Of a DNA stretch of 36,289 nucleotides, positions 1 to 36,289 are shown piece after piece (position 1 is the stretch's first letter; the number at the start of each line of letters is the position of its first letter). Below the pieces are notes generated by a model, which saw nothing but the letters and a program-made list of their open reading frames with translations, was not told where the DNA came from and did not search any database. Made by a program: the position numbers and the translations under genes. The DNA is from Candidatus Gemmiger stercoravium (lineage in GTDB: Bacteria; Bacillota; Clostridia; Oscillospirales; Ruminococcaceae), in assembly GCA_019119835.1 (NCBI GenBank), contig DWWE01000038.1, forward strand, positions 1-36,289. The letters are read 5' to 3'.

Positions 1-1
1 C

Positions 2-133
2 CTGCATGACGAGGAGGGCATCGAGTTCGTCACCCGCCCGACCGAAGAAGTCAGCGACAACTGGCGCTGGGCCGAACAGTGGATCCCCCATGCCAGCTGG
101 TACCTGTATGCCATGGCGCTGAAATTTGAATGA
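2..133 (+). CDS. 3' end of an unidentified gene (partial)
   Basis: The first 43 codons in this frame are open from the window edge to a TGA at 131-133. The visible C-terminus is acidic and rich in Trp (ends WYLYAMALKFE). I do not recognise the family. It stops 44 bases before the start of the Y-family polymerase on the same strand, with no terminator between them, so the two could be co-transcribed. It is too short for a functional call. Confidence 0.55.
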   Translation: MHDEEGIEFVTRPTEEVSDNWRWAEQWIPHASWYLYAMALKFE

Positions 134-177
134 GAGGGCGCCCGCATCCACCACACCCAATGCAAGGAGGGACCGCC

Positions 178-1722
178 ATGCCGCCGGGACAAACCGGAGC
201 GCGCATCTATGCCGCCATCGACCTGAAATCCTTCTATGCCTCGGTGGAGTGCATCGAGCGGGGCCTGGACCCGCTGAACACCAACCTGGTGGTGGCGGAC
301 GAATCCCGCACCGAAAAGACCATCTGCCTGGCGGTGTCGCCCACCCTCAAGGCTTATGGCATTTCGGGCCGGGCACGGCTGTTCGAGGTGGTGCAGCGTC
401 TGGCCCAGGTCAACGCCCGCCGCCGGCTGGACGCCCCGGGCCGCACCCTGACCGGCCGTTCCTGGTTTGACGACGAGCTGAAGGCCGACCCGGCGCTGGA
501 AGTGGACTACATCGTGGCGCCGCCCCGCATGGCCCACTACATCGCCCGCAGCACCGAGGTGTACAACGTCTACCTGAAATACATCGCGCCGGAGGACATC
601 CACGTCTATTCCATCGACGAGGTGATGATCGACCTGACCGGCTACCTCAAAACCTACGGCATGACCCCCCGCCAGCTGGTCAAGACGATGATCGCCGACG
701 TGCTGGCCACCACCGGCCTGACCGCCGCCGGCGGCCTGGGCACCAACCTGTATCTGTGCAAGGTGGCCATGGACATCGGCGCCAAACATGTGGCGCCGGA
801 TGCCGACGGGGTGCGCATTGCCGAACTGGACGAGGCAAGCTATCGCCGCACCCTCTGGACCCACCGCCCGCTGACCGATTTCTGGCGGGTGGGCCGGGGC
901 TATGCCAGAAAGCTGGAAGCCCACGGCCTGTACACGATGGGCGACATCGCCCGCTGCTCGCTGGGCGGCCCGCAGGACCGCAACAACGCCGAGCTGCTCT
1001 ACCGGCTGTTCGGCGTCAATGCCGAGCTGCTCATCGACCACGCCTGGGGCTGGGAACCCTGCACCATGGCGGACATCAAGGCTTACAAGCCCCAGACCAA
1101 CAGTGTGGGCACCGGCCAGATCCTGCCGGAACCCTACCCGGCCGACCAGGCCCGCCTGGTGGTGCGGGAGATGGCCGAAAGCCTGGCGCTGGGCCTGGTG
1201 GACAAGGGCCTTGTCACCGACCAGCTGGTGCTGACGGTGGGGTATGACCGACAGAACCTCACCGACCCGGACCGGCGCAGGGCGTACCACGGCCCCGTCA
1301 CCCGGGACGCTTACGGCCGCCCGGTCCCCAAACACGCCCACGGCACCGCCCGCCTGCCCCGGGCGTCCTCCTCCGGCCGGCGGATCGTGGAAGCCGTACT
1401 GGCCCTGTTTGACCGGATCATCGACCCGGCGCTTCTGGTCCGCCGGCTGAACCTGACCGCCTGCCAGGTGGTCACCGAAGCCCGGGCTGCCGAGGCCCGC
1501 GCCGCTGATGTGGAACAGCTGGACCTGTTCACCGACTATGCGGCCCGGGCCCGCCGGCAGGCCGACGAGGAAAAGGCCGACCTGCGGGAAAAGCACATCC
1601 AGCACGCGGTGCTGGACATTCAGAAAAAATTCGGAAAGAACGCCATCCTGAAAGGCATGGATCTGCAGGAAGGCGCCACCGCCCGCGAGCGCAACGAGAC
1701 CATCGGCGGGCACAAGGCATGA
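178..1722 (+). CDS. Y-family DNA polymerase (UmuC/DinB-like lesion bypass)
   Basis: A 514-residue translesion polymerase of the UmuC-like type common in Firmicutes. It would copy across damaged DNA and is error-prone. The palm shows the first metal site in DLKSFYASVEC (Asp15) and the second acidic pair in SIDEV (Asp147, Glu148). The little-finger region follows, and the tail KKFGKNAILKGMDLQEGAT is typical of this subgroup. I chose ATG 178 because AAGGAGG lies about 8 bases upstream; an in-frame GTG at 130 has no such site. The next gene, YolD-like, starts 20 bases after the stop. A YolD/UmuC pair is a known Firmicute arrangement and YolD is thought to assist the polymerase. No LexA-type operator was identified. 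Confidence 0.93.
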   Translation: MPPGQTGARIYAAIDLKSFYASVECIERGLDPLNTNLVVADESRTEKTICLAVSPTLKAYGISGRARLFEVVQRLAQVNARRRLDAPGRTLTGRSWFDDELKADPALEVDYIVAPPRMAHYIARSTEVYNVYLKYIAPEDIHVYSIDEVMIDLTGYLKTYGMTPRQLVKTMIADVLATTGLTAAGGLGTNLYLCKVAMDIGAKHVAPDADGVRIAELDEASYRRTLWTHRPLTDFWRVGRGYARKLEAHGLYTMGDIARCSLGGPQDRNNAELLYRLFGVNAELLIDHAWGWEPCTMADIKAYKPQTNSVGTGQILPEPYPADQARLVVREMAESLALGLVDKGLVTDQLVLTVGYDRQNLTDPDRRRAYHGPVTRDAYGRPVPKHAHGTARLPRASSSGRRIVEAVLALFDRIIDPALLVRRLNLTACQVVTEARAAEARAADVEQLDLFTDYAARARRQADEEKADLREKHIQHAVLDIQKKFGKNAILKGMDLQEGATARERNETIGGHKA

Positions 1723-1742
1723 ACCGGGGAAGGGAGGCAGCC

Positions 1743-2201
1743 ATGTACGATCCTGACAACGATCCGCACCGCTACGACGACATCATCGACCTGCCCCGCC
1801 CGGTGTCGGCGGCCCACCGCCCGATGCCCCGGGCGGACCGGGCTGCGCAGTTTTCCCCCTTTGCGGCCCTCAGCGGTCACGGGGATGCGATCGCCGAGAC
1901 CGCCCGCCTGACCGACGCCCGCCGGGAACTGGACGAGCAGACCCAGGCGCAGCTCAACGGGCGGATCGCCCGGCTGGCCCGGGCGGCCGGGCGGCGCCCG
2001 CAGGTGCGGGTGACCTGGTTCGTCCCTGACCCCCGCAAGGCGGGCGGCCGGTATGAGTCCGCCGAGGGCCGGGTGCGCCGGGTGGACCTGGAGGGGGGCT
2101 GGCTGATCTTTTCGGACGGTCTTTGCCTGCCCCTGGCGGACCTGACCGCCCTGGAAGGGCCGCTCTTTGACCGGGCGGGGGAGACCCCGGCGGAAGAATG
2201 A
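1743..2201 (+). CDS. YolD-like family protein
   Basis: A 152-residue protein recognised by the N-terminal signature RADRAAQFSPFAAL, which is characteristic of YolD-like proteins accompanying Y-family polymerases. The following segment (about residues 45-85) is a charged, probably helical stretch, and the C-terminal half looks like a small beta domain. Its biochemical role is poorly known; genomic pairing suggests it modulates the polymerase. ATG 1743 is chosen because AAGGGAGG precedes it at good spacing; an earlier in-frame ATG at 1719 overlaps the polymerase stop and lacks this site. It is the last gene of the unit and is followed by a large hairpin. Confidence 0.85.
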   Translation: MYDPDNDPHRYDDIIDLPRPVSAAHRPMPRADRAAQFSPFAALSGHGDAIAETARLTDARRELDEQTQAQLNGRIARLARAAGRRPQVRVTWFVPDPRKAGGRYESAEGRVRRVDLEGGWLIFSDGLCLPLADLTALEGPLFDRAGETPAEE

Positions 2202-2229
2202 AGCAGACTGCCCGCCGTACCGGCGGCAG

Positions 2230-2297
2230 CAAAACAGGCCTCTGCCCGGCGGCCGCCGCAAAGGCGGAACGCCCCGGGCGGGGCCTGTTTTGATTGT
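2230..2297 (+). terminator. Extended hairpin after the YolD-like gene
   Basis: AAAACAGGCC (2231-2240) pairs perfectly with GGCCTGTTTT (2282-2291). Inside it GCCCGG (2244-2249) pairs with CCGGGC (2274-2279), and a third GC-rich stem sits at the tip. The descending arm ends in TTTTGATTGT. This is plausible as an intrinsic terminator for the polymerase/YolD unit, although the U-tract is short and lies within the stem. Confidence 0.6.
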
Positions 2298-2448
2298 ATA
2301 GGCTCTGCGATCTTTGCGGATGTCCGGGCTTTGCGCACGGCACGTTCAGCGCCCGGCATCCGGCGGCGGGCGGAAAAACAGGACAACGAGGCCAGTGTAT
2401 CATCCGACCGGCGCGGCGTCAATCACCCGGCGCAAAAATGTTTTATGA

Positions 2449-2481
2449 AAACAAAAAGCCCGCCGCGCATCTGCGGCGGGC
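2449..2481 (-). terminator. Intrinsic terminator of the AIM24-family gene
   Basis: GCCCGCCGC (2458-2466) and GCGGCGGGC (2473-2481) form a perfect 9-bp stem with a 6-base loop. On the minus strand it is followed by a T-rich run (complement of 2449-2457). It lies 13 bases past the stop of the minus-strand gene. Confidence 0.85.
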
Positions 2482-2493
2482 ACAAAGGCGGGA

Positions 2494-3264
2494 TCAGACG
2501 GCGCCGTCCCGCACCGGGGCCAGCAGGACCTTGCCGGTGCCGCGGTAGACGTTGACCAGCCCTTCGCCGGAGGCGGCGGAGCCCACCAGGGTTTTGCCCG
2601 ACCGCTCAACGGTGAAATTCAGGCTGCCGCTCCAGGCGATGGCCATGTTGCCGTCCACCTTCAGCACATCGTCCTGCAGGTCAATGGTGATCAGCTCCTC
2701 CTTGGGGCAGAGGGATTCCAGGCAGACGACCCCGTTGCCGACGATGCCCAGGTTGAACAGCCCCTCGTTGCCGGCGGCGGCCGAGGAGAAGTTGGACCGC
2801 ATGACCGTCTTGTGCTTCAGGCGGGAATCGCAGGCCAGGAACAGCCCGTCGTCCAGCACGATGGACCCGTTCCAGTCGGCCAGGTCGATGAGCAGGATGT
2901 GCTTGTAGGTGGGTTCCAGCACCAGCAGGCCGTTGCCGGTGTATTCCGGCTTGATGGCCGACTCGCCGGTGACGCCGCCGCGCAGCGCCTTGCCGAACAG
3001 GTCCCCGACCCCCTTGACGCCGGTGGTGGCGTTCACGTTGCCCACCGTCCACTGCATGGCGCCGGCCTGCAGGGTGATCTGCGCTTTGCTCAGGTCGCAC
3101 AGCACCTGGCGCTTGCGCACGTTCATCGCGTTGCAGTAGTAGGCCAGCTGGGCGTTGCCCGGCATTACGCTCAGGTCGCGCTGGTATTCCACCACGGTAA
3201 AGGGGCCCAGGGTGTCCAGGACCCGGATGTCATCATTGTTGGTAAAGTTTTCAATGCGATACAT
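2494..3264 (-). CDS. AIM24 family protein
   Basis: A 256-residue protein with the repetitive Gly-rich beta architecture of the AIM24/TIGR00266 family. Examples are the segment GNGLLVLEPTYKHILLIDL, the GNEGLFNLGIVGNGVVCLES strand pair and a C-terminal repeat of the same fold. Bacterial members are soluble beta-sandwich proteins of undefined function, and the mitochondrial homologue is a cristae protein. No signal peptide or membrane span is visible. The start ATG at 3264 has GGAGG about 6 bases upstream. It is monocistronic, with its own terminator and a plausible promoter at 3318-3347. Function cannot be inferred from its neighbours. Confidence 0.85.
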   Translation of the reverse strand: MYRIENFTNNDDIRVLDTLGPFTVVEYQRDLSVMPGNAQLAYYCNAMNVRKRQVLCDLSKAQITLQAGAMQWTVGNVNATTGVKGVGDLFGKALRGGVTGESAIKPEYTGNGLLVLEPTYKHILLIDLADWNGSIVLDDGLFLACDSRLKHKTVMRSNFSSAAAGNEGLFNLGIVGNGVVCLESLCPKEELITIDLQDDVLKVDGNMAIAWSGSLNFTVERSGKTLVGSAASGEGLVNVYRGTGKVLLAPVRDGAV

Positions 3265-3317
3265 AAGCTACCTCCGATCAGGAACAGGGCGGGTAAAGCG
3301 GAAGGGTCTCTGCCCCC

Positions 3318-3347
3318 AGTATAACACGGCCGGCCGGCGGCTGTCGA
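3318..3347 (-). promoter_or_regulatory. Putative SigA promoter of the AIM24-family gene
   Basis: Read on the minus strand, TCGACA (3342-3347) is separated by 18 bases from TATACT (3318-3323). The -10 is good and the -35 has one mismatch to TTGACA. The -35 lies inside the end of the repeat element that starts at 3336. Confidence 0.5.
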
Positions 3348-3616
3348 TAGCCGGCCCCTTGTGGAGCGTGTCGAGAAACTCGACACGCTCCACAAGGGGC
3401 AACAGCCGCGCACGGCAATTGCCTAACGCGTCTGTTTCCCCTTGTGTATCCCCTTCGACAAAATTTTACGCCAAATCGCGCACTCGTCACTTCGTTCCTC
3501 GCACACAATTTGCCGCAAAATTTCCCTGTCGGTGTCGCCGTCGTCGGCGCATGTCCGCCGACGACGGCGATTTTAGACCTTTTCGACAGTCGTCTGGGCG
3601 GCTGTCGATAGCCGGC
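3336..3616. repeat. 281-bp hairpin-rich element bounded by 20-bp direct repeats
   Basis: The 20-base sequence GGCGGCTGTCGATAGCCGGC occurs identically at 3336-3355 and 3597-3616. Between the copies are four inverted repeats. The first is perfect, with 21-bp arms and a 3-base loop (3355-3375 / 3379-3399). The second is imperfect, with 16-bp arms (3461-3476 / 3508-3523, two mismatches). The third is perfect with 15-bp arms and a 6-base loop (3535-3549 / 3556-3570). The fourth has 7-bp arms TCGACAG/CTGTCGA (3583-3589 / 3602-3608). No convincing ORF with a ribosome binding site runs through it, and no transposase is present. It resembles a non-autonomous interspersed repeat or structured RNA element and fills the gap between two divergent genes. 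Confidence 0.75.
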
Positions 3617-3732
3617 TACTTTCTTTGCCGGCCCGCCGCCGGGAAAAAGGGGTGGCGCCCGGGGGCGGTCTGTGGTACACTGGGCGTACAGCCCCCCCAG
3701 GGGCAATCCAACAAAAAGGTCAGGTGATATTT

Positions 3733-4656
3733 ATGGGCGGGGCGAAGATCACCCGCAAAACCCTGCGGCTGCCGTCGCCGGTGGACGGGCTCTCGCTGGC
3801 GGTGGAAAAGATGGAGCCGGCCGGCGGGATCCGCGGGATCGTGCAGATCTCCCACGGCATGGCCGAGCACAAGGAACGATACGAGGATTTCATGACCTTC
3901 CTGGCCGAAAACGGCTATCTCTGCGTCATCCACGACCACCGCGGTCACGGCGGCAGCGTGCGCCGGCCGGAGGACCTGGGCTATTTTTATACCGAGGACC
4001 CCGCCGCCCTGGCGGAAGACCTGTACGCGGTCACCGCCATGATCCGGGCCGAGCACCCGCAGGTTCCGCTGTACCTGTTCAGCCACAGCATGGGCACGCT
4101 GGTGGCCCGCAGCTACCTCAAACGCCATGACCGGGCGCTGTCCGGCCTGGTGCTGTGCGGCCCGCCCACCCGCAACCCGCTGGTGGGGCTGGCCCTGGCG
4201 CTGGCCGGGCTCACCCGGGGCAAGGCCCTGGCGGCCCGGCGCGGCCGGCTGCTGAACCGGCTGACCTTCGGCGGCGCCTACCGTCGGTTCGGCAGGGAAA
4301 ACCAGTGGCTTTCCAGCGACCCGGAGCAGGTGGCCCGCTACCAGCGGGACCCGCTGTGCGGGTTTATCTTTACCAACAACGGCATGCTCAACCTCTACCG
4401 TCTGCAGCAGGCGGCGTTTGACCCGGCGGACTGGCAGGTCGCCAACCCGGAGCTGCCGGTGCTGCTCATGGCCGGGTCGGACGACCCGGTGATCGGCAGC
4501 GAGACGCGCTTTTTTGAGCTGAAGGACTTCCTGAACCGGCTGGGTTACCGGCAGGTGGACACAAAGCTCTACCCGGGCCTGCGCCACGAGCTGCTCAACG
4601 AGCGGGACCGCAGCGCGGTGTACCGGGACGTGCTGCAATTCCTGCAGGGCTGCTGA
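3733..4656 (+). CDS. Alpha/beta hydrolase, monoacylglycerol-lipase-like
   Basis: A 307-residue serine hydrolase of the Hydrolase_4 / serine-aminopeptidase S33 group, which cleaves esters such as monoacylglycerols or lysophospholipids. Visible features in order are the oxyanion segment QISHGMAEHKERY, the strand/turn HDHRGHGGS, the nucleophile elbow SHSMG, the acid in AGSDDPV and the catalytic His in GLRHELLNE. There is no signal peptide, so it is cytoplasmic. ATG 3733 is preceded by an AGGTGAT-like site; the open frame extends upstream to 3625 but into the repeat-flanking sequence without a ribosome binding site. It is convergent with the next gene; the stops are 10 bases apart and no terminator was recognised between them. 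The substrate is unknown. Confidence 0.88.
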   Translation: MGGAKITRKTLRLPSPVDGLSLAVEKMEPAGGIRGIVQISHGMAEHKERYEDFMTFLAENGYLCVIHDHRGHGGSVRRPEDLGYFYTEDPAALAEDLYAVTAMIRAEHPQVPLYLFSHSMGTLVARSYLKRHDRALSGLVLCGPPTRNPLVGLALALAGLTRGKALAARRGRLLNRLTFGGAYRRFGRENQWLSSDPEQVARYQRDPLCGFIFTNNGMLNLYRLQQAAFDPADWQVANPELPVLLMAGSDDPVIGSETRFFELKDFLNRLGYRQVDTKLYPGLRHELLNERDRSAVYRDVLQFLQGC

Positions 4657-4666
4657 GCACTACCGC

Positions 4667-5428
4667 TCACCCTTCCAGCTCGGCCGGGAAGGTGTAGAAC
4701 CCGTTGCGGGCCCCCTTGCCCCGCCAGTCGATGGCATGGACCGGGCAGTTGTGCAGGCAGGCCAGGCAGAACCAGCAGTCGGGTCCGAAGGTGATCCGGC
4801 CGGCCTGTTCGGTGATGTTGCCGGTGGGGCAGCCCGCCAGGCAGCGGCCGCAGTGGATGCACCCCGGCGAGACGGCAAAGCCCTTCGGGTCCCGGGCAAA
4901 CCGGTTGAAGCCGGCGTTCACCGGCCCGGACAGCAGCCCCGCCCCCGGGGCCGGGGCCGGCGGGGGCAGCGGGCGCCGGGCGGCGATGGCGCGCCCCACC
5001 GTCTCGATGCGGGGCTCGGCCGCCCGGACGATCTCGGCCGCCCGGGCCGGGTCGGGCATTTTGAACATCGGCAGGTAGTTGTCCGGCATCACGATGCCGG
5101 CAAATCCCATCCAGCGCAGCCCGCGGCTCTCGGCGGCCTGCCGGGCGTACCGGGCCGCGTCGCCGCAGCCGGCGCCCATCGTCGCCACCACATAGAGCTC
5201 CCGGCTGCCGGCCAGTTCGGCCCGGCGCAGAAAGTCTTCCAGCGCCAGCGGCAGCCGCCAGGCATAGATCGGGCAGACCAGCACAAAGGGGGTGTCGGAC
5301 CGGAAGGTCCAGGGCTTCTTTTGGTGGAACCACTGCCGCAGATCGACCAGCGTTTCCCCCGGCATCCGGGCGGCCAGCCGCTGCGCGGTGAACCGGCTGT
5401 TGCCGGTGGCGGAAAAATACAGGATCAT
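4667..5428 (-). CDS. EFR1-type flavodoxin/ferredoxin fusion protein
   Basis: A 253-residue electron carrier. The N-terminus carries a flavodoxin fold with the FMN phosphate loop FSATGNS at residues 4-10 and an aromatic-rich isoalloxazine-binding region. The C-terminus has two [4Fe-4S] motifs of the form CX2CX2CX3CP: CIHCGRCLAGCP and CWFCLACLHNCP. This domain order matches the EFR1 family of Clostridia. It is predicted to shuttle low-potential electrons in the cytoplasm; the partner is unknown. ATG 5428 is preceded by GGGAGG at about 8 bases. The much longer upstream extension of this frame runs antisense to the GH130 gene and is not coding. An extended -10 promoter lies at 5475-5483. Confidence 0.9.
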   Translation of the reverse strand: MILYFSATGNSRFTAQRLAARMPGETLVDLRQWFHQKKPWTFRSDTPFVLVCPIYAWRLPLALEDFLRRAELAGSRELYVVATMGAGCGDAARYARQAAESRGLRWMGFAGIVMPDNYLPMFKMPDPARAAEIVRAAEPRIETVGRAIAARRPLPPPAPAPGAGLLSGPVNAGFNRFARDPKGFAVSPGCIHCGRCLAGCPTGNITEQAGRITFGPDCWFCLACLHNCPVHAIDWRGKGARNGFYTFPAELEG

Positions 5429-5474
5429 AGGGTTTTCCCTCCCGTTGCGGAATATCGAAACTTCCGTTTTGGCC

Positions 5475-5483
5475 ATTATACCA
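5475..5483 (-). promoter_or_regulatory. Extended -10 promoter of the EFR1-type gene
   Basis: On the minus strand TGGTATAAT is a TGn-extended perfect -10 box about 47 bases upstream of the start codon. No good -35 is seen at 16-18 bases, which is common for extended -10 promoters. Confidence 0.6.
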
Positions 5484-5578
5484 CGGCGTGCGGCGGAATG
5501 GTACCGCTGCAGCGCAGAAAGCGGCCGGGCCCGGCGGCGGAACGGTGCGCCGCCCGGCCGGACAAAGGAGATGCGACC

Positions 5579-6604
5579 ATGTCCAAGATGAAACCGGAAC
5601 TTTTTTCCAGCCCGGCGGTGCTGCGCTGCCGGGGCGGCGCGCCCGTCCTCAGCCGGGCGGACGTTCCCTATCCGGCTGACTGTGTTTTCAACGCCGGGGT
5701 CACCCGGTACCGGGGGCAGTATGTCTGCGCCTTCCGGGCGGACAGCGGGTATGACGGCCGGGGCGGTTTCGACCGCTGCGTGATCGGGCTGGCCTTCAGC
5801 CGGGACGGTGTCCGCTGGACCGTGCAGGACCGGCCCTTCCTGACGCCGGAGGATCTGGGCGACCCTGAGATCACCCGGGTCTACGACCCCCGCCTGACCG
5901 TGATCGACGGGGACCTGTACCTCTGCTTTGCGGCCGATACCCGCCACGGGCTGCGCGGGGGGATCGCGGTGGTCCGGGACCTGGCCCGCATCGAACTCAG
6001 GTGCCTTACGGTGCCGGACAACCGCAACCTCGTCCTCTTCCCCGAAAAGATCGGCGGGCGGTATGTGCGGCTGGAACGCCCCTTCCCGGTCTATTCCCGG
6101 GGCGGGGTGGACCGGTTCGACATCTGGATCTCCTACTCAAGAGATCTCGAATACTGGGGGGACAGCCGCCTGCTGCTGCGGGTGGAGGACGTACCCTTCG
6201 CCAACGACAAGATCGGCCCCGGCGCACCGCCCATCCGCACCGACAAGGGCTGGCTGACCCTCTTCCACACGGTGGACATCGACCGCAGCCGGGGCAAAAA
6301 CGGCTGGGAGGACAAATGGCAGAAGCGCTACTGTGCCGGCGTCATGCTGCTGGACCTGGAGGATCCGTCCCGGGTGGTCGGCCTGTGCAAAACCCCCTTA
6401 CTGGCCCCCGAGACCCGCTGGGAAACGCAGGAGGGATACCGCACCAACGTGATCTTCCCCGGCGGGCTGGTGCCGGAACCCGACGGCACGGTCAAGATCT
6501 ACTACGGCGCCAGTGACACCGTGGAGTGCCTGGCGACGGCGCAGATCGACGATCTGCTGGCCCTGTGCCGCCCGGCGGCGGAATTGCCCGGCGCCGGCCA
6601 TTGA
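5579..6604 (+). CDS. GH130 family glycoside phosphorylase (beta-mannoside type)
   Basis: A 341-residue five-bladed beta-propeller enzyme of glycoside hydrolase family 130. The family phosphorolyses beta-1,4- or beta-1,2-mannosides, releasing mannose 1-phosphate. Visible signatures are the N-terminal FNAGVTRYRGQYVCAFRAD, then VYDPRLTVIDGDLYLCFAAD, whose Asp (about residue 103) matches the catalytic acid. Next come ERPFPVYSRGG, DIWISYSRDLEYWG, KIGPGAPPIRTDKGWLTLFH and a terminal YYGASDT. No signal peptide is present, so the substrate is intracellular oligosaccharide. ATG 5579 follows AAAGGAG closely; the frame is open far upstream but antisense to the neighbour. It is first in a sugar cluster whose next gene has its own promoter overlapping this stop codon. 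The exact linkage specificity cannot be told. Confidence 0.9.
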   Translation: MSKMKPELFSSPAVLRCRGGAPVLSRADVPYPADCVFNAGVTRYRGQYVCAFRADSGYDGRGGFDRCVIGLAFSRDGVRWTVQDRPFLTPEDLGDPEITRVYDPRLTVIDGDLYLCFAADTRHGLRGGIAVVRDLARIELRCLTVPDNRNLVLFPEKIGGRYVRLERPFPVYSRGGVDRFDIWISYSRDLEYWGDSRLLLRVEDVPFANDKIGPGAPPIRTDKGWLTLFHTVDIDRSRGKNGWEDKWQKRYCAGVMLLDLEDPSRVVGLCKTPLLAPETRWETQEGYRTNVIFPGGLVPEPDGTVKIYYGASDTVECLATAQIDDLLALCRPAAELPGAGH

Positions 6605-6630
6605 CACCGGCGGAGGGGAAGGGGTATGAT
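6601..6630 (+). promoter_or_regulatory. SigA promoter of xylB
   Basis: TTGACA (6601-6606), 18-base spacer, TATGAT (6625-6630). The perfect -35 contains the TGA stop codon of the GH130 gene (6602-6604). It gives the kinase cluster an independent start. Confidence 0.8.
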
Positions 6631-6674
6631 AAGAAAAAACGCGCACGCCACAGCGGTGCGGAAAGGCGGTCAAT

Positions 6675-8156
6675 ATGGTATACATCGGTGTGGATCTTGG
6701 CACTTCGGCCTGCAAGTTTTTGCTGGTGGATGAGACCGGCCGGGTCTGCCGGCAGGTCACGCAGGAGTATCCGCTCCGCTTCCCCCATCCGGGGTGGAGC
6801 GAGCAGGACCCCGGCGACTGGTGGTCGGCCTGCCTGGCGGGCATTCCCCGCCTGCTGGAAGGGCTGGACCCGGCCACGGTGCAGGGCATCGGGGTGGGCG
6901 GCCAGATGCACGGCCTGGTGGCGCTGGACGCCGCCGACCGGGTGGTGCGCCCGGCGATCCTGTGGAATGACAGCCGCACCGCCGCCCAGACCGACTATCT
7001 CAACGAGACGATCGGCCGGGACCTGCTGAGCCGCTGCACCGGCAACATCGCCTTTGCGGGCTTCACCGCCCCCAAACTGCTCTGGATGCGGGAAAACGAG
7101 CCGGAGCTCTACGCCTCCATCCGCAGGATCATGCTGCCCAAGGACTATCTGGTCTACCGGCTCACCGGCGTACATGCCACCGATTACTCCGACGCGTCCG
7201 GCATGCTGCTGCTGGATGTGGAGCATAAATGCTGGAGCCGCCGGATGTGCGAGATCTGCGGCGTGCAGCCCGAATGGCTGGCCGCGCTGTATGAAAGCTG
7301 GCAGCCGGTGGGCACGCTGCTCCCCGAAGCCGCCCGGGCGCTGGGCCTGCCCGGGACCGTCACGGTCTGTGCCGGCGCCGGCGACAACGCGGCCGCGGCC
7401 ATCGGCACCGGCACGGTGGGGGAGGGACGGTGCAACATCAGTCTCGGCACCTCCGGCACGGTGTTCATCTCGTCGGACACCTTCCGGGTGGACCCCAACA
7501 ACGCGCTGCACGCCTTCGCCCATGCCGACGGCGGCTTCCACCTGATGGGCTGTATGCTCTCCGCCGCCTCCTGCAACAAGTGGTGGATGGAGGACATCCT
7601 GCAGGACAGCGACTATGCCGCCGCCCAGGCCGCCATCCGGCCCGAAAAGCTGGGCCGCAACCATGTGTACTACCTGCCCTACCTGATGGGCGAGCGCAGC
7701 CCCATCAACGACGTGAACGCCCGGGCCACCTTCCTGGGCATGACGATGGACACCACCCGGGCCGACATGACCCAGGCCATGCTGGAAGGGGTGGCCTTCG
7801 CGCTGCGGGACAGCATCGAGGTGGCCCGCAGCCTGGGGTTGGCCATTCCCCGGTCCACCCTGTGCGGCGGCGGCAGCAAGTCGCCGCTGTGGCGCACCAT
7901 CCTGGCCAACGTCCTCGGCATTCCGCTGGATCTGCCGGTGACCGAGCAGGGCCCCGGCTACGGCGCCGCGCTGCTGGCCATGGTGGCCTGCGGCCGGTAT
8001 GCCGATGTGGCCGAAGTCTCCCGCGCCATGCTCAAGATCCGGGAAACGGTGGAGCCCGACCCGGCCCTGACCGCCCTGTATGAAGCCCGGTATGCCGAGT
8101 TCCGGCAGATCTACCCGGCCTGCAAGGACCTGTTTGCCAGGCTGGGCCGCGCCTGA
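6675..8156 (+). CDS. xylB: Xylulokinase (FGGY carbohydrate kinase)
   Basis: A 493-residue FGGY kinase phosphorylating D-xylulose (or a similar ketopentose) with ATP. Length and motifs match xylulokinases: phosphate loop GVDLGTSACKFLLVD at residues 5-19, substrate loop GGQMHG at 75-80, the catalytic Asp in GAGDNAAAAIG (Asp237), the adenosine motif SLGTSGTVF and LCGGGSKSPLWRTILANV near residue 395. ATG 6675 is preceded by GAAAGGCGG. The next genes (DUF4867 and a small transaldolase) follow on the same strand 55 bases apart each. No xylose isomerase is in the window, so the source of the ketose is open. Specificity for xylulose rather than another ketose is by family resemblance. Confidence 0.92.
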   Translation: MVYIGVDLGTSACKFLLVDETGRVCRQVTQEYPLRFPHPGWSEQDPGDWWSACLAGIPRLLEGLDPATVQGIGVGGQMHGLVALDAADRVVRPAILWNDSRTAAQTDYLNETIGRDLLSRCTGNIAFAGFTAPKLLWMRENEPELYASIRRIMLPKDYLVYRLTGVHATDYSDASGMLLLDVEHKCWSRRMCEICGVQPEWLAALYESWQPVGTLLPEAARALGLPGTVTVCAGAGDNAAAAIGTGTVGEGRCNISLGTSGTVFISSDTFRVDPNNALHAFAHADGGFHLMGCMLSAASCNKWWMEDILQDSDYAAAQAAIRPEKLGRNHVYYLPYLMGERSPINDVNARATFLGMTMDTTRADMTQAMLEGVAFALRDSIEVARSLGLAIPRSTLCGGGSKSPLWRTILANVLGIPLDLPVTEQGPGYGAALLAMVACGRYADVAEVSRAMLKIRETVEPDPALTALYEARYAEFRQIYPACKDLFARLGRA

Positions 8157-8211
8157 GGGCGCCCCGGCCGGGAGATAGAAGCGAGACACCATGGGAAAGG
8201 AAGATGCAAGT

Positions 8212-8853
8212 ATGAAGATCGAATCCGTATTGGACCCCGCCTTTGCCGCCTACGGCCATGTGGTGGAAGGGCTGGAGGAGGCCCGGGCCGAGATCCTGAC
8301 CGCCCTGGCCGCCACCCCGCTGCCCGCCGCCGGCACCGATTACTGCCCCGAGGACCCCGCCCTGCAGGAATTGCCGGCGGCCGCCGAGGTCAGCGAGCAC
8401 TTGTTCGGCGGTATGCCCTGCCAGCTGGGCTGGTGCAACGGCCGCAACACCAGGCTCAACTGCCTGGAATACCACCGGGACAGCGAGTATAACCTCTCCA
8501 ACGAGGATTTCATCCTGCTGCTGGCCCGGCGGGACCAGATCGAGGGCGGCCGGCTGGACACCGGCAAGGTCCGGGCCTTCCGGGTGCCGGCGGGCACGCT
8601 GGTGGAGGTGTACGCCACCACGCTGCACTATGCCCCCTGCCACACCGACCCGGCCCGGGGCTTCCGGGTGCTGGTGGCGCTGCCCGCCGGCACCAACACC
8701 GGCAAGCCGGACATCACCCCCAAAGCCGATGAGGACGCCTGGCTGTGGGCCTGCAACAAGTGGCTGCTGGCCCACCCCGAATCCGCCGAGGCCGCCCAGG
8801 GCGCCGCCGCCGTGCTGACCGGGCCCAACCTGGACATTGCCGCCGACCTATGA
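8212..8853 (+). CDS. DUF4867 family cupin-like protein
   Basis: A 213-residue protein I recognise as DUF4867, a family without established function. The core looks like a cupin. LEYHRDSEYN contains His88-x3-Glu92, and a second-motif His139 lies in TTLHYAPCH after the hinge GTLVEVYATT, so a metal-binding barrel is likely. It sits between xylulokinase and a transaldolase/aldolase, the position an isomerase or epimerase would occupy; a sugar-isomerase role is therefore an inference. I prefer ATG 8212 (AAAGGAAG about 8 bases upstream, MKIESVLDPAF) over the in-frame ATG 8191, which lacks a good site. It is soluble, with no signal peptide. Confidence 0.8.
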   Translation: MKIESVLDPAFAAYGHVVEGLEEARAEILTALAATPLPAAGTDYCPEDPALQELPAAAEVSEHLFGGMPCQLGWCNGRNTRLNCLEYHRDSEYNLSNEDFILLLARRDQIEGGRLDTGKVRAFRVPAGTLVEVYATTLHYAPCHTDPARGFRVLVALPAGTNTGKPDITPKADEDAWLWACNKWLLAHPESAEAAQGAAAVLTGPNLDIAADL

Positions 8854-8907
8854 CATGAACGGCCGGCCCTGCCGGGGCCGGCACCTGCGGGAAAGGATGT
8901 GTGCGTT

Positions 8908-9567
8908 ATGAAACTGTTTCTTGATACCGCCAATGTGGAGGAGATCCGCAAAGCCAACGAGATGGGGGTGATCGCCGGCGTGACCACCAACCCCAGCCTG
9001 ATCGCCAAGGAGGGCCGCGACTACGCCGAGACGCTGGCCGAGATCGCCACCATCGTGGACGGGCCCATCTCCGGCGAGGTCAAGGCCACCACCACCGATG
9101 CCGACGGCATGGTGCGGGAAGGCGAGGCCATCTATGCGCTGGACCCCGCCCACATGGTCGTCAAGATCCCCATGACCGCCGAAGGGCTCAAGGCCATCCG
9201 GCGGCTGTCCGCCAAGGGCATCCCCACCAACTGCACGCTGATCTTCACGGCCAACCAGGCCCTGCTGGCTGCCCGGGCCGGCGCCGCCTATGTCAGCCCC
9301 TTCCTGGGCCGGCTGGATGACATTTCCCAGCGGGGCATCGAACTGGTGGAGACCATCCACGATATGTTCCTGAACTATCCGGAGATCCAGACCCAGATCA
9401 TCGCAGCCAGCGTGCGCAACCCCATCCATGTGACCGACTGCGCCCTGGCCGGGGCGGACATCGCCACGGTGCCCTACAAGGTCATTGAACAGATGCTCCA
9501 CCACCCGCTGACCGACGCCGGCATTGAAAAGTTCCGCGCCGACTATACAAAGGTGTTCGGCGAATGA
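8908..9567 (+). CDS. Fructose-6-phosphate aldolase / TalC-type transaldolase
   Basis: A 219-residue small class I aldolase of the transaldolase subfamily 3B (FSA/TalC/MipB), which uses a Schiff-base lysine. Typical features are [20 protein letters not shown] at the N-terminus, [13 protein letters not shown], the catalytic Lys in [20 protein letters not shown], the [15 protein letters not shown] loop and AASVRN. It would either transfer dihydroxyacetone units (pentose phosphate pathway) or cleave fructose 6-phosphate; sequence alone does not separate these reliably. In this cluster it could carry xylulose 5-phosphate into central metabolism. ATG 8908 is favoured over ATG 8899 because it begins at the family-typical MKLFLDT and has AAAGGA upstream. 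It ends before a strong terminator. Confidence 0.9.
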
Positions 9568-9606
9568 GGATGCCCGCTTTTTCCCCGGCATGATCTGACA
9601 GTACAG

Positions 9607-9646
9607 AAACCGCGCCCCCTGCAGCTTCGGCAGGGGGCGCGGTTTT
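9607..9646. terminator. Bidirectional intrinsic terminator between the aldolase and cysG
   Basis: The arms 9607-9622 and 9630-9645 are a perfect 16-bp stem with a 7-base loop. The plus strand ends in TTTT and the minus strand continues in TTTCT. It can end both the sugar cluster (+) and the siroheme-synthase transcript (-). Confidence 0.9.
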
Positions 9647-9662
9647 GGTATGGGGCCGCCGG

Positions 9663-11003
9663 TCACAGCAGGCCGTCGGGCAGGGGGGCGCCGGGGCGCA
9701 GGTCCAGCGCCGCCACCTCGCCCACCAGGATCACGGCGGGCGGCTGCACCCCGGCCTTCCGGGCGGCTTCGGCAATGTCGGCCAGCGGGGCGCGCACCGC
9801 GGCGGGGCAGGGGGCGTTGCCGCCGCTGACCACCGCCGCCGGGGTGGAGGCGGGCAGTCCGCCGGCGATCAGGTCGGCGGCGATGCGGGGCAGGCGCTGC
9901 AGCCCCATCAGAAACACAAGGGTGCCCTCCAGCGCGGCATAGCGGCGGTAGTCCGGCGAAGCGTCGCCGGCGCTGTGGGCCGTGATGATGTGCAAGGCCC
10001 GGCTCACCCCCCGCTGGGTCACCGGGATGCCCGCCTGCCCCGGCACCGCCAGGGCCGAGGACACCCCCGGCACCACCTCATAGGCAAGGCCGGCCCGCTG
10101 CAGGGCCAGCGCCTCCTCGCCGCCCCGGCCGAACAGGTAGGGGTCGCCGCCTTTCAGCCGCACCACCAGCCCGCCCCGGCGCCCCAGCCGGACCAGCAGG
10201 TCGTTGATCTCGGCCTGGGGCATCGCCTGGCGGCCGCTGCGCTTGCCCACATACACCCGCCGGGCGTCGGCGGGGACCTGGTCCAGCAGGGCGGGGTCGA
10301 TCAGATCGTCATACACCACGGCCCGGCACTGCTGCAGCAGCCGCAGCCCCCGCACCGTGATCCACTCGGCGGTGCCGCAGCCGGCCCCCACCAGCGCCAC
10401 CGCCCCGGCCGCCGGCGGGGCGGGCAGGGGGGCAGCCGCCGCCATCTCGGCGGCAAAGTCCCGGCGGGCCTGCTCGGCCCGCTCCGGTTCCGACAGGGCG
10501 GCGGCCGTCTCCCCCCGGGCCGCCCGGCGGGCGGCCAGCCGGTCCAGCACCCGGGCAAAGCCGGGCGGCAGTTCGGCTTCCAGCCGGCGGCGCAGCCAGG
10601 CGGCGGCTGTGGGGCTGGCCCCGCCGGTGGAGATCCCCACCGTCAGCCGGCCCCGCTGCACCAGCGCCGGGAAATAGAACCCGCAGCCCGCCGGGTCGTC
10701 CACCACATTCACAAGGATGCGCCGGGCCTTGCACAGCGCGGCGATGCGCCGGTTCAGCGCCCGGTCGCCGGCCGCGGCGATCACAAAGTCCGGCGCCGGG
10801 ACCAGGTCGCTGTCCGCAAAGGGGCGGCGGCAGAGGGTCAGACCGGCCATCCCGGCCAGCTCGGCACAGATCTCGGGCGCCACAACGGTCAGCCGGGCGC
10901 CGAAGGGCAGCAGCTTTTCCGCCTTGCGGCAGGCCACCCGGCCGCCGCCGACCAGCAGCCCGCGGGCGCCTTCCAGCTGAATGAAAAAGGGAAACCAGGC
11001 CAT
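9663..11003 (-). CDS. cysG: Bifunctional siroheme synthase (SUMT plus precorrin-2 dehydrogenase/ferrochelatase)
   Basis: A 446-residue CysG-type fusion making siroheme from uroporphyrinogen III. Residues 1-200 are the Met8/CysG-N domain. They show the NAD site LLVGGGRVACRKAEKLLPFG, then NVVDDPAGCGFYFPALVQRG, then GISTGGASPTAAAWLRRRLE. From about residue 205 comes uroporphyrinogen-III methyltransferase, with ALVGAGCG, VVYDDLIDP, VRLKGGDPYLFGRGGEEA, PGVSSALAVPGQAGIPVTQRG and VFLMG. No HemD domain follows. The start overlaps the stop of the ABC ATPase by one base (TGATG), with AAAGGAGG upstream, indicating translational coupling. The obvious local user of siroheme is the sulfite/nitrite-reductase-like fusion encoded upstream on the same strand at 13896-16466. 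Confidence 0.93.
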   Translation of the reverse strand: MAWFPFFIQLEGARGLLVGGGRVACRKAEKLLPFGARLTVVAPEICAELAGMAGLTLCRRPFADSDLVPAPDFVIAAAGDRALNRRIAALCKARRILVNVVDDPAGCGFYFPALVQRGRLTVGISTGGASPTAAAWLRRRLEAELPPGFARVLDRLAARRAARGETAAALSEPERAEQARRDFAAEMAAAAPLPAPPAAGAVALVGAGCGTAEWITVRGLRLLQQCRAVVYDDLIDPALLDQVPADARRVYVGKRSGRQAMPQAEINDLLVRLGRRGGLVVRLKGGDPYLFGRGGEEALALQRAGLAYEVVPGVSSALAVPGQAGIPVTQRGVSRALHIITAHSAGDASPDYRRYAALEGTLVFLMGLQRLPRIAADLIAGGLPASTPAAVVSGGNAPCPAAVRAPLADIAEAARKAGVQPPAVILVGEVAALDLRPGAPLPDGLL

Positions 11004-11776
11004 CAGCCTTCCTCCTTTGGCAGTTTGCAGTAATATTGCCAGCCCTCGGGGGTGGCGGCCCGGCCCTGCCGGATGCCGAACACCCGCTCCAGCACGCCGC
11101 TCTCGTACACGGCTTCCGGCGCGCCGGCGCCCACCAGCCGCCCGGCGTCCAGCACGGCCAGCCGGTCGGCCCCGGCCAGCGCCAGCGGCAGGTCGTGCAG
11201 CACCAGGACCACCGCCTTGCCGCTGCGGGCCAGCCGGCGGGCCAGTTCCATCACGCCCAGCTGGTGGGCAATGTCCAAAAAGGTGGTGGGTTCGTCCATC
11301 AGAACGGTGGGGGTCTGCTGGGCAATGGCCATCGCCAGGTAGACCTTCTGCCGCTGCCCGCCGCTCAGTTCGGGCAGCGGCCGGTCGGCCAGGTCGGCGG
11401 CGTCCGCGGCGGCCAGCGCCTCTGCCACGATGCGGTGATCCTCGGCCCGGTAATGCCGCGGGCAGGACAGGTGGGGGAACCGGCCGTGCAGCACCATCCG
11501 CCGGGCTGTGATGTTGGGCACCGGCCGGCTCTGGGACAAAAAGGAGACCTGCCGGGCCACCTGCCGGGGCGACAGGCGGGAAAGGGGCGCCCCGTCCAGC
11601 AGCACCTCGCCGGCCAGGCAGGGCGCCAACCCCAGAACGGCGCGCAGCAGCGTGCTTTTTCCGCTTCCGTTGGGGCCGGCCAGCACCAGCACCTCGCCGG
11701 GGCGGAAGGCCAGGTCGATGTCCTGTACCACCGGGCGGCGGTGGTATCCGGCCGCAAGGCCGCGCAGTTCAATCAT
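11003..11776 (-). CDS. ABC transporter ATPase, FecE/FepC (iron chelate/cobalamin) type
   Basis: A 257-residue ATPase. It shows Walker A GPNGSGKS, signature LSGGQRQKV, Walker B TVLMDEPTTFLD and the switch His in VLHDLPLAL. The segment ITARRMVLHGRFPHL is typical of the iron-siderophore/heme/B12 import subfamily. It energises the permease encoded immediately upstream (8-base overlap) and is coupled to siroheme synthase downstream. Placement with siroheme synthase and an Fe-S/siroheme enzyme favours iron or heme as the cargo, but cobalamin cannot be excluded. Confidence 0.92.
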   Translation of the reverse strand: MIELRGLAAGYHRRPVVQDIDLAFRPGEVLVLAGPNGSGKSTLLRAVLGLAPCLAGEVLLDGAPLSRLSPRQVARQVSFLSQSRPVPNITARRMVLHGRFPHLSCPRHYRAEDHRIVAEALAAADAADLADRPLPELSGGQRQKVYLAMAIAQQTPTVLMDEPTTFLDIAHQLGVMELARRLARSGKAVVLVLHDLPLALAGADRLAVLDAGRLVGAGAPEAVYESGVLERVFGIRQGRAATPEGWQYYCKLPKEEG

Positions 11777-12791
11777 GGGTACGCCCTCCTCTTTGCCGGA
11801 TCAGCAGCCACAGGAAAAACGGCCCGCCCACCAGGCTCAGCACGGTGCCTACCGGCAGTTCGAAGGGGGCGGCCGCCAGCCGGGCCAGCAGATCGCAGAC
11901 GGTCAGCAGCGCCGCGCCGCCCAGGGCCGAGCAGAGCAGCAGCGGCCGGCTTTCCCCGCCCACCAGCCGGCGCACGATGTGGGGCACCAGCAGCCCCACA
12001 AAGCCCACCAGCCCGCAGAAGCTCACGGCGGCCCCGGCCAGCGCCGCCGCCAGCGCCAGAAACACCAGCCGGGCCGGCCGCACCCGCAGCCCCAGGCTGC
12101 GGGCGGTCTCGGGGCCCAGGGCCAGCAGGTCCAGGTCGCCGGCCAGCACCGCAGCCGCCGCCAGGCTCACCCCGATCAGCACCGCCGCCGGGGCGATGCG
12201 GGCCAGCGAGACCCCCGCCAGCCCGCCCATGCGGAAGTCGGTGTAGCCGGTCAGCGCGTCGGGAAAGACCGTGGTCACCGCGTCGATCAGCGCCGAAAAG
12301 ATGTTGGAGATCGCCACCCCGGCCAGCACCAGCGTGATGCGGGACGCCCCGGTGGCCTCGGAGAAAAAGAGCACCAACAGCACCCCGGCCATCGCCCCGG
12401 CAAAGGCGGCCAGCGGCTGCAGCAGGGCGGCGGGGGCCAGGGCGCTGCACAGCGCCACGCCCAGCCCGGCGCCGGCGTTCACCCCGATGATGTGGGGGGC
12501 GGCCAGCGGGTTGGCCAGCACGGTCTGGATGATCACGCCGGACACCGCCAGCGCCGCCCCGGCCAGCAGGCTGCCGCATACCCGGGGCAGCCGGGCGTAC
12601 AGCACCACCCGGGCGGCCACGCTGCCGGGGTCCTGCCCGGCCAGCGCCCGCAGCACCTCTCCGGGGCGCAGGTCGGCGGCGCCCAGCCCCAGGCTCAGCA
12701 GGGCCAGGGCGGCGGTCAGCGCCGCCAGCCCCCAGGCGGCCGCGGCCGGGTGCTCACGCAGCCGGGTACAGGATGTCGGCCAGTTTTTCAT
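11769..12791 (-). CDS. ABC transporter permease, FecCD family
   Basis: A 340-residue, very hydrophobic protein with about ten membrane segments. FecCD hallmarks are visible: LPRVCGSLLAGAALAVSGVI, QTVLANPLAAPHIIGVNAGAG, and the cytoplasmic coupling region GFVGLLVPHIVRRLVG followed by ELPVGTVLSLVGGPFFLWLL. I choose ATG 12791, which has GGGGGAAG just upstream. This start overlaps the end of the binding-protein gene by 38 bases. A longer in-frame start at 12812 has no ribosome binding site. It is a single permease gene, so it probably acts as a homodimer with two copies of the ATPase. Confidence 0.9.
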   Translation of the reverse strand: MKNWPTSCTRLREHPAAAAWGLAALTAALALLSLGLGAADLRPGEVLRALAGQDPGSVAARVVLYARLPRVCGSLLAGAALAVSGVIIQTVLANPLAAPHIIGVNAGAGLGVALCSALAPAALLQPLAAFAGAMAGVLLVLFFSEATGASRITLVLAGVAISNIFSALIDAVTTVFPDALTGYTDFRMGGLAGVSLARIAPAAVLIGVSLAAAAVLAGDLDLLALGPETARSLGLRVRPARLVFLALAAALAGAAVSFCGLVGFVGLLVPHIVRRLVGGESRPLLLCSALGGAALLTVCDLLARLAAAPFELPVGTVLSLVGGPFFLWLLIRQRGGRTHD

Positions 12792-13713
12792 AGGCTTCCC
12801 CCCATCTTGCATTGGGTTTCAGGTTGTACAGCGTCGGGTCCATCACATAGCAGCGCCCCTCCTGCACCGCCCGCAGGCTGGCCCAGGCCGGGCTGGACCG
12901 CAGCATCTCGTCGGCCACCGCCTCGGCCACGGCCGGGTCGGCGGTCTGGTAGACGAGAAAGATATAATCCGGGTCCTCCTGCAGGATGACTTCCAGGCTC
13001 AGGTTTTCCAGCAGCGAATCCTCCCGGTCCGCGATGTTGTCGCACCCCAGGTCGGCCAGCATCTCGCCCAGCACATTGTCCCGGCTGTTCTTGACCTTGC
13101 ACCCCGAACTGGACACCCGCACATACAGCACGCTGGGGGCGCTGCCGTCGGCCCGGGCGATGGCCCGGGCCACCCGGTCCCGCACAGCCTCGCCGTTTTG
13201 GCGGCAGGCGTCGGCGTCGCCGGTCAGGCGGCTGCAGCGTTCCAGCATGGACAGGTACTGCTCGAAGGTGCTCACCTCAAAATACGCCGCCGGGATCCCC
13301 ATTTCCTCAAAGGTGTCCATCAGTTCCAGATCCAGCGCGGTGTTCACGCTGGCCAGGATCAGGTCCGGCTCGGCGGCGATCAGCGTTTCCAGGCTGATCT
13401 GCTTGGTGGCGCCCAGGTCGGTGACCCCCTCCAGCGGCAGCCAGTCAAAGTAGGTCCAGGCGTCGGTGGCGCTGGCGACCAGGCTGTCCTCGCCGCCGGC
13501 CAGGCACCACACATCGGCAAAACTGCCGATGAGCGCCGCCACCCGCCGGGGCGGGGCCTCCACATTCACGGTGCGGCCCAGGTCGTCCACAAGGGAGATG
13601 ACCTGGGCGGACCCGGCGGGCCGGGCGGCCTCGGCGGTGGAGGCGGTGCCGGGCCGGGCGGTGCAGCCCGCCAGCAGCAGCCCGGCCAGCAAAGCGGCAA
13701 ACAGTTGCTTCAT
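12754..13713 (-). CDS. Substrate-binding lipoprotein of the iron/B12-type ABC transporter
   Basis: A 319-residue PF01497-type binding protein. The N-terminus MKQLFAALLAGLLLAGC is a lipoprotein signal with lipobox Cys17, so it is anchored outside the membrane. The mature protein starts with a short linker and then ISLVDDLGRTVNVEAPPRRV, the usual opening of siderophore/heme/B12 binding proteins. It continues with a helical backbone and a C-terminal lobe (EGRCYVMDPTLYNLKPNARWGEAYEKL). ATG 13713 has GAAAGGAAACC upstream; the frame is open to 13776 but without a site. It is the first gene of the importer and lies about 180 bases after the fusion oxidoreductase. The ligand is unknown. Confidence 0.9.
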   Translation of the reverse strand: MKQLFAALLAGLLLAGCTARPGTASTAEAARPAGSAQVISLVDDLGRTVNVEAPPRRVAALIGSFADVWCLAGGEDSLVASATDAWTYFDWLPLEGVTDLGATKQISLETLIAAEPDLILASVNTALDLELMDTFEEMGIPAAYFEVSTFEQYLSMLERCSRLTGDADACRQNGEAVRDRVARAIARADGSAPSVLYVRVSSSGCKVKNSRDNVLGEMLADLGCDNIADREDSLLENLSLEVILQEDPDYIFLVYQTADPAVAEAVADEMLRSSPAWASLRAVQEGRCYVMDPTLYNLKPNARWGEAYEKLADILYPAA

Positions 13714-13895
13714 GGGTTCGGTTTCCTTTCTAATAGGTAGGGCAGGGGACGCAAAAGCCGGGCCGCAGCCGGGCAAACAGGGCGCACCTGCCCCCGCGTT
13801 GTCGGCAGGGGAAAAGCAGGATCATTTTAAGGCCCTTTGTCCGCTGTGCGGTCCGGCAGATCGCTTTGCTTTGGGTCAATCATTCGGCAAGGTCT

Positions 13896-16466
13896 TCAGC
13901 AGGTGGCGCCGCCCACGACCTTTTTCTGCAGCGCGGCGTCCTTGTCCAGCTTGCCGTTCAGCAGCTTGTCCTGAACATAGTCGAAGCCCAGCCGCTGGAT
14001 GGTATCGGCGAACCGCTCGCCGGTGACGCCCTCGTCCCGGTAGAACAGGATCGCCCGCTCCACCAGGTCCAGCACCTCTTCCTCCGAGGTGAAGATCTTA
14101 TCCAGCGGGCGGCCGTTGGCGACCTTTTTGCCCCAGCGCCCGCCGATGTACACCCGGTACCCGTCCACAAACTCCTCGGTCACGCCGAAGGGGCAGCGGC
14201 CTTTGCAGCGGCCGCAGTGGTTGCAGGCGTCGGGGTCCACCTTCAGCCGGCCGTCCTCCAGCCTGGCCACATGGATCGGGCAGTTGGCCTCCACCTGGCA
14301 TTTGGCGCAGCCGCGGCATTTTGTCAGGTCGAACACCGGCACCCGCTGGCCCACGATGCCCAAGTCGTTCAGATTGGGTTTGACGCAGTTGTTGGGGCAG
14401 CCGCCCACCGCGATCTTGAACTTGTGGGGCAGGGTGACGTTGTGGTAGCCCAGGTAGAACCGCTGGTGGAGCTTCTCGCTCAGCCCGAAGGAATCCAGCA
14501 GCCCGTACTGGCAGGTCGTGCCTTTGCAGGACACCACCGGCCGCACCAGCGACCCGGTGCCGCCGGTCTGCAGGCCGGCCTGCCGCAAAAAGTCCATCAG
14601 GTCCTCCAGCTTGTCATAGGGCACGCACTGGATCTCCAGCGTCAGGCGGGTGGTCATGGTCACCTCGCCCGAGCCGAACCGGTCGGCAGCCTCGGCCACC
14701 GCCCGCTGCTCGTCGGTGGTCAGCTTGCCGTTGCGGGTGATGACCCGGACGTTGAACCGGTCGGGGTAGCGCTTGTCCTGCAGGCAGCCCAGGGCCTTGA
14801 CCCGCTTGATCTCCTCGGGGGTCAGGGCAGAGGTCGCCGGCACCCGGACCTGGTTGAAGGTGGCGCCGCCCTCCAGCACCCGGGTGTTGGTGTAGCCCAG
14901 CGCCTTGAGCCGGTTCTGCAGGAAGTAGCCCCGCTTGCCCCGGGCGCAGACCAGCAGCAGCCTGGCGTCCCGGGCGTAGCCGTCCAGCGGGCCGTTGACC
15001 TTGCTCAGATCGACCCAGGCGGCGCCGCGCAGCGTCGGGGCGGGGTGAACGTCCAGCACCTCATAGCCGGCGGCCGCGCCGGCGGCGTACTCGGCGGGGG
15101 TGAAGGTCTCGAACCGGCCGGCCAGCTTGTTTTCCAGGATGTAGCAGGCCTGGACGAAGGGGTGGATGGCGGTGGAGAAGGGGGGCGCATAGGCAAAGTC
15201 CAGCGTGTCGAAATCCTCCAGCCGGGCCCCCAGCGAGAGGCCGGTCACCGCAATGTCCACCATCTTGTCCACGGCGCCGGCGCCCAGCACCTGGATGCCC
15301 AGCAGCCTGTGGCTGGCGCGGTCGGCGATCAGCTTGGTCAGGAAGCTGGCCGCGCCGGGGTAGTAGTGGGCCTTGTCGTCGGTCACACAGACCACGCTCA
15401 CCGGGTCGTAGCCGGCGTCTTTGGCCTGGGGCTCGGTCAGGCCGGTGCGCCCGGCGTTCAGATCCTCCAGCAGCCGCACAACGCCGGTGCCCAGGCACCC
15501 GCCGTACGCAGCCGGCTGCCCCGAAAGCCCCCGGGCCAGGCAGCGGCCGGTGATGTTGGCGGTGGAGCCCATGGCTGACCACTGGGGCGCCCGGGTCAGG
15601 GCGTTGAAGACCAGCGCACAGTCGCCCACCGCGTAGACATCCTCCAGGTTGGTCTGCTGGCGGGCGTCCACCCGGATGGCCCCTTTGACCATCGCAAGGC
15701 CCGAATCCTTCAAAAAGCCGGTGGCCGGCCGGATGCCGATGGCCAGCACCACCAGGTCGGCGGGCAGGCTGCCCGCGTCGGTGGCGACGGCGGCGGCCCG
15801 GCCCTCGCCCTGCACGCCCCGGAAGGCGGTGCCGGTCAGCACCCGCATGCCCCTGGCCTGCAGCCGCCGCTTCACATAGCCGGCCATCTCGGGGTCAAAG
15901 ATGTTGGGCATCAGCTGGGGGGCCATGTCCACCACCGTGACCTCCAGCCCCCTGGCCAGCAGGTTTTCGGCCACCTCCAGCCCGATGAAGCCGCCGCCCA
16001 CCACCACGGCGCGGCGGCATTGGTTTTGCTCCGCCCAGTCCCGGGCGGCGATGGCGTCGTCCGGCGTGCGCATCGTGAAGACGCCGGGCAGGCCGGTGCC
16101 CGGCACATCGGGCACAAAGGGCTCGGCGCCCACCGCCAGGATCAGCCGGTCGTAGGCTTCCTCCCGGGCGATGCCGGTCCCGGTATCCCGCACCGTCACC
16201 GTGTGGGCAGCGGCGTTCAGGGCCACGGCCTCCTGCCCGGTGAACACCTGCACCCGGGTCAGGCCGGCGTACTTGGCCGGCGTGTTGACGATCAGGTCCT
16301 CCCGGTCAGGGATCTCCCCGCCGAGATAATAGGGCAGGCCGCACCCTGCATAGGAGATGTCCCGGCCTTTTGAAAAGAGCACGACCTCGGCGTCCGGCTG
16401 CTCCCGCTTGAGCTTGGCCGCGGCCTTGGTCCCGGCGGCCACGCCGCCAATGACTACGATCCTCAT
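13896..16466 (-). CDS. CoA-disulfide-reductase / rhodanese / siroheme sulfite-reductase-like / ferredoxin fusion
   Basis: An 856-residue multidomain redox enzyme. Residues 1-450 are a class III pyridine-nucleotide disulfide oxidoreductase. They show the FAD motif GGVAAGTKAAAKL, the single redox Cys42 in SYAGCGLPYY as in CoA-disulfide and persulfide reductases, the NAD(P) motif VVVGGGFIGLEVAENL and FAD segment VYAVGDC. About 465-540 is a rhodanese domain with the loop VCARGKRGY (Cys507). About 550-700 is a nitrite/sulfite reductase half with cluster/siroheme ligands in CKGTTC (Cys647, Cys652) and GGCPNNC (Cys690, Cys694). About 715-760 is an inserted 2[4Fe-4S] ferredoxin (CX2CX2CX5CP and CX2CX2CX3CP). 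It is predicted to be cytoplasmic and to use NAD(P)H to reduce persulfide, polysulfide, sulfite or nitrite. ATG 16466 is preferred over ATG 16472 because the latter abuts AGGAGG. The likely substrate is unproven. Confidence 0.88.
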   Translation of the reverse strand: MRIVVIGGVAAGTKAAAKLKREQPDAEVVLFSKGRDISYAGCGLPYYLGGEIPDREDLIVNTPAKYAGLTRVQVFTGQEAVALNAAAHTVTVRDTGTGIAREEAYDRLILAVGAEPFVPDVPGTGLPGVFTMRTPDDAIAARDWAEQNQCRRAVVVGGGFIGLEVAENLLARGLEVTVVDMAPQLMPNIFDPEMAGYVKRRLQARGMRVLTGTAFRGVQGEGRAAAVATDAGSLPADLVVLAIGIRPATGFLKDSGLAMVKGAIRVDARQQTNLEDVYAVGDCALVFNALTRAPQWSAMGSTANITGRCLARGLSGQPAAYGGCLGTGVVRLLEDLNAGRTGLTEPQAKDAGYDPVSVVCVTDDKAHYYPGAASFLTKLIADRASHRLLGIQVLGAGAVDKMVDIAVTGLSLGARLEDFDTLDFAYAPPFSTAIHPFVQACYILENKLAGRFETFTPAEYAAGAAAGYEVLDVHPAPTLRGAAWVDLSKVNGPLDGYARDARLLLVCARGKRGYFLQNRLKALGYTNTRVLEGGATFNQVRVPATSALTPEEIKRVKALGCLQDKRYPDRFNVRVITRNGKLTTDEQRAVAEAADRFGSGEVTMTTRLTLEIQCVPYDKLEDLMDFLRQAGLQTGGTGSLVRPVVSCKGTTCQYGLLDSFGLSEKLHQRFYLGYHNVTLPHKFKIAVGGCPNNCVKPNLNDLGIVGQRVPVFDLTKCRGCAKCQVEANCPIHVARLEDGRLKVDPDACNHCGRCKGRCPFGVTEEFVDGYRVYIGGRWGKKVANGRPLDKIFTSEEEVLDLVERAILFYRDEGVTGERFADTIQRLGFDYVQDKLLNGKLDKDAALQKKVVGGATC

Positions 16467-16561
16467 ACTCATCCTCCTGCCTTGCGTTCCGAATCCGCGG
16501 GTCCCCTCACCCCGGCGCCCGCCGGGGCCGGCGGGGGCAAGGGCCTTCTTTCTTGCTTTCC

Positions 16562-16589
16562 ATTATAAACCCTTTTGGGCAAAAGGCAA
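16562..16589 (-). promoter_or_regulatory. SigA promoter of the fusion oxidoreductase
   Basis: On the minus strand TTGCCT (16584-16589), 16-base spacer, TATAAT (16562-16567). It gives a leader of roughly 90 bases. It lies in the 344-base region shared with the divergent hydrogenase promoter. Confidence 0.7.
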
Positions 16590-16664
16590 ACAAATTCCGC
16601 CCCCTTGCCCGAAAACGCCCCCGCCGCCGGGGTCGGAATCAAGGCGAAACCGTCAAAAATATAA

Positions 16665-16676
16665 GTTGCCGTGGCA
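16665..16676. promoter_or_regulatory. Inverted repeat TTGCC-N2-GGCAA between divergent promoters
   Basis: TTGCCGTGGCAA is a small dyad about 30 bases upstream of the hydrogenase -35 and about 75 bases upstream of the other promoter. The position fits an operator serving either gene, but the dyad is short and no regulator is encoded nearby. No Rex-type TTGTTAA-N4-TTAACAA site was found in this region. Confidence 0.3.
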
Positions 16677-16706
16677 AAACAAATGTAAAAAATATCCAAA
16701 ATCCTG

Positions 16707-16735
16707 TTGAACTCCCGCCCGGATTCCCGTATACT
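16707..16735 (+). promoter_or_regulatory. SigA promoter of the hydrogenase operon
   Basis: TTGAAC (16707-16712), 17-base spacer, TATACT (16730-16735). The start codon of the first gene is 75 bases downstream. Confidence 0.75.
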
Positions 16736-16810
16736 GGTATCAATACGGCGGCTTGGGCTGGGCCGCCAGACCCCCGGGCCGACATGGCCCGGCCAAACGG
16801 AGGAACAACT

Positions 16811-18646
16811 ATGCGTAGACTTTCCATTGAGACCCCGGACCGCGCCCAACAGGTCGTGCAGGACCTGTGCCGCGATATGGGGCATCGTGTGGCGGCCAAC
16901 CCGCCGGGGCTGTGCCCGGTGGACCTGGCGCTGAACTTCCTGCGCCTGTGCCATGCGCAGACCTGCGGCAAATGCGTGCCCTGCCGCATCGGGCTGTCCC
17001 AGCTGGAGACCCTCATCGAGAGCGTGCTGGACCAGACCGCCCCGCCGGGCACCATCAACCTGATCGAGTCCACCGCCGCCGCCATCGTCGATTCGGCCGA
17101 CTGTGCCATCGGCTACGAGGCCGCCGCCATGGTGCTGGAAGGGGTGTGCGGCTTCCGGGAGGATTACGAGCTCCACGCGGCCGAGGGCCGCTGCATCTGC
17201 TCGCTGGCCCAGCCGGTGCCCTGCGTCACCGTCTGCCCGGCCCATGTGGACATCCCCGGCTACATCGCCCTGGTGCGGGAAGGCCGCTTTGACGACGCGG
17301 TCAACCTGATCCGCAAGGACAATCCCTTCCCGTACTCCTGCGCCTATGTCTGCGAACACCCCTGCGAAAAGCAGTGCCGCCGCCGGCTGGTGGACGACGC
17401 CATCAACATCTGCGGCATCAAGCGGTATGCGGTGGACCATTGCAAGGACGAGACCCCGCCCGCCCCGGCCGAAGCCACCGGCAGGCGGGTGGCGGTGGTG
17501 GGCGGCGGGCCCAGCGGGCTGACCGCGGCCTACTACCTGCAGCTGATGGGCCACAGCGTCACGGTGTTTGAACAGCGGGAACGGCTGGGCGGTATGCTGC
17601 GTTACGGCATCCCCGACTACCGCCTGCCCCCCGAAGTGCTCCAGAAGGACATCGACTACATCCTGCGCACCGGCGTCGAGATCAAGACCGGCGTCTGCGT
17701 CGGCACCGACATCTCGGTGGAGCAGCTGCGGCAGGACTATGACGCGCTGTATGTGGCCATCGGCGCCCATGCCGACAAAAAGCTCGGCCTGCCCGGCGAG
17801 GACAGCGGCAACGTGCTGTCCGCCGTCGAGTTCCTGCGGGACTGCGGCGAGGGGGCGCCGCTGGACTTCACCGGCAAACGGGTGGTGGTCATCGGCGGCG
17901 GCAACGTGAGCATGGACGCCACCCGCACGGCCATCCGGCTGGGCGCGGCCAGCGTGACCTGCGTCTACCGCCGCCGGCTGGACGACATGACCGCCCTGCC
18001 GGAAGAGATCGCCGACGCCCAGGCCGAAGGCTGCCAGATCCTGCCGCTGCAGGCGCCCCACCGCATCGAGGCGGACGAAAACGGCAACGTGGCGGCGCTG
18101 TGGACCAAGCCCCAGATCATCGGCGGCTACGGGCGGGACGGCCGCCCGGCCCCCCGCGACGCGGCCGAGCGGGAGTTCCGCATCCCCTGCGACTACCTCA
18201 TCATCGCCATCGGCCAGCGCATCGAGTCGGACAACTTTGAAAAGGGCGGCATCCTGACCAGCCATGGCGCCCTGAAAGCCGACCTGTCCGGCTATGTGCC
18301 CGGCACCCCCAACGTCTTTGCCGGCGGCGACGCCGTCACCGGCCCGGCCACCGTCATCCGTGCGGTGGCGGCAGGCAAGGTGGGCGCCGCCAACATCGAC
18401 AGTTTCCTGGGCTTCCGCCACACCATCCGCTGCGATGTGCAGATCCCGCCGGCCCGGCTTTCCAACACACCGCCCTGCGGGCGCATCCAGCTCAAGAGCC
18501 GCAACCCGCTGGAAGCCCGCGCCGACTTTGCCCTGGCCACCTGCGGCATGACCGAGGAGGAAGCCCTGCAGGAAGCCGGCCGCTGCCTGCGGTGCGACCA
18601 CTTCGGCTACGGCATCTTTAAGGGAGGGAGGACGACCCAATGGTAA
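16811..18646 (+). CDS. Hydrogenase-associated flavoprotein: NuoF-type Fe-S segment fused to NfnB/GltD-like oxidoreductase
   Basis: A 611-residue FAD protein. Residues 1-115 match only the C-terminal [4Fe-4S] part of NuoF/HydB (TCGKCVPCRIG with Cys52, 55, 58 and distal Cys98); the FMN/NADH-binding part of NuoF is absent. Residues 125-215 are the Cys-rich GltD/NfnB N-domain (PCVTVCP and CAYVCEHPCEKQC). From 225 onward is an FAD/NAD(P) reductase with VAVVGGGPSGLTAA, the pyridine-nucleotide motif VVVIGGGNVSMDATR plus VYRRR, and FAGGDAVTGPATVIRAVAAG. It probably passes electrons between NAD(P)H and the hydrogenase encoded next, whose gene overlaps its end by 7 bases. GltD-like homology suggests NADPH, but this is inference. 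ATG 16811 has GGAGGAAC upstream; the longer open frame to 16553 crosses the promoter. Confidence 0.92.
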   Translation: MRRLSIETPDRAQQVVQDLCRDMGHRVAANPPGLCPVDLALNFLRLCHAQTCGKCVPCRIGLSQLETLIESVLDQTAPPGTINLIESTAAAIVDSADCAIGYEAAAMVLEGVCGFREDYELHAAEGRCICSLAQPVPCVTVCPAHVDIPGYIALVREGRFDDAVNLIRKDNPFPYSCAYVCEHPCEKQCRRRLVDDAINICGIKRYAVDHCKDETPPAPAEATGRRVAVVGGGPSGLTAAYYLQLMGHSVTVFEQRERLGGMLRYGIPDYRLPPEVLQKDIDYILRTGVEIKTGVCVGTDISVEQLRQDYDALYVAIGAHADKKLGLPGEDSGNVLSAVEFLRDCGEGAPLDFTGKRVVVIGGGNVSMDATRTAIRLGAASVTCVYRRRLDDMTALPEEIADAQAEGCQILPLQAPHRIEADENGNVAALWTKPQIIGGYGRDGRPAPRDAAEREFRIPCDYLIIAIGQRIESDNFEKGGILTSHGALKADLSGYVPGTPNVFAGGDAVTGPATVIRAVAAGKVGAANIDSFLGFRHTIRCDVQIPPARLSNTPPCGRIQLKSRNPLEARADFALATCGMTEEEALQEAGRCLRCDHFGYGIFKGGRTTQW

Positions 18647-20400
18647 ACCTGACCATCAACAACAAGGCGGTCACCGTGCCCGAGGGCACCACCATCCTGG
18701 AGGCTGCCCGCCAGGCCGGCATCGACATTCCGCATCTGTGCTACCTGAAAAAACTCAACGAGATCGGCGCCTGCCGCGTCTGCTGCGTGGAGGTGGAAGG
18801 GGAGCGCAATCTGGTCCCCAGCTGCAACAACCCGGTGGTGGAGGGCATGGTCATCCACACCAACAGCCCCCGCGCCCGCCGCACCCGCAAGATCAATGTG
18901 GAACTCATCCTCAGCCAGCACGACTGCCACTGCGCCACCTGCCAGCGCAGCGGCAACTGCCACCTGCAGACCATGGCCAACGACCTGGGCATTCTGGACA
19001 ACCCCTACCCGCGGGACCTGGTCACCGGGGTGCGGGCGCTCTGGCCGCGGGACTTCCCGCTTTACCGGGATACCAACAAATGCATCAAATGTATGCGCTG
19101 CATCCAGGTCTGTGACAAGATCCAGGGGGTCAATGTGTGGGATCTGTCCGGCACCGGCAGCCGCACCCGGGTGGATGTGAGCCGCAATCGCCGCATCAAG
19201 GAATCCGACTGCGTGCTCTGCGGCCAGTGCATCACCCACTGCCCCACCGGCGCCCTGCGGGAGCGCAGCGACACCGAGAAGGCGTTCGCCGCCATCGAGG
19301 ACCCCGACCGCATCACGGTGGTGCAGATCGCCCCGGCGGTGCGCACCGCCTGGGGAGAGAGCCTCGGCCTGCCGCCGGAGAAGGCCACCGTCAACCGGAT
19401 GGCCGCGGCGCTGCGGGCGCTGGGCTTCGACTATGTCTTCGACACCTCCTTCTCCGCCGACCTGACCATCATGGAGGAAGGCACCGAGTTCATCCGCCGC
19501 TTCCAGGCGGGGGAGACCAAAGACAAGCCGATGTTCACCAGCTGCTGCCCGGGCTGGGTGCGCTACCTCAAAGGCCATCACCATGACCTGGTGGGCTGCC
19601 TGTCCACCGCCAAGAGCCCCCAGCAGATGTTCGGCGCCGTGGCCAAAAACTACTTCGCCCAGAAGATCGGCGTCTCGCCGGACAAGATCTGCAGCATCTC
19701 CATCATGCCCTGCGTGGCCAAAAAGGCCGAGTGCGCCCTGCCGACCATGCACACCGAGGCCGGCCGGGATGTGGACCTGGCGCTGACCACCCGGGAACTG
19801 GTGCGGATGCTGCGGGCCGAGCACATCCACCCCGAAACGCTGGAGGAGGAAGCCTTCGACTCGCTGCTGGGTCCCTACAGCGGCGCGGGGGTCATCTTCG
19901 GCGCCACCGGCGGCGTGATGGAAGCCGCGCTGCGCAGCGCCTACTACCTGGTCAACGGCGAAAACCCGCCGCCCGACGCGTTCCGGGCGGTGCGCGGCGC
20001 CGCCGACGGGTCGGAAGGCTGGACCGAAGCCGAGTTCGACCTGGGCGGGGCCACGGTGCGCACGGCGGTGGTCAGCGGCCTGGCCAACACCGCCCGCCTG
20101 CTGGAAGCACTGCGCGCCGGCCAGGTCCGGTACGATTTTGTGGAGGTCATGGCCTGCCCCGGCGGCTGCGCCGGCGGCGGCGGACAGCCCCAGAGCAAGG
20201 ACGATGAGGAACTGGCCGCCGCTCGCGGACAGGTGCTCTACGCCATCGACAAGGGCAGCTCGCTGCGCTTCAGCCACGAAAACCCCGCCATCACCGCCCT
20301 GTACCGGGACGCTCTGGGCGAGCCGGGCAGCGAGGCGGCCGAACATTGGCTGCACACCGATCATTTCGGCTGGCAGATGCCCGGCGAACCGGCGGACTGA
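18640..20400 (+). CDS. hydA: [FeFe] hydrogenase catalytic subunit (group A)
   Basis: A 586-residue cytoplasmic hydrogenase interconverting protons and H2. The N-terminal [2Fe-2S] domain has Cys34, 45, 48 and 62. The His-Cys [4Fe-4S] domain follows (His94, Cys98, 101, 107). A 2[4Fe-4S] ferredoxin domain spans Cys148-201. The H-cluster ligands lie in TSCCPGW (Cys303, with the proton-relay Cys302), MPCVAKKAEC (Cys358) and the C-terminal CPGGCAGGGGQP (Cys506, Cys510). All catalytic residues of the CpI-type enzyme are present. It overlaps the flavoprotein gene (ATGGTAA), so translation is coupled. No NuoE-like subunit or HydEFG maturases are in the window. It could evolve H2 from NAD(P)H plus ferredoxin or consume it; direction cannot be told. 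Confidence 0.97.
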   Translation: MVNLTINNKAVTVPEGTTILEAARQAGIDIPHLCYLKKLNEIGACRVCCVEVEGERNLVPSCNNPVVEGMVIHTNSPRARRTRKINVELILSQHDCHCATCQRSGNCHLQTMANDLGILDNPYPRDLVTGVRALWPRDFPLYRDTNKCIKCMRCIQVCDKIQGVNVWDLSGTGSRTRVDVSRNRRIKESDCVLCGQCITHCPTGALRERSDTEKAFAAIEDPDRITVVQIAPAVRTAWGESLGLPPEKATVNRMAAALRALGFDYVFDTSFSADLTIMEEGTEFIRRFQAGETKDKPMFTSCCPGWVRYLKGHHHDLVGCLSTAKSPQQMFGAVAKNYFAQKIGVSPDKICSISIMPCVAKKAECALPTMHTEAGRDVDLALTTRELVRMLRAEHIHPETLEEEAFDSLLGPYSGAGVIFGATGGVMEAALRSAYYLVNGENPPPDAFRAVRGAADGSEGWTEAEFDLGGATVRTAVVSGLANTARLLEALRAGQVRYDFVEVMACPGGCAGGGGQPQSKDDEELAAARGQVLYAIDKGSSLRFSHENPAITALYRDALGEPGSEAAEHWLHTDHFGWQMPGEPAD

Positions 20401-20465
20401 CCTACCCGCCACTGCAACGCCGCTGCAAATTTATAAAATCGCCGCCCTGTCAAAGCGGCGGGGCA

Positions 20466-20534
20466 AAGCGGCCGGCCGCTTCCCGAAAGGGGACAGAAAA
20501 CCCCTTGAAAGAAGCGGCCGGCCGCTTCTTTTTT
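20466..20534 (+). terminator. Terminator of the hydrogenase operon with a duplicated palindrome
   Basis: The palindrome AAAGAAGCGGCCGGCCGCTTCTTT-type sequence at 20508-20531 is followed by a T-run to 20534, a good intrinsic terminator about 110 bases after hydA. The core AAGCGGCCGGCCGCTT occurs also at 20466-20481, so the two units can pair with themselves or with each other. Confidence 0.75.
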
Positions 20535-20634
20535 GCCGGGCCGGCCGCCGGGGCGCCCGGCCCTCGGCGGCAAGCTGCCCGAAAAGCCCGCGGCAAAGAA
20601 CTTGAATTTTTGCGCTTTGCTGCGGTGCAGTGCA

Positions 20635-20663
20635 TTGACATTTGCCCCTGTTTGTGCTATCTT
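20635..20663 (+). promoter_or_regulatory. SigA promoter of the opp operon
   Basis: TTGACA (20635-20640), 17-base spacer, TATCTT (20658-20663). Transcription would begin near 20670, leaving an approximately 210-base leader before oppB that contains a terminator-like hairpin. Confidence 0.7.
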
Positions 20664-20680
20664 TATACATATTCCTTTGC

Positions 20681-20721
20681 TCAAACGATAGCGTTTGACC
20701 AAAACGCTGTCGTGTTTTTTT
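20681..20721 (+). promoter_or_regulatory. Leader terminator/attenuator with overlapping dyad, upstream of oppB
   Basis: ACGATAGCGTTT (20685-20696) and AAACGCTGTCGT (20702-20713) form a 12-bp stem (one G-U pair) with a 5-base loop, followed by seven T. It lies only about 15 bases after the expected transcription start. An alternative, mutually exclusive dyad TCAAACG-N4-CGTTTGA covers 20681-20698. A related CAAAC-N2-GTTTG occurs at 20748-20759. Possible readings are attenuation, an operator pair, or a very short terminated RNA. Confidence 0.6.
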
Positions 20722-20883
20722 GTGGCGATTTGTCCGCCTAACGAACACAAACGTGTTTGACGGCGGCATCCGCCCCGGGAAGGGGGCGAAGGGAAGCGGG
20801 TGGCGGCCCGGCCAAAACACGCGCTGAGCGGGATACCTGCGGCACAGGGATTCCCGCTACTTTCAAGAGGAGAGTGAAACAAC

Positions 20884-21795
20884 GTGATTCGATATGTCGT
20901 AAAACGTGTGTTGCTGGCAATCCTGACGGTGTTCATCATCAGTGCGATCACCTTCTTTGCCATGAACGCCATTCCCGGCGGCCCCTTCGACGCTGAAAAG
21001 GCCCCCTCGCCCGAGGTCAAGGCTGTGCTGGAAGCCCGCTACAACCTGGACAAACCGGTGCCGGAACAGTATGTGCTCTACCTGCAGAACATCCTGCAGG
21101 GGGACTGGGGCGTCTCGCTCAAGACCGGCCGTGACATCACCACCACCCTCACCAGCCGCTTCGGCGTGTCCGCCACCCTCGGCCTCGAAGCCGCGGCGGT
21201 GTCCATCCTGCTGGGTCTGGTGCTGGGCAGCATTGCGGCGCTGAACCGCAACAAATGGCCCGACCGCGTCATCATCTTCTTCACCACGCTGTTCACCGGT
21301 GTGCCCAGCTTCGTGCTGGCCACCCTGCTTCTGCTGATCTTCTGCGTGCAGCTGCAATGGTTCCCGGTGTGGAGCGCGGACAGCCCGAACTACTTCCTGC
21401 CGGTGGTCTCGCTGTCGCTTTACCCCATGGCCTACATCACCCGCCTGACCAAGACCAGCATGCTGGACGCCCTCAGCCAGGACTATGTGCGCACCGCCCG
21501 CGCCAAGGGCGTGCCCCAGGTCAAGGTGATCTTCAAACATGCGCTGCGCAACGCCCTGATCCCGGTGGTCACCTACGTCGGCCCGATGATCGCCGGCATC
21601 ATCACCGGCTCGATGGTCGTTGAGAGCATCTTCACCATCGGCGGCCTGGGCACCCAGTTCGTCAACAGCATCAACAACTCCGACTATCCGCTGGTCATGG
21701 CCACCACCATCTTCCTGGGCACCCTGATGGTCGCCGCCAACCTGATCACCGACCTTGTCTACAAGGTCATCGACCCGCGCATCAATCTTGAGTAA
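20884..21795 (+). CDS. oppB: Oligopeptide ABC transporter permease OppB
   Basis: A 303-residue inner-membrane permease of the Opp/Dpp peptide importer, with six predicted spans starting at residues 9-27. The ATPase-coupling EAA loop is visible in DYVRTARAKGVPQVKVIFKHALRN. The N-terminal motif GDWGVSLKTGRDI is typical of OppB. It starts with GTG at 20884, preceded by AGAGGAGAG about 8 bases upstream; no in-frame ATG fits. The order oppB-oppC-oppD-oppF is canonical, with oppC 15 bases downstream. Confidence 0.95.
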   Translation: MIRYVVKRVLLAILTVFIISAITFFAMNAIPGGPFDAEKAPSPEVKAVLEARYNLDKPVPEQYVLYLQNILQGDWGVSLKTGRDITTTLTSRFGVSATLGLEAAAVSILLGLVLGSIAALNRNKWPDRVIIFFTTLFTGVPSFVLATLLLLIFCVQLQWFPVWSADSPNYFLPVVSLSLYPMAYITRLTKTSMLDALSQDYVRTARAKGVPQVKVIFKHALRNALIPVVTYVGPMIAGIITGSMVVESIFTIGGLGTQFVNSINNSDYPLVMATTIFLGTLMVAANLITDLVYKVIDPRINLE

Positions 21796-21810
21796 AAGGA
21801 GGTTCCCACA

Positions 21811-22908
21811 ATGACATATGCAGAAAACGGTATGCCCGCAAAGAACCCCCTTTCGGCGCAGATCGATCTTTCCAAATTCTCCACCGACGATTTCGTCCCC
21901 GCCTCTGCGGAGGAAAAAGCCCAGCAGGAAGTCATGGGCGAGAGCGTCAGCTTCTTCAAGGACGGCCTGCGCCGCCTGATGAGGAACAAGCTGGCCATGA
22001 CCAGCATCATCGTGCTGCTGGTCATGGTCGTGGCCATCGTCATCCTGCCGATGATCATTCCCTACGGGTATGACGAGATTATCCGGGTGGACGGCAGCCG
22101 TGACCGCCACATCACCAACCTCGCCCCCTTCCAGTATTCCGAGCGGGAACTGGAATATATGGCGGAGACCGGCGAAAAGCTGTTCCCCCATGTGATGGGC
22201 ACCGACAGCCTGGGCCGTGACTACTTTGTCCGTGTGCTCATCGGCACCCGCGTCTCGCTGGCCGTCGGCCTGGTGGCCTCCATCATGGTGCTCATCATCG
22301 GCCTGCTCTACGGCTCCATCTCGGCCTGGTGCGGCGGCGTGGTGGATATGATCATGATGCGGATTGTTGACATCATCTATTCACTGCCCGACACCCTGAT
22401 GGTCATTCTGCTGTCGGTGGTGCTGAACCAGACCCTGGACCCCCTGATCAAGTCGGTGGCGGTGCTCAACAGCCTGGGCACCAACATGATCGCCCTGTTC
22501 CTGGTCTTCGGCCTGCTGTACTGGGTCAGCATGGCCCGCCTTGTCCGCGGCCAGATCCTGACCATCAAGCAGAACGAGTATGTGCTGGCGGCCCGCACCA
22601 TCGGCACCCCCAGCGGCCGGATCCTGCGCAAGCACATCCTGCCCAACTGCCTGTCTGTCATCATCATCTCGGTGGCGCTGCAGATCCCCTCTGCCATCTT
22701 TACCGAAAGCTACCTGTCCTTCCTGGGCATCGGCGTCAAGGTCCCCATGCCCTCGCTGGGCTCGCTGGCCAACGAAGCCCGCGGCGCCATCAACACCTAT
22801 CCCTGGCAGCTGGTGTTCCCGGCGGTGGTCATCTGCCTGGTCGTGCTGGCCTTCAACCTGGTGGGCGACGGCCTGCGCGACGCCTTTGACCCCAAACTGA
22901 AGCGCTGA
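21811..22908 (+). CDS. oppC: Oligopeptide ABC transporter permease OppC
   Basis: A 365-residue permease partner of OppB. A long cytoplasmic N-terminus (about 55 residues, acidic) precedes the first span, as usual for OppC. The HVMGTDSLGRDYFVRVLIGTR motif segment and the coupling loop EYVLAARTIGTPSGRILRKHILPN are diagnostic. The C-terminal region ESYLSFLGIGVKVPMPSLG is conserved. ATG 21811 has AAAGGAGG upstream at 9 bases. The extracellular loop after the first span (about residues 88-125) is longer than a minimal OppC. Confidence 0.95.
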   Translation: MTYAENGMPAKNPLSAQIDLSKFSTDDFVPASAEEKAQQEVMGESVSFFKDGLRRLMRNKLAMTSIIVLLVMVVAIVILPMIIPYGYDEIIRVDGSRDRHITNLAPFQYSERELEYMAETGEKLFPHVMGTDSLGRDYFVRVLIGTRVSLAVGLVASIMVLIIGLLYGSISAWCGGVVDMIMMRIVDIIYSLPDTLMVILLSVVLNQTLDPLIKSVAVLNSLGTNMIALFLVFGLLYWVSMARLVRGQILTIKQNEYVLAARTIGTPSGRILRKHILPNCLSVIIISVALQIPSAIFTESYLSFLGIGVKVPMPSLGSLANEARGAINTYPWQLVFPAVVICLVVLAFNLVGDGLRDAFDPKLKR

Positions 22909-22918
22909 GGAGGGCCGC

Positions 22919-23923
22919 ATGATGAGTGAAAATACTTCCAAATACATCCTGCAGGTCAAGGACCTGCACACCACTTTCTCCACCGACAAAGGCGGCGTGG
23001 TCAAGGCGGTCAACGGCGTGTCCTTCAACCTGGAACCGGGCAAGATCCTCGGCATCGTGGGCGAGTCCGGGTCCGGCAAGTCGGTGACGGCCTATTCCAT
23101 CATGGACATCCTGTCCGACAACGGCGGCGTCACCGGCGGCGAGATCCTCTACAAAGGCGAGGACATCACCAAATGGGACGAGAAGAAGATGCAGACCTTC
23201 CGCGGCAAATGCTGCTCCATCATCTTCCAGGACCCTATGACCAGCCTGAACCCGGTGTACACCATCGGCAACCAGCTGGAGGAGGCCATCCGCCTGCACA
23301 CCGACCGGGACAAGAAGCAGGCGCGGGAACGCGCCATCGAGATGCTGACCCTTGTCGGCATCAACGAGCCGGAAAAGCGCATCAAGCAGTATCCCTATGA
23401 GCTGTCCGGCGGTATGCGCCAGCGCGTCATGATCGCCATGGCCCTGGCCTGCGAACCCGACATCCTGATCGCCGACGAGCCCACCACCGCCCTGGACGTG
23501 ACCATCCAGGCGCAGATCCTGGAACTGATGCAGGACCTGCAGAAGAAGCTGGGCATGGCCATCATCATCGTCACCCACGACCTGGGCGTCATCGCCTCGA
23601 TGTGTGACGAGATCATCGTCATGTACGGCGGCCGTGTCTGCGAGCGCGGCACCGCCGACGACATCTTCTACCGCCCGGCTCACGAGTATACCAAGGGCCT
23701 GCTGCGGTCCATTCCCTCCGGTTCCAACCTGAAGGAGCGGCTGGTCCCCATCGGCGGCACCCCCATCAACATGCTGGACCTGCCCGACGGCTGCGCTTTC
23801 TGCCCGCGGTGCGACTCCGCCATGAAGATCTGCCTGCGGGAACAGCCGCCGGAACTGCAGGTGGGCGAACACCACCGCGCTTCCTGCTGGATGAACGTGA
23901 AGAATGCCAAGGAGGGGAAGTAA
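22919..23923 (+). CDS. oppD: Oligopeptide ABC transporter ATPase OppD
   Basis: A 334-residue ATPase. It has Walker A GESGSGKS, signature LSGGMRQRV, Walker [13 protein letters not shown] and the switch His in VTHDLGV. The Opp/Dpp-specific C-terminal extension ends with a Cys cluster ([14 protein letters not shown] and a later Cys near the end), as in DppD-type subunits reported to bind an Fe-S cluster. ATG 22919 and ATG 22922 are both possible; AGGAGGG lies just upstream of the former. It lies 10 bases after oppC and its TAA is one base from the oppF start. Confidence 0.95.
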
Positions 23924-23924
23924 G

Positions 23925-24968
23925 ATGCCCAACAGCGAATACCTCGTGCAGGTGGAGCACCTGAAGGAATATTTCCCCGTGCGCACCGGCTTTGCCAAAA
24001 CCACCCCGCTGAAGGCGGTGGACAACGTTTCCTTTGCCATCAAGCCCGGCGAGACCCTGGGCCTGGTGGGCGAGTCCGGCTGCGGCAAAACCACCGTCGG
24101 CCGCACCCTGCTGCAGCTGTACAAGCCCACCGGCGGCCGCATCCTGTTTGACGGCCAGGTGATCTATGACAGCGGCGAACAGTATGACGAGAACGGCCGG
24201 CTGAAGGTGGATGCCAACGGCAAGCCGATCCTGGGCAAGCAGGTCCATGTGGACATGATGCCCTACCGCAAACAGATGCAGATGGTCTTCCAGGACCCGT
24301 ACTCCTCGCTGAATCCCCGCATGACTGTCGAGGACATCATCGGCGAGCCCCTGGACGTCCACAAGCTCTGCAAAAACAAGAAGGAGCGCCATGAGCGGGT
24401 CATCGAACTGATGGAGCTGGTCGGCCTGAACGCCGAACACGCCATGCGTTACCCCCATGAGTTCTCCGGCGGTCAGCGCCAGCGCATCGGCATCGCCCGC
24501 GCCCTGGCGGTCAACCCCAAGTTCATCGCCTGCGACGAGCCGGTCTCGGCGCTGGACGTGTCCATCCAGGCCCAGGTCGTCAACATGTTTGAGGACCTGC
24601 AGAAAAAGCTGGGCGTGGCCTACCTCTTCATCGCCCATGACCTGCTGGTCGTTCACCACATCAGCGACCGCATCGCGGTCATGTACCTGGGCAAGATGAT
24701 GGAGCTGGCCGACTCGGACGAGCTCAACGACAACCCGATCCATCCCTACACCCAGAGCCTGCTGTCCGCCGTGCCCATCCCGGACCCCAAGACGGCCCGC
24801 AGCGCCAAGCGCATCGTGCTGGAAGGCGATGTTCCCAGCCCGCTCCACATGCCCAGCGGCTGCCCGTTCCGCACCCGCTGCCGCTATGCCACCGAGCAGT
24901 GCGCCAAGGAGATGCCCCCCTTCACCGACCGGGGCAACGGCCATTTTGTGGCCTGCTGGAACAAGTGA
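23925..24968 (+). CDS. oppF: Oligopeptide ABC transporter ATPase OppF
   Basis: A 347-residue ATPase forming a heterodimer with OppD. Visible are Walker [10 protein letters not shown]-loop [14 protein letters not shown], signature [10 protein letters not shown], Walker [13 protein letters not shown] and the C-terminal Cys-containing extension ([14 protein letters not shown]). ATG 23925 is chosen with GGAGGGGAAG upstream; the open frame begins at 23904 inside oppD. Between the Walker A strand and Q-loop there is a roughly 20-residue charged insertion (around residues 75-105). A hairpin without T-run follows at 24988-25015. Confidence 0.95.
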
Positions 24969-24987
24969 TTGTCTCTGGCTGAAAGAC

Positions 24988-25015
24988 AGTGCGTCCCCCG
25001 CCCATGAGACGCACT
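24988..25015 (+). other. Intercistronic hairpin between oppF and oppA
   Basis: AGTGCGTC (24988-24995) pairs with GACGCACT (25008-25015) around a 12-base loop. There is no T-run, so it is a poor terminator. It may act as an mRNA-end or processing structure that separates oppBCDF from the independently promoted oppA. Confidence 0.4.
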
Positions 25016-25111
25016 TCACAAAATGCTCACGATTTGGGCGCTGAAACCTGTGCGAATTTCGGCAAAACGCCCAAAAATGGTGACGCAAAAGCAACAGCTT
25101 GTCACTTTGCC

Positions 25112-25140
25112 TTGCCAAAGGCGGGCCGGGTGGCTATAAT
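25112..25140 (+). promoter_or_regulatory. Strong SigA promoter of oppA
   Basis: TTGCCA (25112-25117), 17-base spacer, perfect TATAAT (25135-25140). The start codon is about 90 bases downstream. Separate promotion fits the need for excess binding protein over the membrane complex. Confidence 0.85.
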
Positions 25141-25228
25141 GGGCCTTATATCGGGGGAAACCTGCCAGCTGCGACAACCGGCCGCAAAGTCAGGTTTTTC
25201 TGATAGAATCCTTTAGGAGGGAAAGAAA

Positions 25229-27178
25229 ATGAAAAAACTCATGGCATCTGCGCTTGCCGCCGCCATGGTGCTCAGCCTGGCCGGCTGCGGTTCCACCGCC
25301 TCTTCCGGTGCGACCAGCAGCACGGGCACCTCTGACACCGCGGCGACATCCGAGAGCGCCGCTGCGACCGGTGGTTCTGCCCTGAACACCGACACCAGCA
25401 CCCTGTACATCAACCTGGCGTCCGAGCCCGACCGGCTGGACCCCGCCCTCAACACCACCGTTGACGGCGCCGTCCTGGCTGTCAACTCCTTCGTCGGCCT
25501 GATGACCTACGACGAGAACGGCGACCTGGCCCCCGCCCTGGCCGAGAGCTACGATGTGAGCCCTGACGGCCTGACCTACACCTTCCACCTGATCGAGAGC
25601 AAGTGGAGCGACGGCACCGACCTGACCGCCAACGACTTCGTCTACAGCTGGAACCGCGCTGCCAACCCGCAGACCGCTTCCGACTACAGCTACCTGTTCG
25701 ACGGCCTGATCGCCAAGAACGAAGTGGCCCAGGAGACCGAGGCCAACCCCGAGTATGACGCCGCCGCCGCGGCCGCTGCCGAGGAAGCCGGCGAGGAATA
25801 CACCACCCCCGAAACCGTCTACACCGCTGCCGCCAAGGAAGCCCAGGCTGCCAACGACATCCTGGTGGGCGTGGAAGCCACCGATGACCACACTCTGCAG
25901 GTCACCCTGGTCAGCCCCTGCCCCTACTTCCTGAGCCTGTGCGCCTTCCCGACCTTCTCCCCGGTGCCGCAGGCCTCTGTTGAGGCTGCCAACCCCGACG
26001 GCACCAACCCCGGCGCCTGGGCGGTCGAGGCCGGCTTCGTCTCCAACGGTGCTTACACCTGCACCGCCTGGACTCATGACGAGAGCATGACCTACACCAA
26101 GAACCCCAACTACTACCGCGCTGACGAAGTTCAGATCGAGACCCTGCAGTTCATGCTGAGCGCTGACGACGCTGCCATCTACAACGCCTACACCGCCGGC
26201 AACCTGGACTTCATCGACACCATCCCCAACGCGCAGCTGGGCGAGCTGCTGGCCAACGAAGATCCCGAACTGTACGTGGCTGACAACATCGGCACCTACT
26301 ATGTGGGCTTCAACGTGAACTCCGAACTGTTCGCCGGCAAGACTCCCGAGCAGGCCAACGACATGCGCCATGCCATCAACCTGCTGATCGACCGTCAGTA
26401 CATCGTTGACACCATCGGTCAGACCGGTCAGCACCTGGCCAACACCTTCATCCCCGACTCCATGAGCGACGGCAACGGCAACCTGTTCAAGCAGAACACC
26501 GATTCCTACACCTTCCCGGATGCGGAAGCCGTCGGTTACTACGATCCCTCTCAGGATGCCTATGAGGACAACCTGGCCGAGGCCATCGAGCTGCTCAAGA
26601 GCGCCGGCTTCGAGTTCGACGAGAACAACATGCTCAGCGCCGACACCCCGCTGCAGTTCACCTACCTGACCAACGAAGGCGAAGGCAATGAGGCTATCGG
26701 CGCCGCCATCCAGCAGGACCTGGCCGTGATCGGTGCTCAGGTTGACATCGCCACCGAGGCCTGGAGCGTCTTCCTGAACGACCGTAAGGCCGGCAACTAC
26801 GACGTGGCTCGTCAGGGCTGGCTGGCCGACTTCGACGACCCCATCAACATGCTCGAGATGTGGACCTCCTCCTCCGGCAACAACGACAGCCAGTTCGGCC
26901 GTCCCGCCGGCAGCACCGAGCCCGGCCCCGCTCCCAGCTATGCTCCGCAGAACTGGACCGAGTACGACAACCTGATCGCTCAGATCAAGTCCGAGACCGA
27001 TCTGACCGCCCGTGTTGCCGAGATGCATAAGGCTGAGGATATGCTGATGGAGACCTGGGCTCTCGTGCCTCTGTACTACTACAACGATCCTTACATGCAG
27101 AAGTCCAACGTGACCGGCGTGTACACCAACCCGTTCGGCTACAAGTTCTTCATGTTCGCTTCCAAGACCGCTGCCTGA
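25229..27178 (+). CDS. oppA: Oligopeptide-binding lipoprotein OppA
   Basis: A 649-residue family-5 extracellular solute-binding protein. MKKLMASALAAAMVLSLAGC is a lipoprotein signal with Cys20 as lipid anchor, followed by a Ser/Thr/Ala linker to about residue 52. The mature core has typical SEPDRLDPALNTTVDGA, AESYDVSPDGLTYTFHL, KWSDGTDLTANDFVYSWNRA and later YYNDPYMQKSNVTGVYTNP elements. An Ala/Glu-rich insertion lies near residues 170-210. The start has TTAGGAGG upstream. Its codons, especially in the 3' half, use more GCT, CGT, GGT and GTT than the neighbours, consistent with high expression. It ends before a strong terminator. Confidence 0.95.
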   Translation: MKKLMASALAAAMVLSLAGCGSTASSGATSSTGTSDTAATSESAAATGGSALNTDTSTLYINLASEPDRLDPALNTTVDGAVLAVNSFVGLMTYDENGDLAPALAESYDVSPDGLTYTFHLIESKWSDGTDLTANDFVYSWNRAANPQTASDYSYLFDGLIAKNEVAQETEANPEYDAAAAAAAEEAGEEYTTPETVYTAAAKEAQAANDILVGVEATDDHTLQVTLVSPCPYFLSLCAFPTFSPVPQASVEAANPDGTNPGAWAVEAGFVSNGAYTCTAWTHDESMTYTKNPNYYRADEVQIETLQFMLSADDAAIYNAYTAGNLDFIDTIPNAQLGELLANEDPELYVADNIGTYYVGFNVNSELFAGKTPEQANDMRHAINLLIDRQYIVDTIGQTGQHLANTFIPDSMSDGNGNLFKQNTDSYTFPDAEAVGYYDPSQDAYEDNLAEAIELLKSAGFEFDENNMLSADTPLQFTYLTNEGEGNEAIGAAIQQDLAVIGAQVDIATEAWSVFLNDRKAGNYDVARQGWLADFDDPINMLEMWTSSSGNNDSQFGRPAGSTEPGPAPSYAPQNWTEYDNLIAQIKSETDLTARVAEMHKAEDMLMETWALVPLYYYNDPYMQKSNVTGVYTNPFGYKFFMFASKTAA

Positions 27179-27214
27179 TCTGGCCTGACAAAGGTTTGAA
27201 CCGGTAACCGTCTG

Positions 27215-27248
27215 CGCCCCCGTGCGAAAGCACGGGGGCGTTTTGTTT
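27215..27248 (+). terminator. Intrinsic terminator of oppA
   Basis: CGCCCCCGTGC (27215-27225), GAAA tetraloop, GCACGGGGGCG (27230-27240), then TTTTGTTTT. A textbook strong terminator. Confidence 0.95.
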
Positions 27249-27316
27249 TGCCCGTCCGCCGCGGTCGCATGCCGCCGCACCCGACGCCCGCCGCGCTCTG
27301 ACCCGGGGCCGCCCCG

Positions 27317-27368
27317 AAACAAAGAAACAGCCGCCTCCCGCCCCGCGATGGGGGAGGGAAGGCGGCTG
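27317..27368 (-). terminator. Intrinsic terminator of ireB
   Basis: CAGCCGCC (27328-27335) pairs with GGCGGCTG (27361-27368), enclosing a further CCC/GGG-rich inner stem. On the minus strand the stem is followed by TTTCTTTGTTT (complement of 27317-27327). It also has TTTT on the plus side. Confidence 0.75.
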
Positions 27369-27393
27369 CTTTTGCAGCGGGATTCAGCGGAGC

Positions 27394-27648
27394 TCAGGCG
27401 TGGCGGACATAATCCCGCACCAGTGCCTGCAGCAGATCGTCCCGGTCCACCCGGCGGATCAGCGCCCGGGCGTTCTTGTAGGTGGTGATGTAGGTCGGGT
27501 CTTCGGACAGGATATACCCCACCAGCTGGTTGACCGGGTTATAGCCCTTCTCTTCCAGTGCGCTGTATACCTGCATCATGACCTGCTTGATCTGCTGGTC
27601 CTTGTCATCATGGATGGAAAATACTGCGGTCGGTTCTGAGATCGCCAT
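27394..27648 (-). CDS. ireB: IreB family regulatory phosphoprotein
   Basis: An 84-residue member of the IreB (formerly DUF965) family, recognised by FSIHDDKDQQIKQVMMQVYSALEEKGYNPVNQLVGYILSEDP-like content (residues 8-50) and TYITTYKNARALIRRVDRDDLL. In Enterococcus, IreB is phosphorylated by the PASTA kinase IreK and influences cell-envelope stress and antibiotic tolerance. The phosphorylated Thr residues lie near the N-terminus there; here the corresponding region has Ser5 and Thr8. ATG 27648 follows AAGGAGG; the open frame to 27681 lacks a site. In many Firmicutes ireB precedes ruvX and this is not the case here. It has its own promoter and terminator. Confidence 0.9.
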   Translation of the reverse strand: MAISEPTAVFSIHDDKDQQIKQVMMQVYSALEEKGYNPVNQLVGYILSEDPTYITTYKNARALIRRVDRDDLLQALVRDYVRHA

Positions 27649-27741
27649 GGCAACAACCTCCTTGGTCCTTTGGCATTGCACAGGCCGTGTCGCGCCGATC
27701 TGTTGCGCAGCGCCGACCCATCACAGGATTGCTTGTCCTTC

Positions 27742-27770
27742 ATTATACCCGATTTTATCACAGCCTGCAA
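27742..27770 (-). promoter_or_regulatory. SigA promoter of ireB
   Basis: On the minus strand TTGCAG (27765-27770), 17-base spacer, perfect TATAAT (27742-27747). It separates ireB transcription from nagA, which ends 56 bases upstream. Confidence 0.8.
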
Positions 27771-27825
27771 GGGCAAAACCGGCATTTTACCCAAAAAATT
27801 GCGGAAGATCCGGCCGGAAAATGTC

Positions 27826-28962
27826 TCACTCCCGGTTCAGCACGGCGCCTTTCTTGATGACGGTGCGGATGTTCAGCTCGCTGTCCGCCAGCACCACGTT
27901 GCCGAAACGTCCGGCCGCCAGGCTGCCGTAGTCCTGGTCGATGCCGATGCAGCGGGCCGGGTTCTCGCTGGCGGCCCGCACGGCGCTCTCCAGCGGCACA
28001 CCCATCTCCCGCACGGCGGTGCGCATGCAGTCGTACAGGCAGGTGGCGCTGCCCGCAATGGTGTCCGGGTGCTCGGTCAGGGTGGCCCGGGGCCCGCGCA
28101 CCGTCACGGCCTGGCCGCCCAGGCTGTACTGGCCGTCGGGCAGGCCGGCGGCCTCCATGCTGTCGGCGATCAGCACCACATGGTCGTCGCCGAACACCCG
28201 GAAGGTGAACCGCACCATCGCCGGGTGGATGTGTACGCCGTCGGTGATCAGCTCCACCGTGGCGCCGTCCTCCAGCGCGGCAATGATCGGCCCGGGCTCC
28301 CGGTGGGTGATGCCGGGCATCGCGTTGTACAGGTGGGTCATGTGCCGGGCGCCGGCGGCAAAGGCGGCCTTGGCGGTGGCGTAGTCGGTGCAGGTGTGGG
28401 CGATGGAGATGCGCACCTCCTCGCCGCAGGCGCGCACAAAGTCCAGCGCGCCGGGTTCCTCGGGGGCCAGGTCCACCAGCTTGAACAGCCCGCCGGACCG
28501 CTCCTGCAGGCGGCGGAACATCCCGACATTGGCCGGGGTCACATACTTGGGGTTCTGGGCGCCCACCTTCCGGGGGCTGATGAAGGGGCCTTCCATATTG
28601 ATGCCCACCAGGTCGGCGCCCCGGTCGTTGTTGTGGGCGCGGGCCACATCCACGATGCCGTTCAGGATCTCCTCGCTGAACGTCATGGTGGCGGGGCAGA
28701 TGGCCAGCACGCCCTTGCTGGCCTCAAAGTCCGCAATGGCCTGCAGGCCGTCAGGGTCGGCGTCACAGAAATCGTGACCCACCGCGCCGTGGAAGTGGAT
28801 GTCCACCAGCCCGGGCAGGGCGTACAGCCCTTCGGCGTCCAGCACTTCCTCCCCCGGTTCGGGGGCCGGGGCGCCCGGGACGATCCGCCCGCCGCGGATC
28901 ACCAGATCCTGCCGGACAAAGCGGTGCTCGGGGGTATAGACCTTGGCGTTTTTGATAATCAT
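27826..28962 (-). CDS. nagA: N-acetylglucosamine-6-phosphate deacetylase
   Basis: A 378-residue amidohydrolase removing acetate from GlcNAc-6-phosphate to give glucosamine 6-phosphate for NagB. Key features are the metal motif in LVDIHFHGAVGHDF, Glu in GINMEGPFISPRKVGAQNP, His in SIAHTCTDY, His in HMTHLYNAMP, and the catalytic Asp in LIADSMEAAGLPDG. The HGAVGHDF and GAQNP segments are the usual NagA landmarks. ATG 28962 has GGGAGG upstream. It follows nagB by 66 bases with a hairpin between them. Confidence 0.96.
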   Translation of the reverse strand: MIIKNAKVYTPEHRFVRQDLVIRGGRIVPGAPAPEPGEEVLDAEGLYALPGLVDIHFHGAVGHDFCDADPDGLQAIADFEASKGVLAICPATMTFSEEILNGIVDVARAHNNDRGADLVGINMEGPFISPRKVGAQNPKYVTPANVGMFRRLQERSGGLFKLVDLAPEEPGALDFVRACGEEVRISIAHTCTDYATAKAAFAAGARHMTHLYNAMPGITHREPGPIIAALEDGATVELITDGVHIHPAMVRFTFRVFGDDHVVLIADSMEAAGLPDGQYSLGGQAVTVRGPRATLTEHPDTIAGSATCLYDCMRTAVREMGVPLESAVRAASENPARCIGIDQDYGSLAAGRFGNVVLADSELNIRTVIKKGAVLNRE

Positions 28963-28988
28963 GGCAAACTGCCTCCCTGTTTGAAATT

Positions 28989-29016
28989 GCCCCGCCCAGG
29001 GCCGGCCGGGCGGGGC
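28989..29016 (-). other. Hairpin between nagB and nagA
   Basis: GCCCCGCCC (28989-28997) and GGGCGGGGC (29008-29016) form a 9-bp GC stem with a 10-base loop. On the minus strand it is followed by AATTTCAAA rather than a clean T-run. It may partly attenuate or stabilise the nagB-nagA transcript. Confidence 0.5.
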
Positions 29017-29028
29017 GGAATGTGCTGT

Positions 29029-29757
29029 TTACAGCTCGCTGAGCGCCTCGGCGTCGCCCACCAGGGTGAAGTCGGGGTGCATCTGCAGGATGGAAGCGGG
29101 TACCTCCGGCGTGACGGGGCCGAAGAAAGCCTGCTTCACGATCTTGGCCTTGTCCTTGCCGTTGGCCACCAGCAGCACCTTGCGGGCCTGCATGATGGTC
29201 TTGATGCCCATGGTGTAGGCTTGCTTGGGGACCCTCTCTTCATCGTAGTCAAAGAACCGCTTGTTGGCCTCAATGGTCTCGGCCGTCAGGTCCACGCAGT
29301 GGGTGCCCAGCTCGAAGGCGGCGCCCGGCTCGTTGAAGCCGATGTGGCCGTCGTGGCCGATGCCCAGCAGCTGCAGGTCGATGCCGCCCACCGAATGGAT
29401 GATCTCATCGTAGCGCTGGCATTCTTCCGCCGCGTCCAGGTTGGTGCCGTCGGGCAGGTTGATGCGGTCATGGTCGATGTTGATGTGGTCAAAGAAATGC
29501 TCGTGCATGAAATGCCAGTAGCTCTGCGGATCGTCCCGCTTCAGGCCCCGGTATTCGTCCAGGTTCACGGTGGTCACTTCGGCGAAATCCAGGTCGCCCT
29601 TCTTGTACCAGTCGATCAGCTGGTCGTAGATGCCGATGGGGGTGCTGCCGGTGGCCAGGCCCAGCACGCAGTTGGGCTTCATGATGACCTGCGCAGAGAT
29701 GATGTTGGCCGCTTTGCGGGACATATCCTTGTAGTCGGTGGCACGGATGATTTTCAT
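29029..29757 (-). CDS. nagB: Glucosamine-6-phosphate deaminase
   Basis: A 242-residue isomerase/deaminase converting glucosamine 6-phosphate into fructose 6-phosphate and ammonia. Visible are the phosphate loop GLATGSTPIGIYDQLI, the catalytic Asp-containing TVNLDEYRGL, the central GIGHDGHIGFNEPG and the C-terminal lid segment TMGIKTIMQARKVLLVANG. ATG 29757 follows GGAGG about 7 bases upstream; the open frame starts further up without a site. The length fits the short Firmicute NagB lacking the allosteric C-terminal extension of E. coli. It has its own promoter at 29852-29879. Confidence 0.96.
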   Translation of the reverse strand: MKIIRATDYKDMSRKAANIISAQVIMKPNCVLGLATGSTPIGIYDQLIDWYKKGDLDFAEVTTVNLDEYRGLKRDDPQSYWHFMHEHFFDHINIDHDRINLPDGTNLDAAEECQRYDEIIHSVGGIDLQLLGIGHDGHIGFNEPGAAFELGTHCVDLTAETIEANKRFFDYDEERVPKQAYTMGIKTIMQARKVLLVANGKDKAKIVKQAFFGPVTPEVPASILQMHPDFTLVGDAEALSEL

Positions 29758-29815
29758 GGGTAAGACCTCCAAGTACAGATAGATTTTCCAAAGTTTCCAG
29801 GGCATGCTGGGAAAT

Positions 29816-29838
29816 GTGAAAAGAAACGTGAAAAGAAA
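29816..29838. repeat. Tandem GTGAAAAGAAA repeat in the nagB leader
   Basis: GTGAAAAGAAA occurs at 29816-29826 and 29828-29838, 12 bases apart (about one helical turn). It lies just downstream of the -10 box of nagB, a position where a repressor could act. Confidence 0.5.
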
Positions 29839-29851
29839 TTGCGCTATCTTT

Positions 29852-29879
29852 AGTATAGCATCAAAAACAAAAAAGGCAA
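29852..29879 (-). promoter_or_regulatory. SigA promoter of nagB
   Basis: On the minus strand TTGCCT (29874-29879), 16-base spacer, TATACT (29852-29857). The start codon lies about 95 bases downstream. Confidence 0.7.
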
Positions 29880-29966
29880 TGTGTGAAAGCCTGATTTTGT
29901 GCGGGCTTTCTAAATTTTTTCAAAAATGCCCGTCGGTACGGGATAAAGAAAAGCCGCCCGGCGGGC

Positions 29967-30077
29967 TCACCGGGCCAGCCGCAGGCCGCCGATCAGCAGC
30001 CGCAGGTGGGCCACCTGCTCCTCGCCCAGTCCGGTCACATCCAGCAGGGCCCGGTCGTCCCGCCCCAACAGGACCGA
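29967..30077 (-). pseudogene. Possible C-terminal remnant of an unidentified gene
   Basis: In one minus-strand frame about 36 codons read as a plausible helical protein end (SVLLGRDDRALLDVTGLG, then EEQVAHLRLLIGGLRLAR) with a TGA at 29967-29969. Immediately upstream, the frame is closed by a TGA at about 30078-30080. The neighbouring frame continues as charged sequence for about 20 codons toward the PTS terminator. After the stop comes a GC-rich stem with TTTTCTTT on the minus strand. There is no start codon or ribosome binding site. This fits a decayed small gene, perhaps an HTH-type regulator tail, but the case rests on composition only. Confidence 0.3.
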
Positions 30078-30154
30078 ATGTCAGGTGGTGGTGGGGATCC
30101 GGGCGGCGGCGCTCTGCCGGCAGGTGCAGACGCTGCTTGGCAGCTGAACCCCAC

Positions 30155-30186
30155 AAAAAAACCGGCAAGCCGTACGGCTTGCCGGT
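30155..30186 (-). terminator. Intrinsic terminator of the PTS gene
   Basis: The 26-base perfect palindrome at 30161-30186 (core GGCAAGCCGTACGGCTTGCC) is followed on the minus strand by a T-run (complement of 30155-30161). It lies about 50 bases after the stop codon. Confidence 0.9.
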
Positions 30187-30233
30187 GGGGAGCAGAGTGA
30201 ACCAGCGACTCTGCCAAACAGGGAAGAGAGGGA

Positions 30234-31709
30234 TTACAGCATCTTCTTCAGCTCATCGTAAACGAACTGGACCTTGGGGCCAATGACCACCTGGCAAGCG
30301 TTCTTGCTGGGGCGGATGACCCCCGCAGCGCCGGCAGTCTTGATGGCCTTTTCGTCCACGCTGGTGTAATCCTTGATCTCGAAGCGCAGGCGGGTGGCGC
30401 AGTAGTCCACATTGGCCACGTTGCCCTTGCCGCCGATGCCGGCCAGAACGCCTTCGGCGATCTTGGTGAAGTCGTTGTTGGCCAGCTGGATGTTGGCTTC
30501 AGCCGCCTCGTCGGCGTCATCTTCACGGCCGGGGGTGGTCAGGTTGAAGGTGGTGATGGCGAAGCGGAAGACCACATAGAACACAACGAAGGCAGCCAGG
30601 CCGAGGGGCAGGATCATCCAGGTGTTCGCATGGGCGGGCAGCGGATAGGAGAAGACCAGGTCGGTCGCACCGGCGGAGAACATGAAGCCGGCGCGGAAGC
30701 CCGTGTAGTAGGTGATGACGGCGAAGATGCCGTACAGCAGGGCGTACACGATGTACAGCGGGAAGCACAGGAACATGAAGCCGAATTCGAAGGGCTCGGT
30801 CACGCCGCAGACAAACGCGCAGATGGCGGCGGAGGTCACGAGACCGATGGCGGCTTTCTTGTTCTTGGCGGTGTGGACCATGGCCAGCGCCGCGCCCGGG
30901 ATGCCGAACATCATGGTGGGGAAGAAGCCGGACATGTACATGCCGAGGCTCCAGCCCACATCGGCGGAAGTCTCACCGGCCCAGTAATGGGTCAGGTCGC
31001 CCAGGCCGATGGTGTCGAACCAGAACACGTTGTTCAGGGCGTGATGCAGGCCGGTGGGGATCAGCAGGCGGTTGAAGAAGGCGTACAGACCGGCGCCGAC
31101 GCCGTCCAGGCTGACGATGCCCTTGCCCAGAGCAACCAGGGCGTTGAAGATCAGCGGCCAGACGAACAGCAGGATCACGGACATCACGATGGACACAACG
31201 CCGGTGACGATGGCCACGCAGCGCTTGCCGCTGAAGAAGGCCAGCCAGTCCGGCAGCTGGATGCTCTTGAACTTGTTGTAGCAGGTGGAGCCGATGATGG
31301 CAGCCAGGATGCCGATGAAGGCGTTGCCGGCAGTCTTCTGAAAGGCGATGTAGGTCGAGGTGCCCTCGGTCAGGTTCATGAAGGGCAGCGCGCCGACCAC
31401 CGCAGGGCTCAGCAGCTGGGTCATCATCAGGTAGCTGACCAGGCCGGCCAGGGCGGAAGTACCGTCATGGTCGTCGGACAGGCCGACCGCCGCGCCGACG
31501 GCGAACAGCCAGGACATGTTGTCGATCAGGGCGCCGCCGGCTTTGATCAGGATAAAGCCAACGGTGTAGGCCAGGCCTTCGGTAGCACCCTGGGCGCCCA
31601 TGGCGGCCGGGGCCAGGGCGTAGCCCAACCCCATCAGGATACCGCAGACCGGCAGCGCGGCAACGGGCAGCATAAGCGCCTTGCCGAGCTTTTGCAGGTA
31701 TTTCATCAT
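30234..31709 (-). CDS. nagE: PTS N-acetylglucosamine/glucose transporter, IICB
   Basis: A 491-residue membrane permease/phosphotransferase importing and phosphorylating a hexose or GlcNAc. Residues 1-370 are the EIIC domain with about ten spans, including the substrate-site region GVTEPFEFGFMF and LLIPTGLHHALNN. From about 410 is the EIIB domain with the phosphorylated Cys437 in NVDYCATRLRFEIKD. No IIA domain is attached, so IIA must come from elsewhere. Glucose and GlcNAc IICB proteins are close relatives; proximity to nagB and nagA favours GlcNAc. ATG 31709 (or the adjacent 31706) follows TAGGAGG. It is separately terminated from nagB. Confidence 0.9.
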   Translation of the reverse strand: MMKYLQKLGKALMLPVAALPVCGILMGLGYALAPAAMGAQGATEGLAYTVGFILIKAGGALIDNMSWLFAVGAAVGLSDDHDGTSALAGLVSYLMMTQLLSPAVVGALPFMNLTEGTSTYIAFQKTAGNAFIGILAAIIGSTCYNKFKSIQLPDWLAFFSGKRCVAIVTGVVSIVMSVILLFVWPLIFNALVALGKGIVSLDGVGAGLYAFFNRLLIPTGLHHALNNVFWFDTIGLGDLTHYWAGETSADVGWSLGMYMSGFFPTMMFGIPGAALAMVHTAKNKKAAIGLVTSAAICAFVCGVTEPFEFGFMFLCFPLYIVYALLYGIFAVITYYTGFRAGFMFSAGATDLVFSYPLPAHANTWMILPLGLAAFVVFYVVFRFAITTFNLTTPGREDDADEAAEANIQLANNDFTKIAEGVLAGIGGKGNVANVDYCATRLRFEIKDYTSVDEKAIKTAGAAGVIRPSKNACQVVIGPKVQFVYDELKKML

Positions 31710-31740
31710 AAAAGCATTCCTCCTAAATACAAGGGTACCC

Positions 31741-31767
31741 GGCGGTGCGGCTGCTGTGCGCACCGCC
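31741..31767 (-). promoter_or_regulatory. Leader hairpin upstream of nagE
   Basis: GGCGGTGCG (31741-31749) and CGCACCGCC (31759-31767) form a 9-bp stem with a 9-base loop about 30 bases before the start codon. No T-run follows, so it is not an obvious terminator. It may affect mRNA stability or translation. Confidence 0.4.
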
Positions 31768-31851
31768 AAAAGCCATGCGCACAGGCCGTTCCCCCGCGAC
31801 CCCGTTTACCACGTTGCCCAGCTCACACTGGTTCCTGTCAGTTGAACAACT

Positions 31852-31870
31852 TGTTAAAACTATTTTAACA
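31852..31870. promoter_or_regulatory. Operator-like inverted repeat upstream of nagE
   Basis: TGTTAAAA-CTA-TTTTAACA is a perfect 8-bp dyad about 145 bases upstream of the nagE start. On the minus strand it directly follows a TATATT that could be a -10 box. It could be the operator of a sugar-responsive repressor. The spacing differs from the Rex consensus. Confidence 0.45.
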
Positions 31871-32149
31871 GAATATACACAAAAAGGAAAGCCAAAAAAT
31901 ACAAATCGGCAATATCACCAAAGAATTGGCCCAACCTCTATCTACTAACGCAAAAATCGCGTCATTTCGACCCGCAATCCGATGAAACCGCGGGGCAGAC
32001 GCCGCCGGCGCCGCGGCCGGGGCGAGAAAAAGTGAAACAAAACAGGGGAGGGAACCGGGCGGGCGTGTTAACAAAAGTTAAGGGAACGCGGGCCGGCCCG
32101 AAAGGGTGGAAAAGTAAGAAGAACCGTTCCCGCCAAAAGAACGCAAAAG
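31871..32149. other. Non-coding stretch between nagE leader and thiT terminator
   Basis: AT-rich upstream part (31860-31970), probably holding the nagE promoter on the minus strand, followed by GC-rich sequence. Open frames here lack ribosome binding sites and family resemblance. I see no RNA gene or repeat. The nearby 32200-32360 segment between the thiT terminator and stop is likewise featureless GC-rich sequence. Confidence 0.5.
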
Positions 32150-32197
32150 AAAACAAACGAAAAATGGGCGCTGCAGGCAAAACTGCGGCGCCCATTT
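32145..32197 (-). terminator. Intrinsic terminator downstream of thiT
   Basis: AAATGGGCGC (32162-32171) and GCGCCCATTT (32188-32197) form a 10-bp stem with an inner GCAG/CTGC pair. On the minus strand it is followed by a T-rich run (TTTTTCGTTTGTTTTCT). It lies about 165 bases past the thiT stop. Confidence 0.75.
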
Positions 32198-32361
32198 CAG
32201 GCAGTTGAAAAAGTTCAAAGTTTGTCGCCGCCGGCGGGCGATCCCCGGCCTGATGGCCGGGCCTTTGGAACGCGGCCGCCGGCGTATGCGCGGCTGCCTT
32301 TTGCGGTACGCGCCGATTTTCCCGACACGCGCAAAGGCGCAGCGCCCGGTCCGCAGCCAGC

Positions 32362-32922
32362 TTACTGCTGCTGGAACAGCTTGGGCGCGGCCTTGTGCAG
32401 CAGCACCACGGCCACCACCGTCAGGACGGTTTCGGGCAGCATGTAGGAGGCGTTATAGCCCAGGCTGTAGGTCCAGGTGGGCAGACCGTCGCTGAGGTTG
32501 CCCCAGATCAGCACACCGGACAGGAAGCTGCACAGGAAGCGGATCAGGCAGACCACCGCGGAGCCGACCGCCACGCCCAGCAGCCGGTTCTTGAAGGGCT
32601 TGGCGAAGACACAGGCCAGCCCCAGCAGGGAAAAGGCCAGCACATAGTCCAGCATGATCATGCCGAACAGCGGCAGCAGGCCGGGGGCCGGCGGGGCGTA
32701 AAAGCCCAGCAGCATCTGCAGCAGGCTGTTCACAAAGCCGGTGAACAGCCCCCACTTGGCGCCGTGGCGGAAGGACACCAGAATGAACGGCACCATGCTG
32801 AACAGGGTGACCGAACCGCCGTTGGCCAGCTCATAGATCTTGATGTTGGCCAGCACGGTGCCCAGCGCGATCATCAGCGCGCATTCCACCAGGATGCGGG
32901 TTTTGGAATAGGTTTTGGACAT
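32362..32922 (-). CDS. thiT: Energy-coupled thiamine transporter ThiT
   Basis: A 186-residue S-component of an ECF vitamin transporter, with six predicted spans. ThiT-like features include the N-terminal ALMIALGTVLANIKIYELANGGSVTL region, RHGAKWGLFTGFVNSLLQMLLGF, and the Trp/Tyr-rich thiamine-site region SDGLPTWTYSLGYNASYMLP. It needs the shared EcfA, EcfA' and EcfT proteins encoded elsewhere. ATG 32922 is chosen with GAGGAG about 8 bases upstream; a GTG at 32931 is less well spaced. Identity is strongly supported by the TPP riboswitch and terminator in its leader. Confidence 0.95.
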   Translation of the reverse strand: MSKTYSKTRILVECALMIALGTVLANIKIYELANGGSVTLFSMVPFILVSFRHGAKWGLFTGFVNSLLQMLLGFYAPPAPGLLPLFGMIMLDYVLAFSLLGLACVFAKPFKNRLLGVAVGSAVVCLIRFLCSFLSGVLIWGNLSDGLPTWTYSLGYNASYMLPETVLTVVAVVLLHKAAPKLFQQQ

Positions 32923-32952
32923 GGAGAACACTCCTCAAACAAAATAGTCCAT

Positions 32953-32991
32953 AAAAACAAGAAATGCGCCTGCACGATCACATGCAGGCGC
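32953..32991 (-). terminator. Expression-platform terminator of the TPP riboswitch
   Basis: GCGCCTGCA (32966-32974) and TGCAGGCGC (32983-32991) form a 9-bp stem followed on the minus strand by ATTTCTTGTTTTT. It lies between the aptamer and thiT and would stop transcription when TPP is bound. Confidence 0.85.
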
Positions 32992-33014
32992 AAAAAGCCA
33001 CAAACCTTTGGGTC

Positions 33015-33112
33015 AAACTTCCTACGCCGGCATTACCCGGATCAGGTTCAAGGTGACCCGAAGCTGCTGTTTGCTTCGATCTCAGCCGAGGATGCCCCTC
33101 AGCGCCCCTGTT
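33015..33112 (-). ncRNA. TPP riboswitch (THI element)
   Basis: The minus strand shows the conserved aptamer blocks in order. First GGGGCGCTGAGG, then GGCTGAGATC (33075-33086 region), then a P3 extension CGAAGC...GCTTCG, then AACCTGATCCGGGTAATGCC, and finally GGCGTAGGAAGT. These are the universally conserved thiamine pyrophosphate contacts. It controls thiT through the terminator at 32953-32991, reducing thiamine uptake when TPP is plentiful. Confidence 0.97.
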
Positions 33113-33127
33113 TTTATGTCCAAAAAC

Positions 33128-33155
33128 AGTATAGCAAATTTGTCGGTTTTGTCAA
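33128..33155 (-). promoter_or_regulatory. SigA promoter of the thiT leader
   Basis: On the minus strand TTGACA (33150-33155), 16-base spacer, TATACT (33128-33133). The -35 overlaps the stop codon of the upstream branching-enzyme gene (33152-33154). Confidence 0.85.
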
Positions 33156-34837
33156 GTCAGTTGGTACACCGCCCCGCAGAAAGGGGGCAGCCGGATGGCC
33201 AGGCGGCCGTCCGTCACCGGCAGGTCCCCCTCCGGCACCGGGCCGGCCGCAAACACCAGTCGCCCCCGGCCGGCGCCGCCTGCCGCCACCGGCAGCCGGG
33301 CGTCCGCCCCGCCCAGGTTACAGGCAACGACCAGCCGGTCCGCCCCGGCCTGGCGCTCGTAGGCCAGCAGCCGGGCGTCGGGGTCCTGCCGCAGCGGCAC
33401 AAACCCGCCGCCCGGGTCCCGCAGCGCCGGGTGGGCGGCATGCAGCGCGTTCAAAGCCCGGCAGAAGGCGGCCAGATCCCGGTGGGGCGGGGCGGCGGCC
33501 GCCGCCCAGTCCGGTTCCCGGAAAGGGGTGAAGGGGGCGGGGCAGCCGAACTCGTTGCCCATAAAGTTCAGCGGCCGCCCGGGGCGGGTGTACTGCAGCA
33601 GATACAGCAGCCGCGCCGCCCGCTGGGCGTCGCCGCTGCCGGCCAGGCGCTGCCACAGGCTGGGGCCGGCGGTGTCGTCATGGCTCAAAGGCAGGATGGC
33701 GTCCGACCGCCAGCGCCCGCCGCACAGCCGGGCGAAGGCGTCCCGCCCGGCCCCGCTGCCCGGCGGGGTGCTCAGGCAGGCCAGGGCGTCCCGGGTCCAG
33801 CCGGTGTCCCATACGGCGTCAAACCCCAGCCCGCCGGCTGCGGCGGGTTGGGTGACCCCCGCCAGCCCGGCCGTGTCTTCGGCCGCCAGCAGCACCCCGG
33901 GGCAGCGCCGGTGCAGCCCGTCGGTCAGCCCGGCAAAAAAGCCGGCGGCGGCCCGGCCGCCCGGGCCCTGCAGAGCGTGGCCCACCGCATCCACCCGCAG
34001 CCCGTCGCAGCCCATCTCCTCCAGCCAGAAAGCCGCCGCGCTCTGCAGAAAGCTGCGCACCGGCCCGCTGGCCAGGTCAAACCGCAGGCTGCCCCAGTCG
34101 CTGGGGCCGGCCTCCAGCATCGGGGCGCCGTCCCATTCGGCCATCCGGCCGGCGTCCGGGGCAAAGTGGACCGGCACAAAGTCCATCCAAACCCCGATCC
34201 CGGCGCGGTGCAGCGCCCCCACCAGCGCGGCCATCCCCCGGGGCCCGCCGATCCGGGCACTGGGGCAGAAGTACCCGCAGCCCTGGTACCCCCAGCTGCC
34301 GTCGTAGGGGTATTCGGCCAACGGCATCAGCTCCACATCGGTGTAGCCATTTTCCAGCAGGTAGGGCGCCAGCGCCCGGCCCAGTTCTTCGCCGGTGTAG
34401 TACCGCCCGTCCCAGTGGCGGCGCCAGCCGGCCGCGTACAGCTCGTACAGCCGCACCGGCCGGCCCAGCGCCCCCCGGCGGGGCGGCGGGGCGGGGGGCA
34501 GGGTCAGCCGGCTGGCGGTGCCGGGCAGTGCCTCGCCGTCCCGGGCAAACAGGTCCGGCCGCATCCGCCACACCCCGTCGGGGCCCAGCAGATTGTATTT
34601 GTACAGCTGCCCCTCGGCGGCAGCGGGCACCGTGCCCCGCCACAGCCCATCCTCGCAGGCAGCCAGCTCGGCGGCGGTGTACAGGTTCCAGCCGTTCCAG
34701 TCGCCCAGCACCTGCACCCGGCGGGCGTGGGGCGCCCATACTGTGAACCGCCAGCCGCGCCCGGCCGGCCGGGCCCCCAGCAGCCGGTGGCAGCCGAAAC
34801 TGGTCCCGTTGTAAAAGGCTTCCACCTCCGGGTGCAT
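33152..34837 (-). CDS. glgB: Short glycogen-branching-enzyme-like GH13 protein
   Basis: A 561-residue GH13 enzyme related to 1,4-alpha-glucan branching enzyme. An N-terminal CBM48-like region (about 20-120) has GWRFTVWAPHARRVQVLGDWNGW. The catalytic barrel shows LAEYPYDGSWGYQGCGYFCP, the nucleophile Asp in DGLRVDAVGHAL, the acid Glu in LLAAEDTAG, and the third Asp in LPLSHDD followed later by NFMGNEFGC. Usual branching enzymes are 620-730 residues and read HDEVVHGK and AEEST at these places, so this one is divergent and shorter. The catalytic triad itself is retained. ATG 34837 follows AAAGGAGGG. The longer open frame to 36079 is antisense to the next gene. Branching remains the most likely activity, but another alpha-glucan reaction is possible. 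Confidence 0.85.
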   Translation of the reverse strand: MHPEVEAFYNGTSFGCHRLLGARPAGRGWRFTVWAPHARRVQVLGDWNGWNLYTAAELAACEDGLWRGTVPAAAEGQLYKYNLLGPDGVWRMRPDLFARDGEALPGTASRLTLPPAPPPRRGALGRPVRLYELYAAGWRRHWDGRYYTGEELGRALAPYLLENGYTDVELMPLAEYPYDGSWGYQGCGYFCPSARIGGPRGMAALVGALHRAGIGVWMDFVPVHFAPDAGRMAEWDGAPMLEAGPSDWGSLRFDLASGPVRSFLQSAAAFWLEEMGCDGLRVDAVGHALQGPGGRAAAGFFAGLTDGLHRRCPGVLLAAEDTAGLAGVTQPAAAGGLGFDAVWDTGWTRDALACLSTPPGSGAGRDAFARLCGGRWRSDAILPLSHDDTAGPSLWQRLAGSGDAQRAARLLYLLQYTRPGRPLNFMGNEFGCPAPFTPFREPDWAAAAAPPHRDLAAFCRALNALHAAHPALRDPGGGFVPLRQDPDARLLAYERQAGADRLVVACNLGGADARLPVAAGGAGRGRLVFAAGPVPEGDLPVTDGRLAIRLPPFCGAVYQLT

Positions 34838-34869
34838 GGCGGGCCCTCCTTTCCGATCATGATTCCCCC

Positions 34870-34899
34870 ATTGTACCACCCCGCCCCCGGCGCACACAA
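34870..34899 (-). promoter_or_regulatory. Putative promoter of the branching-enzyme gene
   Basis: On the minus strand TTGTGT (34894-34899), 18-base spacer, TACAAT (34870-34875), about 33 bases before the start codon. Moderate match only. Confidence 0.45.
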
Positions 34900-35011
34900 G
34901 CCCGCACGAACCGCGCCCTGCCGGCACAACACCTGGCCCCCCGGGGGGCATTGGCGGGGGCTTTGCCCCTAAATGTAGGAGGTGATACCGGAATCTTGAC
35001 GCCATGACGAT

Positions 35012-35031
35012 AAAAAGTTTTACAACTTTTT
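35012..35031. promoter_or_regulatory. Dyad AAAAAGTT-N4-AACTTTTT upstream of the last gene
   Basis: A perfect 8-bp inverted repeat with a 4-base centre ends 14 bases before the -35 of the last gene. It could be an operator or a weak bidirectional terminator in the divergent region. Confidence 0.35.
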
Positions 35032-35044
35032 TCGCCGCTTTCCC

Positions 35045-35074
35045 TTGCAAAACCGCCCCGCCTTCGTGTATGAT
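35045..35074 (+). promoter_or_regulatory. SigA promoter of the secreted Pro-rich protein
   Basis: TTGCAA (35045-35050), 18-base spacer, TATGAT (35069-35074). The start codon lies 97 bases downstream. Confidence 0.65.
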
Positions 35075-35170
35075 AGGAATAGACTTTTCGTTGGGGGCCG
35101 TGCCGTCTGGCGGTGCGCCCCGTTTGCGGCGTATGGAGTCGGGATTATCAGGGATAAGAGGAATCAAGGC

Positions 35171-36289
35171 ATGGCAAGAAAAAATCCGATGAAGTATTTT
35201 TCCGGCAGCGCGGTGTCGCGGCTGCCGCTGTACAAGCTGATCGCAGGCGGTATGGCGGCGCTGCTCTGCGCCAGCCTGGGGATCGGGGCGATGGCCGCCG
35301 GCATTGCGGCGCCGGCCCAGGCCGCCCCGCAGGCGACCCCCGCCCCGCAGGCGACCCAGGCGCCCACCCCGGCCCCCACGGCCACCCCCGAAACGGCGCC
35401 CACCCCGGCGCCCACCCCCCAGCCCGGCATGGCGATGGAGGTCACGGTGGTGCAGCAGGACATCGGCGTGCAGCTGTATGCCCTGACCTACCCGGAAGGC
35501 ACCACGGTGGAGGACCTGGAAGGGGAGGACGCCGTGGAAGCCCTGCGTACCCCTTTCACCAACACCCGGATGAATGTGACCATCACCGATGAGGATGGCA
35601 ACGCCACCGAGTACCCGGTGGATACCACCACCGGTACCGCGCTGGCCGAGGATGTGGAACCCGGCACCTACACGGTGACCGCCCCCGCCGCCGGTGATTA
35701 CAGCGCCCCCGAAGCCCAGACCGTCGAAGTCAAGGAGAAGGTCGTTTATAAGGTGGACGTGGAGGCCGTGCAGGACGAGATCGTCCAGGCCAACCAGGTC
35801 AACGAGAGCCAGGAAGACTCCAGCTACGGCACCGGCGGCGGCGCCCCCATTGCGGAGGAGGTCACCGACACCGTGGCCTATGCCGAGAGCAAGGCCGAGG
35901 AAGTGGGCACCGAGACCTACTACACCGGCAAGGTCAGCAGCGACGGTTACCTTCTGCTCAGCGACGGCACCGTCACCCCCTACAAGCCCCAGTATGACGG
36001 CGACACCGACCACCTGACCGGCGCCGTGCGCAGCCAGGCCAACAACGTGGAAGTGGTGCCGGGCAGCCTGCAGGTGCACTACCTGGGCGCGGCGGTGGAA
36101 CCGCTGCAGCTGGTGGGGGTGGAGGATACCTCCGAACCCACCGCCCAGAATGAGGGCGAGGCCACCCCGGCGCCGGCCGCCGAGACGCCGGCGCCCACCG
36201 AAGCCCCGACCCCCGCCCCCACCGAGGCGCCCACCCCGACGCCGGCCCCCACGGCTGCGCCGACCCCGGCGCCCACCGAGGCCCAGACC
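35171..36289 (+). CDS. Secreted Pro/Thr/Ala-rich cell-surface protein (partial, runs off the right edge)
   Basis: 373 codons are open to the window end with no stop. A basic N-terminus (MARKNPMKYFSGS) precedes a hydrophobic stretch at about residues 20-50 ending AAPAQA, a signal peptide or membrane anchor. Residues about 54-85 are low-complexity APTPAPTATPE-type repeat. A globular part follows (about 88-330) whose early section looks like a beta-rich carboxypeptidase-regulatory-like domain (GTYTVTAPAAGDYSAPEAQTV). A second, longer PTP/APTEAP linker begins near 337 and continues to the edge. The linkers suggest a wall-spanning or multidomain surface protein. RBS AAGAGGA precedes ATG 35171. Function is unknown. 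Confidence 0.8.
   Translation, partial: MARKNPMKYFSGSAVSRLPLYKLIAGGMAALLCASLGIGAMAAGIAAPAQAAPQATPAPQATQAPTPAPTATPETAPTPAPTPQPGMAMEVTVVQQDIGVQLYALTYPEGTTVEDLEGEDAVEALRTPFTNTRMNVTITDEDGNATEYPVDTTTGTALAEDVEPGTYTVTAPAAGDYSAPEAQTVEVKEKVVYKVDVEAVQDEIVQANQVNESQEDSSYGTGGGAPIAEEVTDTVAYAESKAEEVGTETYYTGKVSSDGYLLLSDGTVTPYKPQYDGDTDHLTGAVRSQANNVEVVPGSLQVHYLGAAVEPLQLVGVEDTSEPTAQNEGEATPAPAAETPAPTEAPTPAPTEAPTPTPAPTAAPTPAPTEAQT

Follow-up and report, generated by a model that had tools for sequence, protein, structure and literature searches.

A clostridial fusion of a persulfide-reductase-like flavoprotein and a probable siroheme sulfite reductase, with a chain-end cysteine that may carry sulfur between them

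Among solved structures the nearest to the protein described here are those of Fsr, in which a siroheme half with an inserted 2[4Fe-4S] domain is combined with a redox module at the N-terminal side, made of an F420H2 oxidase and an N-terminal ferredoxin, and in which the cluster motif has a C-x5-C spacing. AsrC of the anaerobic sulfite reductase AsrABC is a Group III Dsr-like protein (excerpt of PMC3448663). NirB carries Pyr_redox_2 and NIR_SIR on one chain, together with a [2Fe-2S] BFD domain. The CoAPR/CoADR-RHD proteins, such as E. faecalis CoAPR (8a56), B. anthracis CoADR-RHD (3icr) and Shewanella Npsr (3nta), join a flavoprotein to a rhodanese, and roles have been assigned to the catalytic Cys and the rhodanese Cys (Cys508 in EfCoAPR) of CoA-persulfide reductase (excerpt of PMC9405070). 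Finally, in the DsrAB-DsrC-DsrMK system of sulfate reducers, siroheme sulfur passes to a carrier Cys on the separate protein DsrC, whose carrier roles are described in excerpts of PMC10229431 and PMC10504309, and is cleared by a separate reductase.

Here we describe a gene from the window, that is, the whole stretch of 36,289 nucleotides analysed, whose product has a CoADR-rhodanese module where Fsr has its F420H2 oxidase and ferredoxin, a C-x4-C motif where Fsr has C-x5-C, and in addition a C-terminal Cys tail. Comparison with its relatives suggests that the Cys at the chain end carries sulfur between the two halves, and our preferred reading, to which we give slightly less than an even chance, is a sulfite reductase that is linked to NAD(P)H and has a DsrC-like sulfur-carrier arm of its own. 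The literature searched, which was partly on related topics and included few subscription papers and no preprints, gave no description of the fusion or of the tail.

Four modules on one chain

The minus strand over 13896-16466 is a single, intact open frame of 856 residues, while translation of the plus strand over the same interval is interrupted by stops. The sequence AGGAGG lies six bases upstream of the ATG at 16466, and a second in-frame ATG is present two codons upstream of this start. The gene and its parts are:

13896..16466, minus strand: fusion gene, 856 aa, with CoADR/CoAPR-like flavoprotein, rhodanese, siroheme sulfite reductase with 2[4Fe-4S] insert and C-terminal Cys tail
16562..16589, minus strand: sigma-70-like promoter TTGCCT-16-TATAAT upstream of the fusion, a consensus match only
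15147..16466, minus strand: FAD/NAD(P)H CoA-disulfide/persulfide-reductase-like part, residues 1-440, with the Cys42 codon at 16341-16343
14847..15104, minus strand: rhodanese domain, residues about 455-540 (limits approximate), with Cys507 at 14946-14948 in the loop CARGKRGYFLQNRL
13962..14765, minus strand: siroheme sulfite-reductase half, residues 568-835, with sulfite ligands R574, R642, K682 and K684, the residue R607, and cluster Cys 647, 652, 690 and 694
14181..14336, minus strand: inserted 2[4Fe-4S] ferredoxin domain, residues 711-762, with eight invariant Cys
14550..14552, minus strand: Ser639, three residues before the sulfite ligand R642, co-varying with the C-terminal tail
13899..13925, minus strand: C-terminal tail, residues 848-856, ending in GGATC with Cys856 as the last residue

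Pfam models place Pyr_redox_2 at residues 1-290 (E 1.7e-60), Pyr_redox_dim at 335-434, Rhodanese at 482-534 (22.5 bits for a cut-off of 22.2), NIR_SIR_ferr at 568-629 (E 2.6e-13), NIR_SIR at 638-835 (E 3.5e-28) and Fer4-type matches inside 711-762. This HMM check bears out the preliminary description, which had proposed four modules on one chain; evidence from domain searches, from the conserved active sites and from the operon with a siroheme synthase upholds its two parent families, CoADR-rhodanese and siroheme reductase, and fits its sulfide-generating enzyme, sulfide being the likely product. The C-terminal Cys tail, the C-x4-C motif and the invariant Cys42 had been overlooked. Assignment to the named families CoADR, nirB, dsrA, dsrB or asrC was rejected, the fusion lying under the cut-off of each of these models among the best 25 of 138 families, with 363 bits for 578.8 required by TIGR03385 (CoA-disulfide reductase equivalog), 87.9 for 324.1 by TIGR02912 (AsrC) and 229.8 for 578.35 by TIGR02374 (NirB). 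AsrC is nevertheless in the same siroheme class, while the electron module of AsrABC differs. The NCBIfam nirB model has its best stretch within the flavoprotein part, and the fusion carries a rhodanese and a ferredoxin insert in place of the NirB BFD domain, which is absent from the best 25 of 31 Pfam families. Gut sulfide is usually counted via dsrAB, asrABC, cysJI and cysteine breakdown; since the fusion reductase falls under the curated dsr/asr cut-offs, surveys using those models could miss it.

Relatives of the fusion were found in genome contigs 439 times, and in all 80 that were retained the match spans residues 1-853 or 1-856, which rules out a fusion by chance or mis-assembly. Their best segments are 67-81% identical to the window protein, and one (L025) has a broken frame. 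The fused form is present in Gemmiger-, Flavonifractor-, Oscillospiraceae- and Lachnospiraceae-type genomes.

Conservation of the two halves

Residue conservation was counted in 62 fused proteins, window included, from 81 loci. In agreement with the intact rhodanese Cys507, the four cluster/siroheme Cys and the 2[4Fe-4S] insert described earlier, Cys507, Cys 647, 652, 690 and 694 and the eight ferredoxin Cys are conserved in 62/62, and so are Cys42 of the flavoprotein and the chain-end Cys856. Both Cys42 and Cys507 are also retained in those dedicated partner proteins that cover the two positions.

In its fold the N-terminal half resembles the CoA-persulfide reductase 8a56, with a target TM-score of 0.93 across 542 columns and with Cys42 and Cys507 aligned to the catalytic Cys and the rhodanese Cys508 of EfCoAPR. 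While residues 1-540 are thus like CoAPR/CoADR-RHD in sequence and fold, they belong to a distinct subfamily dedicated to sulfite reductase, in which the flavoprotein motif is mostly ISYAGCGLPYY and the rhodanese loop mostly CxxGKRxYxLQNRL, as opposed to CxxGLRSY in the five generic CoADR-RHD proteins compared. Flavoproteins that merely pass electrons to Fe-S centres usually have no redox Cys equivalent to Cys42. We consider it likely that the persulfide-reductase half of the fusion is active, and it is predicted to contain FAD.

For the fold of the C-terminal half the closest match is Fsr, with DsrAB second, and this half is very probably a sulfite-class siroheme reductase. Its R574, R642, K682 and K684 align with R355, R423, K460 and K462 of MjFsr, a set of sulfite-binding residues kept in 94/94 fused proteins (window included), in 21/21 with an adjacent partner and in 74-76 of 76 others, the remainder being gaps; gaps aside, all five active-site Arg/Lys of the solved Fsr (R607 included), whose roles are given in an excerpt of PMC10229431, are conserved. 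Bound siroheme and sulfite as the substrate are predicted on this basis, with genetic support from the siroheme-synthase gene in the operon. Instead of the canonical CX5C-Xn-CX3C, the siroheme-cluster motif has a C-x4-C spacing, in the fusion as in 190 of the 191 alignment rows that score 200 bits or more (the remaining row is a gap); in the nine lower-scoring rows whose motif could be read, the spacing is C-x4-C in 5 and C-x5-C in 4, the motif search having failed on 23 rows in total.

As NIR_SIR domains are also found in nitrite reductases, and a paper reportedly treats the nitrite reductase activity of M. jannaschii Fsr, the enzyme could reduce nitrite or another oxyanion, its sulfur chemistry being incidental. 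We regard this as highly improbable, in view of the repeated pairing with persulfide-reductase/rhodanese modules, of sulfite reductases as the nearest solved structures, and of the YeiH-like gene that adjoins 4/81 loci, a family tied to sulfite resistance (excerpt of PMC12880088).

Co-variation of the tail, Ser639 and the partner

The Cys residues of DsrC sit on a C-terminal arm, and the tailed proteins share this DsrC-type feature of a conserved Cys ending the arm. Across the aligned sequences the tail, Ser639 and the persulfide-reductase partner co-vary. Among 190 distinct proteins (at least 200 bits, not cut by a contig end, identical last 300 residues counted once), the terminal Cys is present in 92/93 with a fused partner, 20/21 with an adjacent one (one of the 21 being the frame-broken L025), 5/8 with a near one and 3/68 with none nearby, a class that depends on the flank, short or ending at the contig end for some loci. 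The window stands outside these 190 proteins and was added to the residue counts, where 93/94 fused rows have the terminal Cys; the sole fused protein without a tail, L212, has Pro639. In one conservation alignment Cys856 is nearly invariant, at least one row, L008, ending there at residue 853. When 119 distinct proteins were chosen by a terminal A-x-C, Gly was found at -5 in 115 and at -4 in 118, and the tails of L219 and L220 read AGAKC. Degenerate tails occur in L147 and L246, which have neither Ser639 nor a dedicated partner. The predicted-model confidence for the tail is modest (68 and 60 for the last block).

Trees were built from an identity-thinned set of 139 rows that includes the window; six of these rows have the tail but no dedicated partner, and two have the partner but no tail. 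Likelihood ratios for correlated evolution of tail and partner are 48-53, and when 56 of the 175 variable columns were tested against the tail, Ser639 (68.6) and T/S815 (53.6) ranked highest, the third-best value being 29.5 and the median 9.2; L142, with frame breaks near a contig end, was left out of the column tests and of some correlation tests. Branch-support and clade tests used 116 rows, with 31/53 tailed fused rows kept and L142 out, and rejected a single clade of tailed Ser639 rows (p-AU 6.8e-6). Four independent tail changes lie on well-supported branches; as means over pairings, the partner differs the same way in 2.5, shows no difference in 1.5 and goes the opposite way in 0, while Ser639 goes the same way in 3.7. 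With four pairs significance is out of reach, so the p-values of the likelihood-ratio tests owe their strength to branches of weak support, and what looks like a tail gained and lost repeatedly could also have come about by gene transfer or recombination. A generic CoADR-type protein is held by 6/6 of the tailed genomes searched that have no dedicated partner, against 17/39 of the tail-less ones.

Electron donors, sulfur transfer and gene neighbourhood

A flow from NAD(P)H through FAD and Fe-S to siroheme had been proposed for the fusion; many homologues of its sulfite-reductase half, with identities of up to 71%, have no such flavoprotein nearby. In addition, a whole search of the 39 tail-less genomes (some incomplete) at E 1e-60 gave no match of more than 40% identity to the dedicated flavoprotein. 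Thus another donor, probably ferredoxin, can feed the reductase half, which weakens the flavoprotein as an obligatory donor; a direct FAD-to-siroheme path is possible. Such a path would be used by a simple NAD(P)H:sulfite reductase of the six-electron kind, resembling an Fsr whose F420H2 is replaced by FAD/NAD(P)H; electrons would cross the ferredoxin insert, sulfide would leave from siroheme and the tail would be a docking or stabilising element. The assimilatory-type R607, a trait of six-electron reductases (excerpt of PMC10229431), the insertion of the ferredoxin domain at the Fsr position and the fusion or adjacency of flavoprotein and reductase argue for it, and a carrier is not chemically needed, since Fsr, with the same active site, makes sulfide without one (same excerpt). 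We nevertheless find it rather unlikely, because close tail-less homologues do without this flavoprotein, because the invariant Cys42 and Cys507 would be left without a task, and because the invariant terminal Cys and its link to Ser639, close to a sulfite ligand, would go unexplained.

The C-terminal Cys tail suggests that sulfur moves from one half to the other, either instead of or in addition to a direct passage of electrons. In the preferred reading, with its sulfur-carrier arm, the siroheme coupled to a [4Fe-4S] cluster would act on sulfite held via R574, R642, K682 and K684, and the inserted 2[4Fe-4S] domain would deliver electrons from ferredoxin and/or flavin. The flexible GGATC tail would reach into the siroheme pocket, where Cys856 would pick up a sulfur that is only partly reduced, in the way that DsrC is loaded by DsrAB, and would then swing to the rhodanese and hand the persulfide to Cys507; from there it would reach Cys42, via CoA or directly, and NAD(P)H would free H2S through FAD. 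That the tail is a sulfur carrier is a tentative proposal, and its docking and the order of transfer are conjectured from sequence. With still more reserve, the fusion may be seen as a single-polypeptide DsrABC-MK analogue, whose own Cys arm would enter the siroheme pocket, take sulfur in an intermediate oxidation state and deliver it to the NAD(P)H-dependent persulfide reductase on the same chain. The dedicated CoADR-RHD, Ser639 and the tail would then evolve as one module, gained or lost together several times in Clostridia. The proposed logic would be shared with the Dsr system, but the arm here belongs to the reductase itself, whose chain it ends, and is not a separate DsrC, and the clearing enzyme is an NAD(P)H persulfide-reductase-type flavoprotein with no membrane link evident. 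If the arm works as proposed, sulfur-carrier chemistry would have evolved inside a reductase, and the fusion would offer a single-chain system for testing DsrC-like transfer by point mutation.

Downstream of the fusion lie, beginning with the first gene:

12754..13776, minus strand: FecB-like periplasmic binding protein (Peripla_BP_2)
11769..12812, minus strand: FecCD-type permease
11003..11776, minus strand: FecE-like ABC ATPase
9663..11003, minus strand: CysG-like siroheme synthase, precorrin-2 dehydrogenase plus uroporphyrinogen-III methyltransferase

The CysG-like gene scores 383.9 bits, under the CysG cut-off of 400, and both of its parts pass their own domain models. Every module required by a one-chain thiosulfate or sulfur-chain reductase is present: Cys507 would take sulfane sulfur and free sulfite, the siroheme half would reduce the sulfite and the flavoprotein the persulfide, and two H2S would result, much as separate rhodaneses and the anaerobic sulfite reductase of Halanaerobium turn thiosulfate into sulfide (excerpt of PMC5497025). 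We hold this to be improbable, however, as the rhodanese is of the persulfide-reductase type of protein, as the window frames put through Pfam include no obvious sulfur-oxyanion transporter, and as what recurs around the gene in relatives is a LysR regulator together with genes for FecBCD-type transport and siroheme synthesis.

The genome (93% complete) gave no match to the PAPS-reductase family; it encodes a 521-aa NIR_SIR protein among glycosyltransferase genes, which rules out the fusion as the cell's sole siroheme reductase. The LysR regulator gene is divergent from the fusion.

Domain composition and parent families of the fusion

The fusion gene encodes an 856 aa protein in a single open frame, the plus strand having stops there, and an AGGAGG lies six bases 5' of its ATG. 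The preliminary description had proposed flavoprotein, rhodanese, nitrite/sulfite-reductase and ferredoxin modules, and Pfam indeed matched all four on one chain:

ATG 16466 to stop 13896, minus strand: fusion gene
16589-16562, minus strand: sigma-70-like site, candidate promoter by consensus match only
residues 1-290 and 335-434: flavoprotein part (Pfam)
residues 482-534: rhodanese (Pfam, score barely over the cut-off)
residues 568-629: NIR_SIR_ferr (Pfam)
residues 638-835: NIR_SIR (Pfam)
residues 711-762: Fer4-type matches (Pfam)

Scanning genome contigs, we confirmed 439 relatives and retained the top 80, every one of which aligned to the fusion over its whole length; record titles among these 80 include Gemmiger, Flavonifractor, Pseudoflavonifractor, Ructibacterium, Parablautia and many uncultured Clostridia-type bacteria. 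In the host genome (93% complete) the sole further match to the fusion is short and weak. Within the class, 94 of 391 genomes have a match to the sulfite-reductase half with an E-value no higher than 1e-10; at E 1e-40, 46/398 genomes of a phylum sample and 80/295 of an order sample do. The fusion, a conserved enzyme, belongs to a known class and has clear parent families; our literature search found no description of this architecture or of its tail, a C-terminal GGATC ending in Cys856.

Among solved structures the N-terminal half is closest to 8a56, the CoA-persulfide reductase of E. faecalis (residues 2-534, 320 bits), to which the predicted model of the fusion (mean pLDDT 85.8, pTM 0.69) aligned with a target TM-score of 0.93. 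The mechanism supported by the authors of that work (PMC9405070) relies on a bound CoA, which takes sulfur over from rhodanese Cys508 and brings it to Cys42, next to the flavin, with release of H2S. Cys42 and Cys507 of the fusion are invariant in 57 aligned fused proteins, and separate partners encoded next to the reductase retain both wherever the sequence covers the site. This CoADR-RHD subfamily, fused or dedicated to the sulfite reductase, has motifs unlike those of the five generic CoADR-RHD proteins compared.

The sulfite-reductase half has its nearest solved relatives in the Fsr enzymes (127 bits), and a fold search ranked Fsr first and DsrAB next. According to PMC10229431, Fsr binds sulfite through Arg355, Arg423, Lys460 and Lys462 and has, in Arg388, a trait of the assimilatory type; counted on the printed alignment, the five correspond to R574, R642, K682, K684 and R607 of the fusion, all invariant across 191 aligned rows, gaps aside. 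The cluster motif of the fusion is C-x4-C-Xn-C-x3-C and departs from the canonical one, Fsr having C-x5-C. C-x4-C is not specific to the fusion, for the entire set scoring 200 bits or more has it, as do 5 of the 9 more distant rows in which the motif is readable.

Terminal cysteine and CoADR-RHD partner

We read 236 loci (80 best fusion relatives and 156 from genome searches, some places being fetched twice), in which the reductase is fused, stands without CoADR-RHD, or is encoded as ~317 aa immediately 3' of a free-standing CoADR-RHD gene of ~543 aa. Among 190 distinct proteins, each of at least 200 bits, a C-terminal Cys was present in 92/93 fused, 20/21 adjacent to CoADR-RHD, 5/8 with a CoADR-type gene slightly further away and 3/68 with no such gene nearby. 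The adjacent exception has a frame broken near the contig end; of the three partnerless cases, one is a bare Cys without a Gly-rich tail (L145) and two have degenerate tails (L147 and L246). A further architecture joins a ~140-residue N-terminal Cys-rich stretch, which we take to resemble the C_GCAxxG_C_C family, to the sulfite-reductase half (L117:7930-9336, minus strand; L125:3268-4617, plus strand).

On a FastTree tree from which the tail was left out, changes in tail and partner coincide (four codings gave likelihood ratios of 52.3, 48.3, 53.1 and 49.6). Restricting the count to well-supported branches left 4 independent tail changes, too few for statistical significance, over which the partner changed the same way in 2.5, showed no difference in 1.5 and never went the opposite way (means over 200 pairings). 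A single clade was rejected both for all tailed, Ser639-bearing rows (p-AU 6.8e-6) and for tailed fused rows (p 0.0074), the two groups having been picked after the first tree was seen; this means multiple gains or losses, or transfer, gain and loss not being distinguished.

When 46 genomes in which no dedicated partner adjoins the reductase, several of them incomplete, were searched whole, a dedicated CoADR-RHD appeared only in that of L212, a fused relative. A generic CoADR-type match at E 1e-60 was found in 6/6 tailed genomes (two with degenerate tails) versus 17/39 tail-less, several again incomplete. Some of these generic matches (e.g. on G263:C37, G385:C1 and G423:C15) fall in open frames of ~820-845 aa that exceed CoADR-RHD in length and might include additional domains.

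Co-varying residues and a proposed sulfur-carrier arm

A comparison of all reductase columns set 77 tailed rows against 61 without the tail. Ser occupies position 639 in 75/77 tailed rows, the tail-less ones having mainly Ala or Pro there, and position 815 holds Thr or Ser in 74/77 of the tailed. In a likelihood test of 56 of the 175 variable columns (12 from among the strongest and 44 at random), residues 639 and 815 gave the top ratios (68.6 and 53.6; next column 29.5, median 9.2). In the alignment, the MjFsr counterpart of residue 639 is Pro420, three positions ahead of the sulfite ligand Arg423, and because of this proximity and the co-variation we infer that the tail sits at the siroheme pocket. 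Ser639 is present in tailed proteins with only generic CoADR nearby (L125, which has Pro815, and L218-L220) and missing from L147 and L246. L212 (3481-6042, plus strand) is fused, lacks the C-terminal Cys tail and carries Pro639 and Ala815, as in tail-less proteins; real as far as can be judged from its sequence, it provides a naturally occurring test of the arm model.

In the DsrAB system, as PMC10229431 and PMC10504309 describe it, partly reduced sulfur passes from siroheme to DsrC, and the DsrC trisulfide is then reduced by DsrMK. The fusion unites in one chain what the same route would require: a persulfide-reductase module of NAD(P)H type, a siroheme half and, as the arm, a terminal Cys. 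The siroheme half would hand partly reduced sulfur to the arm, as DsrAB does to DsrC, and the persulfide-reductase module would then clear it, like DsrMK. Plain six-electron reduction, with the clusters fed by FAD, seems to us rather unlikely. Entry of thiosulfate as the substrate has a precedent in the Halanaerobium rhodanese and Asr system (PMC5497025) and is in our judgement less probable still. The arm hypothesis is the part of the finding most worth testing first.

Gene neighbourhood

On the same strand 3' of the fusion lie genes for a FecB-like binding protein, a FecCD permease, an ATPase and a CysG-like siroheme synthase, the four overlapping when taken as longest frames. Among loci with enough flank, FecB is directly 3' in 21/69 and a divergent LysR regulator immediately 5' in 32/74; siroheme-synthase, YeiH-like and CbiK-like chelatase clusters occur in 14, 4 and 3 of 81 loci, each cluster being named from one or two members (NCBIfam), with YeiH-like and CbiK-like scores under cut-off. 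For the LysR representative a selenium-metabolism LysR model gave the highest score and YeiE a further match, both under cut-off; the protein hit the solved YeiE domain 7erp at E 2.6e-11, last of six LysR-type matches. PMC12880088 describes YeiE as a sulfite-binding regulator of YeiH, a protein that makes Salmonella resistant to sulfite; in the same study, growth under aerobic sulfite stress was unchanged after sulfite reductases were removed. The LysR and YeiH-like neighbours suggest, without proving, a sulfite response at these loci; in the window no LysR adjoins the fusion gene. At L046:1695-2762 (plus strand) a putative exporter of the YeiH family (120.9 bits against a cut-off of 232.6) lies directly 5' of a fused reductase.

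Divergent from the fusion, with adjoining upstream regions, are a gene for an NADH_4Fe-4S and GltD-like flavoprotein and then an [FeFe] hydrogenase (window 16553-20400, plus strand), the latter best matching NADH-dependent group A6 just under cut-off (749.8 bits against 765). A run of sugar-use genes (4736-9567, plus strand; GH130 phosphorylase-like, FGGY kinase, DUF4867, transaldolase-like aldolase) converges on the siroheme operon. A second siroheme reductase of 521 aa, with one NIR_SIR match over cut-off and a second repeat under it, lies amid glycosyltransferase genes on contig C4 of the same genome (L272:6733-8295, plus strand). A TPP riboswitch (33002-33119, minus strand; 67.3 bits, cut-off 54.3) precedes a Thia_YuaJ-family thiamine transporter gene at 32362-32931.
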